57,211 nucleotides of DNA from a virus. The notes below the pieces were generated by a model that was not told the origin of the DNA, ran no database searches, and saw nothing but the letters and a program-made list of their open reading frames with translations. Position numbers and translations under genes: made by a program. The number at the start of each line of letters is the position of its first letter. The stretch's first letter is position 1. The stretch is from IMG/VR virus record IMGVR_UViG_3300025632_000017, positions 1 through 57,211 of that record; one strand, given 5' to 3'. Positions 1 through 57,211 of the stretch are shown piece by piece.

Positions 1-405
1 CCTTCAAGTAACTGCTTACGCTGATGCTCCGGCAGAGAGAGAAGCATCGCTTCATAGTCGCCAGAGTCAGATAAGTACGGATTATCAAATAGAGAGGCGG
101 GAATAAAACGGCGCTTAAATAGAGGCTGACCTTCTTTACTATGCCCTTTAGGAAAGGTAATAGTTTCCCCAGAATCCAAATGCGTTGCCCAAAAAGCTTT
201 ACCTGCTCTTTCAGGGTCAATAAACATTTTCTTAACCCAAGCATGTCCTGCTCCTCCGGGGTTTGTTGTTGCTCTCATGTAGAGACCAAGAGTTGACGAA
301 TGTGCAGATCTCAAGCGAGATCTCATATAATCCCAAGCGTAAGGTGTAGTCCATTGAGTAAGTTCGTCAAATCCAATCCAGTTAAAAGCCTGACCCTGAT
401 AGCGT
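1..405. repeat. Left copy of an imperfect 405-bp terminal overlap
   Basis: These bases align without gaps to 56807-57211 inside terL, with 41 mismatches by eye (about 90% identity). The mismatches cluster at about 142-172, 203-224 and 278-298. Some change the protein, for example SST against SNK after MRSRLRSAHS. The open frame is kept in both copies. Confidence 0.9.
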
Positions 406-833
406 GTGACATCTGTATCCTTATCCAAGTATGACATCCAGAGGCGACCGCCTTGAGGTGATGTCCATTGAGACTTACGCTCTGACCATTTAATGCCCGG
501 AATAGCACGGGGATATAGCTCCTGAGACTTTTGTATTAGTTCCCTTAGTTCTTCTGTTGTGTGACGTACAAGTAGGCCACTAAAGTTCGGATCGTTCAAA
601 CCATGTAGCGGGTCAGCTAACATAGCGTAGGATTTGCCACCACCAGCTGCGCCACCATATAGAACCTCACGTTCTGATGCGCTCAAGAAGTATGACTGTG
701 GCCCTGGGTTTGGCTTGAATACTACCTCTTGTGCTAACTCTACGTCAAAATCAGCTGCCTTAACTGTAGCAGGTACGGTTTTAGGCTCTTCAATCTTCTC
801 TGATACTGTAGCTACCGACTCGGCCTTGCTCAA
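1..833 (-). CDS. terL: Terminase large subunit, N-terminal ATPase part (runs off the left edge)
   Basis: This is the packaging motor ATPase that pumps DNA into the prohead. The reading frame runs leftward off base 1 and shows a Walker A loop (GGAAGGGKS) and a Walker B-like WIGFDEL, typical of phage TerL. The rest of the gene, with the nuclease, lies at the right end of the window (56143-57211), so the gene spans the circle junction; joined, it gives about 498 residues. No ATG lies upstream of Walker A. I chose TTG at 831-833 (MSKAESVATV); another TTG at 915-917 has an AAGAGA seven bases upstream. The frame is open back to 971. It overlaps the 3' end of the HTH gene 790-1212. Confidence 0.9.
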   Translation of the reverse strand, partial: MSKAESVATVSEKIEEPKTVPATVKAADFDVELAQEVVFKPNPGPQSYFLSASEREVLYGGAAGGGKSYAMLADPLHGLNDPNFSGLLVRHTTEELRELIQKSQELYPRAIPGIKWSERKSQWTSPQGGRLWMSYLDKDTDVTRYQGQAFNWIGFDELTQWTTPYAWDYMRSRLRSAHSSTLGLYMRATTNPGGAGHAWVKKMFIDPERAGKAFWATHLDSGETITFPKGHSKEGQPLFKRRFIPASLFDNPYLSDSGDYEAMLLSLPEHQRKQLLE

Positions 834-1212
834 GCTTTTCGATCTGCGAGAGCGCTTCTTTGAGCCGCTGGGTGAGCTTGCGTTTAATTGCAGCTGATTT
901 CTTACGTTTTTGCTCAACTTTAATTCTCTTATGTAATCCCATGTGTGAGATATATCGCCCAGTAGTCTTACTTAACCATATCGCTACTTCACGATAAGAA
1001 TACTGCTTTAAGTGCCGCTTGGCAAGCTCTAATGCTTCTAATTCTTCTGGAATAGGTTCTAACAGCCTGTCATTTTCTGGGTGAACTCTATAACCAAAAG
1101 GAACTTGCCGTAAGGAAACACGAGCTATTACATGCCACTCTTTCTCCTCACCCTTAAAAGGTTTTGGTAGCTCCCAAAAACCTAGATCTCTATCGTAGTC
1201 ATATTTTGACAA
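790..1212 (-). CDS. HTH protein between terS and terL
   Basis: A 140-residue basic protein. The middle (about residues 65-115) contains 'YSYREVAIWLSKTTGRYIS', which reads like a helix-turn-helix that recognises DNA, followed by a lysine/arginine-rich helix. It starts three bases after the terS stop, and its 3' end overlaps the terL frame. The position suggests a packaging accessory or second small-terminase-like DNA-binding protein. No family was recognised with confidence. The terL frame is +1 relative to this one, so a frameshift fusion is formally possible but not supported. Confidence 0.7.
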   Translation of the reverse strand: MSKYDYDRDLGFWELPKPFKGEEKEWHVIARVSLRQVPFGYRVHPENDRLLEPIPEELEALELAKRHLKQYSYREVAIWLSKTTGRYISHMGLHKRIKVEQKRKKSAAIKRKLTQRLKEALSQIEKLEQGRVGSYSIRED

Positions 1213-1214
1213 TG

Positions 1215-1586
1215 TTACTCGTTAGAACCTTCTTTTGGTGGTAAGTAAAAGATGCCACCTCCATTAGAAGTTACATCTACTTTATCTACCTTACCAAGTC
1301 CTGCACGATCAAGCAAGTCCTTAGCCGCAGCCATCTTCTCTTTGATTCCTAATTCAGTAGGATCTGAGAGGGCATCAACTAAAGCCATAACAGCCTTAGG
1401 CGCAGAACGAGCAAAGTGTGTACGTGTAGCAGCACCAATCTCATCTTTAAGAGACTCAACAATAAGGCGTGTAGGTGTTTTATCACTGTAGCCAGCTAAT
1501 TGCTTAGCACGAACAACATCTCCACCCGCCTCATCAAATAAGACTTCTAGGAACTTTTGCTGGTTCTCTGTTAAGTTACGGGCCAT
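1215..1586 (-). CDS. terS: Terminase small subunit
   Basis: A 123-residue protein opening with 'LTENQQKFLEVLFDEAGGD', then 'RAKQLAGYSD' and a helical 'ARSAPKAVMALVDAL' segment. This is the layout of marine phage TerS proteins: an N-terminal HTH that binds the packaging site, then an oligomerising helical core. The C-terminus (GGGIFYLPPKEG) would contact TerL. It lies immediately upstream of the HTH gene and terL in the leftward late operon. It starts at an ATG ten bases after the stop of the upstream membrane protein gene. Confidence 0.75.
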   Translation of the reverse strand: MARNLTENQQKFLEVLFDEAGGDVVRAKQLAGYSDKTPTRLIVESLKDEIGAATRTHFARSAPKAVMALVDALSDPTELGIKEKMAAAKDLLDRAGLGKVDKVDVTSNGGGIFYLPPKEGSNE

Positions 1587-1596
1587 AGTATATTCC

Positions 1597-2178
1597 TTAT
1601 AGAGGATTATCGACTAGCTCATCATACGCTTTCCATATATCATCTACTTCTGTCTGTAGAGTATCTAGCGTATCGCCTAGTCCATCTGTAATAGTTGTAG
1701 CCTTATCTACTTGGCTACGCAAGTCTAAAAGCACCTTCTGCTGCTCTAAGATCTGTGACATGTTTGTGCTTAGCTGTGCAAGCTTCTGGTTCAAACCACG
1801 TACATCGTTGTCTGCAATAGCTTGCTCTAGTGTTTGAATACGAGATACAAGACTAGCTTCTAGTTCTTGTAGCTTTGTAATTAGCAAAGAATCTAGTACT
1901 ACTATCTCACCAGCTAGAGTGTTCTGAACATCTGTGAGGTTGCGCTGGGCTACAGTCTCTACCTTAGTTACTCTGGTAGTAATCTCCGCAGCTTTTGCAT
2001 TGAATGCAGCACTATTCTCCGCAACTTCTGCAATGCCAGCCTCTACACCGTAGAAACGCTGTAGTGTATCATAAGACCAATACACACCACCTGCAACTGT
2101 AGAAAGAACTGGAAGTGCCACAGCAACCATCCAGCCCTTAATGTTGTATCCACCTACGCTAAACTCAAAGTCCATCAT
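1597..2178 (-). CDS. Membrane-anchored coiled-coil protein
   Basis: A 193-residue protein with one hydrophobic segment near the N-terminus (about residues 15-35, 'WMVAVALPVLSTVAGGVYW'). After it comes a long helical, heptad-like region rich in A, L, E, Q and T up to the end. One inner-membrane anchor followed by a periplasmic coiled coil is the general plan of an inner-membrane spanin (Rz-like), but also of other envelope or virion proteins. The start overlaps the upstream exported gene by four bases (ATGA). It is last in the run of exported genes before terS. No family was recognised. Confidence 0.7.
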   Translation of the reverse strand: MMDFEFSVGGYNIKGWMVAVALPVLSTVAGGVYWSYDTLQRFYGVEAGIAEVAENSAAFNAKAAEITTRVTKVETVAQRNLTDVQNTLAGEIVVLDSLLITKLQELEASLVSRIQTLEQAIADNDVRGLNQKLAQLSTNMSQILEQQKVLLDLRSQVDKATTITDGLGDTLDTLQTEVDDIWKAYDELVDNPL

Positions 2179-3002
2179 TGTGTTGGCATTGCCCCATACT
2201 GATTAATGTATTCACCTGCTGCGTAAATCTCTGTAGCATTCTTCATCTCAGGTGTTAAGTAGCCCTGGAAGCCTGTACCAAAACCTGAGTCATCCCAAGT
2301 GATAACAAACTCATCAATAGCCTGTGTATATGTGATAGCTGTGTAGCTACCAACCATGTAGTTACCCTGTGCAGCGTAGTTGTCTACAGTGGCAGTAAGT
2401 TCATCGTTGTTAGCCGCAGCCATGAAAGCACCAGCCTGTTGAGCAAAAGTCTCTACAGCTGCTACTGCCTCGTTGTACTCATTAACCTCAGCAGCGTCTA
2501 AGCTGTATGCGTCTGTCTCAAGCATACCCTGTAGCTCAACCTGCTCAGGCTTAGTGTCTGCCTCAGATGCTACGGAAGCTACCTCAACTGCTGTCATAAC
2601 TACAGCTGTAGCAGCAGTCAGGTTATCTACTGCAGTGTTCAAGCTATTCATAGCCGCTGCATGTTCCTGCATAAACAACTGCTCAGCTGTACTAGCAATG
2701 GCATAGTCATGTTGCAGTACAAGGTCTTTAGCTTCTAGGTATGCACCTAGCTCATCTGTGGTAATAATACCCTCACTAAGTGCATCATCGTTAATAACAC
2801 CACCGATAGCAGCATAACCTACAGCACCTACAGTCATAACACCACTGTTAGTAATACGATCCTGAATATCACCGATAGAGGCGATAAGCATGTCAATCTT
2901 CTCTTGACCAGTTAGCTCGTAGTTAGTCTCTTGTGCGCTTGCTGCTGCGGAAACGCTCACTAAGGCTGAGCTTAGGAGTATTGTCTTCAACGATCTCTTC
3001 AT
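2175..3002 (-). CDS. Exported helical protein with signal peptide
   Basis: A 275-residue protein with a clear Sec signal peptide: basic MKRSLK, hydrophobic core 'TILLSSALVSVSAAASA', and a likely AxA cleavage before QETNY. The mature part is acidic and alanine-rich, with long helices and no cysteines seen. Its start lies 80 bases inside the 3' end of the upstream exported gene, in another frame, so translation is probably coupled. Function is unknown; the context suggests an envelope role late in infection (lysis, superinfection exclusion or DNA delivery). Confidence 0.75.
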   Translation of the reverse strand: MKRSLKTILLSSALVSVSAAASAQETNYELTGQEKIDMLIASIGDIQDRITNSGVMTVGAVGYAAIGGVINDDALSEGIITTDELGAYLEAKDLVLQHDYAIASTAEQLFMQEHAAAMNSLNTAVDNLTAATAVVMTAVEVASVASEADTKPEQVELQGMLETDAYSLDAAEVNEYNEAVAAVETFAQQAGAFMAAANNDELTATVDNYAAQGNYMVGSYTAITYTQAIDEFVITWDDSGFGTGFQGYLTPEMKNATEIYAAGEYINQYGAMPTQ

Positions 3003-3636
3003 CTGTGTCTTCCTCTCCTACCCTAAGTAGGGTATCCCAAAACGCTTTGTCTGTCTCATACCCAACGATATAAAGCGCTGGACTCTCTCTGTACTTCTTT
3101 ATCGCTGCCTTCCCCATAAGCAGCTTACCTGTCTTACTGTCGTTTATTGGACAGGGTGTATTCGCTAACATCATACTACGGAACACTATAGGGTCTTGGC
3201 ACAGTACAGATATAGCTGATACCTGTAACCCTAAGCCACCTACTTGCTGTGGTGCTCCTAAGAGCCTAGCGTTCTTACGTCTGTTACAAGCTTCATCCTG
3301 CTCCATCTTACCAGAGGATAAACCTAAGACGCTTATCTGTATCCCTGTAGAGCTTGGTAGTAAGCAGCTATCGTTACCGCCACCACCCATCATCGTAGGA
3401 GCTATCGCTGACATAACAGGGGCAGCTGAACCAGCACCCGTAGCGTTGTAGTTGTTAGTTACAGACTCCTCAGAGTTGTTACTGTCTACAGTGCTATTCT
3501 CGTTACTCGTAGAGAAGTCTCCAGTAACATCACCTGCCTGTGCAGTCATCCCCAATAACATCACGGAGATAAGGGTCACTGCACATAAGCTGAAGAGCGG
3601 CGTCTTTCTGACCGATGTATGTAAGAGTTTGTGCAT
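2923..3636 (-). CDS. Exported protein with Gly-rich and Cys-DP domain
   Basis: A 237-residue protein with a signal peptide (basic MHKLLHTSVRK, hydrophobic core, cleavage near TAQA). The mature part has a Ser/Asn/Thr-rich stretch (DVTGDFSTSNENST), 'NNYNATGAG', an 'APTMMGGGG' segment, then a cysteine domain (C...ACNRRKNARLL...VLCQDP...NTPCP) and an acidic tail. Similar exported proteins occur in marine podoviruses as far as I recall; no function is established. The cysteine motif resembles that of the lipoprotein encoded just upstream. Its signal-peptide region lies within that lipoprotein gene in another frame (107-base overlap). Confidence 0.75.
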   Translation of the reverse strand: MHKLLHTSVRKTPLFSLCAVTLISVMLLGMTAQAGDVTGDFSTSNENSTVDSNNSEESVTNNYNATGAGSAAPVMSAIAPTMMGGGGNDSCLLPSSTGIQISVLGLSSGKMEQDEACNRRKNARLLGAPQQVGGLGLQVSAISVLCQDPIVFRSMMLANTPCPINDSKTGKLLMGKAAIKKYRESPALYIVGYETDKAFWDTLLRVGEEDTDEEIVEDNTPKLSLSERFRSSKRTRD

Positions 3637-3769
3637 CTAAGTTCCGTTGACATTTGGCATCATTAGCCGGGCAAGAGGAAGGTAAGACCACAGATGAAGT
3701 ACTACATGCAGTAGTTATACTCATACAAACCAGAAATGCAAGATTATTTAAAGTTCCCTGCCACGACAT
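3530..3769 (-). CDS. Small lipoprotein with Cys-DP motif
   Basis: A 79-residue protein starting MSWQGTLNN, with a short hydrophobic stretch (LAFLVCMSI) and a lipobox-like TTAC followed by Ser, so it is probably lipidated and held in a membrane. The mature part has five further cysteines and the motif 'LMCSDPYLRD'. I chose the internal ATG at 3769 because it gives a proper signal peptide; the open frame upstream of it lies over the DUF1127 gene. It overlaps DUF1127 by 26 bases and the next exported gene by 107. A spanin role is possible, but the low proline content argues against a classical Rz1. Confidence 0.65.
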   Translation of the reverse strand: MSWQGTLNNLAFLVCMSITTACSTSSVVLPSSCPANDAKCQRNLDAQTLTYIGQKDAALQLMCSDPYLRDVIGDDCTGR

Positions 3770-3914
3770 TGCGGATTTCACCCCGTGCGATACCGATGTC
3801 ATGCAGTTCTTTGTCTGACATGTTAGTGAGGATCCAGTAGTCTGCACGTGCTTGTTGTGCCTTTTGTAAGCTTGCCAAGAAGTCTGTGAAGGTCTTAATA
3901 ATAAGTGTGAACAT
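3744..3914 (-). CDS. DUF1127 (YjiS-like) small protein
   Basis: A 56-residue protein. The C-terminal half reads 'ARADYWILTNMSDKELHDIG' then IARGEIRNVV, which matches the DUF1127 signature (L..M.D.EL.DIGI.RG.I). DUF1127 proteins are abundant in Alphaproteobacteria, where some members bind RNA and influence phosphate and carbon metabolism. Finding one in a phage late operon suggests capture from the host and a regulatory role. The start is an ATG with AGGAAA a few bases upstream, behind a small hairpin leader (3935-3950). The 3' end overlaps the lipoprotein gene. Confidence 0.85.
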   Translation of the reverse strand: MFTLIIKTFTDFLASLQKAQQARADYWILTNMSDKELHDIGIARGEIRNVVAGNFK

Positions 3915-3934
3915 TGTATTTTCCTATGTTATGC

Positions 3935-3965
3935 CCAGCATCATTGCTAGACTTGCATAGTTATA
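3935..3965 (-). promoter_or_regulatory. Putative promoter plus 5' hairpin ahead of DUF1127
   Basis: On the minus strand a TATAAC (3960-3965) lies about ten bases upstream of a stem-loop, CTAGCA-ATGA-TGCTGG (3935-3950). The leader AGCAATGATGCTGG...AACATA...GGAAA closely matches the leader of the scaffold gene at 52359-52398. No good -35 box was seen, so host RNA polymerase may need help here. Confidence 0.4.
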
Positions 3966-4014
3966 CATATGTTAGAACTATTTACCTCTACTAAGTTTGC
4001 ATACCCGCTATTCG

Positions 4015-4374
4015 TTATACGCCAGAGAAGGTCTCTGTTACAGTTAGGATAGTGTCTACATGTGCTGCTACACCAGGAGTAACACGTATCTGATCTCCTG
4101 CAGCCAGTACTAGCTCAATGTCAGAAAAGGTTATGTATTCACCTGCACCTAAGTTCTTACCCTCTAAGAAGTGTGACGTATATGTATCAGCTGCTACGTA
4201 CCACTCAATAGTAATATCTGTGTTACCTGAGAAGTTATGGACGTGAAGATAGCTTACCTCAGCCACACAGTTAGGAGGACACGTATATACATTCTCTGTA
4301 GTAGTCGTAGTGTTGTGACCCCATACAGAACGCCTACGAGCAGGTCTACCTTGGTGGTTGAGTGTAACAGCCAT
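4015..4374 (-). CDS. Small beta-rich virion-type protein
   Basis: A 119-residue protein. After a basic N-terminus (GRPARRRSVWG) come alternating beta-type strands ('VAEVSYLHVHNFSGNTDITI', 'YITFSDIELVLAAGDQIRV'), like a compact jelly-roll or decoration domain. Such small proteins are common among marine podovirus late genes and may sit on the capsid or tail; no family was recognised. It abuts the neighbouring 101-residue gene with a one-base overlap (TAATG). Confidence 0.65.
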   Translation of the reverse strand: MAVTLNHQGRPARRRSVWGHNTTTTTENVYTCPPNCVAEVSYLHVHNFSGNTDITIEWYVAADTYTSHFLEGKNLGAGEYITFSDIELVLAAGDQIRVTPGVAAHVDTILTVTETFSGV

Positions 4375-4679
4375 TACTCGTCAACCCACGCTTCATTCTC
4401 TGGGGTGTTAGGGTCATCAGCAATGAGTTGACCTTTAGCGTTACGAGCACGTTTCTTACCTGGAGGAGGTGTAGCTTTCTTAGCTTTCTTCTTAGGCTTA
4501 GTAGCTGCAATATCTGCTTCCTGACAAATAGCATTGACGTTAGGGTCTTTGCTCTGCACGTTGCCATAGTTGTCTTCACCAGCAGATTGATTACCCATGG
4601 AGTCCCATACGTAGCCATGCTCATCTACACGGTAGCCCTTAGCTTCCAGTGCTTCTTTATATTTATGGTAATATTTCAT
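4374..4679 (-). CDS. Small hydrophilic late protein
   Basis: A 101-residue protein with three zones: an N-terminal 'KYKEALEAKGYRVDEHGYVW' segment, a central Lys/Pro-rich stretch (KPKKKAKKATPPPGKKRAR), and an acidic tail (DDPNTPENEAWVDE). The basic centre could touch DNA or RNA. It is packed with overlapping starts and stops between two small late genes. Function unknown. Confidence 0.6.
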   Translation of the reverse strand: MKYYHKYKEALEAKGYRVDEHGYVWDSMGNQSAGEDNYGNVQSKDPNVNAICQEADIAATKPKKKAKKATPPPGKKRARNAKGQLIADDPNTPENEAWVDE

Positions 4680-4861
4680 TACTTACCCTTCTTAAGTGGA
4701 CGTGCTGCTTGGTTAGATGCACCACAAGCTAAGCCACCTGTAGCGTAACCCATCTTCTTCTTAGCCATACCACCATAACTGTAACCCATCTTCTTAGCTA
4801 CTCCTGGTGCTTCTTTCTTAAGAGCCTTCATGCCTTTGTTCATCATACCACCTTTGTTCAT
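4679..4861 (-). CDS. Small Lys/Gly-rich protein with GGMAKKKMGY motif
   Basis: A 60-residue basic protein built from short Met/Gly/Lys repeats (MNKGGMMNKGMKALKK, 'YGGMAKKKMGYATGG'). Nearly the same motif occurs near the N-terminus of the 714-residue virion protein (GGMATKKGYAVGG), and a shorter GGLMKKKK ends the 466-residue protein at 52427-53827. The gene is probably real because it sits tightly between two conserved small late genes. It could be a nucleic-acid-binding or virion-associated peptide. Confidence 0.6.
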   Translation of the reverse strand: MNKGGMMNKGMKALKKEAPGVAKKMGYSYGGMAKKKMGYATGGLACGASNQAARPLKKGK

Positions 4862-4868
4862 ACCTTCA

Positions 4869-5147
4869 TTACCACTTCACCTTATCTGCCCAGTAAGCTG
4901 CTGAGAGCTTACCCTTCTTAATGTTCTTTGCATGTCTAGCTTTAAAGCTTGCACGTTTCTTCTTCATGCGATCAGATTCACCCGCTTTAGGCTTGCCTGC
5001 TGTGGATGCTCCCTGCTCACCAAAGCGGATGAGCTTAATGGTGTCACCTTCCTTGGCAAGTACGGCGTGTGACTTGGTAGGGTGTTTAGGGGTACGCTTT
5101 GGTTTGTTGTAACCTGCAAACGTCTCTCCTCTATACTCAATAGACAT
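4869..5147 (-). CDS. Conserved small basic phage protein (DUF6321-like)
   Basis: A 92-residue protein with 'FAGYNKPKRTPKHPTKSHAV', 'KLIRFGEQGASTAGK' and a basic C-terminus ending in 'KGKLSAAYWADKVKW'. I recognise this pattern from a family widespread in marine podoviruses and related phages (I believe DUF6321). The strong positive charge suggests nucleic-acid binding. It is encoded with other small basic proteins in the leftward late operon. Confidence 0.75.
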   Translation of the reverse strand: MSIEYRGETFAGYNKPKRTPKHPTKSHAVLAKEGDTIKLIRFGEQGASTAGKPKAGESDRMKKKRASFKARHAKNIKKGKLSAAYWADKVKW

Positions 5148-5148
5148 A

Positions 5149-5394
5149 TTAAGCTTTACCTGCTCTGCTATTACGAGGGAAACTACGGTTCTTAGCTTTT
5201 GTAGTTACGGCTAGGTTAGAGCGCTTGTTATTCTTAGGGTTGCCATCCTTGTGATGTACGTCTTTGCCATCACCCTTTTTAACAACACCACCAGCAGAGA
5301 GTTTAGCACGAGCAGAGTTACGAGATGCACGTTTCTTTACCTGAGCAGGCTTACCTTGGTAGTTAGCATACTCTTTTTTATAGTCTCTAGCCAT
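5149..5394 (-). CDS. Small basic HNH-motif protein
   Basis: An 81-residue basic protein whose centre reads 'DVHHKDGNPKNNKRSNLAV', the His-His-Asp...Asn-Asn...Asn-Leu core of HNH nucleases. The N-terminal cysteine pairs of larger HNH enzymes are absent. It may be a minimal nuclease acting at packaging, since many tailed phages carry an HNH protein with the terminase, or a non-catalytic DNA binder. Its start overlaps the preceding stop by eight bases. Confidence 0.65.
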   Translation of the reverse strand: MARDYKKEYANYQGKPAQVKKRASRNSARAKLSAGGVVKKGDGKDVHHKDGNPKNNKRSNLAVTTKAKNRSFPRNSRAGKA

Positions 5395-5644
5395 AGTCTC
5401 GCTCTCTATCGGGGTCTAGTACGTCATTACGATCAAGTAGACCTTCTAAATACATCATTCGTTCTACGTAATCTAAGGTTAACTCTCTATCAGGGAAGAC
5501 TTCCTGTAGGTGTGCTCTAGTGTAGAACACTTCACTACGAGGAATGTGTACACGCTGGAAAGCTCTTACATCATTTGACGCTAAAGCAGAGTAAAACTCT
5601 TCTAATACGGAATCAGATGCGTATAGTTTTATTTGTTTAGACAT
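5387..5644 (-). CDS. First gene of the leftward late arm, unknown
   Basis: An 85-residue protein starting MSKQIKLYASDSVLEEF, largely helical, with 'RVHIPRSEVFYTRAHLQEVF' in the middle. I chose ATG at 5644 rather than the in-frame TTG nine bases upstream. On the minus strand a perfect TATAAT (5661-5666) lies about 16 bases before the start, which would give a very short leader. Being first after the control region, it may be regulatory. No family was recognised. Confidence 0.6.
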   Translation of the reverse strand: MSKQIKLYASDSVLEEFYSALASNDVRAFQRVHIPRSEVFYTRAHLQEVFPDRELTLDYVERMMYLEGLLDRNDVLDPDRERDYG

Positions 5645-5724
5645 GAATGTCAATACTTTTATTATACAAAGGGGGAGAAAGTGGTACGTGCCGCAAACTA
5701 AGTATGAGGAGAGTGAGGGAGGAG

Positions 5725-5979
5725 AGAGTATTACTTAGAGTGTAACACGTACCAGTTAATGTAACGTTGTTTTATTTTATTATGGTTACATTAAATAAAG
5801 TATATACGAATGTTTATTACACTACAAGTGTTAAATTGTAATAATATGTGATTATAGAGTATTACTCTAGAGTTATAACTTACCTATGTCCACTATCCTT
5901 TTTGTAACACTCTCTTATAGAGTAATACTCTTCTTTATTTATTACTTTACTTTAGTTTTAACTCTAAGAGTAATACTCT
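5725..5979. repeat. AGAGTAWTACTCT palindrome array (candidate operators)
   Basis: The 13-bp palindrome AGAGTAWTACTCT occurs at 5856-5868, 5919-5931 and 5967-5979, with a degenerate copy at 5725-5737 and a related AGTTATAACT palindrome at 5871-5880. GTGTAACAC (5740-5748) is another small palindrome. The sites lie just downstream of a leftward promoter, where a repressor could block late transcription. Confidence 0.65.
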
Positions 5980-5997
5980 GTGTGCTCCTGCTCCGCA

Positions 5998-6025
5998 GTT
6001 ATACCCATAGAAACACCCTGGTCAA
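5998..6025 (-). promoter_or_regulatory. Leftward sigma70-like promoter
   Basis: On the minus strand TTGACC (6020-6025) and TATAAC (5998-6003) are separated by 16 bp, each matching five of six consensus bases. Transcription would start near 5991 and run through the AGAGTAWTACTCT sites toward the late genes. Confidence 0.55.
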
Positions 6026-6609
6026 CCCCTAAAATGCACATACTGCAATTATTGTAACATTTTGTTACTGTAATACAGGGTTACTGCTTAGGGTACCTGC
6101 TCAAGTGGTCCATAGGGGGTGTCTGTCTCACATAGTGGTACTAACTAGGTCCACATCGGCCCTACTTTACTTAGGTTTACATAAGGCATCGCTTATATAC
6201 GAACTAAAAAACCACTTCTGTGTATTTGTACATATACGTATACCCTACGTACCCCCCATGGAGCCTGCCCCCTCCCCTCTTTATACTCTTACTATCACGC
6301 CAAACACTGTTTTTATTGGCTTTTTTATTGTCTCCCCTCCCCTGCCCTAACAAATTAAAGATAGGCTATAGGATAAAGCATTGTTTTTATTGCATTAGGG
6401 AAGTGATAGGTAGGCACTTACTTTGATATATTGTATATTCTGCCACCCTATCCCCCGATTGTTCAAGATTGTACACCTAGCCGTGCACTTAACACACAAG
6501 AGAACAATGCGAAACAATCCGGCTCTAATGTTCTGACTTGTATTTTTCTGCTCTTGATTGTTCTGACTATCCCGCAATCAATACAATGAAAAACATTTGT
6601 ATACCAAAA

Positions 6610-6718
6610 CTCAAAAGTGGATCTTATTTGGCAGGGCTTTTTTGTGCCATTATATAGTCAAACAAATTGCTGCACCAAATCATGCTCTGGAATTGCCCTA
6701 TTGAATTGCTCAAAAGTG
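6610..6718. repeat. CTCAAAAGTG direct repeat pair
   Basis: CTCAAAAGTG occurs at 6610-6619 and 6709-6718, 99 bp apart, both followed by an AT-rich ATTTGG-type sequence. The pair brackets the rightward promoter at 6628-6656, so it may bind a regulator. Confidence 0.45.
6628..6656 (+). promoter_or_regulatory. Rightward sigma70-like promoter
   Basis: TTGGCA (6628-6633), a 17-bp spacer and TATATA (6651-6656) form a plausible sigma70 promoter. A transcript starting near 6663 would carry a leader of about 565 bases, including the paired segment 6901-7194, before the first rightward gene. Confidence 0.45.
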
Positions 6719-6900
6719 ATTTGGTTTTATGCGCAGCTGCACCCGTTAAAACTCTTTAAATAGGCCAAAGCTGCAATTTGTGCCGGTAATCCCCTGGAAA
6801 TCTTCATTTGTAACTATATGAAATTAAACAATAATCGAAATAAGATGAAATTATTCTGCAAAAAGTTATCTTTTTTGCTTGCAATGTTTTGTGGGATGTT

Positions 6901-7194
6901 GTCTTAGTTGTTTCACGGTTTAAGACCTAAGCAATACGGAACAGGCGGCGATGCCTAAGAATTGCGGCGATGGTCAGAAACTCTGAGGCTTGAAACAGTG
7001 CCGCACGTTATTTGACATTGATGGATCCACCCCAAACCTAGGCGCAAGCCGATAATGGGAAACACTAGGGGAAAGCTTTGACGGACTAGCCTGCGGGTCT
7101 CTGTTTAACTAGCAATATGATTAACGCCTAATAAAGAGGCGCAAGGCTTAAACCTAGGTTAGTTTTTAGTGAGGGGCGGCATACAATCGCCCTT
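6901..7194 (+). ncRNA. Candidate structured leader or non-coding RNA
   Basis: Several perfect stems follow one another: GTCTTA/TAAGAC (6901-6906 with 6921-6926), AGGC/GCCT (6943-6946 with 6953-6956), TGCGGC/GCCGCA (6963-6968 with 7000-7005) enclosing TCAGA-AAC-TCTGA (6974-6986), CCTA/TAGG (7037-7040 with 7066-7069) enclosing GGC-GCAA-GCC (7041-7050), CGCCT/AGGCG (7125-7129 with 7137-7141) and AGGGGCG/CGCCCTT (7172-7178 with 7188-7194). A GNRA loop and a UNCG-like CC-TGCG-GG are present. No protein reads through. It matches no RNA class I can name; it may be a riboswitch-like leader or an independent phage RNA. Confidence 0.45.
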
Positions 7195-7228
7195 CCTATA
7201 AGTTAACCAAATCAATGGAGTAAGACAA

Positions 7229-7819
7229 ATGACAAACTATGTAAGAAACATCCTTAAGACATACCGCATTGCCACAGTGTCAGACGTAGCAGATGGCGTT
7301 GAATGGTATGATAGAGCAAAGCGCATGGCGGCATGGATTGCAAAAGAGACTGGCATTCCAGAGACAACAGTGATCGGCGCTATGGCGGCTCTATCGCCTA
7401 ACAACAGATGGGAACGGAATTGCAAGGACGCTCTAACTATGTGCCAAGCGTGGATCAATGGCGACACAACAGATGACTTCAAAGTGTCCTGCTATAACAC
7501 GATGAAGCAAAAGGCGTGGTCTATCTTAGAGGATGACCTGACAACAGATGAAGACATTCTTTCCCGCCTCAATGGGCAGAAAATCCGCTCTTTCTACTCT
7601 AATATTCGTGGATTGGATGAAGTAACTATTGATGGTCACGCATTGAATATTGCAAGGGGCAAGCGTGAAGGCCTTACATCTGACAAAACAAACATGGGCA
7701 AGAAACAGTATCGTGAATTGCAAGCCGCCTATGTAACAGCCGCCAAGCGTGTGAAGGTTAAGCCGCATGAATTGCAAGCTATCACATGGACAACATGGAA
7801 ACGTATCCACAACATATAA
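7229..7819 (+). CDS. Conserved phage protein, possibly DNA-glycosylase-like (DUF7178-like)
   Basis: A 196-residue protein, first gene of the rightward arm. Conserved-looking blocks are 'AALSPNNRWERNCKDA', 'KAWSIL', 'NGQKIRSFYSNIRG' and 'VTIDGHALNIARG'. The G-x-K-x-x-S-F-Y...N-I-x-G...V-T-I-D-x-H-A series recalls helix-hairpin-helix DNA glycosylase folds and a phage family that I believe is DUF7178; the enzymatic role is inference only. The ATG follows GGAG by seven bases. Being expressed first, it may act on host or phage DNA early. Confidence 0.65.
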   Translation: MTNYVRNILKTYRIATVSDVADGVEWYDRAKRMAAWIAKETGIPETTVIGAMAALSPNNRWERNCKDALTMCQAWINGDTTDDFKVSCYNTMKQKAWSILEDDLTTDEDILSRLNGQKIRSFYSNIRGLDEVTIDGHALNIARGKREGLTSDKTNMGKKQYRELQAAYVTAAKRVKVKPHELQAITWTTWKRIHNI

Positions 7820-7831
7820 ATGAGGAATAAT

Positions 7832-7948
7832 ATGACAAAAATATTCAACGTATCAACACGCAAGGTTGGCGGCATCCGCTTTATTAAGATCGGCAAACTA
7901 TGCTTTAGCTATTGCGTAACAACCAAATTCAAACCTATCGGAGGATAA
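7832..7948 (+). CDS. 38-residue small protein
   Basis: A short open frame, MTKIFNVSTRKVGGIRFIKI and on to a C-terminal KPIGG, with a good GAGG box six bases before the ATG. It fits exactly between its neighbours, and its last codons (GGAGGATAA) supply the ribosome-binding site of the next gene. Basic, beta-like; function unknown. Confidence 0.55.
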   Translation: MTKIFNVSTRKVGGIRFIKIGKLCFSYCVTTKFKPIGG

Positions 7949-7954
7949 ACTATC

Positions 7955-8194
7955 ATGGAACGCTATTTCGTAAAAGACATGCGCAGACTTACTAACTCAC
8001 CATCTGGAAATCCACGCTTCAAATTTATCGTGGCGGATCGGTACGGTGAGACAAAAGTATTGCACACAAAAGCTGATGCGATGTTTAACTATAAGATCAC
8101 GCACGGCTGGGCCAATCGTATGATTGAGGGCTATACACACGCCACCAGCCGCAACATAATCCTTGACCATGCAGACATATCGGAGAAATTTTAA
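7955..8194 (+). CDS. Small hypothetical protein
   Basis: A 79-residue basic protein (MERYFVKDMRRLTNSP...), with a strand-turn-strand start and 'GWANRMIEGYTHATSRN' toward the end. It follows GGAGG at a suitable distance and shares its last base with the start of the next gene (TAATG). Early position and small size suggest a host-takeover protein, but no family was recognised. Confidence 0.6.
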   Translation: MERYFVKDMRRLTNSPSGNPRFKFIVADRYGETKVLHTKADAMFNYKITHGWANRMIEGYTHATSRNIILDHADISEKF

Positions 8195-8409
8195 TGGCAC
8201 GTTTAGACATAGACACAACAACAATGGAAGTTGCCGCAAGGGCTTTAGCTAAATTCAAGCTGGACTACCCCGACAGGATTACTATTTGGGTAGAAGCAGA
8301 GGAGGGCCAGCTTGATATAAAAATTGGCAGTACAGCAAAGCGCACGAACGAAGGCGGAATGCGTTATCACATATATTTTCACAAGACAGATGGACTGATG
8401 GAGGTTTAA
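8194..8409 (+). CDS. Small hypothetical protein
   Basis: A 71-residue protein (MARLDIDTTTMEVAARALAK...). A first helix is followed by strands ('ITIWVEAEEGQLDIKIG'), a compact alpha-beta plan. It is translationally coupled to the gene before it. Function unknown. Confidence 0.6.
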   Translation: MARLDIDTTTMEVAARALAKFKLDYPDRITIWVEAEEGQLDIKIGSTAKRTNEGGMRYHIYFHKTDGLMEV

Positions 8410-8412
8410 ACA

Positions 8413-8847
8413 ATGGACAGACAAACGCTTAGAAACAGGAGCAACAACCCCGACAACCCCAACAAAAACCTGTGCGGCTATGCTGTAGCTCGTGCGCTGG
8501 GCGTGGATGATGCTACACGATACATTCACACGATTGGAGACCTGCAACGTGCGATCCGCTCTATGTGGTCTCTGCGCAGTGTCAAAACCAAGATGGGCGT
8601 GAAGGCTGGCAAAACCACAGTGGGAGCTATACGCAAAAGAATTGCATCAAAGGGCGAGGCTCTGGCTTACTTGGTACACGTTGAGGGCCATGTGCTTTTG
8701 CTTGACAGGGATGGCTCTACATCTGTAGACACCGCACCAGTGCAACGTGATCGGCGCAAGGTTTTGAAGGTTCAGGGTGTCTATATGTCAGACAATGACA
8801 GAAAGTTTATTAAGATGATGCAACTCAAAGAGGAGAAACTAAAATGA
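8413..8847 (+). CDS. Possible cysteine-peptidase-fold early protein
   Basis: A 144-residue protein with 'NLCGYAVARALGV' near residue 20, a long central helix region (GDLQRAIRSMWSLRSVKTK), and 'LVHVEGHVLLLDRDG' around residue 90. A Cys heading a helix followed by a strand-borne His and then an Asp is the order of catalytic residues in papain-like folds (C39, NlpC/P60 types), so it could be a small protease or amidase or a derived binder. This is inference from spacing, not a recognised family. The start follows a GGAGG-like box, and the stop overlaps the next start. Confidence 0.55.
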   Translation: MDRQTLRNRSNNPDNPNKNLCGYAVARALGVDDATRYIHTIGDLQRAIRSMWSLRSVKTKMGVKAGKTTVGAIRKRIASKGEALAYLVHVEGHVLLLDRDGSTSVDTAPVQRDRRKVLKVQGVYMSDNDRKFIKMMQLKEEKLK

Positions 8848-9167
8848 TCTACGCAATCGCAGACGTACCACACGCCGACTATGACAATTATGACATGCTC
8901 AACAAACTCTTTCACGCATTGTCACCGCTTGGCTGGGTGCATAGCTCATGGAAGAATGACACTTGCCCGTCACTGCTCAAAGAAGAAAAGCACGGGAATT
9001 ATTGTCAGGTATTCGTGGACTATATCAACCCTGACCTGCGTGAAGATCCAGAGTGGAGCTTACTATCATATAACTGTTATGACGCAGAAAATATGCTGAT
9101 ATTTGAGGAGCAGTTTGACAACGTAGACAAACTCATAATCTATCTAACAAAGAAGGTGACATCATGA
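8844..9167 (+). CDS. Acidic hypothetical protein
   Basis: A 107-residue acidic protein (MIYAIADVPHADYDNYDML...) with many aromatic residues and 'GWVHSSWKNDTCPSLL'. It overlaps both neighbours by four bases (ATGA), so it belongs to the same translationally coupled operon. Acidic small early proteins can mimic DNA or bind host factors, but nothing specific is visible. Confidence 0.55.
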   Translation: MIYAIADVPHADYDNYDMLNKLFHALSPLGWVHSSWKNDTCPSLLKEEKHGNYCQVFVDYINPDLREDPEWSLLSYNCYDAENMLIFEEQFDNVDKLIIYLTKKVTS

Positions 9168-9889
9168 CCAAAGGTATCGTAATCAGTCTTTATGACTTCA
9201 CAGGTGAGGCACTCAAGCCATGGGCAGAGGCAGGTTATGACTGCTACGCCTATGACATCCAGCATCCTGTAGAGGGGCGCACAGAGGGTGGCATCCACTA
9301 CCGCCGTGCTGACCTGCACAACAAGGATAACCTACTTGCCCTACCTTCAGAGTTTAGTGACAAGCCTGTTGTGTTTGGCATGGCCTTCCCTGTCTGCACT
9401 GACATGGCTGTATCAGGTGCGGCACACTTCAAACGTAAGGCTGAACGTGACCCTGAGTTTCAGGTGAAGGCTGTGAACTATGCTAGATGGTGTGCTTGGT
9501 TGTTTGATGCCCTAGGTGTCCCATACTTTGTGGAGAACCCTGTCAGTGTCTTGGCTACTAAGTGGCGCAAGCCTGACCACAGCTTCCACCCTTATGAGTA
9601 TGGTGGCTACATCCCTGACGATCAGGCAGAGCATCCACGCTGGCCTGAGTATATCGCACCCCGTGATGGATATAAAAAGAAGACCTGCCTATGGACGGGT
9701 GGTGGCTTTGTGATGCCTACAAAGGTATCTGTTGACCCTGAGAAGTACCATGGCAACGGTTACAGCACAGCCATGATGAAGCTGGGCGGTAAGTCACAGC
9801 GCACCAAAGACATACGATCTGCCACACCCCGTGGGTTTGCCAAGGCAGTCTATGAGTTTAACAGCCAACCAGTAAAGGAGAAGGCGTAA
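9164..9889 (+). CDS. C5-cytosine methyltransferase-like protein
   Basis: A 241-residue protein related to short phage DNA cytosine methyltransferases. It has 'VFGMAFPVCTDMAVSGA' at the catalytic-loop position (VC in place of the usual PC), 'VPYFVENPVSVLATKWRKPD' (the ENP motif), 'KKTCLWTGGGF' and 'GGKSQRTKDIRSATPRGFA'. The family usually transfers a methyl group from S-adenosylmethionine to cytosine in DNA, protecting phage DNA from restriction. A classical glycine-rich SAM loop is not obvious at the N-terminus, and there is no large target-recognition domain, so activity is uncertain. Confidence 0.7.
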   Translation: MTKGIVISLYDFTGEALKPWAEAGYDCYAYDIQHPVEGRTEGGIHYRRADLHNKDNLLALPSEFSDKPVVFGMAFPVCTDMAVSGAAHFKRKAERDPEFQVKAVNYARWCAWLFDALGVPYFVENPVSVLATKWRKPDHSFHPYEYGGYIPDDQAEHPRWPEYIAPRDGYKKKTCLWTGGGFVMPTKVSVDPEKYHGNGYSTAMMKLGGKSQRTKDIRSATPRGFAKAVYEFNSQPVKEKA

Positions 9890-10035
9890 TGGATAGAGAA
9901 GTATTCTTTGATTGGCTTGATGCAATGGTGCTGTCGGATGACAGCCGTGGATTGTCGTGGCAAGTCGCACAGGATGATGGTGACGGGTGCATCACAGTAA
10001 AGTTTCATAATGTAGAAGAAGAAGAGACAGAATAA
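9889..10035 (+). CDS. 48-residue acidic small protein
   Basis: Starts on the ATG that overlaps the stop of the methyltransferase-like gene (TAATG) and runs MDREVFFDWLDAMVLSDDS to an EEEETE tail. Strong negative charge throughout; possible DNA mimic or adaptor. A GGAG box lies upstream. Function unknown. Confidence 0.55.
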   Translation: MDREVFFDWLDAMVLSDDSRGLSWQVAQDDGDGCITVKFHNVEEEETE

Positions 10036-10088
10036 CACCCACCAATGACACCCTATACTAGTAACGGTTAAAACAGGAGAGAAAACAA

Positions 10089-10262
10089 ATGTATACGCTA
10101 GAACTAACATCAAGCCAGCTACTCATGCTGAAGGAACTGATCGACAATGACATTGAAATATCCTGCATGGATGCACCAGACTACACTGACATGGATGCCA
10201 TGCAATACTATCTGGATCGGTGCACAGTGTACCACCTAGTAAAAGAGGAACTAGAGACATGA
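10089..10262 (+). CDS. 57-residue acidic small protein
   Basis: Starts MYTLELTSSQLLMLKELI with AGGAG upstream; an N-terminal helix is followed by a second, acidic helix ending EELET. It overlaps the next gene by ATGA. A two-helix hairpin is likely. Function unknown. Confidence 0.55.
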   Translation: MYTLELTSSQLLMLKELIDNDIEISCMDAPDYTDMDAMQYYLDRCTVYHLVKEELET

Positions 10263-10411
10263 TCCGTATCATACTCACCAGCAAGATCACGCACAAACCC
10301 TTGTGTTATCACACCGTGACAGACATGAGAGAGGCAGACAGGCTGGCTGCTAATTACAGCCGCATGGAAGGTGTCAAGGTAGAGGTGTTGCAACTGAGCA
10401 ACGTGACATAA
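10259..10411 (+). CDS. 50-residue basic small protein
   Basis: Starts MIRIILTSKITHKPLCYHTV at an ATGA overlap with the preceding gene, and ends one base into the next frame. Beta-alpha-beta pattern (IRIIL...READRLAANYS...VKVEVLQL). No family recognised; coupled translation supports it being real. Confidence 0.55.
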   Translation: MIRIILTSKITHKPLCYHTVTDMREADRLAANYSRMEGVKVEVLQLSNVT

Positions 10412-10476
10412 TGGTAACATTGACGCAGATTAACACAACGAATAACCTACAAATGTCTAACATAGGAGAAACAGAC

Positions 10477-10692
10477 ATGACTAACACACAAAACTCTAAG
10501 ATCATCACACACCTTCGTGCAACCAAGGGTCTGACCCAGCGTGAGGCTATGCTTGACTACAGCATCCAGTCATTCACCAAGCGTATCTCTGAGCTACGCA
10601 AGTCAGGCTACCGCATTGATGGCGTTAAGGGTAAGCACCCTGTGACAGGTCAGCAGTACACACGCTATGTGCTAATTGAGGAGACAGCATAA
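10477..10692 (+). CDS. Winged-HTH DNA-binding protein (HTH_39-like)
   Basis: A 71-residue protein with 'THLRATKGLTQREAMLDYSI', 'TKRISELRKSGYRI' and a short wing, which matches the small helix-turn-helix domain found in many phages (Pfam HTH_39 type). It probably acts as a transcription regulator or DNA-bridging factor in the early arm, and could be the protein that reads the palindromes at 5725-5979. I chose ATG at 10477 because GGAG lies eight bases upstream; in-frame ATGs at 10411 and 10453 would add 22 or 8 unconvincing residues. Confidence 0.75.
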   Translation: MTNTQNSKIITHLRATKGLTQREAMLDYSIQSFTKRISELRKSGYRIDGVKGKHPVTGQQYTRYVLIEETA

Positions 10693-10895
10693 TGATTGCA
10701 AGTCGTGCCATAAAAGTATACGCCAGTGTGGGTCAGCCTGATGGTGAGTATGTCACCACAGTCTTCACACCTCACGATGCAAACCTGGCTCGTATCAAGC
10801 TATTCAAACGCACGGGTGTACGCCGTGTCATATTCAAGACAGCAACAGGTAATGAGCTTGCCTCATTCATCAACAATAAGGTAGAAAAACCATGA
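10692..10895 (+). CDS. Small basic hypothetical protein
   Basis: A 67-residue basic protein (MIASRAIKVYASVGQPDGEY...), mostly strands with 'ANLARIKLFKRTGVRRVIFK' in the middle. It overlaps both neighbours by one to four bases. Function unknown. Confidence 0.55.
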   Translation: MIASRAIKVYASVGQPDGEYVTTVFTPHDANLARIKLFKRTGVRRVIFKTATGNELASFINNKVEKP

Positions 10896-10963
10896 TTAAT
10901 AAACTAATCACAGCATTTTTAATTTGGCCCTTCGTAGCCTTAGTTATAGCGTATGCTTTTTAA
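10892..10963 (+). CDS. 23-residue membrane microprotein
   Basis: Starts at an ATGA overlap with the preceding stop and encodes MINKLITAFLIWPFVALVIA plus YAF, a single hydrophobic helix long enough to span a membrane. Such microproteins can modulate host membrane proteins. Short length keeps confidence moderate, but the coupled start is suggestive. Confidence 0.45.
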   Translation: MINKLITAFLIWPFVALVIAYAF

Positions 10964-10971
10964 GATACATG

Positions 10972-11003
10972 ACCCGCACGATGAATGTTCTCATTGAGCG
11001 GGT
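10972..11003 (+). terminator. Hairpin before integrase
   Basis: ACCCGC (10972-10977) pairs with GCGGGT (10998-11003), and an inner AATG/CATT pair closes a short loop. No T-run follows, so it is either a weak or Rho-aided terminator, or a regulatory or recombination-related structure just upstream of the integrase gene. Confidence 0.4.
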
Positions 11004-11030
11004 TACTTACCTAAACTGTAGGAGAGAGAG

Positions 11031-11945
11031 ATGAGAAAGCCGGAGAGCACAGACAAAATAGAAAAGTTACTATCATTCTATATGCGAAGTCCTGCCTTCG
11101 CTAAACTAAAAGGAGAAACTCAAAAGCAGTACGAGAGACATCTAACTAATGTTGGTAACACTAAAGTTTATGCAATTCTACTTAAAAACTACAGGATAGA
11201 AGACCTGAGAGCCAGTCATCTCACAAATGCCTATGAGCAATGGCTTAATACAGGAACTCGTACAGCAAACTATCGTAAGACCGCACTGAGTGCAGCATGG
11301 AAGTATGGATTGCGTAATGACATAATGATCCACGATCCTGTGCGTCTAATCAAGACAGAGACAACAGAGCCTCGCAAAGTTAAGTGGTCACGGGATCAAG
11401 TTAAAACATTCCTAGACACAGGCTATAGCCAAACGAAATGGCGTAACCTTACTCTAATTGTTCACATGGCATATGACTGGGGCCAACGCATAGGCGACAT
11501 GAGAACTCTTACATGGGATAAATTAAACCTAGAAGAGTGTCGCTTAGATATTACACAATCGAAACGAGGCGCAGAGGTACACCTACCTATTAGCTCTGGC
11601 TTATGCCAGATGCTACAGAAACAGCATGAAGACTTTGGGTTCCAGGATTTTGTTGCTCCTAGAATAGAGCCTAGATGTGGCGTATATGTTGCTTACTCAG
11701 AGAAGAATATTTCTAGTATTCTCAATGATATACTACAAGAAGCTAACCTACCAAACCAACTAACAGCCATGGACTTACGCCGCACAGCAGTGACAGAAAT
11801 GATGGAGGCTGGTGTTGACCTTGTTGGTATCATGCAGGTAACAGGACACAAGAGTATGAATAGCGTGAGGCCTTACATGGTCAACACATTCAGTGGTGCA
11901 TCCAAGGCACTAGCAGCGAGAGGTAATGGCGATGACGAGAGTTAG
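11031..11945 (+). CDS. int: Tyrosine recombinase (integrase)
   Basis: A 304-residue site-specific recombinase of the phage integrase family. The N-terminal half is the SAM-like core-binding domain (LRASHLTNAYEQWLN...). The catalytic domain shows Arg153 (GQRIGD), a beta-turn Lys (TQSKRG), Arg250 in 'MDLRRTAV' (Asp where many have His), His273 (GHKS) and the nucleophile Tyr282 (RPYMV). It would join phage and host attachment sites, implying a temperate or formerly temperate phage. GGAGAG precedes the start. The usual tRNA-derived attP core was not found nearby. The next gene overlaps its 3' end. Confidence 0.9.
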   Translation: MRKPESTDKIEKLLSFYMRSPAFAKLKGETQKQYERHLTNVGNTKVYAILLKNYRIEDLRASHLTNAYEQWLNTGTRTANYRKTALSAAWKYGLRNDIMIHDPVRLIKTETTEPRKVKWSRDQVKTFLDTGYSQTKWRNLTLIVHMAYDWGQRIGDMRTLTWDKLNLEECRLDITQSKRGAEVHLPISSGLCQMLQKQHEDFGFQDFVAPRIEPRCGVYVAYSEKNISSILNDILQEANLPNQLTAMDLRRTAVTEMMEAGVDLVGIMQVTGHKSMNSVRPYMVNTFSGASKALAARGNGDDES

Positions 11946-12276
11946 ATCCCCCGAGACAATAAACAGAGATAACATTAGGAAGAGAAAAAGATACGACTAT
12001 GGTCAGGCTGTACTAAAGCGTTACAAAGTAAGGAAGGGTTGCGCTAAGTGTGGCTACAACAAAAGTGCACAGGCGTTACAGTTCAACCATATCAACCCAG
12101 AGGATAAATGTTTCCTTATAGCACAAAGGGCACATAATATGTACCTGAAAAGACACACTAAAGGTAAACAGATGCTAAGGTCAGAGATAGCTAAGTGTCA
12201 AGTGTTGTGTGCTAACTGTCACTGCATACTTACTTTTGAGGAAAAACACTTTGGTGTGAAGCGGAAGGGTAGGTAG
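11932..12276 (+). CDS. HNH endonuclease
   Basis: A 114-residue basic protein with one zinc-binding pair in CAKCGYN, 'ALQFNHINPEDK' (the N-H core of the HNH fold) and a second pair in 'CQVLCANCH'. It would cut DNA with a single metal ion and may be a free-standing homing-type nuclease or serve recombination. The start overlaps the integrase gene. I prefer the ATG at 11932, eight bases after GAGG, over the ATG two codons upstream. Its stop directly abuts the primase start. Confidence 0.8.
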   Translation: MTRVRSPETINRDNIRKRKRYDYGQAVLKRYKVRKGCAKCGYNKSAQALQFNHINPEDKCFLIAQRAHNMYLKRHTKGKQMLRSEIAKCQVLCANCHCILTFEEKHFGVKRKGR

Positions 12277-13056
12277 ATGAACATTCGTAAATATTTAGAC
12301 AGCCTGGACTTAAGAGAGGATGAGAGCAGACGTATGAACTGCCCATCCTGCTATGCCAAGAACACATTCACGATCACTAAAGAGATGGGTCTAATCAAGT
12401 ACAACTGTTACAAGCTAGACTGTAGCATTGGCGGGTATCATCACACTGACCTTACAGCAGCAGAGATAAAAATACTCATGGCTAAACAAGAGAAGCCTAT
12501 GCAGATGGAGCCTGAGACTATGGAGATACCTGAGTATGTGGTACAGCCTACAGCAGAGCATGATAAGTTTCACAGGTTCACTAAACGCTGGGGTATCGTA
12601 GACAGACGCCTACTCTATGACGTTAAGGATGAACGTGTTGTATTCCCGATACACTACAAAGGGCGCATCATTGATGCTAATGGACGTGCAGTAGGCGAGA
12701 AGCTGCCTAAGTGGTATCGCTACACAGGTAAGGCAGACTACTACACAGTAGGGACGGGGCCAACACTTCTAGTCTTAGAGGATTGTGTCTCTGCCATGGT
12801 AGCATACCAAGAGTTTCCTAATGTAACAGCTATGGCAATACTTGGCACAGCCCTTACAGCCGCACACATGGATAAAATAAGCGAGTATGACGATGTTATC
12901 GTAGCACTAGATCCTGATGCAGCACACAAGACTTTGCAGTTTAGTAGAGAGATAGCACTATGGACAAATGCAAATAGTACAGCCTTCAGGCTTGACGATG
13001 ACATCAAATATAGGCTAACTGATGACCTAGAACGATTAAAGGAATTACTATCATGA
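12277..13056 (+). CDS. DNA primase with zinc ribbon and Toprim domain
   Basis: A 259-residue stand-alone primase, equivalent to the N-terminal half of T7 gp4. Residues about 20-50 carry a zinc-ribbon (CPSCYAK...YNCYKLDC) and the Toprim fold follows with 'LLVLEDCVSAMVAY' (catalytic Glu) and 'DVIVALDPDAAHK' (Asp pair). It synthesises RNA primers on the lagging strand for the polymerase at 16243-18291, working with the separate DnaB-type helicase at 15005-16231. Split primase and helicase genes are usual in the HMO-2011 group. Confidence 0.85.
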   Translation: MNIRKYLDSLDLREDESRRMNCPSCYAKNTFTITKEMGLIKYNCYKLDCSIGGYHHTDLTAAEIKILMAKQEKPMQMEPETMEIPEYVVQPTAEHDKFHRFTKRWGIVDRRLLYDVKDERVVFPIHYKGRIIDANGRAVGEKLPKWYRYTGKADYYTVGTGPTLLVLEDCVSAMVAYQEFPNVTAMAILGTALTAAHMDKISEYDDVIVALDPDAAHKTLQFSREIALWTNANSTAFRLDDDIKYRLTDDLERLKELLS

Positions 13057-13190
13057 ACGATCTAAAAGATTTTCTCAAAGAGATGGGCCTAGAGAGTGTC
13101 CACCCTAAGCCTAGCGCAGAGAAGCCTGACTATATGCAGCCAGGATATTATGTAGATCCACGAAACAAATACGGTGAGGTTCCATTCTGA
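13053..13190 (+). CDS. 45-residue small protein
   Basis: Starts at an ATGA overlap with the primase stop (MNDLKDFLKEMGLESVHPK...) and ends one base before the thyX ATG (TGATG). An N-terminal amphipathic helix is followed by a Pro/Tyr-rich tail (YMQPGYYVDPRNKYGEVPF). It might bind the primase or helicase; function unknown. Confidence 0.55.
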   Translation: MNDLKDFLKEMGLESVHPKPSAEKPDYMQPGYYVDPRNKYGEVPF

Positions 13191-13840
13191 TGATTAAAGC
13201 AACATACATTGATCACATGGGTAATGACTTGACGGTAGCCAACGCTGCACGAGTGTCATTTGGTAAGACATCTCAGATGGAAGACGATCCTTGGGGGCCA
13301 CCAAAGCTCAAGGCTAAGGATGATAAGCTCATCCGTTATCTAGCCAAGCATCGTCATATCAGTCCCTTTGGGCATTGCTTTGCAAGCTTCCATGTCAAGG
13401 CTCCAATCTTTGTGGCACGGCAGCTAGTCAAGCATAAGTTCTTGAGATGGAACGAAATATCTAGGCGCTATGTGGATGATGAGCCAGAGTTTTATGTACC
13501 TGACGTGTGGCGTGGGCGCAGTTCTGACAAGAAGCAAGGCTCTGATGGTGTCGTTGATGTAGGTGACTGGGGTGATACTAACTGGGCATGTCTAAAAGCC
13601 TACAACGATCTTCTTGAGCATGGTGTAGCACCTGAGATGGCACGTATGGTGCTACCACAGTCAACCATGACTGAGTGGTACTGGTCAGGTAGCCTAGATG
13701 CCTTTGCTGATATGTGTAACCTACGCTGCAAGCGTGACACACAGGCAGAGACACGAGAGGTAGCTGCCCAGATAGACCACAAGATGATTGAACTATTCCC
13801 TGTATCGTGGGATGCACTAACGGAGGATGAAGATGGCTAA
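13190..13840 (+). CDS. thyX: Flavin-dependent thymidylate synthase ThyX
   Basis: A 216-residue ThyX, which makes dTMP from dUMP using methylene-tetrahydrofolate, FAD and NADPH. The signature occurs as '[15 protein letters not shown]' (about residues 81-95): the NE..RRY half is classical while the first Arg is Lys. '[20 protein letters not shown]' and '[16 protein letters not shown]' are further family blocks. It supplies thymidine for phage DNA together with the class II RNR and MazG encoded downstream. ThyX is common in marine phages, including HMO-2011 relatives. Confidence 0.93.
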
Positions 13841-14045
13841 ACTGTATGACTTAGAGCCAATGATAATGGACTGCTGGCATGTATGCGATGACCTACAGAT
13901 AGTCTTCAGACAGATCGGTGATGGTGAACGTGAGCCTACACATGATGAAATGATGAACACCTTGATGGGTATGCAGCAGCTATACCAGTGGAAGTTTGAG
14001 CAGTTGTTCAACAAGTATGAGGATGTACTCCGTGACAGACAATGA
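13833..14045 (+). CDS. Conserved small helical marine-phage protein
   Basis: A 70-residue protein ([20 protein letters not shown]...), all-helical, ending '[19 protein letters not shown]'. I recognise the pattern '[12 protein letters not shown]' from many cyanophages and pelagiphages, where it lies among replication genes without known function. GGAGG lies six bases before the chosen ATG, inside the 3' end of thyX. Confidence 0.7.
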
Positions 14046-14154
14046 GTGGCCTTTAGAGGCAGACTTTAGTGACATAAGACCTATGACGCCAGAAGAACGT
14101 AAGGCTGCACAGGAACGTGACGAAAAGAACGGAGCTAAGAAGAATGATTCGTAG
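14032..14154 (+). CDS. 40-residue small protein with GTG start
   Basis: An open frame from GTG (GAGG nine bases upstream), reading [20 protein letters not shown] and an E/K-rich end to TAG at 14154. It overlaps genes on both sides in the coupled style of this operon. Highly charged; function unknown. Confidence 0.4.
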
Positions 14155-14464
14155 TGAATGGAAACGTTTGATGAAAGAGAACCAGGACTTTAAGGAGAGT
14201 GTATTGGCTGAGCATAATAGAATAGAACCGCCTGTTACGGCAGCGGATAATGTCAACAACCCAGCGCACTATGGTAAGGGTAGCATTGAGTGCATTGACT
14301 ACATTGAAGACTTCCTCACCACAGAGGAATACATAGGCTACCTGCGTGGTAACATAGCTAAGTACCTACACCGCTGGCGTTACAAGAACAAGCAAGAGGA
14401 TCTACTCAAGTCACAGTGGTACTTGGATCGTCTTATAAAGCTAAATGGAAAGGATAAGACATGA
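14144..14464 (+). CDS. DUF3310 (SaV-like) protein
   Basis: A 106-residue protein whose second half matches DUF3310: 'NNPAHYGKGSIECIDYIEDF', 'GYLRGNIAKYLHRWRYKN' and 'DLLKSQWYLDRLI'. The family is widespread in phages and is sometimes annotated as nucleotide-kinase-like; its role is not settled. It sits between thyX and the helicase, so a link to nucleotide or DNA metabolism is likely. I chose the ATG at 14144 (GGAG nine bases upstream) over a GTG nine codons earlier. Confidence 0.8.
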   Translation: MIRSEWKRLMKENQDFKESVLAEHNRIEPPVTAADNVNNPAHYGKGSIECIDYIEDFLTTEEYIGYLRGNIAKYLHRWRYKNKQEDLLKSQWYLDRLIKLNGKDKT

Positions 14465-14589
14465 TGCCTGTAGGTCAATTACGTTTGTTGCTCACCAAGG
14501 CAGGGCTTGAGTATGTCATCACCCGTGTGGAAGGTAACGTAGCTCACGTTAACATTCTTGTAGCGGAGCAGCCTGATGTACACAGTTGA
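14461..14589 (+). CDS. 42-residue small protein
   Basis: Begins at an ATGA overlap with the DUF3310 gene (MMPVGQLRLLLTKAGLEYVI...) and overlaps the next start. An N-terminal helix is followed by strands (EYVITRVEGNVAHVNILVAE). Function unknown; coupling supports it. Confidence 0.5.
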   Translation: MMPVGQLRLLLTKAGLEYVITRVEGNVAHVNILVAEQPDVHS

Positions 14590-14818
14590 GTTTGAATCAG
14601 ACGCTGCTGTAATCACAACCCTAGACCAGGATGACATGCACGAGGATGTGGAAGTCATCTTAGGTGATGATGGTGATGTATATATCCGACAGTTTGAACC
14701 AGACATGGACTGTTACCAGATGATTATCATGAGCCATCAGCAACTCATTGATATTATAGCAGCATACAACAGTAAAGAAGGGGCTTTCTACATAACATTT
14801 GAGAGGCCACAAGTATGA
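14576..14818 (+). CDS. Acidic beta-rich small protein
   Basis: An 80-residue strongly acidic protein (MYTVEFESDAAVITTLDQDD...) with 'VEVILGDDGDVYIRQFEPDM'. Mostly strands, ending in a helix. Surface acidity suggests a binder of a basic partner or DNA mimicry. Overlaps both neighbours. Function unknown. Confidence 0.55.
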   Translation: MYTVEFESDAAVITTLDQDDMHEDVEVILGDDGDVYIRQFEPDMDCYQMIIMSHQQLIDIIAAYNSKEGAFYITFERPQV

Positions 14819-15027
14819 ATGAACTAGGACAAGGGTTTTTCGCTGGCGTATTCGCAATGTATGTGTTAGCCCTACCCTTAATATACCATATGGTAGAGCC
14901 AGAGGATGAGGAGATGGATAACTCTGGCCCTATCAAGTTTGCTTTCCTGTGGCCTTTGATTGCACTGGAAGTATTATATCGTATCTTTGTAGGAGAGAAA
15001 GACAATGATGGAACTGGCACTAATTAA
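14815..15027 (+). CDS. Small membrane protein
   Basis: A 70-residue protein with two hydrophobic segments (FFAGVFAMYVLALPLIYHM and 'FAFLWPLIALEVLYRIFV') joined by an acidic loop (EPEDEEMDNS). It probably spans the inner membrane twice. It lies directly before the helicase gene and overlaps it. Candidate early host-membrane or superinfection protein; no family recognised. Confidence 0.55.
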   Translation: MNELGQGFFAGVFAMYVLALPLIYHMVEPEDEEMDNSGPIKFAFLWPLIALEVLYRIFVGEKDNDGTGTN

Positions 15028-16231
15028 GACGTTACTTAACCGTGACTTCTATGAACAACACAAAGGCATTCGCTGCCCTGATAAAATCTTCACTAAGGAT
15101 GTACGCAAGATCAAGCAGGCACTAGATGCTGCCATGAGGACATATGATGGCGATCTAAACACATCAGACCTAGAGGCCTTGTTCTACTCACAGAACCAGA
15201 CGATGACAACTGCCACTAAGACTGCCTATGAAGATCTCTTTCGCAAGATAAATAAAGAAGACACTATCAAAGAGGATATTGCTACAGACGTACTTGGCAG
15301 TATGTTTCAGCAGTATGTAGGCGAACAGGTAGCCAACCTAGGCTTTGACTTCGTTAACGGCACACAGACCAGCCTAGAGCCGCTCAGACGTATGCTTGAG
15401 AACTACAAGGATGACTTCACCCCCAACCTTCGTATTGAGTGGGAAGACATTAGTATCGACACACTACTCAAGGCAAACGATCTACAGACACAATGGAAGT
15501 TTAATATCCCTAGCCTACGCCGCAAGGTAGAGGGTGTCAGTGGTGGTCACTTACTGTTGGTAGGCGCACGTCCTAACACAGGTAAGACATCCTTCCATGC
15601 CTCTCTCATTGCTGGACCAGAGGGCTGGGCGCACCAAGGTGCTAAGTGTGTGGTGCTATGTAATGAGGAAGCATATGAGCGTGTAGGAGCACGTTACTTG
15701 AGCGCAGCCTCTAACATGTCCATGGATGAGGTTAAGGCTAACGTAGCCCTCGCTCGTAGCCGCTATGAACCTGTTAGGAAGAACATCCGCATCAAGGACA
15801 GCACCAACAAGGATATGCAGTGGGTTGAGTCTCTGGTCAAACAAGAGAAGCCAGACGTACTGATCCTGGACATGGGTGACAAGTTCGCCAGCAAGACAAG
15901 TGATAAGTCCGATGTGTACCTAAAAGATGCGGCTATCTATGCTCGTAACATCGCTAAGCAATACAACTGTTGTGTTGTATGGATGTCACAGCTGAGTGCT
16001 GTAGCAGAGGGCAAGGTATATGTAGACCAATCCATGATGGAAGGCAGTAAGACAGGTAAAGCAGCAGAGGCAGACCTTATGGTTCTGATCTCTAAGAACC
16101 CCATTGTTGAGGGTGCTGATGAAGAAGATACACAACGGCACTTGAATATAGCTAAGAATAAGCTTAAGGGTGGTTGGCACGGTGTAGTACACTGTGAGTT
16201 AGACGGGGCGAGATCACTATATCAAGCCTAG
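15005..16231 (+). CDS. DnaB/RecA-fold replicative helicase
   Basis: A 408-residue hexameric DNA helicase. The N-terminal 170 residues are helical and may contact primase. The RecA-like ATPase has Walker A 'GARPNTGKTS' (residues 187-196), a DnaB-style Glu in 'VLCNEEAYERVGARYL', Walker B 'VLILDMGD' and a sensor-type 'CVVWMSQLSAVAEGK'. It unwinds DNA ahead of the polymerase encoded immediately downstream. The start could be either of two adjacent ATGs, within the previous membrane-protein gene. Confidence 0.88.
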   Translation: MMELALIKTLLNRDFYEQHKGIRCPDKIFTKDVRKIKQALDAAMRTYDGDLNTSDLEALFYSQNQTMTTATKTAYEDLFRKINKEDTIKEDIATDVLGSMFQQYVGEQVANLGFDFVNGTQTSLEPLRRMLENYKDDFTPNLRIEWEDISIDTLLKANDLQTQWKFNIPSLRRKVEGVSGGHLLLVGARPNTGKTSFHASLIAGPEGWAHQGAKCVVLCNEEAYERVGARYLSAASNMSMDEVKANVALARSRYEPVRKNIRIKDSTNKDMQWVESLVKQEKPDVLILDMGDKFASKTSDKSDVYLKDAAIYARNIAKQYNCCVVWMSQLSAVAEGKVYVDQSMMEGSKTGKAAEADLMVLISKNPIVEGADEEDTQRHLNIAKNKLKGGWHGVVHCELDGARSLYQA

Positions 16232-16242
16232 AGGAGAGAGAG

Positions 16243-18291
16243 ATGAGACTTGTACTAGACGTTGAGAACACAACAAACAGGCGTAGGGATAAGCTACACC
16301 TAGACCCATATGAGGAGGGTAACTTCCTTGTGCAAGTCGGTATGCAGAACGCAGATAATCACGAAGAGTTACATATTGTAACATTAGATCACGTTGAGAA
16401 GAAAGACACTAGTGGTGCTGGGCGTAAGCTAATTCAACAAATCTTAGACATGACTACTCTTCTCATCATGCACAATGCGCAGCACGATCTGATGTGGCTA
16501 TGGGAATGTGGCTTTAAGTATGACGGGCCTATCTATGACACCATGCTTGCAGAGTATATCCTACTGCGTGGTCAGAAAGATCCATTAAGCTTAGAGGCAT
16601 GTGCAGAGAGACGCAACCTTAACGCTCAGAAGGATGACACCCTCAAGCGTTACTTTAAGGAAGGGTATAATACAAATGAAATTCCTCTCAGTGAGCTTTG
16701 CTTTTATCTTAGGTGCGATCTCGACACAACTCGTGAGTTGTTCCACAGCATCCAGGCAGACTACGGTGAACCCGATTCAGCCAGTCTACACACCGTTAGA
16801 GACGTTACCTTCAGAACCTGTCAAACCCTTACCCGAATGTACATGTCAGGAATCAGGGTGGATCGTACAGCCTTAGATGATGTACGCTTACAGTTTGAAC
16901 GTGAGAAGGCAGACATTGAGGATCGACTACAGCATAAGGTGCGTGAGATCATGGGTGACACACCTATCAATCTCAAGTCACGGGAGCAGATGTCTCAGGT
17001 TGTATTCTCTCGCAGGATGAACAACAAGAAAGAGTGGGTGGAGCTGTTTGATTACGTGAACAACCCTAAAGAGTTTAAGCAGGCTGTAGAAGCTAACAGT
17101 ACTATCATAAAACGTACAAAAGCTTTCACCTGTCCTACATGCACGGGTACAGGTAAGACGTACAAGACAAAGAAGGATGGCACTAAGTTTGCTAAACCTA
17201 ACAAGTGCAGGGATTGTGACGCTCGTGGCTATGGCTTGAAGGAACTAAACCATATGGCAGGTCTAGGCTTTGGTGCACCTAGCAAGAAGTGGGTTAGTGC
17301 TGATGGGTTTAGCACAGGAAAGGATAACTTAGATGTACTTGTGGGAACTGCTAAAACGAACAACATGGATGCTGCTGTTGAGTTTCTTACTGACCTTAAG
17401 CGTCTTTCTGCTGTTAGTAGCTACCTCTCTAGTTTTGTGGAAGGTATCGACACCTTCACCAAATCAGACGGTTTCCTGCATGTGGGACTCACCCAACACA
17501 TTACTGCAACAGGACGTTTTAGTGGAAGAAATCCCAACATGCAAAACATGCCAAGAGGCGGGACGTTTCCCGTAAAGAAAGTGTTTGTGTCTCGCTGGGA
17601 TGGCGGCTACATCTGTGAGGCTGACTTTGCTCAGCTTGAATTTAGAACGGCTGCATACCTGGCTCAGGATGAAGTTGCTATGGGAGAGATTGCTACAGGC
17701 TTTGACGTACACAGCTATACTGCACAGGTTATCTCTGATGCAGGACAGCCTACGTCACGTCAGGAAGCCAAGGCTCATACCTTCGCACCTCTCTTTGGGG
17801 CTACAGGTTATGGCAGATCTAAGGCAGAGGAAGCTTATTACATTCACTTCACGGAGAAGTATCAGGGTGTAGCTAACTGGCACAAGAACTTAGCTGATGA
17901 AGCTGTACGGTTTAACAAGATTACTAATGTGTCAGGGCGGCAGTACGCATTCCCTGATGTTAAGCGCAACTCTCGTGGTGGTGTATCGCACTTCACCATG
18001 ATTAAGAACTACCCAGTGCAGGGCTTTGCTACTGGTGATGTTGTTCCTGTTGTGCTAATTGAACTGGAGGAGCGGTTGAAGGGGCTACAATCTTGCTTAG
18101 TGAATACTGTTCACGACTCAACGGTTATAGACATTCATCCAGAGGAGAAGGAGACAGTATTAAGTATTATAGAAGACATGAATGAGGGCTTGACAGACTT
18201 AATTGAGAAAGCCTATAACGTAAAAATGAATGTGCCTCTATTATTAGAATCTAAAATCGGGCCGAATTGGCTTGACGTAAGAGATGTATGA
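16243..18291 (+). CDS. Family A DNA polymerase with DnaJ-like zinc insertion
   Basis: A 682-residue replicative polymerase with 3'-5' exonuclease (DVENTTN at the start; 'MHNAQHDLMWLWECG'; 'DTMLAEYILL') and polymerase domain. Motif A is 'EADFAQLEFRTAAY' (catalytic Asp461), motif B 'RQEAKAHTFAPLFGATGYG' (Arg506, Lys510) and motif C 'NTVHDSTVID' (His624-Asp625). Between them lies a DnaJ-type zinc module: CPTC at 297-300 and CRDC at 322-325 with GTGK and RGYG nearby. This insertion is the described hallmark of HMO-2011-type phages. GAGAGAGAG precedes the start. A lipoprotein-like frame lies within (16676-16876). Confidence 0.95.
   Translation: MRLVLDVENTTNRRRDKLHLDPYEEGNFLVQVGMQNADNHEELHIVTLDHVEKKDTSGAGRKLIQQILDMTTLLIMHNAQHDLMWLWECGFKYDGPIYDTMLAEYILLRGQKDPLSLEACAERRNLNAQKDDTLKRYFKEGYNTNEIPLSELCFYLRCDLDTTRELFHSIQADYGEPDSASLHTVRDVTFRTCQTLTRMYMSGIRVDRTALDDVRLQFEREKADIEDRLQHKVREIMGDTPINLKSREQMSQVVFSRRMNNKKEWVELFDYVNNPKEFKQAVEANSTIIKRTKAFTCPTCTGTGKTYKTKKDGTKFAKPNKCRDCDARGYGLKELNHMAGLGFGAPSKKWVSADGFSTGKDNLDVLVGTAKTNNMDAAVEFLTDLKRLSAVSSYLSSFVEGIDTFTKSDGFLHVGLTQHITATGRFSGRNPNMQNMPRGGTFPVKKVFVSRWDGGYICEADFAQLEFRTAAYLAQDEVAMGEIATGFDVHSYTAQVISDAGQPTSRQEAKAHTFAPLFGATGYGRSKAEEAYYIHFTEKYQGVANWHKNLADEAVRFNKITNVSGRQYAFPDVKRNSRGGVSHFTMIKNYPVQGFATGDVVPVVLIELEERLKGLQSCLVNTVHDSTVIDIHPEEKETVLSIIEDMNEGLTDLIEKAYNVKMNVPLLLESKIGPNWLDVRDV
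16676..16876 (+). CDS. Overprinted lipoprotein frame inside the polymerase gene (possible outer-membrane spanin)
   Basis: A 66-residue frame in another phase of the polymerase gene. It starts with ATG after 'GAAGGG' ten bases upstream and encodes a basic start (MK), hydrophobic core 'FLSVSFAFILGAI' and a textbook lipobox LVSC. The tail is proline-rich ('PIQPVYTPLETLPSEP', 'VKPLPECTCQESG'). Small, Pro-rich lipoproteins of this size are typical of Rz1-type o-spanins. It could still be chance. Its place on the early strand is odd for a lysis gene. Conservation in relatives would decide. Confidence 0.35.
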   Translation: MKFLSVSFAFILGAISTQLVSCSTASRQTTVNPIQPVYTPLETLPSEPVKPLPECTCQESGWIVQP

Positions 18292-18334
18292 GGTATAACT
18301 AAGACTCTTTTTGACTGTAGTAAAGGATATACAG

Positions 18335-19213
18335 ATGAGTACAGAACTAGCAACAACAGGTTCATTAGACCCATTAGCAGAGCTGATTGGTGAACCTAAA
18401 CAACAGACACAATCACGATCTTCTCTGGCTCGTGTTAGTGTGTTGAGTACAGCCATTAAAGGCGAGATTGAGCTTGGCGGTAAGAAGATCAAGACAGACG
18501 TTTTACCTGTTGGGTCTTTCAAGATCACACTTGGTGATGATGTCTTCTATGCAGAAAGCGTAGAGGTTCGTATAATCACGCATCGCTTTCAGTTTCAGCG
18601 GTGGAACACTTCCACTAGTGAGATGGAGAAGTCCGTTATGAGTCGTTCTACTTACAGCGACTTAAAGGATAGCACTGGTGGCTTTAACTTAGGCCGTCCC
18701 TCTGGTTACATTGAGGATTGGAACGCACTACCTGAAGCTACTAAGGAGATTATTCGCTCAGCTAAACGTGTGAAGATCTTCATGGGTACACTTACAGTTA
18801 AGGCTCCTCTTGATGATGCAGGACAACCTACCGCTGGTGAGTATGTTGATATTCCATTCGTTATGGATGTTAAAAATAACGATAGCCTCAAGAGCCTTGC
18901 AGCTACTGAAAAAGCTATTGAACGTAAGAACGTCAAAACTCACATGGCTAAGGTTATCCTTAGTGGTGCAGAGGGTTCAATTCCTACAGGTGCTACCTAT
19001 GGCTACGTTACTTCTTCTGTAGGAGAGATTGTACAGGAGTCAGACGAAGACACTGCAGCTATGAGGAAAGTAGCTTCAGACTTCTTGGATTATGTCAGCT
19101 ACTCAAATGGTAAGATCATGGATCTACACGTTGAGCGTTCCAATACAAGTATGAGCAAGGAAGATGCAGCACTTGTAGGTTCTATTATTGATGTAGAAGA
19201 GGCACCATACTAA
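18335..19213 (+). CDS. Probable DNA-binding replication protein (ssDNA-binding candidate)
   Basis: A 292-residue protein (MSTELATTGSLDPLAELIGE...) with a beta-rich middle ('GSFKITLGDDVFYAESVEVR', 'HRFQFQRWNTST') and an acidic C-terminus (GSIIDVEEAPY). Aromatic-rich strands plus an acidic tail, and a position between polymerase and exonuclease, recall T7 gp2.5-type single-strand-binding proteins; this is inference by layout. AAGGA lies eight bases before the chosen ATG. The stop is followed at once by the exonuclease start. Confidence 0.6.
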   Translation: MSTELATTGSLDPLAELIGEPKQQTQSRSSLARVSVLSTAIKGEIELGGKKIKTDVLPVGSFKITLGDDVFYAESVEVRIITHRFQFQRWNTSTSEMEKSVMSRSTYSDLKDSTGGFNLGRPSGYIEDWNALPEATKEIIRSAKRVKIFMGTLTVKAPLDDAGQPTAGEYVDIPFVMDVKNNDSLKSLAATEKAIERKNVKTHMAKVILSGAEGSIPTGATYGYVTSSVGEIVQESDEDTAAMRKVASDFLDYVSYSNGKIMDLHVERSNTSMSKEDAALVGSIIDVEEAPY

Positions 19214-20082
19214 TGACTCATCCTGCAGAGATAGCTGTTTTCTCTTTCTTGCAGAAGGCTATGGCTGGTGAGACTACTATGACAGAGGAGGTGGCTAAAC
19301 AAGTCGCCTCCGATGTTGAGGCTGCTTTGTACAAGCAATTCTCAGGTGGTCCTCGTGATGATTTTCGCTTACGGATGTCTAATATCGGTAGGCCTAAGTG
19401 TCAGCTATGGTTTGACAAGAATGACCCAGAAGACAAGACACCATTCCCTCCACACTTCCTGATGAACATGATCCTTGGCGATATAGTCGAGGCTGTGTTT
19501 AAGGGTATCCTACGTTCAGCAGGCATAGAGTTTGAGGATAACAAGCGTGTTACTCTCAAGTTACCTCATGGTCAGGAGATCAAGGGTGAGTATGATATGG
19601 AGATGGATGGACGCATTGACGATGTTAAGTCTGCCTCACCTTGGTCTTACGATAACAAGTTTGCATCCTTTGGTTCACTAGCCTACAAGGACGGCTTTGG
19701 CTACGTGGCACAGCTTGTGGGCTACGCAGAGGCCGCTGGAAAGGATGTAGGTGGCTGGTGGGTAGTCAACAAAGCAAATGGTCAATTCAAGTATGTAGAC
19801 GCCTCTGAAGACGTAGACAAGGAAGCAGTATTGGCTGACATCCAGGCTACTGTAGATTACATCGACAACGATGAACCCTTTGAGCGTTGCTTTGAGCCAG
19901 TAGAGGAATCATTCTACCGTAAGAAGACAGGTAACTGGGTGCTACCTGATGACTGTAAGTTCTGTAGCTTTAAACATAAGTGTCATGACAACTTTGAGAC
20001 ACGCACAAGCATCCCTAGTAAATCTAAGAACCCACAACTTGTGGACTACACATTCATAGCAGAGGAATATCTGAATGCCTAA
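19213..20082 (+). CDS. Cas4/RecB-like PD-(D/E)XK exonuclease with cysteine cluster
   Basis: A 289-residue nuclease. Key parts are 'MSNIGRPKCQLWFDK' (first cysteine, about residue 60), 'GEYDMEMDGRIDDVKSAS' (the D...D-x-K active site), 'GYVAQLVGYAEAAG' (the motif with Gln and Tyr) and 'CKFCSFKHKC' near residue 250, which with the first Cys could hold a 4Fe-4S cluster as in Cas4 and AddB. It likely degrades host DNA or processes ends for recombination and concatemer resolution, the job of T7 gp6. It overlaps the following gene by eight bases. Confidence 0.8.
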   Translation: MTHPAEIAVFSFLQKAMAGETTMTEEVAKQVASDVEAALYKQFSGGPRDDFRLRMSNIGRPKCQLWFDKNDPEDKTPFPPHFLMNMILGDIVEAVFKGILRSAGIEFEDNKRVTLKLPHGQEIKGEYDMEMDGRIDDVKSASPWSYDNKFASFGSLAYKDGFGYVAQLVGYAEAAGKDVGGWWVVNKANGQFKYVDASEDVDKEAVLADIQATVDYIDNDEPFERCFEPVEESFYRKKTGNWVLPDDCKFCSFKHKCHDNFETRTSIPSKSKNPQLVDYTFIAEEYLNA

Positions 20083-20281
20083 ACTAACTATCAACGACAC
20101 CGACTACTACACAGAAGACTTCAATGAGAATCAGACAAAGCTTTACAATGAGGTGATGCTTGCAACAGATCAGATGAAGCGCTTAGAAGTTCAATTCAAA
20201 GCACTAGAGGGTATGACTAATGTACTAGCATCTCAGATTGTAGAAGAAGGTAAAGATGCCGAAGACGAACCGGAGGCATAA
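20075..20281 (+). CDS. Small coiled-coil protein (DUF6447-like)
   Basis: A 68-residue protein (MPKLTINDTDYYTEDFNENQ...) with a short beta start and a long charged helix ('MLATDQMKRLEVQFKALEGM'), ending in an acidic tail. This arrangement is common in marine phages (I believe DUF6447). It overlaps the exonuclease and endonuclease I genes, so it may be their partner. Confidence 0.6.
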   Translation: MPKLTINDTDYYTEDFNENQTKLYNEVMLATDQMKRLEVQFKALEGMTNVLASQIVEEGKDAEDEPEA

Positions 20282-20693
20282 CTCTAAAACGTATCGCAGT
20301 GGCCTTGAAGTTGAGGCCGCTGCATACCTCAAGGATAGGCAGAAGATTGTAGCCTATGAAAAGCTAAAGATAGAGTGGGAGGATCTAAAGTACCGTACAT
20401 ACACACCAGACTTTGAGCTAGACAACGGCATAATAATTGAGCTGAAGGGGTTGTTTTCTGCTGCAGATAGACGTAAGCATATAGAGATACAGCGTCAGCA
20501 TCCTACACTAGATATTCGTTTTGTATTTAGTAATGCTAATTCAAGGCTTTACAAAGGAGCTAAGAGTAGGTACTGCGATTGGTGCGATCAAAAGGGTTTC
20601 CTCTGGGCTAATCGTGTGATACCAGAAGAGTGGCTCAAAGAAAAAGGTAAGCGTATGAAAGAGCAGCGTGTAAAAGTTAAGAGGAGAGAGTAA
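20256..20693 (+). CDS. Endonuclease I (Holliday junction resolvase, T7 gp3-like)
   Basis: A 145-residue protein of the phage endonuclease I family. Diagnostic blocks are 'YRSGLEVEAAAYLKD' (catalytic Glu), 'RTYTPDFELDNGIIIELKG' (PD...E-x-K active site), 'RRKHIEIQRQHPTLDIRFVF' and 'GAKSRYCDWCDQKGFLWA'. It cuts branched DNA and Holliday junctions, resolving replication concatemers and breaking host DNA. It is encoded beside the exonuclease, as in T7-type replication modules. The extended basic tail (KGKRMKEQRVKVKRRE) may aid DNA binding. Confidence 0.92.
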   Translation: MPKTNRRHNSKTYRSGLEVEAAAYLKDRQKIVAYEKLKIEWEDLKYRTYTPDFELDNGIIIELKGLFSAADRRKHIEIQRQHPTLDIRFVFSNANSRLYKGAKSRYCDWCDQKGFLWANRVIPEEWLKEKGKRMKEQRVKVKRRE

Positions 20694-21046
20694 TGGCTTA
20701 TGAGATTAAACCTGGTGACATCGCTATTGTACTATCTCCTGTCGTTGAGGACGGTGAGTGGACGGGCAGTATCAAGACTGGCATGGTCTTTGGTTCGGCT
20801 GGTTCAGAGGATGGCATGAGGGCTGCTCTTGATGAGGCACTCACTATGTCTGCTGCACAGAAGTTCTTAGAGCTTTACCCTGATGCTTGGGAAGACTTTG
20901 CAGATCTAAGGCAGGGCATTATTCAAGAGATGTTTCCCGATCAGTATGCAGAAGCAGAACAAGAGCAAGCAGAAGCTACAGCGTATGAAGTAGAGGATAA
21001 TGTAGTTACACTTACACGCTGGTCTAAGACACAGGGAAGCGCATGA
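20693..21046 (+). CDS. Hypothetical protein with acidic helical tail
   Basis: A 117-residue protein. The first half is strand-rich (MAYEIKPGDIAIVLSPVVED), the second helical and acidic (AEAEQEQAEATAYEVED). GAGAGAG provides the ribosome-binding site. Found between endonuclease I and MazG; marine phages carry similar proteins of unknown role. Confidence 0.6.
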   Translation: MAYEIKPGDIAIVLSPVVEDGEWTGSIKTGMVFGSAGSEDGMRAALDEALTMSAAQKFLELYPDAWEDFADLRQGIIQEMFPDQYAEAEQEQAEATAYEVEDNVVTLTRWSKTQGSA

Positions 21047-21210
21047 AGAAGTTTAGTGTTACTTTTGTTATGAAGGTTGATAAGAATAATAACATACTAT
21101 CATCCTACGAAGACAGTCATGAGCAAGACATTCATGACTTGATTACAGATGTTATCTATGATGTAGATGATGTGGAGATTGAGAACTTAAACGTCAAGGA
21201 GAGACAATGA
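21043..21210 (+). CDS. 55-residue acidic small protein
   Basis: Starts at an ATGA overlap with the preceding stop (MKKFSVTFVMKVDKNNNILS...) and ends overlapping the mazG start. A beta hairpin is followed by an acidic helix-strand (DVIYDVDDVEIENL). Function unknown; coupled position supports it. Confidence 0.6.
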   Translation: MKKFSVTFVMKVDKNNNILSSYEDSHEQDIHDLITDVIYDVDDVEIENLNVKERQ

Positions 21211-21566
21211 TTACACAAGAAGATATAGATGCGTTTGCTGCTATGGCAGATATTAACACACAGGATTATTCCTACTGGGTAGAGGGTAAGATTGTAACAG
21301 AAGGTGAGACCCGCTTAGTGGAGAATACACTAGGCTTAGTAGGTGAAGCAGGCGAGGTGGCTGAGAAGATCAAGAAGCTACTGCGTGACAACACAAAGGT
21401 CTCATCTGATGACATTATCAAGGAGCTAGGTGACGTTGTGTTCTATGTTACAGCCCTTGCTAACTACTTTAACAGTGACCTCACAGAGGTACTACAAACT
21501 AATATGGATAAACTAAACAGCCGTGCAAGACGTGGCGTTATTAAAGGATCAGGTGACAACCGATGA
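21207..21566 (+). CDS. mazG: MazG-like nucleotide pyrophosphohydrolase
   Basis: A 119-residue all-alpha NTP-PPase with the EExxE...ExxD-type metal site in 'GLVGEAGEVAEKIKKLL' and 'DDIIKELGDVVFYVTALAN'. MazG enzymes hydrolyse nucleoside triphosphates or ppGpp-type alarmones; phage copies are thought to recycle nucleotides or keep the host in a growth-like state. It lies just upstream of the class II RNR, consistent with nucleotide supply. The start overlaps the small gene before it. Confidence 0.85.
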   Translation: MITQEDIDAFAAMADINTQDYSYWVEGKIVTEGETRLVENTLGLVGEAGEVAEKIKKLLRDNTKVSSDDIIKELGDVVFYVTALANYFNSDLTEVLQTNMDKLNSRARRGVIKGSGDNR

Positions 21567-22186
21567 GAAAGCCAACCGTATATTACGGAGGGTGGGAAGA
21601 CTCACCGCTCTCCGTACATACAGAGATTTCAGACTTATTAACAGACTTTAAATCTAAGATGCCTGTGGAAGAAGAGGCTTTCTTTAGGTGTCCATCCTTT
21701 CTAAGTTGGGCTAAAAACAAGTTGGTAATTAAGTCTGCCTATGATTACTCTGTACAAAAGGACGCTATAAGCGAAGAGAGCAAAGTTTATGCACAGTGGC
21801 ACAAAGGTGAGTTCATGTTCTTTTCTGACATGTCTGTGAAGATGACGATCTACCCGCCGTTTCTTGAGAGGACTAACATACAAGGGGTTGTAGGGGAATT
21901 TGATATAGGTAAATGGCTAAGGCCAACGGGACCAGCCTCTACTCTTATAGGAGGTGAGCTACATATAAAGGAAGGTCAACCTCTGATGTATGTTGGGTTT
22001 GATAAGCCCGTTAAATTAGTTAAGGTGATCTTTCCCAATGACGTAGAAAAGCTCTGTAAGGTATCGCTTAGTTATCCAAGGAAGGGTAGAGCTACTCCAC
22101 TAGTAAAGCTGTACGACAAGTTTGCGAATAGTGGACTAAGGCGTGTGGTGTTAAACAAGATCAAGACGTATAATAGTATAAAATAA
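21563..22186 (+). CDS. Hypothetical protein upstream of RNR
   Basis: A 207-residue protein (MRKPTVYYGGWEDSPLSVHT...), mixed alpha-beta, with 'EEAFFRCPSFLSWAKNKLVI', 'WHKGEFMFFSDMSVKMTIYP' and 'GQPLMYVGFDKPVKLVKVIF'. Similar proteins accompany replication genes in marine phages, but no catalytic motif is evident. It overlaps mazG by four bases. Confidence 0.6.
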   Translation: MRKPTVYYGGWEDSPLSVHTEISDLLTDFKSKMPVEEEAFFRCPSFLSWAKNKLVIKSAYDYSVQKDAISEESKVYAQWHKGEFMFFSDMSVKMTIYPPFLERTNIQGVVGEFDIGKWLRPTGPASTLIGGELHIKEGQPLMYVGFDKPVKLVKVIFPNDVEKLCKVSLSYPRKGRATPLVKLYDKFANSGLRRVVLNKIKTYNSIK

Positions 22187-22195
22187 GGAACTAAA

Positions 22196-24094
22196 ATGAG
22201 CAATCAACTACCAACCGACTATCAAGCATTCATTCACAAGTCACGCTACGCCAAGTACTTTGACGGCGAAGGCCGTGAGTCCTGGGGTAAGACAGTAAGC
22301 CGCTACATGGATAACGTAGTGCGCCGTGTGACAGGTGATAACTCTTACATCAACGACATTGAGCAGGCTATCTTAGGTCAAGAGATCATGCCTTCTATGA
22401 GAGCTATGATGACAGCTGGGCCAGCGCTTGATCGTGACAACACTGCAGGCTACAACTGTAGCTACCTACCCGTAGATGACCCTAAGTCCTTCGATGAGGC
22501 TATGTACATCCTCCTCTGCGGCACTGGTGTCGGGTTCAGTGTCGAGCGCCAGTTTATCAGCAAGCTCCCAGAAGTGCCTGAGCTGTTCGAGAGTGAGTCT
22601 ATCGTTGTCGTTAAGGACAGTAAGGAAGGCTGGGCTAAGGGGTTCCGTCAAGTTCTTGCACTCCTGTGGGCTGGTGAGATTCCTAAGTGGGATGTCTCTC
22701 GTGTACGTCCTGCTGGTGCAAGACTTAAAACATTTGGCGGTAGAGCGTCAGGCCCAGCGCCACTCGTAGAACTATTTAACTTTGCTGTGTCTACCTTCAA
22801 GGCGGCACAAGGACGCAAGCTTAGCTCTATGGAATGTCATGACCTGATGTGCTTCATTGGTCAGATCGTTGTTGTAGGTGGTGTGCGCCGCTCAGCTATG
22901 ATCTCTCTGTCTAACCTGAGTGATGACCGTATGCGTCACGCTAAGTCAGGACAGTGGTGGGAGACAGCTGGGCATCGTGCCTTGGCTAACAACTCTGTAT
23001 CGTACACTGAGAAGCCAGACATGGAAACATTCATGCGTGAGTGGCTTGCCCTGGTTGAGTCTAAGTCAGGTGAGCGTGGTATCTTCAATCGTGAGGCATC
23101 CAAGAAGCAAGCAGCTAAGTTTGGGCGGCGTGATCCTAACCATGAGTTTGGTACAAACCCTTGTTCTGAAATCATTTTACGCCCATATCAGTTTTGCAAC
23201 CTAACGGAGTGCGTAGTACGTGCGACTGATACCATTGAGGATCTTGAGCGTAAGGTTAAGCTGGCTACCATCTTAGGTACGATCCAGTCTACCATGATTA
23301 AGTTCCCATATCTGCGTAAGATCTGGCAGAACAACACAGCAGAAGAGCGCTTGCTTGGTGTGTCTATGACAGGCATCATGGACAACCCTCTTATGACAAA
23401 CCAGAACAAAGGACTGGAGAAGACCCTTGAGCATTTACGATCCATTGCTGTGGCTACTAACGCTGAGTGGGCTGAGTTGCTTGGCATCCCTGCTTCTGCT
23501 AGTATCAGCTGCGTTAAACCTTCCGGTACGGTATCACAGCTGGTTGACTCTGCTTCTGGTATTCATGCTCGTCACAGCCCCTATTATATTCGCACTGTGC
23601 GTGGTGACAGCAAAGACCCTTTGACGCAGTTTATGATTGACCAAGGTATTCCTAATGAGCCTTGCGTCATGAAGCCTGACTCTACTGTAGTGTTTAGCTT
23701 CCCTGTTAAGTCTCCTGAGCAGGCTGTCACACGTAATGATATGACTGCTGTAGAGCAGCTTGAGTTGTGGCTCAGCTATCAGCGACACTGGTGTGAACAT
23801 AAGCCAAGTGTAACTATCTCAGTTCGGGATTCTGAGTGGATGTCTGTGGGAGCGTTTGTGTACGAACACTTTGATGAGATGTCAGGTGTATCATTCCTGC
23901 CACATTCAGATCATACTTACCAGCAAGCACCTTATCAGGACTGCACTAAGGAAGAGTATCAAGAGATGCTTGCACTTATGCCAGACAGCATTGACTGGGA
24001 AGAGCTTAACGACTACGAGAATGAAGATAACACAGTATCCATGCAGACTATGGCCTGCTCTGGTGACAGCTGTGAGATCGTGGATCTAGTATGA
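22196..24094 (+). CDS. nrdJ: Adenosylcobalamin-dependent (class II) ribonucleotide reductase
   Basis: A 632-residue monomeric class II RNR that reduces ribonucleotides to deoxyribonucleotides with vitamin B12 as radical source, so it works with or without oxygen. The active-site loop is 'FGTNPCSEIILRPYQFCN' with Cys323, followed by 'ISCVKPSGTVSQLVDSASG' (phosphate-binding). The C-terminus keeps a redox pair, CSGDSC (Cys621/Cys626), that is re-reduced by thioredoxin or glutaredoxin; a glutaredoxin gene follows with a four-base overlap. The host must supply cobalamin. Confidence 0.95.
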   Translation: MSNQLPTDYQAFIHKSRYAKYFDGEGRESWGKTVSRYMDNVVRRVTGDNSYINDIEQAILGQEIMPSMRAMMTAGPALDRDNTAGYNCSYLPVDDPKSFDEAMYILLCGTGVGFSVERQFISKLPEVPELFESESIVVVKDSKEGWAKGFRQVLALLWAGEIPKWDVSRVRPAGARLKTFGGRASGPAPLVELFNFAVSTFKAAQGRKLSSMECHDLMCFIGQIVVVGGVRRSAMISLSNLSDDRMRHAKSGQWWETAGHRALANNSVSYTEKPDMETFMREWLALVESKSGERGIFNREASKKQAAKFGRRDPNHEFGTNPCSEIILRPYQFCNLTECVVRATDTIEDLERKVKLATILGTIQSTMIKFPYLRKIWQNNTAEERLLGVSMTGIMDNPLMTNQNKGLEKTLEHLRSIAVATNAEWAELLGIPASASISCVKPSGTVSQLVDSASGIHARHSPYYIRTVRGDSKDPLTQFMIDQGIPNEPCVMKPDSTVVFSFPVKSPEQAVTRNDMTAVEQLELWLSYQRHWCEHKPSVTISVRDSEWMSVGAFVYEHFDEMSGVSFLPHSDHTYQQAPYQDCTKEEYQEMLALMPDSIDWEELNDYENEDNTVSMQTMACSGDSCEIVDLV

Positions 24095-24321
24095 GCTATA
24101 CAGTGGTAGGAACAGATAACTGTAAGTTTTGCACTAAAGCAAAGCACCTGCTACGAGAAAAGAGGGTAGGCTTCACGGCCTATTCTCTAAGTTCCCCTAG
24201 CAGTAAGTGGCTATTGACACTCATGAAAGAAGCGGGTATGACTACTGTACCCCAAATTTGGGATAACGAAGGCCGCCATGTTGGTGGCTACACAGAACTA
24301 AAGGAACGTTTAGATGGTTGA
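24091..24321 (+). CDS. Glutaredoxin
   Basis: A 76-residue glutaredoxin: active site CKFC (residues 11-14), cis-Pro loop 'TTVPQIW' and the 'GRHVGGYTELKERL' glutathione-binding end. It probably passes electrons to the RNR encoded immediately upstream, with which it overlaps by ATGA. Short but complete for phage glutaredoxins. Confidence 0.92.
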   Translation: MSYTVVGTDNCKFCTKAKHLLREKRVGFTAYSLSSPSSKWLLTLMKEAGMTTVPQIWDNEGRHVGGYTELKERLDG

Positions 24322-24457
24322 GTTTTTTGTAATGTTCTTCTTTGCTGTAGCAGCAGTAGAAGTAACTACAGACGTAGCAGGTAAAGCATACGATTATGTA
24401 GAACCTAAAGTAACAGAGATTATGTCTGGCGAAGAGTCAGATACGGTACAGAAATAA
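24314..24457 (+). CDS. 47-residue membrane-anchored small protein
   Basis: Begins inside the end of the glutaredoxin gene (AAGGAA upstream) as MVEFFVMFFFAVAAVEVTTD; a hydrophobic N-terminal helix is followed by a charged tail (YVEPKVTEIMSGEES). Single-pass membrane peptide of unknown role. The stop overlaps the next ATG (TAATG). Confidence 0.55.
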   Translation: MVEFFVMFFFAVAAVEVTTDVAGKAYDYVEPKVTEIMSGEESDTVQK

Positions 24458-24657
24458 TGTTTACTTTAGTTATGATTGCTTTCTTGGCAGGGGAGGAGCC
24501 TATAGTTAGGGCTTCTCCTGATCTGTATCGCTCTTACTCAGAGTGTGAAGATACTGCTATAGATGTAATGAATATGCTCATAGATGAACTACCACCTAAG
24601 ACACTACGTCAGTCAAGGATAGTTTATATTTGTGCGGATGTACCGGAGAATGTTTAA
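24457..24657 (+). CDS. Small protein with hydrophobic N-terminus
   Basis: A 66-residue protein beginning MFTLVMIAFLAGEEPIV, possibly a signal peptide or anchor, then an acidic helical part (SECEDTAIDVMNMLIDELPP) with two cysteines in total (SEC, YICAD) that could form a disulfide. Coupled by TAATG junctions at both ends. Function unknown. Confidence 0.6.
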   Translation: MFTLVMIAFLAGEEPIVRASPDLYRSYSECEDTAIDVMNMLIDELPPKTLRQSRIVYICADVPENV

Positions 24658-25175
24658 TGACTGTTAGTATAGAAGACAATCTATTACCTGACGATACCTT
24701 TTATATGATAGCAGATATAATTATGGGAAGTACGTTTCCTTGGTGCTTCACTCCTGCTGTTACTATGGAGGAGAAAGATACACTGCTGAACTATCAGTTT
24801 TTTCATCCTGTATATCGTAGGGATACAATGGAGAGCAACTACTTCTCATTACTAAAACCTCTATTCGGGGCGATGAATGCTTCCTCTATCTTAACATGTA
24901 AGATAAACTGTAATCCTTATGCAGGAGATACTATACATGAACATGGGATGCACCAAGATCTTAGAGGCTGGCCTGAGGACGTAAAAGCTAATACAGCTGT
25001 CTTTTATCTTAACACAAACAACGGCTATACTTTATTAAAGAGTACTAATGAGAAGATTAAATCTGTAGCTAACAGGCTGGTTACGTTTAACTCAGAGGAA
25101 TACCATACAGGCTCTACAACAACAGATCAAAAGGCTAGATACGTAATAAACATAAATTATGTTCGGGCTACATGA
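24657..25175 (+). CDS. 2-oxoglutarate/Fe(II)-dependent oxygenase
   Basis: A 172-residue dioxygenase. The double-stranded beta-helix shows 'HEHGMHQDLRG' (H-x-D iron site), 'AVFYLNTNNGYTLLK', 'VANRLVTFNSEEYHTGS' (distal His) and 'KARYVININYV' (Arg for 2-oxoglutarate). Related 2OG-Fe(II) enzymes are frequent in marine phages and may hydroxylate proteins or modify nucleic acid bases; the substrate here is unknown. I chose the ATG that overlaps the preceding stop; an in-frame start nine codons upstream would lie inside the previous gene. Confidence 0.85.
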   Translation: MTVSIEDNLLPDDTFYMIADIIMGSTFPWCFTPAVTMEEKDTLLNYQFFHPVYRRDTMESNYFSLLKPLFGAMNASSILTCKINCNPYAGDTIHEHGMHQDLRGWPEDVKANTAVFYLNTNNGYTLLKSTNEKIKSVANRLVTFNSEEYHTGSTTTDQKARYVININYVRAT

Positions 25176-25186
25176 AAGGATGCGTA

Positions 25187-25627
25187 ATGCAGTTAGATCT
25201 ATTTCCAGAAGCAGCAGAAGAGTCCGTTGAATCTGGCACTATGCTTTGCCGAAAGTGTAATACCGATAAACCTTACTCACAATTTAGAGAAGCAGCAGTT
25301 ATCTGGGAAACACAGCCTAGAAAGAAACACGCTCCTAAATACACAGGAGTTCTTCGCTATTGCAACAGCTGCAGTAAAGCCTATACAGAAAGTAGAAAGC
25401 TTGCCCAAAAGAATGCGCCACCTAAACCTGTTCATGACTTTAATTGTAAGTGCTGTGGATCTGTAACAAAACCGTCTAGTGCTCATATGGATCACGATCA
25501 CATTACTCACGCTTTCAGGGGCTGGCTTTGTAGAGCTTGTAATACAGGCATAGGCAGTTTGGGAGATACAGTAGAAGGCCTAGAAAAAGCAATTAACTAC
25601 TTAAAGGCTCACTATGAACAACATTGA
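25187..25627 (+). CDS. Recombination endonuclease VII-like nuclease
   Basis: A 146-residue protein with four zinc cysteines (LCRKCNTDK and RYCNSCSKAY) and the endonuclease VII/HNH core 'CKCCGSVTKPSSAHMDHDH' followed by 'GWLCRACNTGIGSLGD'. T4 endonuclease VII resolves branched DNA before packaging. With the endonuclease I gene at 20256-20693, this phage would have two junction-cutting enzymes, or this one may be a homing-type nuclease. AAAGGA is seven bases before the chosen ATG. The 3' end overlaps phoH. Confidence 0.85.
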   Translation: MQLDLFPEAAEESVESGTMLCRKCNTDKPYSQFREAAVIWETQPRKKHAPKYTGVLRYCNSCSKAYTESRKLAQKNAPPKPVHDFNCKCCGSVTKPSSAHMDHDHITHAFRGWLCRACNTGIGSLGDTVEGLEKAINYLKAHYEQH

Positions 25628-26324
25628 ACCCTTAGCTAAACCAACACGTACACGGCGCAAGACAAACTACAAGGGTGCTGCTGCTAAGCCTACCTCTGGT
25701 ATTCTACCTAAGACAGAGAACCAAGGTAAGCTCATTGACGCTATCACTAACAGCAAGCAGGTGCTTATACTTGGCCCTGCTGGTACTGGTAAGACTTACG
25801 TTACGGCTACATGTGCAGCAGACTTGTACACACTCAAAGAGATTGACAAGATTGTAATCACACGCCCTCACGTAGCTGTAGGTAAAGACATTGGGTTCCT
25901 GCCAGGTACACTAGAAGAGAAGGCACAACCGTGGGCGTTGCCTGTGCTTGACGTACTGGTGAAACACTTGGGGCGTGGTGCTGTTGATACAGGACTTAAG
26001 AACGGTAACATTGAAGTAGCTACACTAGCGTTGATGCGTGGGCGTAGCTTTGATGATGCTTTCATTATCGTTGATGAAGCGCAGAACATAGATGTGTCAG
26101 AGATCAAGATGCTGTTGACTCGTGTGGGTGAAGGCAGTACTATTGTACTCAATGGTGACATCCAGCAGTCTGACTTAAAGGGTACGTCTGGTCTAGCTAA
26201 GATCATTCATCTTGCTAAGAAGTATATGCTTGATGTTCCTGTAGTAGAGTTTGGCGTTGATGACATTGTGCGTAGTGGTATCTGTGCTGAGTGGGTGAAG
26301 GTGTTTATGAAGGAAGGTCTGTGA
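25614..26324 (+). CDS. phoH: PhoH-like ATPase
   Basis: A 236-residue P-loop ATPase: Walker A 'LGPAGTGKTYV' (about residues 53-63), 'ITRPHVAVGKDIGFLPGTLE' and Walker B 'AFIIVDEAQNID', then 'VLNGDIQQSD'. PhoH proteins are very common in marine phages; the bacterial relatives are linked to phosphate stress and RNA processing, and the fold resembles RNA/DNA helicase ATPases. The short N-terminal extension is basic (PTRTRRKTNYKG). It overlaps the endonuclease VII-like gene by 14 bases. Confidence 0.93.
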   Translation: MNNIEPLAKPTRTRRKTNYKGAAAKPTSGILPKTENQGKLIDAITNSKQVLILGPAGTGKTYVTATCAADLYTLKEIDKIVITRPHVAVGKDIGFLPGTLEEKAQPWALPVLDVLVKHLGRGAVDTGLKNGNIEVATLALMRGRSFDDAFIIVDEAQNIDVSEIKMLLTRVGEGSTIVLNGDIQQSDLKGTSGLAKIIHLAKKYMLDVPVVEFGVDDIVRSGICAEWVKVFMKEGL

Positions 26325-26860
26325 TGCCTTATAAGTGTAAAGAAGAGAAGGCAGCTTATCAAAAAGCTTACTACGAAGCTAATAAGGAAAAGAGTAAAGC
26401 TTCTATGAAAGCTTACTACGAAGCTAATAAGGAAAAGAAATTAGCTTATATGAAAGCTTATCAGAAAGCTAATAAAGAAAAGAAGAAGGCTTACAGAAAG
26501 GCCAACAAGGAAAAGATAAAAGCTTATAGAGAGGCCAATAGAGAAAAGATGGCATCTTTCAATGCAAGACGCAGAGCCTTAAAGCGTAAACAAATACCCG
26601 TACACCTACGTGACTGCCCTCATGAGAAGAAACGCTTAGTAGAAATATACAAACTGCGTAACATCATAAGTGAAGCCACAGGAGTACAACACCACGTAGA
26701 TCATATGTGGCCTATAGCAGATGGTGGGCCTCATTGGAGTGGTAACTTACAGATTATACCTGCAGAGGAGAACCTGAGTAAGCGTGCCTCTGTGTGTGAA
26801 GAAACAAAGGCTACTATCATAAAGAGCCTATACACGTTTGAGTCAGAAAGAAGCATCTAA
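26324..26860 (+). CDS. HNH endonuclease with Lys/Glu repeat tail at the N-terminus
   Basis: A 178-residue protein. Residues about 10-80 are tandem helical repeats (KAYYEANKEK and variants), strongly basic and likely DNA-binding. The C-terminal part is an HNH nuclease with 'HHVDHMWPIADGGPHWSGNL' and 'IIPAEENLSKR'. Such repeat-HNH proteins are usually mobile, homing-type genes, and its place at the end of the operon fits late gain. I chose the ATG sharing a base with the phoH stop (TGATG). Confidence 0.82.
   Translation: MPYKCKEEKAAYQKAYYEANKEKSKASMKAYYEANKEKKLAYMKAYQKANKEKKKAYRKANKEKIKAYREANREKMASFNARRRALKRKQIPVHLRDCPHEKKRLVEIYKLRNIISEATGVQHHVDHMWPIADGGPHWSGNLQIIPAEENLSKRASVCEETKATIIKSLYTFESERSI
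26363..26437 (+). repeat. 45-bp tandem repeat inside the HNH gene
   Basis: A 30-bp block beginning AAAGCTTACTACGAAGCTAA occurs exactly at 26363-26392 and 26408-26437; diverged copies continue to about 26550. It encodes the Lys/Glu helical repeats and could expand or contract by slippage. Confidence 0.8.
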
Positions 26861-27064
26861 ATGAAGTTAGAACAAGAAGCGAAAGCACACGTAGAAGGTA
26901 CACGTATCAAGTTCTATGATGAGTTAGCCCAACATGCGGAAGCATTAGAGAAGCATATCAAGAGTAATCTATGGCAGAGTGACGAGAGGAACAAAGCACT
27001 AGAGCATCTGATAGCTACGGTACTATGGGCAAGACACTGTGTTAAGAAACACGGAGTACAATAA
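26861..27064 (+). CDS. Small helical-hairpin protein, possible Acb2/Tad1-type anti-defence sponge
   Basis: A 67-residue protein of two helices: 'IKFYDELAQHAEALEKHIKS' and 'SDERNKALEHLIATVLWARH', ending CVKKHGVQ. The pattern of a long helix, a short turn, then 'S.ER..AL..L..A..WA' resembles the Acb2/Tad1 hairpin family, whose members soak up cyclic nucleotide signals of CBASS or Thoeris defence. This is a family-level resemblance noted by eye, not proven. It is the last gene of the rightward arm, where anti-defence genes are often found. Confidence 0.5.
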   Translation: MKLEQEAKAHVEGTRIKFYDELAQHAEALEKHIKSNLWQSDERNKALEHLIATVLWARHCVKKHGVQ

Positions 27065-27070
27065 AGAAAA

Positions 27071-27090
27071 GGGGAGCTTAGTGGCTCCCC
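27071..27090. terminator. Bidirectional terminator between the convergent arms
   Basis: GGGGAGC (27071-27077) and GCTCCCC (27084-27090) form a 7-bp stem with a TTAGTG loop. On the minus strand it is followed by TTTTCTTT, a good intrinsic terminator for the late arm; on the plus strand the tail is TCTCTCGTT, weaker. It lies exactly between the last genes of both arms. Confidence 0.85.
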
Positions 27091-27097
27091 TCTCTCG

Positions 27098-30000
27098 TTA
27101 CAGTTTAAGATAGTAATTTATTAAACCAGTAATTCTAATATCCTTTTCATCACGGTTCATCTCTTCATCAGGTATAGCATTTGTTTCCTCAATATGCTCC
27201 TCTAGGGTTTTACCTTCCCAGCGAGTACCTTCTGCAAAGACTGCAAACATAACATCTCTTGCTTTTCGATCATTACTAGACAGTGCCTTTAGTCTGCCTC
27301 TTGTCCAGTTAAAATAATCCCCTGTGTACTTCTCATCTGTTGCCATTTGTTGTAGCAACTCTTTAGCATACTTACGTTCTGCAGCAATATAATCCTTAAT
27401 GCCACTGAACCCTTCTAAAGAATCTGTCGTTTCGTTGCCACCAACCAGAAGCTGTTTCTGTTGTGCAGGCGTAGCATTTTTATACATAGGAGATTCAATC
27501 ACCTTCATCATGTTGTCATACAAGTGTCCTTGTAGTAACTGCTCTGTCAACACAGCAACCACAGGGTTCTTCTCACGATAAGGGTTGTACACGGTAAAAG
27601 GGTCAATCTGCAAACGTACAAACTCTTGCTTTAAAGGGTTCATACGAGGCTCACCCACAAGACCAATGACCTGTTTAATCATTGGGTTAGTTATACGTAA
27701 TGGGCCTTCACCAAAGATGTCCATACGAACAGCGTCATAACCCTCGTCTTCATTACCCTTAAACTGTGTCTGAAAGACAGCCTTTGTGGAGGTGTTAAAG
27801 AACTTAAGTAAGCCTTCCGCTTTCTTAGGGTCAATATCAATACCAGACATCTCTTTAAGAGTGTTGGCAATGGTTCGTGCATTAAAATCTGGAAGCTGTC
27901 TAGTTACTCTCTGAAAAGAAGACATAGGCATCTCAAACAAACCTAAGTTAAGCATACTCACAGTAGCATCTCTTGTTTCAGGAAAGTAAGAAGAACGAGG
28001 GTCAAATTGTCCGTAGAAGTCCTTAACTACAGCTGCTGGATAAGTAAAGGCACTAAAATAATTACCTACTAAGTCCCACAGAGGTTTAGTATCACCAGAT
28101 TCAACTGCACGTATAACCTTGTCTACTGCTGTCCCTGATGGACGAAACTCTGTACCAACCGCGATCTTAGCAATGTCTTTTTTGATCTCTGCATTACTTT
28201 TAACTTCTTGTCCCGCCATGACACGTGCAGCTAGGTTAGCTGTATACGCATGGAATGCACCAGGGCCAAGAGCGGCCTGAGCATTATAGGTTTGACCATC
28301 ATCAGTCTGTGCATGGAACCACTCAAGATTATTAGCAATGTTATCCTTCTGTACTTGATATAAAGCACCAAATGCTGCAGCCCCAGTCATAGCCTTGCCA
28401 AACTCTTCATCTGCTATAGATCGGCCTGTCGCCAAGCGCCTAATGAGAGTAAGACCTGTATAGTCACTAATAAACTTAGCCTGTGATGCCATATAACGAG
28501 GGAACGGTATCAGTACGGTGAGGCCTGACTTGTTAATGAGATCTACAAGCTCCTTAGTTGCCTTGCTCTCTGCAGAAGAACCTTTACCACCAAATTTACG
28601 TTGAAAGGTGAAAGCCAAGCTCTCATCTAAAGCATCATTGAGCATTTCATTTGATATGTTACCTAAGCGCCCTGCTTTCATCTCCTCCATAAGGCTACTG
28701 CCTTTAGCTTTAAATTGCCTATCTAAGTTACTTGCAATAACAGCTTTCTTAAATGTGTGGTCAGAGATAGTGTTAAGCGTGTTAAAAGCTTTACCTGTTC
28801 TAGCAAGCCATGAGTTTGACACAAGAGCGCTCTCAGCCATGGCAGCATCTTGAAATACACGAGACAGTGTTTCAGGTGCGTCTTGTTGCAATGTCTTAAT
28901 GAGTGCTTCTGCTACAACGTTGTCTTTAGTAAGATATTTAAAGGTGTCTAAGGTGCCTTTCATAGTAGAGATACCCTGAGAAAAACGCCCTCTTAACATC
29001 TGACCGATACCTGTGTTCACTTGATCCAGCATATCAATGCCTGTCATAGCTCCACCAAAGATATTGTTTCGCATAGTTGTAGCAACCTGAGAAGTCATCA
29101 AAGCACGTCTAGCAGATTCAATCTCTTTAAAGCCACGCCAAGCCCTACCTGCAATGCCATGTCCTGCTTCAGAACCAGAGTCTAGTGCACGTTTAGCTTC
29201 AGAAGGATCAACACTAGACATACCTGCATTATACAAACGCTCTATGTCATCCGCAAACTTCTTACCATCGACAGCACCTACAAGCTTAGCACCGCCTTTA
29301 CGAACAAGCTTAGATTGGTCAGCCAAGATCTTAGCCGCTTCTGATACCTCTGCAGCATATACAGCGGATAGCTGTCTGTTACTTAAGTTATACTTTTTAG
29401 CTATTTCTTCAAAAGCATCGCTACTACCGTCTTCACCTATAGTCTTAGCAAGTACTTCTGTTATACGCTGACCTGACTCTGGTTTAATGCCTAGACTCTT
29501 AGTAAGATCAAAAGAAGCGGCTGTAAGTCTCCGTATAGTATCACGATCCAATCCACCGATTAGACCATCAGGAAGTGTATCACTAAGGATGTCGTGCTTG
29601 GCTTCCATACCCTCTTTTACAAGTGCAGGGTCAATAGCCTTAAGCAGCCTATCAGTAGTAAAGGTCATACGCTTCTTGCCTTCAGCCGTAGACAGCGCCT
29701 TCTTGATGGTCTCTTCCGTAGCCGCCTTAGCCTCTTGCAGCGCAGCTACATTAGCCTGTCTGCCTTCATCTAAAGTTTCTACGAGCCTACCAGATACTCT
29801 ATTACGGTTGAATGCAGGAATGGCATAACCAAGAGCCCCAGCTGATCCACCAATAGCCCCTGCTAAGGCAACGTTACCCATGTTGACATCGTACTCTTCG
29901 TCAATCTCTTTACCTGCAGTCTGTTTGATGCGCTCTAGGCCAAGCTGAGACCCTGCAGCAATACTGCCATCCACTGCACCTGCAAAAGCAGCACGTCCTA

Positions 30001-30484
30001 TTAGTCTATTAGCCACTTTACGTGTGGCTATAAGAGCGCCTTGCTTAGTCGCTTGTACAGCAGCCCCGCCAGCACCACCTGTAAAAGTGCCTGCAGCAAC
30101 AGAAGCATACGTAGAGGGGGCACTAAGAAAACCTTTAGCATAGTCAAAGATAGCTTCACCACCACGGTCAAGCATACCCTCTCCTTTTGAGTTATCAAAT
30201 GTAAATAACAAGCGCCCATAAGCCTGACGTTCTTTTTCATCTACTTTATCATCACTAACGTAGTAGTAATCTTTAGCCATAGTAATTTCGTTGGCTGTAC
30301 TCATACGAAAATGTTCTAGTACTTCGTCTACGACATCATCAGCTGAAAGATCTTGAATGTCTTCGTCCGTAAAACCCTTGCGTTTACTCTTTAAAAAAGT
30401 TAAAGCATCTGTAAGGAAGGCAGGATCGTTTTTCAGATCGGATACCTTTTTATCCTTCATGTTTTCTGCTGTATAATAGTCCAT
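27098..30484 (-). CDS. Large internal virion (ejection) protein
   Basis: A 1128-residue protein, last in the late arm. It is helical with several alanine/glycine-rich amphipathic stretches (for example 'AGTFTGGAGGAAVQA', 'GNVALAGAIGGSAGALGYAI') that could insert into membranes. Size, composition and place downstream of the tail genes match the large ejection proteins of podoviruses (the T7 gp16 role), which form a channel for DNA entry. No lytic transglycosylase motif was noticed. The assignment rests on layout rather than sequence family. Confidence 0.7.
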   Translation of the reverse strand: MDYYTAENMKDKKVSDLKNDPAFLTDALTFLKSKRKGFTDEDIQDLSADDVVDEVLEHFRMSTANEITMAKDYYYVSDDKVDEKERQAYGRLLFTFDNSKGEGMLDRGGEAIFDYAKGFLSAPSTYASVAAGTFTGGAGGAAVQATKQGALIATRKVANRLIGRAAFAGAVDGSIAAGSQLGLERIKQTAGKEIDEEYDVNMGNVALAGAIGGSAGALGYAIPAFNRNRVSGRLVETLDEGRQANVAALQEAKAATEETIKKALSTAEGKKRMTFTTDRLLKAIDPALVKEGMEAKHDILSDTLPDGLIGGLDRDTIRRLTAASFDLTKSLGIKPESGQRITEVLAKTIGEDGSSDAFEEIAKKYNLSNRQLSAVYAAEVSEAAKILADQSKLVRKGGAKLVGAVDGKKFADDIERLYNAGMSSVDPSEAKRALDSGSEAGHGIAGRAWRGFKEIESARRALMTSQVATTMRNNIFGGAMTGIDMLDQVNTGIGQMLRGRFSQGISTMKGTLDTFKYLTKDNVVAEALIKTLQQDAPETLSRVFQDAAMAESALVSNSWLARTGKAFNTLNTISDHTFKKAVIASNLDRQFKAKGSSLMEEMKAGRLGNISNEMLNDALDESLAFTFQRKFGGKGSSAESKATKELVDLINKSGLTVLIPFPRYMASQAKFISDYTGLTLIRRLATGRSIADEEFGKAMTGAAAFGALYQVQKDNIANNLEWFHAQTDDGQTYNAQAALGPGAFHAYTANLAARVMAGQEVKSNAEIKKDIAKIAVGTEFRPSGTAVDKVIRAVESGDTKPLWDLVGNYFSAFTYPAAVVKDFYGQFDPRSSYFPETRDATVSMLNLGLFEMPMSSFQRVTRQLPDFNARTIANTLKEMSGIDIDPKKAEGLLKFFNTSTKAVFQTQFKGNEDEGYDAVRMDIFGEGPLRITNPMIKQVIGLVGEPRMNPLKQEFVRLQIDPFTVYNPYREKNPVVAVLTEQLLQGHLYDNMMKVIESPMYKNATPAQQKQLLVGGNETTDSLEGFSGIKDYIAAERKYAKELLQQMATDEKYTGDYFNWTRGRLKALSSNDRKARDVMFAVFAEGTRWEGKTLEEHIEETNAIPDEEMNRDEKDIRITGLINYYLKL

Positions 30485-30538
30485 GGTTGCTCCGATTAGC
30501 GTTTTATAGATAGGTTATTGGTGTGTTCCTGTACTATA

Positions 30539-32830
30539 TCACAAACCCATTTCTTTTTGCACTATCGCTATGCCATATTTCTCAACTAGCATCTCCAGCA
30601 GTCCAGTGTCTTTGCCTAATTCACGAGCTTTCTGTGCTCTCTGAAGTCTAGCTTTATCGCTTGCTGTCATACCTTTAGGCTTAAGGGGTTTCTTAGGCCT
30701 AGTCACTAAAGGTTCAGGCTCTACAGTTTGCTCTACTTCAGCCTTTTCACGTAGGTCAGAGATCTTATCCTTAAGAGCTTGTAAAGCTACAACCCTATTT
30801 CTCTGCCCTTCATTCTTCATAATACGCTCCTCTAAGGATTCCTCAAAGAAGGCTGCTATAGAGGTATTTATTTTATCCTGAGTGTCAAACAGAGACTGGT
30901 GAAACACATCTGGCAGTTCAGTCAGATAACTCAGAGCCTTAGAGATCTCTGATGTCGTAGCGTTTTCCAGGTCTTCAGGTACATCACCAGGGAATTCCGG
31001 GGTAAACACTTCGTTTACAGCGCTAGGCTCTTCTGCCTTTTTCTTTTCTGCATACTCCATACGTTCCCGTATCAATTCCTCTAGCTGTTTGTAAGCAGGG
31101 GTATCAGTTGCAGTAGTAAACAACTTTACGAAGTTATCTTCTACTTCGTTTACTACTTCTTCTGGGGGCAAGTCACTGGTGAAGTACTTAGTGAACCCCA
31201 TAGCTGCAACTTTAGCGGCACTATCTGCCTGGCTTTTAGATATATTCTTTAAGCCTCTGCTTAGCCTTGTCTCCTGAGTCCCCCCTACAAAACCTGTAAG
31301 AAAGTCTACAGCAGTAGCAAGCCCAGATGCTACAGCGGAGTTAGTAGTTTTAAGATTGGATACTATAGATGTATTAAGATCTTCAGTAGAAGGTAATTGG
31401 ATGCCTAAAGAATCAATCCACTCACTTGTAGCAGCACCAGCAGCAATACTTTTTACAAGAGGTTTGATTGTATCATCCTCGTAAGCAGCTTCACGGCGGT
31501 CCATGCCAATGTCAGATAAATCCAAGCTAGGTACAGAGTCATCTTCGTAAGCCGCTTCACGGCGATCCATGCCAATGTCAGATAAATCAGTGGCACCAGT
31601 AGTACCACCAGTAAGCTCTTCTACCTTAGCATTAATAGCAGCATCTGAGGTCAGAGGAGCAGGTCCAGAGGCTGCAGCTGCAGCGGGAGTAGATGTTTCA
31701 GTTAAAGGGTCAGTATTAGCTGCATCTACAGATGTCTCTTCTTCAGGTTCTACTCCTGGAATAGGCTCACCATTTAGTACGGCTTCAAATTGTGTATCAG
31801 TAAACGTACCATCAGTTTCAATAATAAGCTTTGTAAAGCGTCCATCTCTTTCCGCCGCTACAAAAGCCTTTAACTCCTCTGGAGTGTCGATAGAACGAAT
31901 CATCCTAGACATAGCGCCTGTACGTTTTAATTTGTTACCAAAGCCAGCCCCGTAACCCTTAAAGGCTATATTGCTCTCAAGAAAAGCAAGGTACTCTGAA
32001 GCAGTCTCAATGTCTTTGAATACATCTATTACGTTGCCATCAGCTGGGTTTTTAAAGTTTTTAGCTAGTGAAGCGTCAATATCTGTTTCGGTATCATTTA
32101 ATACCTTAAAGTTTGCAGCAAGTCTCCTACGAGTATTATTCTGTGTAGTACCAAAATCAGATGACTTATAGTCTTGGTCAGGTAATGCTAGGGGTCCAGC
32201 TGTAACCTCAGGGAATATATCACCACGTCCTGCAGAAGCATTAAAGTTACGTAACTCATCCATGCTAAAGCCTGCATACTGCATATTCTTAAGCTGCTCT
32301 TCTGCAGAGGCTCGTGGGTTTAACGCTAAGAAGTCAGCCATAGCTTTACCAAAAGCGCCACGCTTGTTAACTTCAGACTTAGGGTTATTGCTGGCGTTAA
32401 GGTTCTGAGTTGTATTAAAGAGGATGTTTCTCAAGCCAGACTCAAGTGTCATACCTTTGGGCATAGTTACACTAGATGCCATATTGAGAGAGCCAAGTAT
32501 AGTACTTTTATCAAAGCCTAATTCACTTGCATTAGCCTCTGCAGCCATCTTCTGCTCCATGAGGGTTTTGTGAATTGCGTTTAGATCGTACTTACTAGCC
32601 ATAGCTACAATCTCAGAGTCTGTAAAACCAAAAGAATCTTTTAGTTGTCGAGCCTGAGACACGGTAGCTTTATACGCAGCTGTAGTTTCTGCGTACTTAG
32701 GCGCATTAGCCTTGGCAGAAGCAATCATCATATCTTCGTATTTTTCTGCTTTATCTGTACGGTCTTGGATCTTTTGTACAAACGTATCGGCAAAGCCGCC
32801 AATCATACCTGCCTGAAATGCACTTGCCAT
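30539..32830 (-). CDS. Internal virion protein with tandem 22-residue repeat
   Basis: A 763-residue, helical, acidic protein (MASAFQAGMIGGFADTFVQK...). The middle is Ala/Pro/Thr-rich (low complexity) and contains two tandem copies of 'DLSDIGMDRREAAYEDD'. A basic, Pro/Lys-rich end follows (RPKKPLKPKGMTASDKAR). It is encoded directly before the 1128-residue protein and probably travels inside the virion with it, like T7 gp15. The first residues could be membrane-active. Confidence 0.65.
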   Translation of the reverse strand: MASAFQAGMIGGFADTFVQKIQDRTDKAEKYEDMMIASAKANAPKYAETTAAYKATVSQARQLKDSFGFTDSEIVAMASKYDLNAIHKTLMEQKMAAEANASELGFDKSTILGSLNMASSVTMPKGMTLESGLRNILFNTTQNLNASNNPKSEVNKRGAFGKAMADFLALNPRASAEEQLKNMQYAGFSMDELRNFNASAGRGDIFPEVTAGPLALPDQDYKSSDFGTTQNNTRRRLAANFKVLNDTETDIDASLAKNFKNPADGNVIDVFKDIETASEYLAFLESNIAFKGYGAGFGNKLKRTGAMSRMIRSIDTPEELKAFVAAERDGRFTKLIIETDGTFTDTQFEAVLNGEPIPGVEPEEETSVDAANTDPLTETSTPAAAAASGPAPLTSDAAINAKVEELTGGTTGATDLSDIGMDRREAAYEDDSVPSLDLSDIGMDRREAAYEDDTIKPLVKSIAAGAATSEWIDSLGIQLPSTEDLNTSIVSNLKTTNSAVASGLATAVDFLTGFVGGTQETRLSRGLKNISKSQADSAAKVAAMGFTKYFTSDLPPEEVVNEVEDNFVKLFTTATDTPAYKQLEELIRERMEYAEKKKAEEPSAVNEVFTPEFPGDVPEDLENATTSEISKALSYLTELPDVFHQSLFDTQDKINTSIAAFFEESLEERIMKNEGQRNRVVALQALKDKISDLREKAEVEQTVEPEPLVTRPKKPLKPKGMTASDKARLQRAQKARELGKDTGLLEMLVEKYGIAIVQKEMGL
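31473..31588 (-). repeat. 66-bp tandem duplication in the internal virion gene
   Basis: Bases 31473-31522 and 31539-31588 are near-identical (three differences in 50 by eye), offset by 66 bp, and encode the duplicated DLSDIGMDRREAAYEDD segment. In-frame and recent in appearance. Confidence 0.85.
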
Positions 32831-32832
32831 AA

Positions 32833-33408
32833 TTAAACTTCCTTCGCCATGAGACCTGCAGGTGCGGCAGGCATCTCTTCCATAGTTTCTTCCGCCATTT
32901 CTACAGGCTCTTCTTCCATAGGTTCATCAGATTGCATAGACTCTAATACGTCTTGCTGCATTTGTACGCCAGGATCAGATGCTTCACCTTTGGCGATCTC
33001 CAGTTCTAGCTTAGTTGCCAGCTTCTGACGCATACGCTCTTCTTTCTTAGCATCCATGTTAACATAGTCTGTCATAGTGAGTTTGTATTCAACGCCAACA
33101 ACCTCTGCAATGGTTTGGATCTGTGTAGCAATTACACCTTTTAGTAGTAGCTTAGTGTCTACTGAATGCAGACCATCCATAACACCACCCGAAAGCATTG
33201 TATCCACGACAATACTAATGGGGATTCCTATGTCCAGCATGTCAATTAACTCATCCTGAGATTCAGGATCAGCAAGACGTTCCATGTACATCTCAAGAGC
33301 ATCCATAGGATCTGCATACTTAGGCGGTTGCTCCCAAGGTACGTTCTTAGGTTCCGTAGTTAAAGACTGACCGGGGATTGGTCCCTCAAATAGTGTTGGC
33401 TTTGCCAT
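32833..33408 (-). CDS. Conserved acidic structural-type protein
   Basis: A 191-residue protein with an N-terminal 'VPWEQPPKYADPMDALEMYM' block and 'GIPISIVVDTMLSGGVMDGL', and an acidic Met/Glu-rich tail (EPMEEEPVEMAEETMEEMP). The pattern is familiar from virion genes of marine podo- and myoviruses, without known function. It lies between the holin candidate and internal virion genes. Confidence 0.65.
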   Translation of the reverse strand: MAKPTLFEGPIPGQSLTTEPKNVPWEQPPKYADPMDALEMYMERLADPESQDELIDMLDIGIPISIVVDTMLSGGVMDGLHSVDTKLLLKGVIATQIQTIAEVVGVEYKLTMTDYVNMDAKKEERMRQKLATKLELEIAKGEASDPGVQMQQDVLESMQSDEPMEEEPVEMAEETMEEMPAAPAGLMAKEV

Positions 33409-33417
33409 GATAATACC

Positions 33418-33840
33418 TTACTTAGTGAAACCTGCGCCAAAGTAGAGACCTACGATAGCTGAAACGATGTGTGTGTCTAGTGGGGTGATTACGAAGCCTC
33501 TAGCTGCCTGCCACTTTACTGTGCCATCGCCGCCAAAGATCCAGTTAAACAGGCCGCCCTCTACTTCTGTGTAGCCTACAATAACGCTTACCTCAGGATA
33601 CCACACAGCCACTGCTTTTGGCAAGACTATAATTGAGAAGATTGCAGATAGAGCAATAAGCCTGCGTGTCCATGCAAAATGCTTATCTGTCTTGCCGTGC
33701 TCTCTGGCCTGCTGCATACCACCAATCATCATCTCTTGTTGCTTGGCTTTGTTCTTAGCGTTCTGCCCTATCATAGACATAACCCCACCCAGTACAGTGG
33801 AGAATAGCATAGTGATAAGCTCTAGAGGTAAACCAAACAT
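33418..33840 (-). CDS. Membrane protein, holin candidate
   Basis: A 140-residue protein with probable membrane segments at 'LELITMLFSTVLGGVMSMIG', 'LIALSAIFSIIVLPKAVAVW' and 'HIVSAIVGLYFGAGF', separated by a basic loop (KNKAKQQEMMIGGMQQAREHG). Its start overlaps the stop of the endolysin gene (TAATG). Endolysin and holin side by side is a standard phage lysis pair, so this likely makes the inner-membrane hole that frees the enzyme. Confidence 0.7.
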   Translation of the reverse strand: MFGLPLELITMLFSTVLGGVMSMIGQNAKNKAKQQEMMIGGMQQAREHGKTDKHFAWTRRLIALSAIFSIIVLPKAVAVWYPEVSVIVGYTEVEGGLFNWIFGGDGTVKWQAARGFVITPLDTHIVSAIVGLYFGAGFTK

Positions 33841-34769
33841 TAGGGACGTGCCTTTGGTTTCGGCTTAATCCAGTTCTTACCATCATATCTATTGTCATCA
33901 TCTGCATTACCAAACAGGTGACTTCCTATCTGAAGGGTGCCACGTTTACGAGACTTCATATCAGGTAGCCAATCAGGTTGATTAACAGCTGTGTTTACAT
34001 AATGAGTAGCGCCGTCTGTAGGGTCTGTATAATCTCCAGTAAGAATATCACCTGCAGCTTTATAGGCTTTTGCGCTAGGTTTAAGAGCCATCATATTTTT
34101 ACCTTGTTTGCCTTTAGCGTGTCCTGTCCACGAGTTCCACGGAGAGAACTGGCCTTTCTTTAGAATTACACCCTCTATATCATCACCATATTTACCAGCT
34201 GCAGCACGGTTAGCTATTACAGAGCCTACCGCAATCATACCTTCATAACCCTCTTGTGCTGCTTCTGCTTCAATGGTACGAGCTAAGATCTCTAGCTTAG
34301 ACATCTCTTTAGGGCTTTTGTACACCTTATACTCTGGTATATCTAGGTTCTCTGGTCTAGCCATCATATTGGCACTTTTAGACATGAGACCCTCAGAACC
34401 TGAAGCCTCTACTATTGCTTCCTCAATGTCGCTATTTGTTTGTGTAGTCTCTGGGATTGTAAGCTCTTCAGGTCTAGCTTTAGGCCGCACAGGCTCCTCT
34501 GGAGTTAAAGCAGATACATCATACTTTGATAGATAGATCTCTGGCTGTTCTTCCATAGCAATGTCAGCTTTCTGGCGAAGGCTTCTAATAGTGTTTGCTA
34601 CAAAGTCATCTGTTGTAGGAGCAGCTGCTGTTGGCTTATCAAATAAACCCTTACGCTTACTAGTACTATCATCCCCTGTAGAGGGTTTTTGTGCAGAAAG
34701 AGCACGTTCCTTAATGCGAGACATCATGGTAACGATGTTATCTGTCTGTGATTGTGATAAAAGACCCAT
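33840..34769 (-). CDS. SleB-type cell-wall hydrolase (endolysin)
   Basis: A 309-residue protein. The N-terminal 150 residues are disordered and Pro/Lys-rich (VRPKARPEELTIPETTQTNS). The C-terminal domain (about 160-290) matches the SleB/Hydrolase_2 family: 'LARTIEAEAAQEGYEGMIAV' with the catalytic Glu, 'GSVIANRA', 'GVILKKGQFSPWNS' and 'GATHYVNT'. It would cut peptidoglycan at lysis or, if packaged, during entry. I chose ATG at 34769 (AGG ten bases upstream); the frame is open further upstream but that overlaps the previous gene. Confidence 0.85.
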   Translation of the reverse strand: MGLLSQSQTDNIVTMMSRIKERALSAQKPSTGDDSTSKRKGLFDKPTAAAPTTDDFVANTIRSLRQKADIAMEEQPEIYLSKYDVSALTPEEPVRPKARPEELTIPETTQTNSDIEEAIVEASGSEGLMSKSANMMARPENLDIPEYKVYKSPKEMSKLEILARTIEAEAAQEGYEGMIAVGSVIANRAAAGKYGDDIEGVILKKGQFSPWNSWTGHAKGKQGKNMMALKPSAKAYKAAGDILTGDYTDPTDGATHYVNTAVNQPDWLPDMKSRKRGTLQIGSHLFGNADDDNRYDGKNWIKPKPKARP

Positions 34770-34797
34770 TGTAATTATACCTACTGTTAACGCTGTT

Positions 34798-36942
34798 TTA
34801 ACCAAATGCCCAGTCCAGAGCTTTGTCTGCAAACATAGCAAGTAGCTTACCTGAACCTGCGCCTGCTGCTGTATCAATCTGAGCTTGAATTTGCGATGCA
34901 GCTGTTTCAGCTTGAATAGCTGCAACCTGCAACCTAACCTGACGATCTGCAGTACTCTCAGCGGCACTAAAAGCATAACTAATCATATCACGCTCTTCTT
35001 GGATTACATTGTTGTATGCAGTCATTGTGTACTGATTTTCAGCGATTGCTGCATCACGGTTTGCTTCGTTCTGCGCTGCTGTTTCTGCTGTAGTAGTTGC
35101 CTGAGACCATGCAGCATTAGCTTGCGCTACGATAAGCTGGTTGTTTGCATTAAACTGATCTCGTGCCGCTCTCTGACTTACATTAAACTGATTTACTGCA
35201 TTTGTTTGACCAGAGTTAAACTGGTTCATGGCATTCTTTTGCTCATTATTAAACATAGACACCTGAGATGCTAGATTAGTAAAGAACTGATTAGTCTGGT
35301 TCTCACTAGAAGCATTAAATTGCTTAGAAGCATTCTCAGCAGCTTGGTCTGATAGCAAGGCATTAACCAAACTCTGTGATTTAAACATGGTAGCCTGTTG
35401 CTCATTAGACAAGTTAACCATGTCCATATCTAAGAAAGACTTAGCGTTTTGTACCTGCGCCTGCTGACGGTTGTTTAGGTTAGTAAGATCTAACTGTGTC
35501 ATGGCAGCTGCATCAGCCATTACTTTAGCATTAGCAGCACTAAGGTTAGCTAAGTCTACAGACTGTGCCATACGAGCATTCTCAAGAGCAACCTGCTGTT
35601 CAGCAGTGAAGTTCATGTTAGCAATCTCTGAGATCTTAGAAGCGTTAGCTACACGAGCCTGGAAGTTTTGGTTAAACTCTAGCCCTAAAAACTCAGCACG
35701 TTTCTCAGCAGCAAACATAGCAGCTTGTTGTTTATTACTTAGGTTAGTTAACTCAAATGTAGCAGAAGTCTGCGCATCCTGTACAGCGATAGGCATTGCT
35801 GATTCCATGGCGGCTTGAATAGCAGCCTGACCAGCCATAGAAGAAGCAGACAACCCACGTGCAGCCATCTGTGCAGCTGCAGCCCTCATAGCACCAGCAG
35901 CCCATGCAGGAGGTTCACTACCCTCAAACTGCTCCATCAAGCCCGTAAGCTGACCCTGTACTGTAGCATCTGTAGAAGGAGCACCTGTAGCAGCGGCGAA
36001 GTTAGTCTCTGTCTTGACACGCTCCATGTCAACAGTAGAGCCTTCAATCATCTCCCCTTCCTGCAGAGTACGAGCATCTACAGGCTGCACCCTACGTGCT
36101 TCTGATAGCTGAGCAGCGGAAATACCAAGCTGAGCAAGCTTATCTGGTGACATAGATTGCGCATCAACTAAAGCTTCTGCGCTAGGTTTACCTGTAGCAG
36201 CCTCTAAACGATCCAGTACATCTTTTGTTGTAGATTCTACAGAAAGAGGCTCATAGGTAACTGCATCTGTCTTAGTGGGTGTCGTAACATCTGCTGCAGT
36301 TTCTGCAGTATCTACTACCATATCTGTAGTAGCAGCTACGTCTCCTGTACCTGCAGCGATCTCTCCTGCAGTCTTATCCTCTTCTGATATAGTAGCTACA
36401 TCAGCTTTCTTGGTCATCGACCCTGGATCTGTTGCAGCTTTTACATTTAACTCTGCGCTTGTAGGAACTTGTGTAGTTTTATAATCAGAATAAGCAAGAG
36501 AGTATTTTTGTTTAGCATTGTTTACATTTGTTTGTGCATCTGTAACAGCTTTTACTAACTCTTCATTTTCAGGGTCTGCTTGTTGTGCATTAATGGCATC
36601 CTGCAGGGCAGTGTTTGCTGTGGACACCCCTTCTCTCGTTGCGTCAAGAGGATTAACAGCGCCATTTGTATCAGGCGGTAGATCAATTTTGGGGAAATCC
36701 TCCATGTTGGCGGTATCTAGATTATTTTGAAAACCGCCTACTGCATAGCCTTTCTTAGTAGCCATGCCACCATAAGCCATACCAATACGCTTCTGCGCTA
36801 CCTCTGCCATCTTACCGACACGAGCAGCAGCACCAGGCTGTGACGCTAAGTAAGCAGCTTGTTCATCAGCCTGCATACCCTGCATTTCAGGTATAATCTT
36901 ACCCATCTGTTCTGGTGTGAACCCTGCAAACTTCTTAGCCAT
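34798..36942 (-). CDS. Large Ala/Gln/Asn-rich virion protein
   Basis: A 714-residue protein. Near the N-terminus is 'AYGGMATKKGYAVGG', shared with a small basic protein (4679-4861). After a Thr/Ala-rich middle come repeated helical units of roughly 30 residues around '(T/A/V)NLSN.QQA', then 'NQFNSGQTNAVNQFNVSQRA' stretches. No Cys-rich or enzymatic motif was seen. It is probably an internal or tail-associated structural protein; long helical repeats would suit an ejectable fibre or tube. Confidence 0.65.
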   Translation of the reverse strand: MAKKFAGFTPEQMGKIIPEMQGMQADEQAAYLASQPGAAARVGKMAEVAQKRIGMAYGGMATKKGYAVGGFQNNLDTANMEDFPKIDLPPDTNGAVNPLDATREGVSTANTALQDAINAQQADPENEELVKAVTDAQTNVNNAKQKYSLAYSDYKTTQVPTSAELNVKAATDPGSMTKKADVATISEEDKTAGEIAAGTGDVAATTDMVVDTAETAADVTTPTKTDAVTYEPLSVESTTKDVLDRLEAATGKPSAEALVDAQSMSPDKLAQLGISAAQLSEARRVQPVDARTLQEGEMIEGSTVDMERVKTETNFAAATGAPSTDATVQGQLTGLMEQFEGSEPPAWAAGAMRAAAAQMAARGLSASSMAGQAAIQAAMESAMPIAVQDAQTSATFELTNLSNKQQAAMFAAEKRAEFLGLEFNQNFQARVANASKISEIANMNFTAEQQVALENARMAQSVDLANLSAANAKVMADAAAMTQLDLTNLNNRQQAQVQNAKSFLDMDMVNLSNEQQATMFKSQSLVNALLSDQAAENASKQFNASSENQTNQFFTNLASQVSMFNNEQKNAMNQFNSGQTNAVNQFNVSQRAARDQFNANNQLIVAQANAAWSQATTTAETAAQNEANRDAAIAENQYTMTAYNNVIQEERDMISYAFSAAESTADRQVRLQVAAIQAETAASQIQAQIDTAAGAGSGKLLAMFADKALDWAFG

Positions 36943-36944
36943 AA

Positions 36945-37202
36945 TTACTTATTCCCTAACTGCATCCATACTGCACCAGCTATGAATGTTATAATTGCGA
37001 TTGTTGTTACCTTTACAAATGTACTCCAGATACCTTTACGTGTATCACGCCACACTTCTAATAGGTCTCGCATTTCGTTGATGTCTTTGGCAGCATTAGT
37101 ATCATGCAAACCTATAGCTGACAAAGCCTGCTTAGCTCCACGTCTTGCAGCCCTGTCTAGCATAGCTTCTAGCTCGTCTGGTGTCAAGGATATAGATGTC
37201 AT
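36945..37202 (-). CDS. Small membrane protein, possible class III-like holin (DUF6127-like)
   Basis: An 85-residue protein: a charged helix (SLTPDELEAMLDRAARRGAK) followed by one C-terminal membrane segment ('VTTIAIITFIAGAVWMQLG'). The N-in, single-anchor plan recalls DUF6127-type phage proteins found near lysis genes. It could be a holin or antiholin beside the other candidate at 33418-33840. Confidence 0.6.
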   Translation of the reverse strand: MTSISLTPDELEAMLDRAARRGAKQALSAIGLHDTNAAKDINEMRDLLEVWRDTRKGIWSTFVKVTTIAIITFIAGAVWMQLGNK

Positions 37203-37208
37203 ATTACT

Positions 37209-39068
37209 CTACCTGAATATAACTAGTGAAACCTGAGGGAAGTCAAGCACTGTGTTGTAGTTACCATCATTTGTACCAGAAACATAACCGCCTTTGACCC
37301 TTACAGATGTAGTTGTAATATCACCTGTTGAGTTAGGTTGACAATGATAAACCCAATGCGGTCTATCTGTTCTGTGTCTGGTAGGCAGACAGTGTACTGA
37401 ATAGTTAGTATCAGGCATAGCTGTAGTGAAGTTAATAGTGTAATCACCCGGGCCGTTTCTTGTTACCGAACTAACATTGCCTGATGCGTTAATACTACCG
37501 TTATAGCCGTTAAAGCTAACCCAAGCCCTAGCACCGTAGTAAGGAGCCGTACCCGTGGTCACGTCTAAAGGTGAAAACTCATCTACAGCAGCCTTAACTT
37601 TAGCTGGAGATACGAGACTTTCAGTAGTGCTAGTACCAGCTTCCCAAGTAGCTTCTGTCTGAGTGGATGCTTCATACTTACTATTTAGTGCTGTCTGCAA
37701 GCCATCAACATTAGAGATAACATGGTTGTGACTGTCATCAGCAATAGTAGCTGTAATAGTTGCGTTAGCTGTGCCGTTAAAAGAGGCACTACCAGAGACA
37801 TCACCTGTAAGAGATATGGTTCTGGAAGTTTCTAGTGCTGTAGCTGTAGCGGCATTACCTGAAATACCGCCCGATACTGTGCCTGTTACGTTCCCTACCA
37901 AATCACCTGTGACATTACCCACGACTGAACCTGTATGAACGCCATTTGTATTGCCTGTAACATCTCCTACCAAAGCACCTTCAAATGTATTTGCTACAAA
38001 TGTCTCACTGCCTACAGTCCACTTATCGTCTGCTTCGTTCCATATAAGTGTTTTGTTAGCGGCTGTACCACGCTCAATCTCAATGCCACCATTCTGTGTA
38101 GGTGTGCCTGTCTCATTAGAGTTGAGAACAATCTGGTTATCTGCAAGGTTGAGTGTCTCAGTGTTTACGGTGGTAGTAGTCCCGTTTACTGTTAAGTTGC
38201 CATTAACTACAGTGTTGTTAAAAGTGACATCTGATGTAGTGCCTACAGCCTGACCAATAGCAACAGTACCATTAGTAATACTAACACCCGTACCGCCAGA
38301 GAAGTGAGCACGTGTCTCAGCAGCACTAGGGCCAGTGTATGTAAAAGTACCAGCAGAGTAGGTCAGGCTACCGTCACCACCAGTGTCAGTGACACTAAAA
38401 GCAGCCTTAGCTGCTGCAGTAGCACGTGCATCTGTGTAGTATAGGTTAGTTGTGCCTTCTGCTACAGTGTCTGTATTACCCTGTGTAAAACTAATAACGC
38501 CTGTACCTGAGTTGTAGCTAAGGCTACCCGTAGCTGACACAGAAGATCTAGCACGAGCAGTAGTAAAGTACTGGTTAGTTGAGCCTTCACTGATGACATC
38601 TGTGTCATGGTTAGATACGTCAGATACTGTACCTGTTACATTACCCGTGACGTTACCTGTTACATTACCAGTGACGTTACCTGTTACATTACCAGTGACA
38701 CCGCCTGTAGCTGTTATAATACCTGTAACACCAAGAGTACCACCTACTGTCGCATTAGCTGATACAGTTAAGGCATCTGTGTCTACAGTACCATCAAACC
38801 AAGCATTCTTATATTGTACAGCGGCTGTACCTAAGTCCAGAGTGTTAGTAGTCTTAGGCGTAAGAGCAGTACCTGAAACAATGAGGTCTTGCGCTGGGCC
38901 TACCTTAGTGATGGGCGCACCTTCACCTGCAGTACCGTCATGAGCGTGACCAGTAGATGCGTTAAACCCTGCCTCAATGGCATTGTACTCAGCATCAAAG
39001 TCATCCGCATCAATAACGTTACCGTTAGCAATGTTGTTTGCTGTATCCTGACGTGTATAACCTGCCAT
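37209..39068 (-). CDS. Tail fibre protein with VTGN repeats
   Basis: A 619-residue fibre. The N-terminus 'ADDFDAEYNAIEAGFNASTG' plus GHAHDG is the usual marine-phage virion-attachment start. A run of VTGN units follows, then beta-helix-like repeats ('EGSTNQYFTTARARSSVSAT', 'LADNQIVLNSNETGTPTQNG'), and a C-terminal domain (FNGYNGSINASGNVSSVTRN) that likely binds the host surface. It lies next to the nozzle gene, as in T7-type tails. The AT-rich VTGN DNA repeat may allow length variation. Confidence 0.8.
   Translation of the reverse strand: MAGYTRQDTANNIANGNVIDADDFDAEYNAIEAGFNASTGHAHDGTAGEGAPITKVGPAQDLIVSGTALTPKTTNTLDLGTAAVQYKNAWFDGTVDTDALTVSANATVGGTLGVTGIITATGGVTGNVTGNVTGNVTGNVTGNVTGTVSDVSNHDTDVISEGSTNQYFTTARARSSVSATGSLSYNSGTGVISFTQGNTDTVAEGTTNLYYTDARATAAAKAAFSVTDTGGDGSLTYSAGTFTYTGPSAAETRAHFSGGTGVSITNGTVAIGQAVGTTSDVTFNNTVVNGNLTVNGTTTTVNTETLNLADNQIVLNSNETGTPTQNGGIEIERGTAANKTLIWNEADDKWTVGSETFVANTFEGALVGDVTGNTNGVHTGSVVGNVTGDLVGNVTGTVSGGISGNAATATALETSRTISLTGDVSGSASFNGTANATITATIADDSHNHVISNVDGLQTALNSKYEASTQTEATWEAGTSTTESLVSPAKVKAAVDEFSPLDVTTGTAPYYGARAWVSFNGYNGSINASGNVSSVTRNGPGDYTINFTTAMPDTNYSVHCLPTRHRTDRPHWVYHCQPNSTGDITTTSVRVKGGYVSGTNDGNYNTVLDFPQVSLVIFR
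38631..38700 (-). repeat. 12/24-bp tandem repeat coding VTGN units
   Basis: Alternating 12-bp units of the types ACCTGTTACATT and ACCAGTGACGTT, giving a 24-bp higher period, encode five to six VTGN blocks of the fibre. The high identity suggests recent slippage or recombination. Confidence 0.85.
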
Positions 39069-39078
39069 GTTTTAGTCC

Positions 39079-40617
39079 TTACTGTCTATCGTTCTGTCTA
39101 AACTCTAGCAGGGCTGTGTCTAGAGTGAATGTAGGGTTTATAGAATTGTCTTCAATACGAAGGGCTATAGTCTTACCTGAGCCAATAATATTTGTGTTGT
39201 AGATCTTGTCTAACTCACCCCCGTATGTAGAGGTGTTAAACACAGAGTTAGATTCCCCAAATATGAATACAGATGTACCCGTACTTTCTACGCTCTGTGT
39301 AGCGGGTTGTATAACACCTGTGTTTGTAGATGAACCAAAGTCATACTTAACGTTAAGATCCAGAGTCATACTGCCAGTAGGTTCTGCATACAGTGTCATC
39401 TTGTAGAATGACTTACGCATCTGAGGATCAGACAGAGGCATATAGGGTGACTCGTAAATAGCCTCAATAGGTAGCCCATCAAAGCTTGATCCTGTATCTA
39501 ACTCATATACATAGCCATCCGTATTAGCAAAAGCAATAGTCTCAGCTGTATCTGTGTACCTACTGTCTGCTACAAAAGCTTTTACCCCCTTAGTTGTAGA
39601 CCAGCTAATACCAGACGCACCCTGTGATACAAACTTAGTAGCGATTAAGCCTTTAGATGCTTCATGTTGTTCTGACTCTATATAAGCAAAGATATGATAC
39701 TGAGCTTTCTCTCTCATAAGTACAGAACAGAAGTTAGGCGTACTGCCAAGGAACGTGGTAGCATCCTTAGCTATAGGATCAGAAGCAATATCCAACCCAA
39801 AGTCACCAATGCGATCCGTAGCACTCAGCAAGCGGATACCATCAGGAGCAAGGTACATAATGTCACCACCAACTTCCTGAATAGTGTCACCATTAACACA
39901 GCCAATACGGTCTGTAATAGGTGCTACCTGAAAGTCTGCTGCGGTGTTACCTGTTATGCGTTTAATGCTGTCAGTAGTAAAGACTATAAGCTGGTCACGG
40001 AAGACAGCTAGACCTGTTATCTCATTAGCTACGTTGATAGAGCCAGCGCCATTAGCTGCACTAAAGTCATCTACAGTAAAGGGTGCAGTAAAGTATAGGT
40101 TGTTACCCTTGGCGTAGAATGCTGTATCCTTAAACACTGCTACATTCTCTGCACCTAGTACATCTGTGCTACCTGTAATAGCTGTGAGAGTATTGCCTGA
40201 TGTGTTGTACGTAGCAGGGTAGTTATTACTATCTACAAAGATAACTTTATCGTCACCGTCTAGGTTATATAGAACATGCTTAGCCTTACCACCAAGCAAA
40301 GGTCTTGCACCCATGGATGTCCACGTAGTACCTGTGCCGTAGTAGTACTCTGTTACGTTAGAACCGTTCTGTCTAGCTACAACAATACGCCCAGAGCTTA
40401 TCACTTTGAGTGCTAGGATAGGGCCAGACCCAGGTACAGCTGCAGTGCTAAACTTCTCAAAGCCTTTGATCTTAGAGTAGCCACCCTCTTTGCTAGACTC
40501 AAAGTTCTGCAAGATAGTAGCAGAACCCACAGCATTACTACCCTGTTGTAAAGGGCTAAGGTTAGAGATGAGACCGCCTCTAAACTCAATAGGGAATGTC
40601 TGCCACTGTGTAGCCAT
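39079..40617 (-). CDS. Tail nozzle / DNA-stabilisation protein
   Basis: A 512-residue beta-rich protein with repeated blades ('ILALKVISSGRIVVARQNG', 'AVFKDTAFYAKGNNLYFT', 'GGDIMYLAPDGIRLLSATD'), a beta-propeller plan like P22 gp10 or the T7 gp12 nozzle. It closes the tail tube below the adaptor encoded just upstream (40617-41306), with which it overlaps by one base. The N-terminus (PIEFRGGLISNLSPLQQG) is typical of these nozzle proteins. Confidence 0.75.
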   Translation of the reverse strand: MATQWQTFPIEFRGGLISNLSPLQQGSNAVGSATILQNFESSKEGGYSKIKGFEKFSTAAVPGSGPILALKVISSGRIVVARQNGSNVTEYYYGTGTTWTSMGARPLLGGKAKHVLYNLDGDDKVIFVDSNNYPATYNTSGNTLTAITGSTDVLGAENVAVFKDTAFYAKGNNLYFTAPFTVDDFSAANGAGSINVANEITGLAVFRDQLIVFTTDSIKRITGNTAADFQVAPITDRIGCVNGDTIQEVGGDIMYLAPDGIRLLSATDRIGDFGLDIASDPIAKDATTFLGSTPNFCSVLMREKAQYHIFAYIESEQHEASKGLIATKFVSQGASGISWSTTKGVKAFVADSRYTDTAETIAFANTDGYVYELDTGSSFDGLPIEAIYESPYMPLSDPQMRKSFYKMTLYAEPTGSMTLDLNVKYDFGSSTNTGVIQPATQSVESTGTSVFIFGESNSVFNTSTYGGELDKIYNTNIIGSGKTIALRIEDNSINPTFTLDTALLEFRQNDRQ

Positions 40618-41306
40618 TAGTAATATACTCTCGTGTCTCGCAGGTATTCAGTGCGATTAATATGTAAGCTACGTAATTGTTTAATGCCTTGCTCAAACTT
40701 TTGTAGTGCTAATTGTGATGCCTGCATGTCACCACGGAACTGATAAACGTAGTACATAGCGCCATCAACGATGGTATAACGGTATTGCTCAGGGAGTGTA
40801 GGTACATCTGTAGAAAGCTCTAGATCGTAGCCTGTACGGAAGTACTCATACACTACTTCATACTCTTTATCGGGAGTAGGGTAAAAGATCAACTCTCTAC
40901 TAGGTGTACGTACAACATGCGTTGGTGTATTTCTTATACTTGTGGTAGAGTTATACTCAGTATCTGCATACTTGTCAAGCCATTCTTCGTATGTTAGTAC
41001 TTTTAGTTTGACTGTACCAACATTAAGATCATCATCACGCTTGATGCGGAAGGTGTTCATGTTAATAGTTTTACTATCATAAGGCATACTATAACGTACT
41101 TCACCGGGAAGTAGTACTTCTGTTTCTTCTACATGGTTCCACGGCCACTCAAACTCTTCCTGATTGACATGGCGAATAGCTGAGTTAACAGCATCCTTAG
41201 CAAAGCTGTAGTAGCCTGTAGCTGTAGGGAAGTTAGCACTCGTAAGTTCTACTTCATTAAGGCGGCGGTTAATATCGTTAACTAGGCTAATGTAGTCGTA
41301 TGCCAT
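40617..41306 (-). CDS. Head-tail adaptor (tail tubular protein A-like)
   Basis: A 229-residue protein: 'LVNDINRRLNEVELTSANF', 'DAVNSAIRHVNQEEFEWPWN', 'PTHVVRTPSRELIFYPTPD' and 'LPEQYRYTIVDGAMYYVYQF'. These helical and strand blocks match the tail-tube adaptors (T7 gp11 role) found in marine podoviruses, which form the ring between portal and nozzle. It is placed between the fibre-adaptor and nozzle genes. Confidence 0.8.
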   Translation of the reverse strand: MAYDYISLVNDINRRLNEVELTSANFPTATGYYSFAKDAVNSAIRHVNQEEFEWPWNHVEETEVLLPGEVRYSMPYDSKTINMNTFRIKRDDDLNVGTVKLKVLTYEEWLDKYADTEYNSTTSIRNTPTHVVRTPSRELIFYPTPDKEYEVVYEYFRTGYDLELSTDVPTLPEQYRYTIVDGAMYYVYQFRGDMQASQLALQKFEQGIKQLRSLHINRTEYLRDTRVYY

Positions 41307-41308
41307 TC

Positions 41309-41626
41309 TTACTTCTCCTTGACACGCAGAAATACGCTGCGCTCATACTGTAATCCGCCTATTGTGGTTATCTTACACGTAATTCTGTAACGTTTATTAT
41401 TTGTACCTAAACTCAAGCGGATAGTAGCCACAGTTGTAGTGTTAGTAGCCTGTACAAACTGTAGCCCATCTACAACATCTGTATTGTTCACTTCTGTTTT
41501 AACACCTACTGCGTCATCAATATACCAAGTGACGCCAGAAACAGCATCACCACTCAAGAAACGAGACCAGTCTATGCTGTAATCAAGTAACTCATCTTTA
41601 TCTTTATCAGGCCACTTATATGACAT
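41309..41626 (-). CDS. Fibre/tail adaptor-type small protein
   Basis: A 105-residue protein (MSYKWPDKDKDELLDYSIDW...), a single immunoglobulin-like or beta-sandwich domain ('GVTWYIDD', 'ATIRLSLGTNNKRYRITCKI', 'YERSVFLRVKEK'). This W-P-x-K-D...D-Y start occurs in small tail proteins of marine phages, often called fibre-tail adaptors. It lies just upstream of the adaptor gene. The exact role is inferred. Confidence 0.65.
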   Translation of the reverse strand: MSYKWPDKDKDELLDYSIDWSRFLSGDAVSGVTWYIDDAVGVKTEVNNTDVVDGLQFVQATNTTTVATIRLSLGTNNKRYRITCKITTIGGLQYERSVFLRVKEK

Positions 41627-41636
41627 AGGCTATCCT

Positions 41637-42500
41637 TTAGGCTGCAATATTTACTGTTCTGCTTGCTGAGAATACAGCGTCTATAACTATTGTTCTGTTA
41701 TCTTCTGCTATATGTACAACGTGATTTAAGGGTTGAGGATTGGTGTATAACGTCCTGTCTCTACTGTAAGCATCTGCCTCAAAGGGGAAGTTGACAGCAG
41801 TAACTGTAACAGCTGATACCGCAGTTGTACCTACTACGTCTTCTAGTCTCTCTGCTACATTTACTATTACAGGGTTGATTGTAGCAGTTGCTACTACCGA
41901 AAGCAAGGACTCTGATACGTCAATCTCAAAAGAGTCTAGGCTGGTAGGTTCCACAGTACCCTGTGCTGAAACACCTACTATAGACTGTAAGGAGTCAGCG
42001 TGTGGTATGATAGCAGTAACACTACCTGTAGCAGAAGCGCTATCTAGAAGCTCTGAGATATGTACCGTTAAACTACCTGCAAAACCCGTAGCCGATACAG
42101 AAAGAAGGTTCTCACTAATATCAATCTCAAAGCCACCTGCACTAACAGGCTCTAAAGCAGTTGAACCTGATACTGAAGCAAGTGTATGATTACCTTTAGC
42201 ATCGTACCCTACAGTAGCTACATTTCCTGTAGCGGATACACTGGAGAGTAGTTCAGAGAGGTTAACCTGTACTGTACCAACAGATACTGTAGCACCAACA
42301 GAGTTTGTAACTTCATCAGGGTTTAGTGTTAGACTACCTACCGTACCTGTAGCTGATACAGACGCTAGTAGTTCAGATACATTAACAGTTGTAGCTGTTA
42401 TGCTACCCGTAGATAGTACAGACGCTAGAGCTACGACAGCAGATATACCAGCCTGAGATGCAGCTAAAGGTGTTGTAGCTAGTGGGGTAAAGCCAAACAT
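41637..42500 (-). CDS. Repetitive SVSATG protein of the virion
   Basis: A 287-residue protein made of about eight degenerate repeats with core 'VSELLASVSATGTV' (for example 'VNLSELLSSVSATGNV', 'VHISELLDSASATGSV'), each around 25-35 residues. The N-terminus is hydrophobic (FGFTPLATTPLAASQ) and the C-terminal 60 residues (FPFEADAYSRDRTLYTNPQP...) form a separate domain. No cysteine. It probably makes a repetitive beta-strand spacer in the tail or a head fibre. Function unknown. Confidence 0.65.
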   Translation of the reverse strand: MFGFTPLATTPLAASQAGISAVVALASVLSTGSITATTVNVSELLASVSATGTVGSLTLNPDEVTNSVGATVSVGTVQVNLSELLSSVSATGNVATVGYDAKGNHTLASVSGSTALEPVSAGGFEIDISENLLSVSATGFAGSLTVHISELLDSASATGSVTAIIPHADSLQSIVGVSAQGTVEPTSLDSFEIDVSESLLSVVATATINPVIVNVAERLEDVVGTTAVSAVTVTAVNFPFEADAYSRDRTLYTNPQPLNHVVHIAEDNRTIVIDAVFSASRTVNIAA

Positions 42501-42520
42501 ACTGTATTACTCTCTACGCA

Positions 42521-42913
42521 TTAGGGTTTAGTGGGCCATGTAATGTCAGCGGGAAAGCCAGATTGCTGTGGTACATCCCTTAGTAAAGAACGATAAGCAG
42601 CCCATGCAGCTTGATCTACAGGAGCATCAGCAACCTGTGTCCAGTCAGATGAGGTCAAGAGTGCATCACGTTCTTGACGGGCTATTATAGCAGGGTCTAC
42701 TGGCTCAGGTTCTGGCTCAGGTTCTGGCTCAGGTATGTCCTCTACAGCCCAAGCTGTACCATCCCAACGTGCCAACTGTGCGTCTGTTGTTGAGGGTGGC
42801 GCAGTCTCTACGCAACCTGCTGGGATAAGCATATTGCTTTCATCCATAGGGTCTTGGTCTGCTGTTGTGATGCCTATGAAGACACCATCAATGTCGGTTT
42901 GATATACGTTCAT
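42521..42913 (-). CDS. Tail-fibre assembly chaperone, copy 2
   Basis: A 130-residue protein. An N-terminal domain (VYQTDIDGVFIGITTADQDP) is followed by an EP repeat (EPEPEPEPEP) and a C-terminal block 'ERDALLTSSDWTQVADAP', 'WAAYRSLLRDVPQQSGFP', DITWPTKP that matches the phage tail-fibre assembly chaperone family. It directly follows the 881-residue fibre gene and probably helps that fibre fold or trimerise. Its C-terminus is a paralogue of the protein at 45588-46001. Confidence 0.8.
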   Translation of the reverse strand: MNVYQTDIDGVFIGITTADQDPMDESNMLIPAGCVETAPPSTTDAQLARWDGTAWAVEDIPEPEPEPEPEPVDPAIIARQERDALLTSSDWTQVADAPVDQAAWAAYRSLLRDVPQQSGFPADITWPTKP

Positions 42914-42925
42914 ATCTGTGTCTCC

Positions 42926-45571
42926 TTAGTATTTGATGCAGGCTAGAAGGGCTATGTTGCGTGGGCGAGTTTCACCGCTTGTAGATGACGAAACACGGGC
43001 GCTAGGTGAGTTAGCAGAATCAAAGTCCAATCTTGTAGCGTTTCCATATCCAATACCTGAGTTTCGTGCGCCACCTACCCTATAATCATTAAACACACCA
43101 CTGCCCGACCCAATATTAAAGTGTTCAGCAGATGTATTATATCCACCTGTAAGCCTCTGCATTTGGTCAAGCTGTGAGCTACCAAAGCTACGTCCACTAT
43201 CAACACCACGACTGTCATCCCAGCCACGGATAAATTCACCACGAAGGTCAGGCACGTTAAACGACCCACCAGAGCCACCATATGTATAGCCGATAGCTGA
43301 GAATAGGTCTGGATATGCACTTGTGCCTAGTGATGCACCGTTAGCTTTGATATAACCAGACGGGGCAGAGCTACCTGCGTGATATATGATAGAGCCAGCG
43401 GGAGCACCTGCGTCAATACCTGTTAAGTTAGAACCATTACCTGTAAAGTTAGAGGCTGATACGGTGCCGTCTGCAGTAAAATTACCGTTTTCTTCAAAAT
43501 GAAATCTGTCACCGACTCCATTAAAATGCAGCGACATGGACGACCGGCTATTTCGCGTGTCATGGACAAGCCAAATATAGTTAGCATCAGCACTGGTGTT
43601 TTTAAGACCAAGCATATATCTTTGGGTTGATTCTAAATATATAGGATAAGCTGATCCAGAACTAATGCTTAACCATCCGCCTGTTCCCGTGAAACCAGCA
43701 CCCATGCTAACTCTGCTATTAGCATGGATGCGCATTGCTTCAGTGCCATTGGTACTAGAAGTTACATCAGTGGTATTATTAACAAAGAAACTTAAGTAAC
43801 CACCGCCATTTGTTCTTCCAGCAATAATGCTATTTTGACCATTGTTACCTAGCTGCAAATGCTGCCAATCTAATGTGGATCTATAGCTATCAGTACCATT
43901 ATATCTAACATTTAGTTGTCCTGTAGATTCAATAGTCAAACTTCCATTCATGTTGTCAGAAGTGTCACTACGCAGATAAGATGACCCCTGCACACCATCC
44001 AAGAGATCAGCATCTAGGCCAGAGCCTGAGCCGTCCGTTGTGCTGGTCCATACTTCACTCCAGCTTAACCAACTATTGTTATTATCGTTTCGTGAACGTA
44101 TCCACGTTCTGTTGTTGCTACCATAGTATGTTGCAAGTTGTGTACCTTCATTAGAACCGTTACCCGCAAAATTGTAGACATTTACATAGCTAGTAGGATA
44201 ATTCCCAGTACCGCCTGTCCCCCTTGATGTAGCCCAAAAGCTGTCTGGATCGTAAGTATCAATGTTTTGAGTTTCACGATTAAAGTGCATATCTAGCGTT
44301 GTGTTTGTATGAGTATGACTGTCATTAGCCACCGTCACACTCAGCGTAGCATTACCTGAGCCATCCCAAGAGACAGAACCGGATGCGTCACCGCTTAGGG
44401 AGAGGGTACGTGCAGTGGTCCACTTGTCGGCATTGGGGTGGTAGTCATCGTGGAATATGTATTTGTTGGTGCCTGATGTGCCTACACGATAATGCAATAA
44501 CCCTGTTTCAGTGAAACCCATACGAGCAATCTCGCCAGTGGTATTGGCATACTTAATAACAGAATAGTAATTACCATCACTGCGATTAACGGTAAGTTGA
44601 TCTGCGAAACCACCAGAAGCAAGTGTAAGAGTACCACTCATAGTATCGCCAGTGACATTCACAAAACGTGAGTCTGCTTCTGTCTCTGTATAGTAGCGAC
44701 CATCAAGGTTAGCAGAAGAAATACCTGTAATATGCCCATACGTATCAAGAGTAATGTCTTGAATGACTGTGCCATTAGAGTTGTCCACAGAGGCTTGGCT
44801 AGATGTGTCAGCATGACTAATAGTACGGTTAGCAGTTAAGTCTCCACCACCAGTAAGACCACTACCTGCTGAAACGGTAATAGTCTTATTAGCTTTAGTG
44901 CCAATATTAGTAGCTGTAGTAGTAGCAAAGTTTGGATCGTCACCAAGCGCAGCAGCTAACTCATTAAGCGTATCAAGCGTACCTGGTGCAGAATCAACAA
45001 TATTAGCTACAGCTGTATCGGCGTAGCTAGTGTAGTAAGAACCGTGTTGACCATCTAGAGTATCTGCATCTACGTTTAACGCATCAATGTCAGCCTTTGT
45101 TTGATCTGCAGTGGCACCAGCCTCAATCCCATTCAGCTTGCTGTGATCAGCGTCAGTGAAGACATTGCTATCTGTAGCCGCCTCGACCAATGAGCGAATT
45201 TCAGATGCCGTTTGATCACCTGTCGCACCTGTTTCAATACCTGCTAACTTGCTTTGCTCTGCATCACTAAACTCGTTGGTGTTAGCATTACTTTCATAAG
45301 CAGTCTTAATCTCTGCAGCAGTCTGATCTGCAGTAGCACCCGCTTCAATACCGTCTAGCTTACTATGATCTGCATCAGTAAATACGTTAGTGTCAACACC
45401 AGCAGTTATAAGAGCACGGATCTCTGAGTGTGTCTGGTCTCCTGTAGCACCATGTTCAATGCTGTCTAGCTTACTACCATCAGACGCAATATCACGCCCA
45501 TCAATAGTACCTTGAGCTATAATGTTACCACTAGCATCTAGCAGATCAGCTAAGTCACGTGCTTTAGTCAT
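42926..45571 (-). CDS. Tail fibre with C-terminal collar domain
   Basis: An 881-residue fibre. The N-terminal third has '[20 protein letters not shown]'-type repeats and '[17 protein letters not shown]', shared with the 987-residue fibre. The middle is beta-rich, and the end is a phage tail collar domain: 'PAGSIIYHAGSSAPSGYIKA', 'FNVPDLRGEFIRGWDD' and 'ETRPRNIALLACIKY'. The tip would contact the host receptor. A fibre chaperone gene follows at 42521-42913. Confidence 0.85.
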   Translation of the reverse strand: MTKARDLADLLDASGNIIAQGTIDGRDIASDGSKLDSIEHGATGDQTHSEIRALITAGVDTNVFTDADHSKLDGIEAGATADQTAAEIKTAYESNANTNEFSDAEQSKLAGIETGATGDQTASEIRSLVEAATDSNVFTDADHSKLNGIEAGATADQTKADIDALNVDADTLDGQHGSYYTSYADTAVANIVDSAPGTLDTLNELAAALGDDPNFATTTATNIGTKANKTITVSAGSGLTGGGDLTANRTISHADTSSQASVDNSNGTVIQDITLDTYGHITGISSANLDGRYYTETEADSRFVNVTGDTMSGTLTLASGGFADQLTVNRSDGNYYSVIKYANTTGEIARMGFTETGLLHYRVGTSGTNKYIFHDDYHPNADKWTTARTLSLSGDASGSVSWDGSGNATLSVTVANDSHTHTNTTLDMHFNRETQNIDTYDPDSFWATSRGTGGTGNYPTSYVNVYNFAGNGSNEGTQLATYYGSNNRTWIRSRNDNNNSWLSWSEVWTSTTDGSGSGLDADLLDGVQGSSYLRSDTSDNMNGSLTIESTGQLNVRYNGTDSYRSTLDWQHLQLGNNGQNSIIAGRTNGGGYLSFFVNNTTDVTSSTNGTEAMRIHANSRVSMGAGFTGTGGWLSISSGSAYPIYLESTQRYMLGLKNTSADANYIWLVHDTRNSRSSMSLHFNGVGDRFHFEENGNFTADGTVSASNFTGNGSNLTGIDAGAPAGSIIYHAGSSAPSGYIKANGASLGTSAYPDLFSAIGYTYGGSGGSFNVPDLRGEFIRGWDDSRGVDSGRSFGSSQLDQMQRLTGGYNTSAEHFNIGSGSGVFNDYRVGGARNSGIGYGNATRLDFDSANSPSARVSSSTSGETRPRNIALLACIKY

Positions 45572-45587
45572 GTTTAAGTCCTACGTA

Positions 45588-46001
45588 TTAGGGTTTAGTC
45601 GGCCATGTGATGTCATGTGGGAAGCCAGCTTGATCTGTGATGTTCAACAAGTCAGTGCGATACTGTGTCCACTCAGCCTGTTTAGCTGCGGTGAGGTCTG
45701 CCCAGCGGAGAGCGTTAGACACGATAGGGTCAACCTCTGTGACCAAGCGATTGTCACGCTCTGCACGAACACCTGCGGCTGCGGCTACATCTAGCTCTAC
45801 TTGTGTAGGCGGAACATATGCAGTGAAGTCATCACCGATCAGAGCCATGACTGCATCGTTGTCGATGGTTGTATCTGTGTCATAATCAGTCAGCAGGTAG
45901 GGTATCCACCCGTAATCTGGGTGGTTAATCTCCACATCAATGACTGTGTTTGCTGCGTTCTTTGATGCCGCATTACGGACTTGTGTAATTGCAATACTCA
46001 T
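45588..46001 (-). CDS. Tail-fibre assembly chaperone, copy 1
   Basis: A 137-residue protein (MSIAITQVRNAASKNAANTV...), ending 'RDNRLVTEVDPIVSNALRWA', 'WTQYRTDLLNITDQAGFP', HDITWPTKP, the tail-fibre assembly chaperone signature. I chose the ATG at 46001, which shares a base with the preceding stop; the frame is open upstream but the extra residues look non-coding. It lies downstream of the 987-residue fibre group, so each large fibre seems to have its own chaperone. Confidence 0.8.
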   Translation of the reverse strand: MSIAITQVRNAASKNAANTVIDVEINHPDYGWIPYLLTDYDTDTTIDNDAVMALIGDDFTAYVPPTQVELDVAAAAGVRAERDNRLVTEVDPIVSNALRWADLTAAKQAEWTQYRTDLLNITDQAGFPHDITWPTKP

Positions 46002-46306
46002 TATGAAACCCTTACAGCAACAGTTAAACATTGTCGGTCTGTCCTAACCTCTTGTCCCATAGCTCTCCATGTGCCACTAGGAGTACCGCTGGGGTACTGA
46101 GAGTAAACTGCGGCGTTAAAGACGTGCCAACTTGAGTATGTTAGGCCGCTACTATAAAGAGACCCAGCATTAAAACCGCCATACCGCCCAAGAACAGCAT
46201 AACTCCCAACAGCACCAAGGTCTGTACTAGCACCCGCCCCACTCACAATATTTACAAGGTTCCTACTGTCATCAATAACCGTAGTACCATTAACTTTAAT
46301 CGCCAT
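46001..46306 (-). CDS. Small tail-associated beta protein
   Basis: A 101-residue protein starting MAIKVNGTTVIDDSRNLVNI, the opening found at the N-terminus of many phage fibre proteins, then a short Ser/Gly/Tyr-rich domain ending 'QCLTVAVRVS'. It resembles a truncated or mini fibre, perhaps a remnant or an alternative tip. It overlaps the chaperone gene by one base. Confidence 0.65.
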   Translation of the reverse strand: MAIKVNGTTVIDDSRNLVNIVSGAGASTDLGAVGSYAVLGRYGGFNAGSLYSSGLTYSSWHVFNAAVYSQYPSGTPSGTWRAMGQEVRTDRQCLTVAVRVS

Positions 46307-46336
46307 CTTCGTGTCCTTCCACTATTAGCGTTATGA

Positions 46337-46639
46337 TTACCAAGGAACCCCAGCGGTAGTCGTTGGGTTCAACTCAGCGTTAATCTTGTCAGCAATGGCT
46401 GTCTCAACGTCAGCTTTCACGACAGTGTTCCAGACCCAAGCAAGCACGTTGGCTTGAGTTAAGCTATCAAATGCAATGAAGTCAGAGGCAGATGCGTCCG
46501 GTGTCCATGAGGTTGTCCCGTATGAGGAAGCAGTAGCCTCCCCATCAACACCCTCGCAGCGCCAGTGTGCCACTGTGACACCACCGTCTGCTGTGTTGCG
46601 CTCAAGATTTGCGATAGTCCATGTGTATGTAATAGCCAT
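46337..46639 (-). CDS. Small tail protein (DUF7936-like)
   Basis: A 100-residue protein: 'AITYTWTIANLERNTADGGV', 'DFIAFDSLTQANVLAWVWN', and an Asn/Pro-rich end. The T-Y-T-W-x-I...D-F...F..LT...V..WV pattern recurs in small genes beside fibre genes in marine phages (I believe DUF7936). Probably a fibre accessory. Confidence 0.65.
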   Translation of the reverse strand: MAITYTWTIANLERNTADGGVTVAHWRCEGVDGEATASSYGTTSWTPDASASDFIAFDSLTQANVLAWVWNTVVKADVETAIADKINAELNPTTTAGVPW

Positions 46640-46641
46640 AG

Positions 46642-49605
46642 TTACTCTCCTAGTTTAGCTTTAAGCTCGTCAATCTGAGCTTGTTGTTCCTTCATGGCTT
46701 CGATCAAGAGAGCCACCATGTTTCCGTACTTAACTGACTTGATGCCTTGGTCATTTGTGCTGACTACATCCGGCAGTACAGCTTCCACTTCCTGAGCGAT
46801 TACGCCGACCTCTGAGTTGCCATTCTCGATCCAATCGAATGAGACACCACGCAAAGACTTAACGGCATCCAGAGAGCCTGTGAGCGTCTCTACGTTTGTC
46901 TTGAGAGTAGCGTCTGAGGTGGTGTTGAAGTTGGCAGCGTTTACTGTGCCTGAGAAGTAGGCGTCTTTGAAGGCTACAGCTGATAACCCTAAGTCAATAG
47001 CACTACCTCTAGAATCACCGTCATTGTTCACGGGGTAAATACGATCTGCACCATTGTCGAAAAGTAGCTTGGTATTGGAGTTTCCTAAGTACAGTCTGGA
47101 TTGGCCGTTTGCTAGTTTAGCCCCAAGGTCTCCTGCATATACGCCGTCTTTATAAATACCAAGAACTGGCCCATCATTTCCATTACGGCCAAAGGTGCCT
47201 GTACGGCCTTGATATGCAGAAGAGAAAAACAACCCATCATTTCTAATGGCAAAACCATTTGTAGTATTTCCTACACCCGGCTGTGTTGAACTAGACTGAC
47301 CCACAAGCAGGTTGCCGCTGGCATCAAATGTTGCAAAATCGCTTGTAACATTACCAATAACTAATTGATCAGAGCCTCCTAATTTCATCTTCATCTTGTT
47401 AGAAGATGCAACAACTTCCAGAGAGGAAGCAGATCCACCTGTTGCCCCGCTATTTGCAAAAAGACTTAGTAACGATAGCGTGTCCCCAGAGTCAGGAGCG
47501 CCAACAGTCAGTCTAGAAGAAGCAGACGTATGGTTAATCGCCACATTCCCGTTGCTCAAGATGCGCATGGCTTCGGAGCCGTTTGCAGTAAAGCGCATAG
47601 AATTATCAGAGTTAAAGTAAGCCAATTGACCAACATCAATGTCGGCACTATCACCTAGGTTTACATAACTAGCCCCGCCAGATGTTGTAGCCTCAAGGGT
47701 TAAAGCAGCGTAATCACCAGAACCTTTTACATGAAGTTCTGTTGAGGCACTTGTAGTTCCCAGCCCAAGTCTCTCCGTACTCGCATCCCAGAAGAACTTT
47801 GGTGTCGTGCCTGTGTCCTCGTAGAAGCTGATGTCGCCGTTTGCCGCTACAAGTAAACGCTGTGCAGGTGTTGCTCCTGTCTTTACTCTGAAAATACCGT
47901 TGGCACTTACTTCTGCACCATCTACATTGTTTTCAGGCGTAAAATAACGATCATCGTTAAACTTCAGTTTATCACCTGCGGTTAGTGTAATATCCCCATC
48001 CACAGTCAGCCCATCAGCCGTCACTGTGCCAGTTACGTCAATACCTGTGGAGGTGGTGGCGAGTTTAGGAGAGTTGGCATGGTATAAAGAAACTGCAGCA
48101 TTAGGATTTATATACATACCAGTAGAATTACCGGCAGTATTCATAAATACTTGATCTTCCGCTCTAATTTGAAGAGAATATCCGGCGGTATTTTCTTTAA
48201 TAATAGATGTATTGCCGTCAGAATAGATTTCTAAATCTCCGCCTGACCCAAAGATGGCTTTGTCGTTGTCACCGAAGGACAAGTTGCCAGTCATGCTATC
48301 GCCAGACTTAGAAACTTTAGAAGCAATATTGTTAGCAGTGGTAGTAGCAAAGTTAGGGTCATCACCTAATGCTGCTGCTAGTTCGTTTAATGTGTCTAGT
48401 GTGCCAGGAGCAGAATCTACAAGGTTAGCTACTGCGGTATCTGCATAGCCTGTGTAATAACTACCGTGCTGCCCGTCTAGTGTATCTGCATCTACGTTAA
48501 GAGCATCAATATCAGCTTTGGTTTGGTCAGCTGTCGCCCCGCTCTCAATGCCATTGAGCTTTGTGTGATCGGCATCTGTAAATACGTTGCTGTCAGTCGC
48601 GCTTTCTACAAGTGCGCGGATTTCGGCGGCTGTTTGATCGGCTGTAGCTCCGGCCTCAATACCTGCAAGTTTAGATATATCTCCAGCAGTTGTGAACTTG
48701 TTAGTAGTAGATGTATCACTAATATCGTCAGCATCAAGTACTACAGCACCTGTCTGTGTGTTTACACTGTCAACAGTATTTACTTCAGCACCTGTCTCAA
48801 TACCAGAAAGTTTTGTCTGCTCAGCATCAGTGAAAGCATTAGTGTTAGCGTTATTCTCGTAGGCTGTTTTAATCTCAGCATCTGTCTGGTCAGCTGTAGC
48901 GCCTGCTTCTACACCATCTAGTTTAGTACCATCTGTAGCTACATCTCTGCCATCTACAGTACCAGTAACTGTAATATTGCCAGTAACATCAATACCTGCA
49001 GCAAAGTCTACGTTAGCGTCAAACTGCCCACCAGTAACTTTAGATACTGTGTCAGCTAGAGTAAAAGCCTTAAATGCTACAATGTTAATCTCGTCACTGA
49101 GTGCAGCACCTGCAGTAAGCGTTACTGTGTTACCACCTGATACAGAGTAGTCTTGGCTGTTGCCCTCAAGAACAATACCATTCATGAAGACAATAATGTT
49201 ATCTTCAAAGAAGGCTAACTGATTGCTGTTATCATCATTACCAGTAAATACTGTCTGACCAGCTGTAGCTGTGAAGTAGAAGTAATCAATAGATCTACTA
49301 CCAAGGTTCTCAATATCAGTAGCAGAAGTAGTAATAAAAACTTCTTGTTGACCCGATAGATTGAGTAAGGAACCTGTTGAGCTTTCCTCTAACGAGCGAG
49401 ACATTGTAGTGCCACTGTGTGTATATACACCTGTGCCTACTTCCCAGTCATTAGTATCTACAATAGTGTATCTAACGGAGTTGCCATCAAGGATACCACC
49501 ATCAGAGAAAGTCTGGAAACTCTCTACTGCAGAGCCAAGCGTAATTGTGCCAGTACCCGTAGTAGCAGATGTAACCTTTACACGGTTAGCAAACTTAATC
49601 GTCAT
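46642..49605 (-). CDS. Tail fibre/spike with S74 chaperone domain
   Basis: A 987-residue fibre. The first 130 residues form a marine-phage attachment domain ('[20 protein letters not shown]'). Then come '[14 protein letters not shown]' and '[18 protein letters not shown]' repeats shared with the 881-residue fibre. The end is an intramolecular chaperone of the peptidase S74 family: '[19 protein letters not shown]' (Ser-Lys dyad), '[16 protein letters not shown]', '[19 protein letters not shown]'. S74 domains assist trimer folding and then cut themselves off. Confidence 0.9.
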
Positions 49606-49626
49606 GGATAGGTATCCTTGTGGTGT

Positions 49627-50064
49627 TTAGGCGATACGAATTACAGCTGTAGCAGCTGCAGCAGCAGGAAACTCAATAGTCAAGTCACCAGCTGTAGCAC
49701 TAACCGTGCCACCAAAGTCAATAACTGCTACCGCTTTATTGCCCTGCGTTGAGTTGTAGATAATACAACCAGCTGTGGAAATAGTTACGTTACCAAATAC
49801 TTCATCAGTAAAGTCAACAATAGCTGTACTGCCGTCAAGAGTAATAGTAGCACCGTCTAGAGCCTGACCACCAGCTGTGTAGTTTGTACCTACAGCTTCG
49901 TCTGTATTACCCGTAACATCAGAGTAGTTAGTTGTAGCAGCACCGTAAGTACCTGCCATTGAAGTCTTAATAAGAGCTAATTTTAGTACATCTGTATCCA
50001 GATCATGAACACCCCCAAGAAGCTCTTGCTTGAAGCTGTTGCACATTGCAGTTGTGATAGCCAT
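49627..50064 (-). CDS. Small capsid/tail-associated beta protein
   Basis: A 145-residue protein (MAITTAMCNSFKQELLGGVH...) with 'LKLALIKTSMAGTYGAATTN' and 'YSDVTGNTDEAVGTNYTAGG', a pattern common in marine podoviruses and pelagiphages directly after the capsid gene. It may be a head decoration or fibre-base protein. I chose the ATG at 50064; an in-frame start eleven codons upstream lies in the terminator region. Its leader contains the hairpin at 50101-50123. Confidence 0.7.
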   Translation of the reverse strand: MAITTAMCNSFKQELLGGVHDLDTDVLKLALIKTSMAGTYGAATTNYSDVTGNTDEAVGTNYTAGGQALDGATITLDGSTAIVDFTDEVFGNVTISTAGCIIYNSTQGNKAVAVIDFGGTVSATAGDLTIEFPAAAAATAVIRIA

Positions 50065-50100
50065 CTTGTGATGTCCCTTTATATGTGAAAAAAGCACAAA

Positions 50101-50123
50101 GGGGCCAGCATGTAGCCAGCCCC
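50101..50123 (-). terminator. Hairpin after the capsid gene
   Basis: On the minus strand GGGGCTGGC and GCTGGCCCC form a 9-bp stem with two G-T pairs and a TACAT loop, followed by a T-rich stretch including six T's in a row. It lies 14 bases after the capsid stop, so it likely trims or attenuates transcripts and helps give the capsid gene its higher yield. Confidence 0.75.
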
Positions 50124-50136
50124 AGTGTTATGCCTA

Positions 50137-51195
50137 TTAGGCAGCGTTGTAGTTAGCAACAATAAGAGCCTCTGGACGCAGGATCTTGCGACCATAGAGG
50201 TGCATACCACGAACGATGTCAGCAAAGCTGTCTGGGTCACGGTAGTTCTCTACTTTGTTGATTTGCTCAGCAGAAGCAACAGCCTCGTCCTGACCAGCAA
50301 CAACTACACCGTAGTTAGTAGACTGTGCAGTTGTACCGTTAGTACCAGCACCTGAGCCCAAGTAAGGCAGGTTGTTGGATACGTAGATACGGAAGCCGTG
50401 CAGGTTGTTGAGAACCAAACCGTTCATCAAGCCTGAGCCACCGAAGTCTGCGTTAAGTACACGAGAGTCTTCGTCTTTCAGCATCTCAACAAAGATTGGA
50501 TCGACAACCATCCAGCGACCACGTGCGTCAACGTTTTGTACGTCAAGCTTACGAGCCATACGTGCAACCACAGTCAAAGGAGAAACAGTTGTCGCAGACA
50601 ATGCTGTTGCACCTGGGAGGCGTGGAGCGAGTGGGATGGAGTCACCTGCAGTAGCTGAACCAGAGATGGTCAAGTTACCGAAGTCAGTTGCGTCCAGTTT
50701 GTTGTCTGCCAACAGTTCGTCAGTACCAGCACCAGTATTGGCTTTATCGCCAGAAGCTGTTGTGTTGACGGCCCAAGAGCCTGCACCACCAGCGTAACCA
50801 GACAAGTAACCCAAGCATTCTTCATCCATGGCGTCTGCCATTTTGTAGGCTGCACGGTTGGCTGCCAATGAGGTGAAGTCTACGTGAGAGAACTGCTCTT
50901 CAATGTCATCCATTTTGAAAGCAAAGTAGTTAGCTTTATCAATAGTCAAAGAGAAGTCTGTGTCATCAAGTTTCTCTACTGAGATACCTGTGTGACGCTG
51001 CAGAGCGTTGACGGTTACGTCTGGCTCTTTTTGGATGCGAACTGTGTCGCCTTGGTTTGCAATCTCACCAAAGTAAGAGTTGTTGGTGATTGCGTTAGTT
51101 ACAGCACTTTTACGCAGAGCGATTTGTGCCTGTTTAGAGTAGATAATCGGGGAGAAGTTCCCGTTAAATCCACCACCAGCGGTTCCGATAGCCAT
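50137..51195 (-). CDS. Major capsid protein
   Basis: A 352-residue protein starting MAIGTAGGGFNGNFSPIIYS, with 'ANQGDTVRIQKEPDVTVNAL', 'DKANYFAFKMDDIEEQFSHV' and 'VVDPIFVEMLKDEDSRVLNA'. These blocks are typical of HK97-fold major capsids of marine podoviruses. It lies between scaffold and tail genes, has the strongest ribosome-binding site in the arm (AAGGAG) and a private promoter-hairpin leader. I chose the ATG at 51195; the frame is open 13 codons upstream but without a good site. Confidence 0.88.
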   Translation of the reverse strand: MAIGTAGGGFNGNFSPIIYSKQAQIALRKSAVTNAITNNSYFGEIANQGDTVRIQKEPDVTVNALQRHTGISVEKLDDTDFSLTIDKANYFAFKMDDIEEQFSHVDFTSLAANRAAYKMADAMDEECLGYLSGYAGGAGSWAVNTTASGDKANTGAGTDELLADNKLDATDFGNLTISGSATAGDSIPLAPRLPGATALSATTVSPLTVVARMARKLDVQNVDARGRWMVVDPIFVEMLKDEDSRVLNADFGGSGLMNGLVLNNLHGFRIYVSNNLPYLGSGAGTNGTTAQSTNYGVVVAGQDEAVASAEQINKVENYRDPDSFADIVRGMHLYGRKILRPEALIVANYNAA

Positions 51196-51360
51196 AATAA
51201 TTCTCCTTATAGATATGGCGTGAGAGATATACACTACATATCCACTAAAGAGGCTCGTCTTAGTAGGGTAGTCAGCTATGCTCTAAGGATGGCCGTCCGT
51301 TGAGCGCTGGGCCTATAATCTGAGGTAGTTCTTTGATGTGGCTTTAGTGCTTAGTGAAAA

Positions 51361-51397
51361 GCATGTACAGGCAGTTTATGCCTGACACTGTACATGC
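51361..51397 (-). promoter_or_regulatory. Stem-loop at the 5' end of the capsid leader
   Basis: GCATGTACA (51361-51369) pairs with TGTACATGC (51389-51397), with an inner GGCA/TGCC stem, giving a long hairpin. It begins where transcripts from the promoter at 51403-51430 would start, so it may protect the 5' end of capsid mRNA. A TTTTC tract after it also allows a terminator reading for transcripts from upstream. Confidence 0.7.
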
Positions 51398-51402
51398 CTA
51401 TA

Positions 51403-51430
51403 GTTTTATCTATGATTGAATAAGTGTCAA
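51403..51430 (-). promoter_or_regulatory. Promoter of the capsid gene
   Basis: On the minus strand a perfect TTGACA (51425-51430) is followed after 16 bp by TAAAAC (51403-51408), overlapping AACTATAGG, the same sequence type found ahead of the scaffold gene. It lies immediately after the scaffold gene stop and would give a leader of about 200 bases for the capsid gene. Confidence 0.6.
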
Positions 51431-51431
51431 G

Positions 51432-52358
51432 TTATTTCTTAGACATATCATAAATAAATTTACCAGAGCGCTGAGCTTCAAAGATCTCATCATTGCGCTT
51501 CTCGTATTCTTTAAGGCTCATCTTAGCTACTTGTGATTCACTGAGATACCTTGAGGAGTCATCTGCATCCAATGCAGTACGACCTTTAGCTTTAACTGAG
51601 GATGCAGCTGCTTTGTCTGAGCTAGAGCTACTCTTAGTCTTGATACCTTTATCTGACTTGTAGAGATCAATAACACGTGCAACAGACTTAGCGTCTTCAC
51701 TGTTCTCGTATAGTGCATCCTGTACAACTTTAGGCTGCTTTTCTGCCCATGTATGAAACGCATCATCAGCACGAATCTCTTGAAAGTCAGGGTGCATAGA
51801 GAGTAACTCAGCTTCAGCCTTATCTCGTTTAGCAGATGCACGTAACTCTTCAATCTCTTTAAGACGCCCGTCTAAATCAGCAGAACGTTCATTAGCTTTC
51901 TTATCAGCAATAGCCTCTACGATACCTGCAACGTCTGGGTACTTCTTAGCCCATGCTTCTACTTCGTCTTCTGACTTAGGTAGTACAAGTTCATTCTTTG
52001 TAGCTGCATCTAGTTGTGACTTAAGCTTATCAAGCTGTGATTGAAACTCTTTCTCTTTCTCTTGAGTGTGTCGCCGTAGATCACCGTAACGCTTCTTGAA
52101 GTTCTTCTCTTCTGCACTCAGATCTTCATCTTGTGCTTCAGCTTGTGGTTCTTCTTCTTGTTCGGTAACACTCTCTGCCTGAACTGTGCGCTCGACAGGC
52201 TCTTCGCTACGGGATTCCTCTTCAGCAGTTTCTTCTTCTGTTTCATCTGTCTGAATCCCTGCTTGTTTAAACAGAGCTTTTAGTTCCTCTTCATCACGTT
52301 GTACACGAGATATGTTACGATTATGGGACGCTGAGTCCGTCTGAATTGCTTCTGCCAT
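51432..52358 (-). CDS. Capsid scaffolding protein
   Basis: A 308-residue acidic, helical protein (MAEAIQTDSASHNRNISRVQ...). Residues about 40-85 are Glu-rich, then a coiled coil ('RDLRRHTQEKEKEF'-like), and a basic C-terminal end (YEKRNDEIFEAQRSGKFIYD). Composition and position between portal-side genes and the major capsid gene identify it as the internal scaffold that shapes the prohead and leaves before packaging. No protease gene was noticed. Confidence 0.75.
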   Translation of the reverse strand: MAEAIQTDSASHNRNISRVQRDEEELKALFKQAGIQTDETEEETAEEESRSEEPVERTVQAESVTEQEEEPQAEAQDEDLSAEEKNFKKRYGDLRRHTQEKEKEFQSQLDKLKSQLDAATKNELVLPKSEDEVEAWAKKYPDVAGIVEAIADKKANERSADLDGRLKEIEELRASAKRDKAEAELLSMHPDFQEIRADDAFHTWAEKQPKVVQDALYENSEDAKSVARVIDLYKSDKGIKTKSSSSSDKAAASSVKAKGRTALDADDSSRYLSESQVAKMSLKEYEKRNDEIFEAQRSGKFIYDMSKK

Positions 52359-52378
52359 TTTCTTTCCTTATGTTGGGG

Positions 52379-52405
52379 CCAGCATTATTGCTGGGTAGCC
52401 TTATA
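52379..52405 (-). promoter_or_regulatory. Putative promoter plus 5' hairpin ahead of the scaffold gene
   Basis: On the minus strand TATAAG (52400-52405, within AACTATAAGG) is followed six bases later by CCAGCA-ATAA-TGCTGG (52379-52394), then AACATA and AAGGAAAG before the ATG. Layout and sequence match the DUF1127 leader at 3935-3965. No good -35 box was found. Confidence 0.45.
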
Positions 52406-52426
52406 GTTATTTGGTAGTCTTAGTAG

Positions 52427-53827
52427 TTACTTCTTCTTTTTCATCAAGCCGCCTTTATTTAGTCCTGATATACCATAGGCAGTGTCTAAAGAAGCACCAC
52501 CTGCTGTTGTATCATCTGATGCAGTAGAAGTACTTGTACCTGTTGTTATACCACTTGTGGTCTCTTTAGCAGCAGCTGTTTTTGCTTCAGCGGCAGCCCG
52601 TCTATCTCTCATCATGGATTCATGTGCGTTATTCCCACCCCCATTATTTTGTGGAGGCTGCTCAGTAGGTTGCGATGTAGGAGTGCTAACAGGGTCATTA
52701 CTCGTGCTGTTTGCAAAGCCAGGCTCAAGAACTTCGCCTGTTGCATCGTCTACAAGAACACCGTTTCTGTAAGATTTACCATCTCCTTTTGTTAGGATAT
52801 TGGCAAGGGACTCTGTAATACTATTACCTTTGTATGTCTCACTACCCGTAAGTACTTCAATACCAGTAGGTGCTTCTCTAAGTTTAGCAGAGCCGTCTGC
52901 GTTCTTACCTTGCATAACGTTGCGAATTTCTTCTAGCTTTTTAGCTTGGGAAGTATTGCCAGTATTTGTAAGAGATTCAATCTGACTATCAAGGCCTTTA
53001 AGCATAGAGTTTTTCTGTAGTTTCATTAGACCTTTTACACCAAGTCCTGCTAACGGACCTAACATAAGAGCTGCACCATAGGATAGGCCTGTACCCATAC
53101 CCTCAAGTTCTTCGTAAGTTGATAGAAACTTTTCAGGTGTAGCGACAGTAGGGTCAGACCAGTCAATAGCTTCTGCTGGAGGAGGTGGTGGTGTACTATC
53201 ATTGTCATTAGAGTTATTAGATGTAGCAGTGCCTGTTGCTGCTGCTGTTTCTACTTGAGTAGATACCTGTTCAGCCGCAGTAGCTTCTTGAGTAGCCCCA
53301 TCAGGAATAGGTGTTAAAGGTTTACCATTCATAAACTGAATATAATACTTTGTTCCATCTGCTCCAATAAAGGTACGAATCTCAAAGCCGCTGCTATCAG
53401 ATCCTGTGGCAACGTGGTACGGTAGAGCGGCTTCACCGCCTTCAGCATAACCAGAGATAAAACCACCTTGGTTCATCATAGGTTGCTCTTCTGGAGAGTC
53501 TTCAACCATCTGTAACTCAGACACGTCAAAAGGTAATTCATCACCACCCATCTCCATGCCAGTCTCGCCGACAGGCTCACCACCGATGCGTCCATTAGCT
53601 TCCATATCAGCAAAGCCTCGCTTGGCTTCATTACGGATGTCCTCAAAGAACTTAACGCCAAAGAAGCGTACCACATCAGCAGGTACGACATACTCACCTT
53701 CACTCAGTTGAGCAGGGATGTCATCACGTACTTCTTCTGGCATAGAGCCTGTAGGTACTTCATTGCCTGACACAGGGTCTACACGTTCACCTTCATCACC
53801 GAAGGCCGTTTCCATTTGTTCATCCAT
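52427..53827 (-). CDS. Conserved virion-type protein with PADVVRFFG motif
   Basis: A 466-residue protein. The conserved N-terminal block 'AQLSEGEYVVPADVVRFFGV' followed by RNEAKRGFADMEANGR is seen in many marine phages upstream of the scaffold. The middle is Thr/Ser/Asn/Pro-rich and probably disordered, with one helix pair (YGAALMLGPLAGLGVKGLMK). The end is GGLMKKKK, echoing motifs in two other late proteins. Likely a minor head protein; function unknown. The start overlaps the small gene before it. Confidence 0.7.
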   Translation of the reverse strand: MDEQMETAFGDEGERVDPVSGNEVPTGSMPEEVRDDIPAQLSEGEYVVPADVVRFFGVKFFEDIRNEAKRGFADMEANGRIGGEPVGETGMEMGGDELPFDVSELQMVEDSPEEQPMMNQGGFISGYAEGGEAALPYHVATGSDSSGFEIRTFIGADGTKYYIQFMNGKPLTPIPDGATQEATAAEQVSTQVETAAATGTATSNNSNDNDSTPPPPPAEAIDWSDPTVATPEKFLSTYEELEGMGTGLSYGAALMLGPLAGLGVKGLMKLQKNSMLKGLDSQIESLTNTGNTSQAKKLEEIRNVMQGKNADGSAKLREAPTGIEVLTGSETYKGNSITESLANILTKGDGKSYRNGVLVDDATGEVLEPGFANSTSNDPVSTPTSQPTEQPPQNNGGGNNAHESMMRDRRAAAEAKTAAAKETTSGITTGTSTSTASDDTTAGGASLDTAYGISGLNKGGLMKKKK

Positions 53828-54008
53828 TTACTTTGTCCCTCAAGTACTTTAGTTGTCTCAGCGCTTTGATAGCACCCTGATGTCGGTATAGCTCTGCAGT
53901 ATCAGAGATGTTTTCCATACTTCTATGCGTGGAAGAGATGCACCCATCAAGCTCCTCAATGAACGCATCCCATATCTGTTTATCGTTAACTAGCTTCTTA
54001 AGCGACAT
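53820..54008 (-). CDS. Small helical protein after portal
   Basis: A 62-residue protein (MSLKKLVNDKQIWDAFIEEL...), two helices ('RHQGAIKALRQLKYLRDKV'), similar to small proteins that follow the portal gene in many podoviruses. It overlaps the portal stop by 11 bases. I chose ATG at 54008 over a GTG seven codons upstream. It may be a head or packaging accessory. Confidence 0.65.
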   Translation of the reverse strand: MSLKKLVNDKQIWDAFIEELDGCISSTHRSMENISDTAELYRHQGAIKALRQLKYLRDKVNG

Positions 54009-56130
54009 TACCGCTAAACCCTTGCTCACCCGGTGTTGGTGCTGTTCCTACGCCCATCTGTCCACCGCCACTTCCTGTGGTGTCCTGTACGCCCTGTGGA
54101 GCCTGTCCTTCTGGCGCTGGGCTACCTTGGGGCATGGGAACGCCTTCTGGGCCTGTAGGGGCAGGAGGTGGAGCCTGAAAGCCTTTTAAGATCTCAGACT
54201 GTATAGCAGCATCCTGCATAGAGTTAGTCACTTTGTCTGGGTCAAGATCCATAGACTTAGCAATCTCACGAATGATGTAGTCCATCTTAGCGAAGGGAGC
54301 TAGGACTGGGTTCTGTGCAACCTGCAAGAACTGCATCAAACGCTGTGAGCGTACCTCGTTAGCCATAAGGCTCTCTGTACCAGATGCACGGACCTCTAGA
54401 TCTCCACGGATAGATGGATCAAAGTCAAACTGCATGTTGAAAGCAAAGAATGCCTTACCCATGGGGCGAATAAGGTAATCGTCTACGTTCTTTACTACCG
54501 CCCGAATAGAACCGTTAGCAGCAGACATAAGCATAGAAATACCAGAAGCTGTACGCCCAACGCCAGATACTCCGGTTTGTCCGTGAGCGAAACTAGGGAA
54601 TCCAGTACTTTCATCTGCTAGTACCCGTGCCTTATCAAAGAGTTGCATGTTCTCTTGTGCTACGTTAGGGAACTTAGTGCCGAAGATTCCTTGCCCTGGA
54701 GCACCGCCCTGACGCCGGAACACCTTGCCCGGATACACTGACATATCTTGACCTGGTACAAGGTTAGTCTCATCTACTTCAATGATAAGATTACCAGATA
54801 GTGCAGCGTTGTCAATAGCCATACGCATAAAGCCATTCATCAACGTCTGTGTATCGTCCATGTTCTCAGCAATGCCTACGCCAAAGAAGGAGTAAGGGTT
54901 GTGCTCATAAGGTACAGCATAGTAAGGAATACGTGCAGGCTTAAACGGATTCAATACAAATCGCAGAACCTCGCCGTTACAAACCCAGATATTACAGTTC
55001 AGTTCATCAAGGTCTTTATACTCCCGTGGTATATTAACACCATGCTCTTCAAGAATGCCTGTATCTACGAAACCCCAGAACTCCAATACTTCCCAACGCT
55101 CTGAGTCGGGCTGCGTATCGTCATCTTCCATAGCCATTTCCCAGTGTTTCTGAATGTAATCTGGGCCTTTGGCGATAGCCATATCTAAAGCATCCTTCAT
55201 AAAGTAAGGACGGCTCTTGAGCGCACGTAATTGAGTGCGTGACATTTTATGTCGTTCAATTATGTATTCTGCTTCATCCATAGAAGCTGCTTCTGGATCT
55301 GGGTAGAAGTTCCAGCAGGAAACGTGTTGTGTTTCTGGAACAGTCTTAACAATAGGCTCATAATCACCGTCTTCGTTCCAGTTAGGGTATTCTTTATCTA
55401 CAGCAAATGGACCTTTCATGACACCTGTGCCAAGTAAAGCCATCTCAAATGCCATAGAACGTAAGTGAATAGAAGCACCCGATTCCTCTAACTGATCGTG
55501 GATCTTCTTTTCCATTTTCTTAGCTGCAATCATAGCAGGATGAAATGTTACTGTGGTAGGAGTAGTACCGTCACCCTCGACTATCTTTTCACTTACATTA
55601 GCTAGTTTTTCCTGTAACGGACCTAACCTACGAGCTAAGTCTGCAAGAGTATCACCTGGCTGAAGTTTAGTATCAGGACCAATTAAGTAAGGCTTAGGAG
55701 CAGGGCTTTGAGTAACAGAGTTTAATGCTTCACCAGCAGCAGCTGCGTTAGGGTCCATGTTTATGTGTACAGATTCAGCTACGCCATCTGGTAGTATAGA
55801 GGGGTCAACCGACATAGGGAATTTGTTGTTACCAAACAATACATCTGTAATAGATCCGTATGCAGCTAAGGTTTTTGTTTTAGTGACCTTAATAAATACA
55901 CGAGACTTTTCCGTGTCTGTAAACTGTACTTCAGAACTATAGAGACCACGATAGTTGCGGTATGCACGAAGCCAACGCTGTTCATCTGAGTATCGAGAGT
56001 CTTCTGAACGTGTATATCGCTGTTTAACAAAGCCTACTACACTAGATGCCTCTTCAAAAATACTATCTTTAGTATCTTCTGCTGCTGTTACATCATCCGT
56101 CTCAAACGAAAGTTCATTATTCTCTGCCAT
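53998..56130 (-). CDS. Portal protein
   Basis: A 710-residue portal, the dodecameric ring at the capsid vertex through which DNA passes. Recognisable blocks are 'RWLRAYRNYRGLYSSEVQFT' near the N-terminus, 'VSCWNFYPDPEAASMDEAEY', 'PYYAVPYEHNPYSFFGVGIA' (a hallmark of P22/T7-type large portals) and a helical barrel region toward the end, with a Pro/Gly-rich tail. It directly follows terL. Size is usual for the group. Confidence 0.9.
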   Translation of the reverse strand: MAENNELSFETDDVTAAEDTKDSIFEEASSVVGFVKQRYTRSEDSRYSDEQRWLRAYRNYRGLYSSEVQFTDTEKSRVFIKVTKTKTLAAYGSITDVLFGNNKFPMSVDPSILPDGVAESVHINMDPNAAAAGEALNSVTQSPAPKPYLIGPDTKLQPGDTLADLARRLGPLQEKLANVSEKIVEGDGTTPTTVTFHPAMIAAKKMEKKIHDQLEESGASIHLRSMAFEMALLGTGVMKGPFAVDKEYPNWNEDGDYEPIVKTVPETQHVSCWNFYPDPEAASMDEAEYIIERHKMSRTQLRALKSRPYFMKDALDMAIAKGPDYIQKHWEMAMEDDDTQPDSERWEVLEFWGFVDTGILEEHGVNIPREYKDLDELNCNIWVCNGEVLRFVLNPFKPARIPYYAVPYEHNPYSFFGVGIAENMDDTQTLMNGFMRMAIDNAALSGNLIIEVDETNLVPGQDMSVYPGKVFRRQGGAPGQGIFGTKFPNVAQENMQLFDKARVLADESTGFPSFAHGQTGVSGVGRTASGISMLMSAANGSIRAVVKNVDDYLIRPMGKAFFAFNMQFDFDPSIRGDLEVRASGTESLMANEVRSQRLMQFLQVAQNPVLAPFAKMDYIIREIAKSMDLDPDKVTNSMQDAAIQSEILKGFQAPPPAPTGPEGVPMPQGSPAPEGQAPQGVQDTTGSGGGQMGVGTAPTPGEQGFSGNVA

Positions 56131-56142
56131 GTTCTATCTTCC

Positions 56143-57211
56143 TTAATAGCCGAAGCTGGGATCTGCCGCCTGAAAGCCAGAGCGTTGTTTTGCGGGATTA
56201 TAGTCCCAGATGCTACTGCGTGGACGTGTCATAATACCGTAGCGTAAAGCGTCATACAAGTGATCTTCTGCATGAGTATCTACATCTTCTGGATTCTTCT
56301 TGTCCAGTGGAATGCTTGGTATCTGCGCAATGGTATTTGTACAGTTACTCATAAATACAAGACGAGGTTTATCTGTAAACTCATCTACCTGTAAACGCCT
56401 GTGTATTTCGTTCTTACCTGCGACACGTGAACCTCTTGACCGATCAGAGGGACGCCAACGACAACCCTTCATATTCATCTGCTCTGCCAAGCTAGGTCCA
56501 GTGTCGCCACGGTTGTGCCATAAAGAACTATCCAGCACCCCGTATCTTATTGTACCATCATGAGCTTCTGCTTCCAGTATAAGATCTGCTAGATCAGAAG
56601 CTGTTACTTTAGAGACATACATCTCACGGTACACAATTACTTGTTCATCAGGTGCTACAGCAAACCAGAGAACACCAGTGTAACTACCATAACCGTAATC
56701 GCAAGACCTAAACTTTGCCCAAGAGTCAGGTATCTCAAATGAGTCCACGACATGTATGTTTCTGTCAAACTCTGGAAAAGCCGCACCTTCATTAATATCC
56801 CAGTTACCTTCAAGTAACTGCTTACGCTGATGCTCCGGCAGAGAGAGAAGCATCGCTTCATAGTCGCCAGAGTCAGATAAGTACGGATTATCAAATAGAG
56901 AGGCTGGAATAAAGCGGCGCTTAAATAGAGGCTGGCCTTCTTTACTATGACCTTTAGGGTAGGTGATCGTTTCACCAGACTCAAGATGCGTTGCCCAAAA
57001 AGACTGGTTCGATCTTGAAGGGTCAATAAACATCTTTTTAACCCAAGCATGTCCACTTCCTCCGGGGTTTGTTGTTGCCCTCATGTAGAGGCCTAATTTA
57101 TTAGAGTGTGCAGACCTCAAGCGAGATCTCATATAATCCCAAGCGTAAGGTGAAGACCATTGAGTAAGTTCGTCAAATCCAATCCAGTTAAAAGCCTGAC
57201 CCTGATAGCGT
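56143..57211 (-). CDS. terL: Terminase large subunit, C-terminal nuclease part (runs off the right edge)
   Basis: The rest of the terminase begun at 1-833, open at the right edge. The RNase H-like nuclease that cuts concatemers shows acidic residues in 'FRSCDYGYGSYTGVLW', 'RYGVLDSSLWHNRGD' and 'DTHAEDHLYDALRYG'. Upstream of it 'YMRATTNPGGSGHAW' is the ATPase coupling region. An internal Met at 57132 is not a real start, since the frame continues upstream in both copies of the overlap. The protein from this copy differs in places from the left copy. Confidence 0.9.
   Translation of the reverse strand, partial: RYQGQAFNWIGFDELTQWSSPYAWDYMRSRLRSAHSNKLGLYMRATTNPGGSGHAWVKKMFIDPSRSNQSFWATHLESGETITYPKGHSKEGQPLFKRRFIPASLFDNPYLSDSGDYEAMLLSLPEHQRKQLLEGNWDINEGAAFPEFDRNIHVVDSFEIPDSWAKFRSCDYGYGSYTGVLWFAVAPDEQVIVYREMYVSKVTASDLADLILEAEAHDGTIRYGVLDSSLWHNRGDTGPSLAEQMNMKGCRWRPSDRSRGSRVAGKNEIHRRLQVDEFTDKPRLVFMSNCTNTIAQIPSIPLDKKNPEDVDTHAEDHLYDALRYGIMTRPRSSIWDYNPAKQRSGFQAADPSFGY
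56807..57211. repeat. Right copy of the imperfect 405-bp terminal overlap
   Basis: Partner of bases 1-405. Same length with no gaps but 41 mismatches by eye, so this is not a simple assembly duplicate nor an exact terminal repeat. It shows which part of terL is covered twice. Confidence 0.9.

Follow-up and report, generated by a model that had tools for sequence, protein, structure and literature searches.

In Escherichia coli, boxA binds NusB-S10 and has been described as necessary and sufficient for the recruitment of antitermination factors at rRNA operons (PMC10250234). The boxA pattern shared by the phages described here, CGYTNTTTGACAT, resembles the gamma-proteobacterial consensus GYTCTTTAANA (PMC5725501). 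Phages of the SIO1 group are without an RNA polymerase (PMC6775973). The window analysed in this work is one virus record of 57,211 bases (G000), and a leader carrying this boxA stands before its rightward genes. The leader is a real structured RNA. On comparative grounds, it resembles the antitermination leader of an rRNA operon; it is carried by marine phages of the Rhodobacterales and includes a hairpin specific to the lineage, which phage and host share.

An unassigned structured RNA had been predicted at 6901-7194 from the letters alone, and this was borne out. The + strand of 6890-7230 folds with -105.1 kcal/mol, against a mean of -91.5 for shuffled sequences (z -3.08), and none of 100 dinucleotide shuffles was as good. 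The reverse strand reached a z of only -1.5; the folding excess is clear on the + strand and not clearly present on the other. Relatives also exist, and the alignment of related phages, which had been proposed as a check, revealed compensatory changes. No ORF of at least 60 aa lies within 6578-7228, in agreement with the predicted absence of a protein-like frame. A search for tRNA and tmRNA found none. The Rfam covariance search, also named in advance, returned zero family matches above the gathering threshold, and up to E 10 the best chance matches had E values of 6-8. The statement that the RNA fits no known class thus holds for Rfam, but not for its core, which corresponds to a boxA antitermination site and a hairpin of host rRNA leaders. 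Both pairs of repeats named in the original prediction are present (6945 and 6964 for GCGGCGATG, 7034 and 7150 for AAACCTAGG), and all four copies are unique to these places on the + strand of the window. The GNRA loop is real (GCAA at 7044-7047). The named stems 6943-6956, 7041-7050, 7125-7141 and 7172-7194 are all predicted by folding, and comparison with relatives backs the 6943-6956 stem, the motif at 7037-7058 and the 3' domain. The small stem at 6974-6986 is present, but apart from the window only the nearest relatives have it.

The functional suggestions fared unevenly. A cis element had been proposed for the first rightward operon, and the RNA does stand at its head. An abundant free RNA is not supported, since no terminator lies between 7000 and the first gene and the element is found at operon heads. 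An upstream promoter had also been claimed. The promoter scan directly before the leader found no convincing consensus sigma-70 promoter, and none at 6855-6884, but the block TCTGCAAAA...TTTTTRCTTG at 6855-6881 is kept in five phages. The early transcript probably starts shortly downstream of this block. The features of the locus are listed in the table.

Table. Features of the leader and of the early operon in the window
Feature	Position	Strand	Basis
Promoter-like block TCTGCAAAA-N14-CTTGCA (putative promoter)	6855..6884	+	conserved in 5 phages
Upstream module: GCAAU/AUUGC helix (6931-6935 with 6961-6965) around AGGC-GGCGAU-GCCU hairpin (6943-6956)	6931..6965	+	
Short hairpin GGC...GCC in boxB-like position directly 5' of boxA	6987..7002	+	comparison
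boxA CGTTATTTGACAT, predicted NusB-S10 binding site	7006..7018	+	no other place in the window matches CGYTNTTTGACAT exactly
Core hairpin CC-UA-GGC-GCAA-GCC-GAUAAU-GG (P1, UA/GAUAAU internal loop, P2)	7037..7058	+	model R1, covariation, host counterparts
3' domain: helix 7066-7080/7142-7156 (second AAACCUAGG copy) enclosing hairpin 7125-7141	7066..7156	+	pair probabilities 0.84-1.0
Terminal stem before first gene (GGGGCG..CGCCC inside)	7158..7207	+	pair probabilities mostly 0.8-1.0
First early gene, DUF7178 / phrog_3842, homologue of SIO1 gp9	7229..7819	+	PF23802 E 1.3e-41; phrog_3842 E 1.8e-64
Co-oriented early operon of ~20 kb behind the leader	7229..27064	+	ORF list, family scans
Strong terminator-like hairpin between converging arms	27067..27094	.	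found on minus strand

Two parts of the leader are common to all phages that carry the core. These are the CGYTNTTTGACAT boxA, of which L016 has the variant CTATTTGAAAAT (a similar CTGTTTGAAAAT occurs in leaders of Roseobacteraceae), and, after a variable spacer, a hairpin of the form P1-UA-P2-loop-P2'-GAUAAU-P1' with a fixed asymmetric internal loop. The helices change in sequence and keep their pairing: P2 occurs among the phages as GGC/GCC, GGG/CCC, GCU/AGC and GC/GC, and P1 as CC/GG, CUCU/AGAG, UGG/CCC and UUGCCC/GGGCAA. The internal loop stays fixed, whereas the terminal loop takes many forms (GCAA, UCAC, UUAC, AUG, CAAGC and others). Because MAFFT misaligned the complete set of cores, gap-free or clean subsets served for model building. 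A seed alignment of 10 sequences gave a covariation of 0.528 versus 0.143. In an alignment of 23 rows the value was 0.466 versus 0.113 after shuffling, with 94% of the cells paired and 27 cells changed on both sides against 7.9 from shuffles; this alignment was fitted to the model, leans towards it, and one of its rows is weak and chance-like. The covariance model built from phages only (R1) found a single copy in the window (7037-7058, 43.5 bits). A reading of TTTGACAT...GATAAT as a sigma-70 promoter was rejected, since its spacing varies far beyond the required 16-18 nt and its parts lie in covarying stems.

In an alignment of the upstream module at 6931-6965 from seven phages, 93% of the cells are paired, five pairs show two-sided changes and covariation is 0.294, against 0.141 when shuffled; many other phages with the core lack this module. 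The small hairpin before boxA ends at most 6 nt from it in most of 23 phages, with stems that differ between phages (GGC/GCC, GGG/CCC, GGUGAU/AUCACC and GGGCC/GGCCC). Its mean stem score is above all 500 shuffles, although single stems are weak; that of the window is thermodynamically weak, with a probability of 0.06 in the full-length fold. Contig L012 retains the closing helix of the 3' domain with a different sequence (AAAGAGGAU/AUCCUCUUU) and has a variant of the terminal stem at 7158-7207.

The core was found in 24 distinct phage sequences, including the isolates SIO1, ICBM1, ICBM2 and ICBM3. The pattern of the shared core detected 17 IMG/VR stretches and a looser pattern five further true cases; L016, with its variant boxA, is counted as well. 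A relaxed pattern, CCATTATCGG..TGTYAAANAG, added mostly chance matches. Over the leader, the viral contig L007 is identical to the window, L009 has 91% identity and parts of L012 match. The Lentibacter phage isolates ICBM1 and ICBM3 show 76% identity over about 106 bases. There is one copy of the core per genome in the window and in nine other carriers that were scanned, among them the complete genomes of SIO1, ICBM1 and ICBM2. It lies 40-370 nt upstream of the first gene and always reads in the same direction as the operon, while the first genes themselves are unrelated between phages. The core therefore belongs to the operon and not to the DUF7178 gene. In the records of SIO1 and other Siovirus the core region carries no annotation. 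The R1 search found no element in the examined ends of the roseophages CRP-1, CRP-13, CRP-207 and P12053L, so it is not essential to all related roseophages. Two additional motifs were observed among the carriers. SIO1-like sequences (L001/L002 330-560, L003 470-590, and L004 upstream of 1237) have a conserved block CATCGGCAAGCAAACACCGACAC...GAGCAAGCCCTAGCA..AAGAGGGG 5' of boxA, which is absent from the window and is possibly a further RNA module. L095 and L097, which are otherwise different phages, have in common the motif AATTAGCCG..TGACTAGCC/AACCTAGCC about 200 nt 3' of the core.

The same two parts, in the same order, are present in the rRNA leaders of the Rhodobacterales. Of 142 alphaproteobacterial genomes, 8 contain the exact boxA pattern CGCTSTTTGACATTG, and the controls gave 0 matches. 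Among the eight loci scanned, five hold 16S rRNA. Four of these have a complete 16S 5' end shortly downstream of boxA, and in L146 the 16S match adjoins boxA and is truncated. Leaders were then collected from 14 Rhodobacterales rRNA operons, together with one from Sinorhizobium and one from Sphingobium, from plasmid-borne operons. In all 14 Rhodobacterales leaders boxA is located 222-290 nt before 16S and has the CTNTTTGACA/GAAA form. A hairpin P1-UA-P2-loop-P2'-GAUGAU-P1' lies 3' of it in 12 of the 14 under a strict descriptor, for which 0.012 were expected, and the remaining two have variant loops. This hairpin is placed about 120-170 nt before 16S, between boxA and 16S (L153-L157, L159 and L161-L168). 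It covaries strongly (0.892 versus 0.260), with 33 two-sided cells against 10.9. It was found in none of seven other alphaproteobacterial rRNA loci (Sinorhizobium, Sphingobium and five more). The Sulfitobacter dubius hairpin, GCUCU-UA-GGCUUCGGCC-GAUGAU-AGAGU, is close to that of SIO1, GCUCU-UA-GGGUCACCCC-GAUAAU-AGAGC. The hosts have a stem-loop of about 45 nt between boxA and the UA hairpin, and a boxA-to-UA spacing of 70-76 nt. When folded, this stem-loop would bring the host hairpin nearer to boxA, like the short or hairpin-containing spacers of the phages (L094, L100).

No Rfam family was found for the host hairpin, and no paper on it turned up in the open-licence literature, although paywalled work on rRNA leaders may describe it. 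In the same literature we found nothing on boxA of alphaproteobacterial or Rhodobacter rRNA leaders, or on phage mimics of them. The rRNA-leader hairpin of the Rhodobacterales thus appears to be previously undescribed. It may serve rRNA folding or processing. Since it is common to phage and host, a host factor of transcription or ribosome assembly probably binds to it, and this factor could now be identified.

Reciprocal searches connected the two groups. R1, run over 24.6 kb of host rRNA loci, gave only two matches, both of them the rRNA-leader hairpin (E 0.01 and 0.04). A second model built from host leaders only (R2) was run over 185 kb of phage loci, and the phage element filled the top 11 places, with a best E of 0.015. 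R2 misses the window's own copy, which falls below the threshold and whose P1 consists of two pairs, CC/GG; this copy is connected to the host hairpin through its relatives and R1. Over 190 alphaproteobacterial genomes R2 gave four weak matches, with no rRNA family in their flanks. A scan of genome contigs with the phage core pattern gave 12 matches, about the number estimated by chance, and those inspected were coding or isolated.

The operon behind the leader encodes integrase, primase, helicase, DNA polymerase A, thymidylate synthase, RNR, nucleases and PhoH. The window has no rRNA gene, and the leader precedes phage early genes rather than rRNA. Family scans of the early proteins revealed neither an RNA polymerase nor an antitermination or N-like protein. 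On the + strand, the early operon showed no strong intrinsic terminator, so the target of antitermination would be Rho or pausing. The cobaviruses have a bidirectional terminator between their arms, at the position corresponding to the terminator-like hairpin of the window (PMC6775973). Other features of the genome were observed as well. A small + strand ORF (7832-7948; 38 aa, starting MTKIFNVSTRK) lies just 3' of the DUF7178 gene. At the DNA level it is about 73% identical to a stretch of roseophage CRP-207 that carries no annotation. A tyrosine integrase gene (11031-11945, +) is located inside the early replication operon, which suggests a temperate or formerly temperate lifestyle. The small and large terminase genes (1215-1586 and 56143-57132, both -) are at opposite ends of the record. 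The genome is therefore probably circularly permuted, and the leftward arm probably runs from about 5653 across the record ends to 27098. Between the diverging arms there is a long AT-rich intergenic region (5654-6900) with palindromes, such as 5856-5869/5918-5931, whose arms are 100% complementary. This region is a possible operator or origin.

We propose, with a probability of about 0.7, that the leader is a nut-like, processive antitermination site of the rRNA-operon type, which would load host Nus factors onto the host RNA polymerase. Its resemblance to Rhodobacterales rRNA leaders extends to sequence, structure and order of the parts; factor binding and antitermination activity are inferred. 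The resemblance suggests that a marine phage borrows the rRNA antitermination machinery of its likely hosts, the Rhodobacterales, for about 20 kb of early genes. The host RNA polymerase would transcribe the leader, and boxA at 7006-7018 would bind host NusB-S10. The UA/GAUAAU hairpin at 7037-7058 would help to bring in the other host factors of the complex (NusA, NusG, SuhB or S4), or to place them. The modified polymerase would then pass Rho-dependent and other stops along the operon, as far as the terminator near 27.07 kb. The phage leader may descend from a host leader, or the two may have converged.

A lambda-type nut site has the same place at the operon head and the same order of boxA and hairpin, and would require a phage-encoded, so far unrecognised N-like RNA-binding protein. 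Non-lambdoid mEpimmI phages use such a protein (PMC11893012), several small early ORFs of the window are unassigned, and an N-like protein too divergent for detection may exist. We nevertheless consider a nut site of this type unlikely, since conservation is found in the internal loop and not in the terminal loop, and the internal loop is common to host rRNA leaders that have no phage protein. The failure of the scanned early proteins to match any antitermination family, and the different first genes of the carriers, also argue against it. Nus factors bound at boxA might instead act as a brake or switch on the first gene or genes, cutting translation or promoting Rho termination. A boxA in a 5' UTR can repress in this way, as in E. 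coli suhB (PMC5725501), but such control is quite improbable for an element that precedes many unrelated first genes at distances of 40-370 nt, and the inclusion of the rRNA-leader hairpin points to processive modification rather than to control of a single gene.

The direct likeness to the host leader would also suit a decoy, which during infection draws off Nus factors, or a ribosome-assembly factor, from the host rRNA operons. We regard this as very improbable, because the element is a single cis copy at the operon head and there is no terminator to release a free RNA. A DNA element, such as an origin or a packaging site, in which the stems arose by chance and have no RNA function, would suit the location, a long intergenic stretch between the two arms that contains palindromes. 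It is hardly credible, since it is contradicted by the two-sided compensatory changes in phage and host helices, as well as by the variable spacing and the constant sense orientation.

If rRNA-type antitermination is correct, it explains how podophages like SIO1, without an RNA polymerase of their own, transcribe long early operons. With the leader one could test in a simple way if a Nus complex of the rRNA type is able to drive phage gene expression without an N protein. The leader has also drawn attention to a hairpin that covaries in rRNA leaders of an abundant order of marine bacteria. The wider claim is that a widespread group of marine phages achieves antitermination without N by copying the whole host rRNA signal, including an undescribed functional hairpin specific to the Rhodobacterales; its chances seem about even.

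Several known systems share part of this arrangement. Like the lambda nut sites, the leader belongs to an early operon transcribed by the host RNA polymerase, and has boxA followed by a hairpin. However, there is one site here and two in lambda, no GNRA-like boxB loop is conserved, the conserved part being the internal loop common with host leaders, and no N-like protein was found among the scanned early proteins, N proteins being known to diverge fast. The put RNA of HK022 is also a structured phage leader proposed to act without a phage protein, but put alone suppresses pausing and termination via RNA polymerase (PMC9378689), while the boxA found here points to Nus factors. The suhB-type 5' UTR likewise has a boxA outside rRNA; suhB represses, whereas the phage boxA heads a long operon and is accompanied by the additional rRNA-leader hairpin. 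The bacterial rRNA leader (boxB-boxA-boxC, rrnTAC) differs in that the phage leader drives protein genes and not rRNA. With respect to the Rhodobacterales, the phages have GAUAAU where the hosts have GAUGAU, and their boxA-to-UA spacing is shorter than the 70-76 nt of the hosts and is without the stem-loop of about 45 nt. Nevertheless, the phage boxA is of the local host type, the small hairpin before it is reminiscent of the boxB-boxA order of rrn operons, and the same UA/GAURAU hairpin follows 3' of boxA in phages and Rhodobacterales alike.
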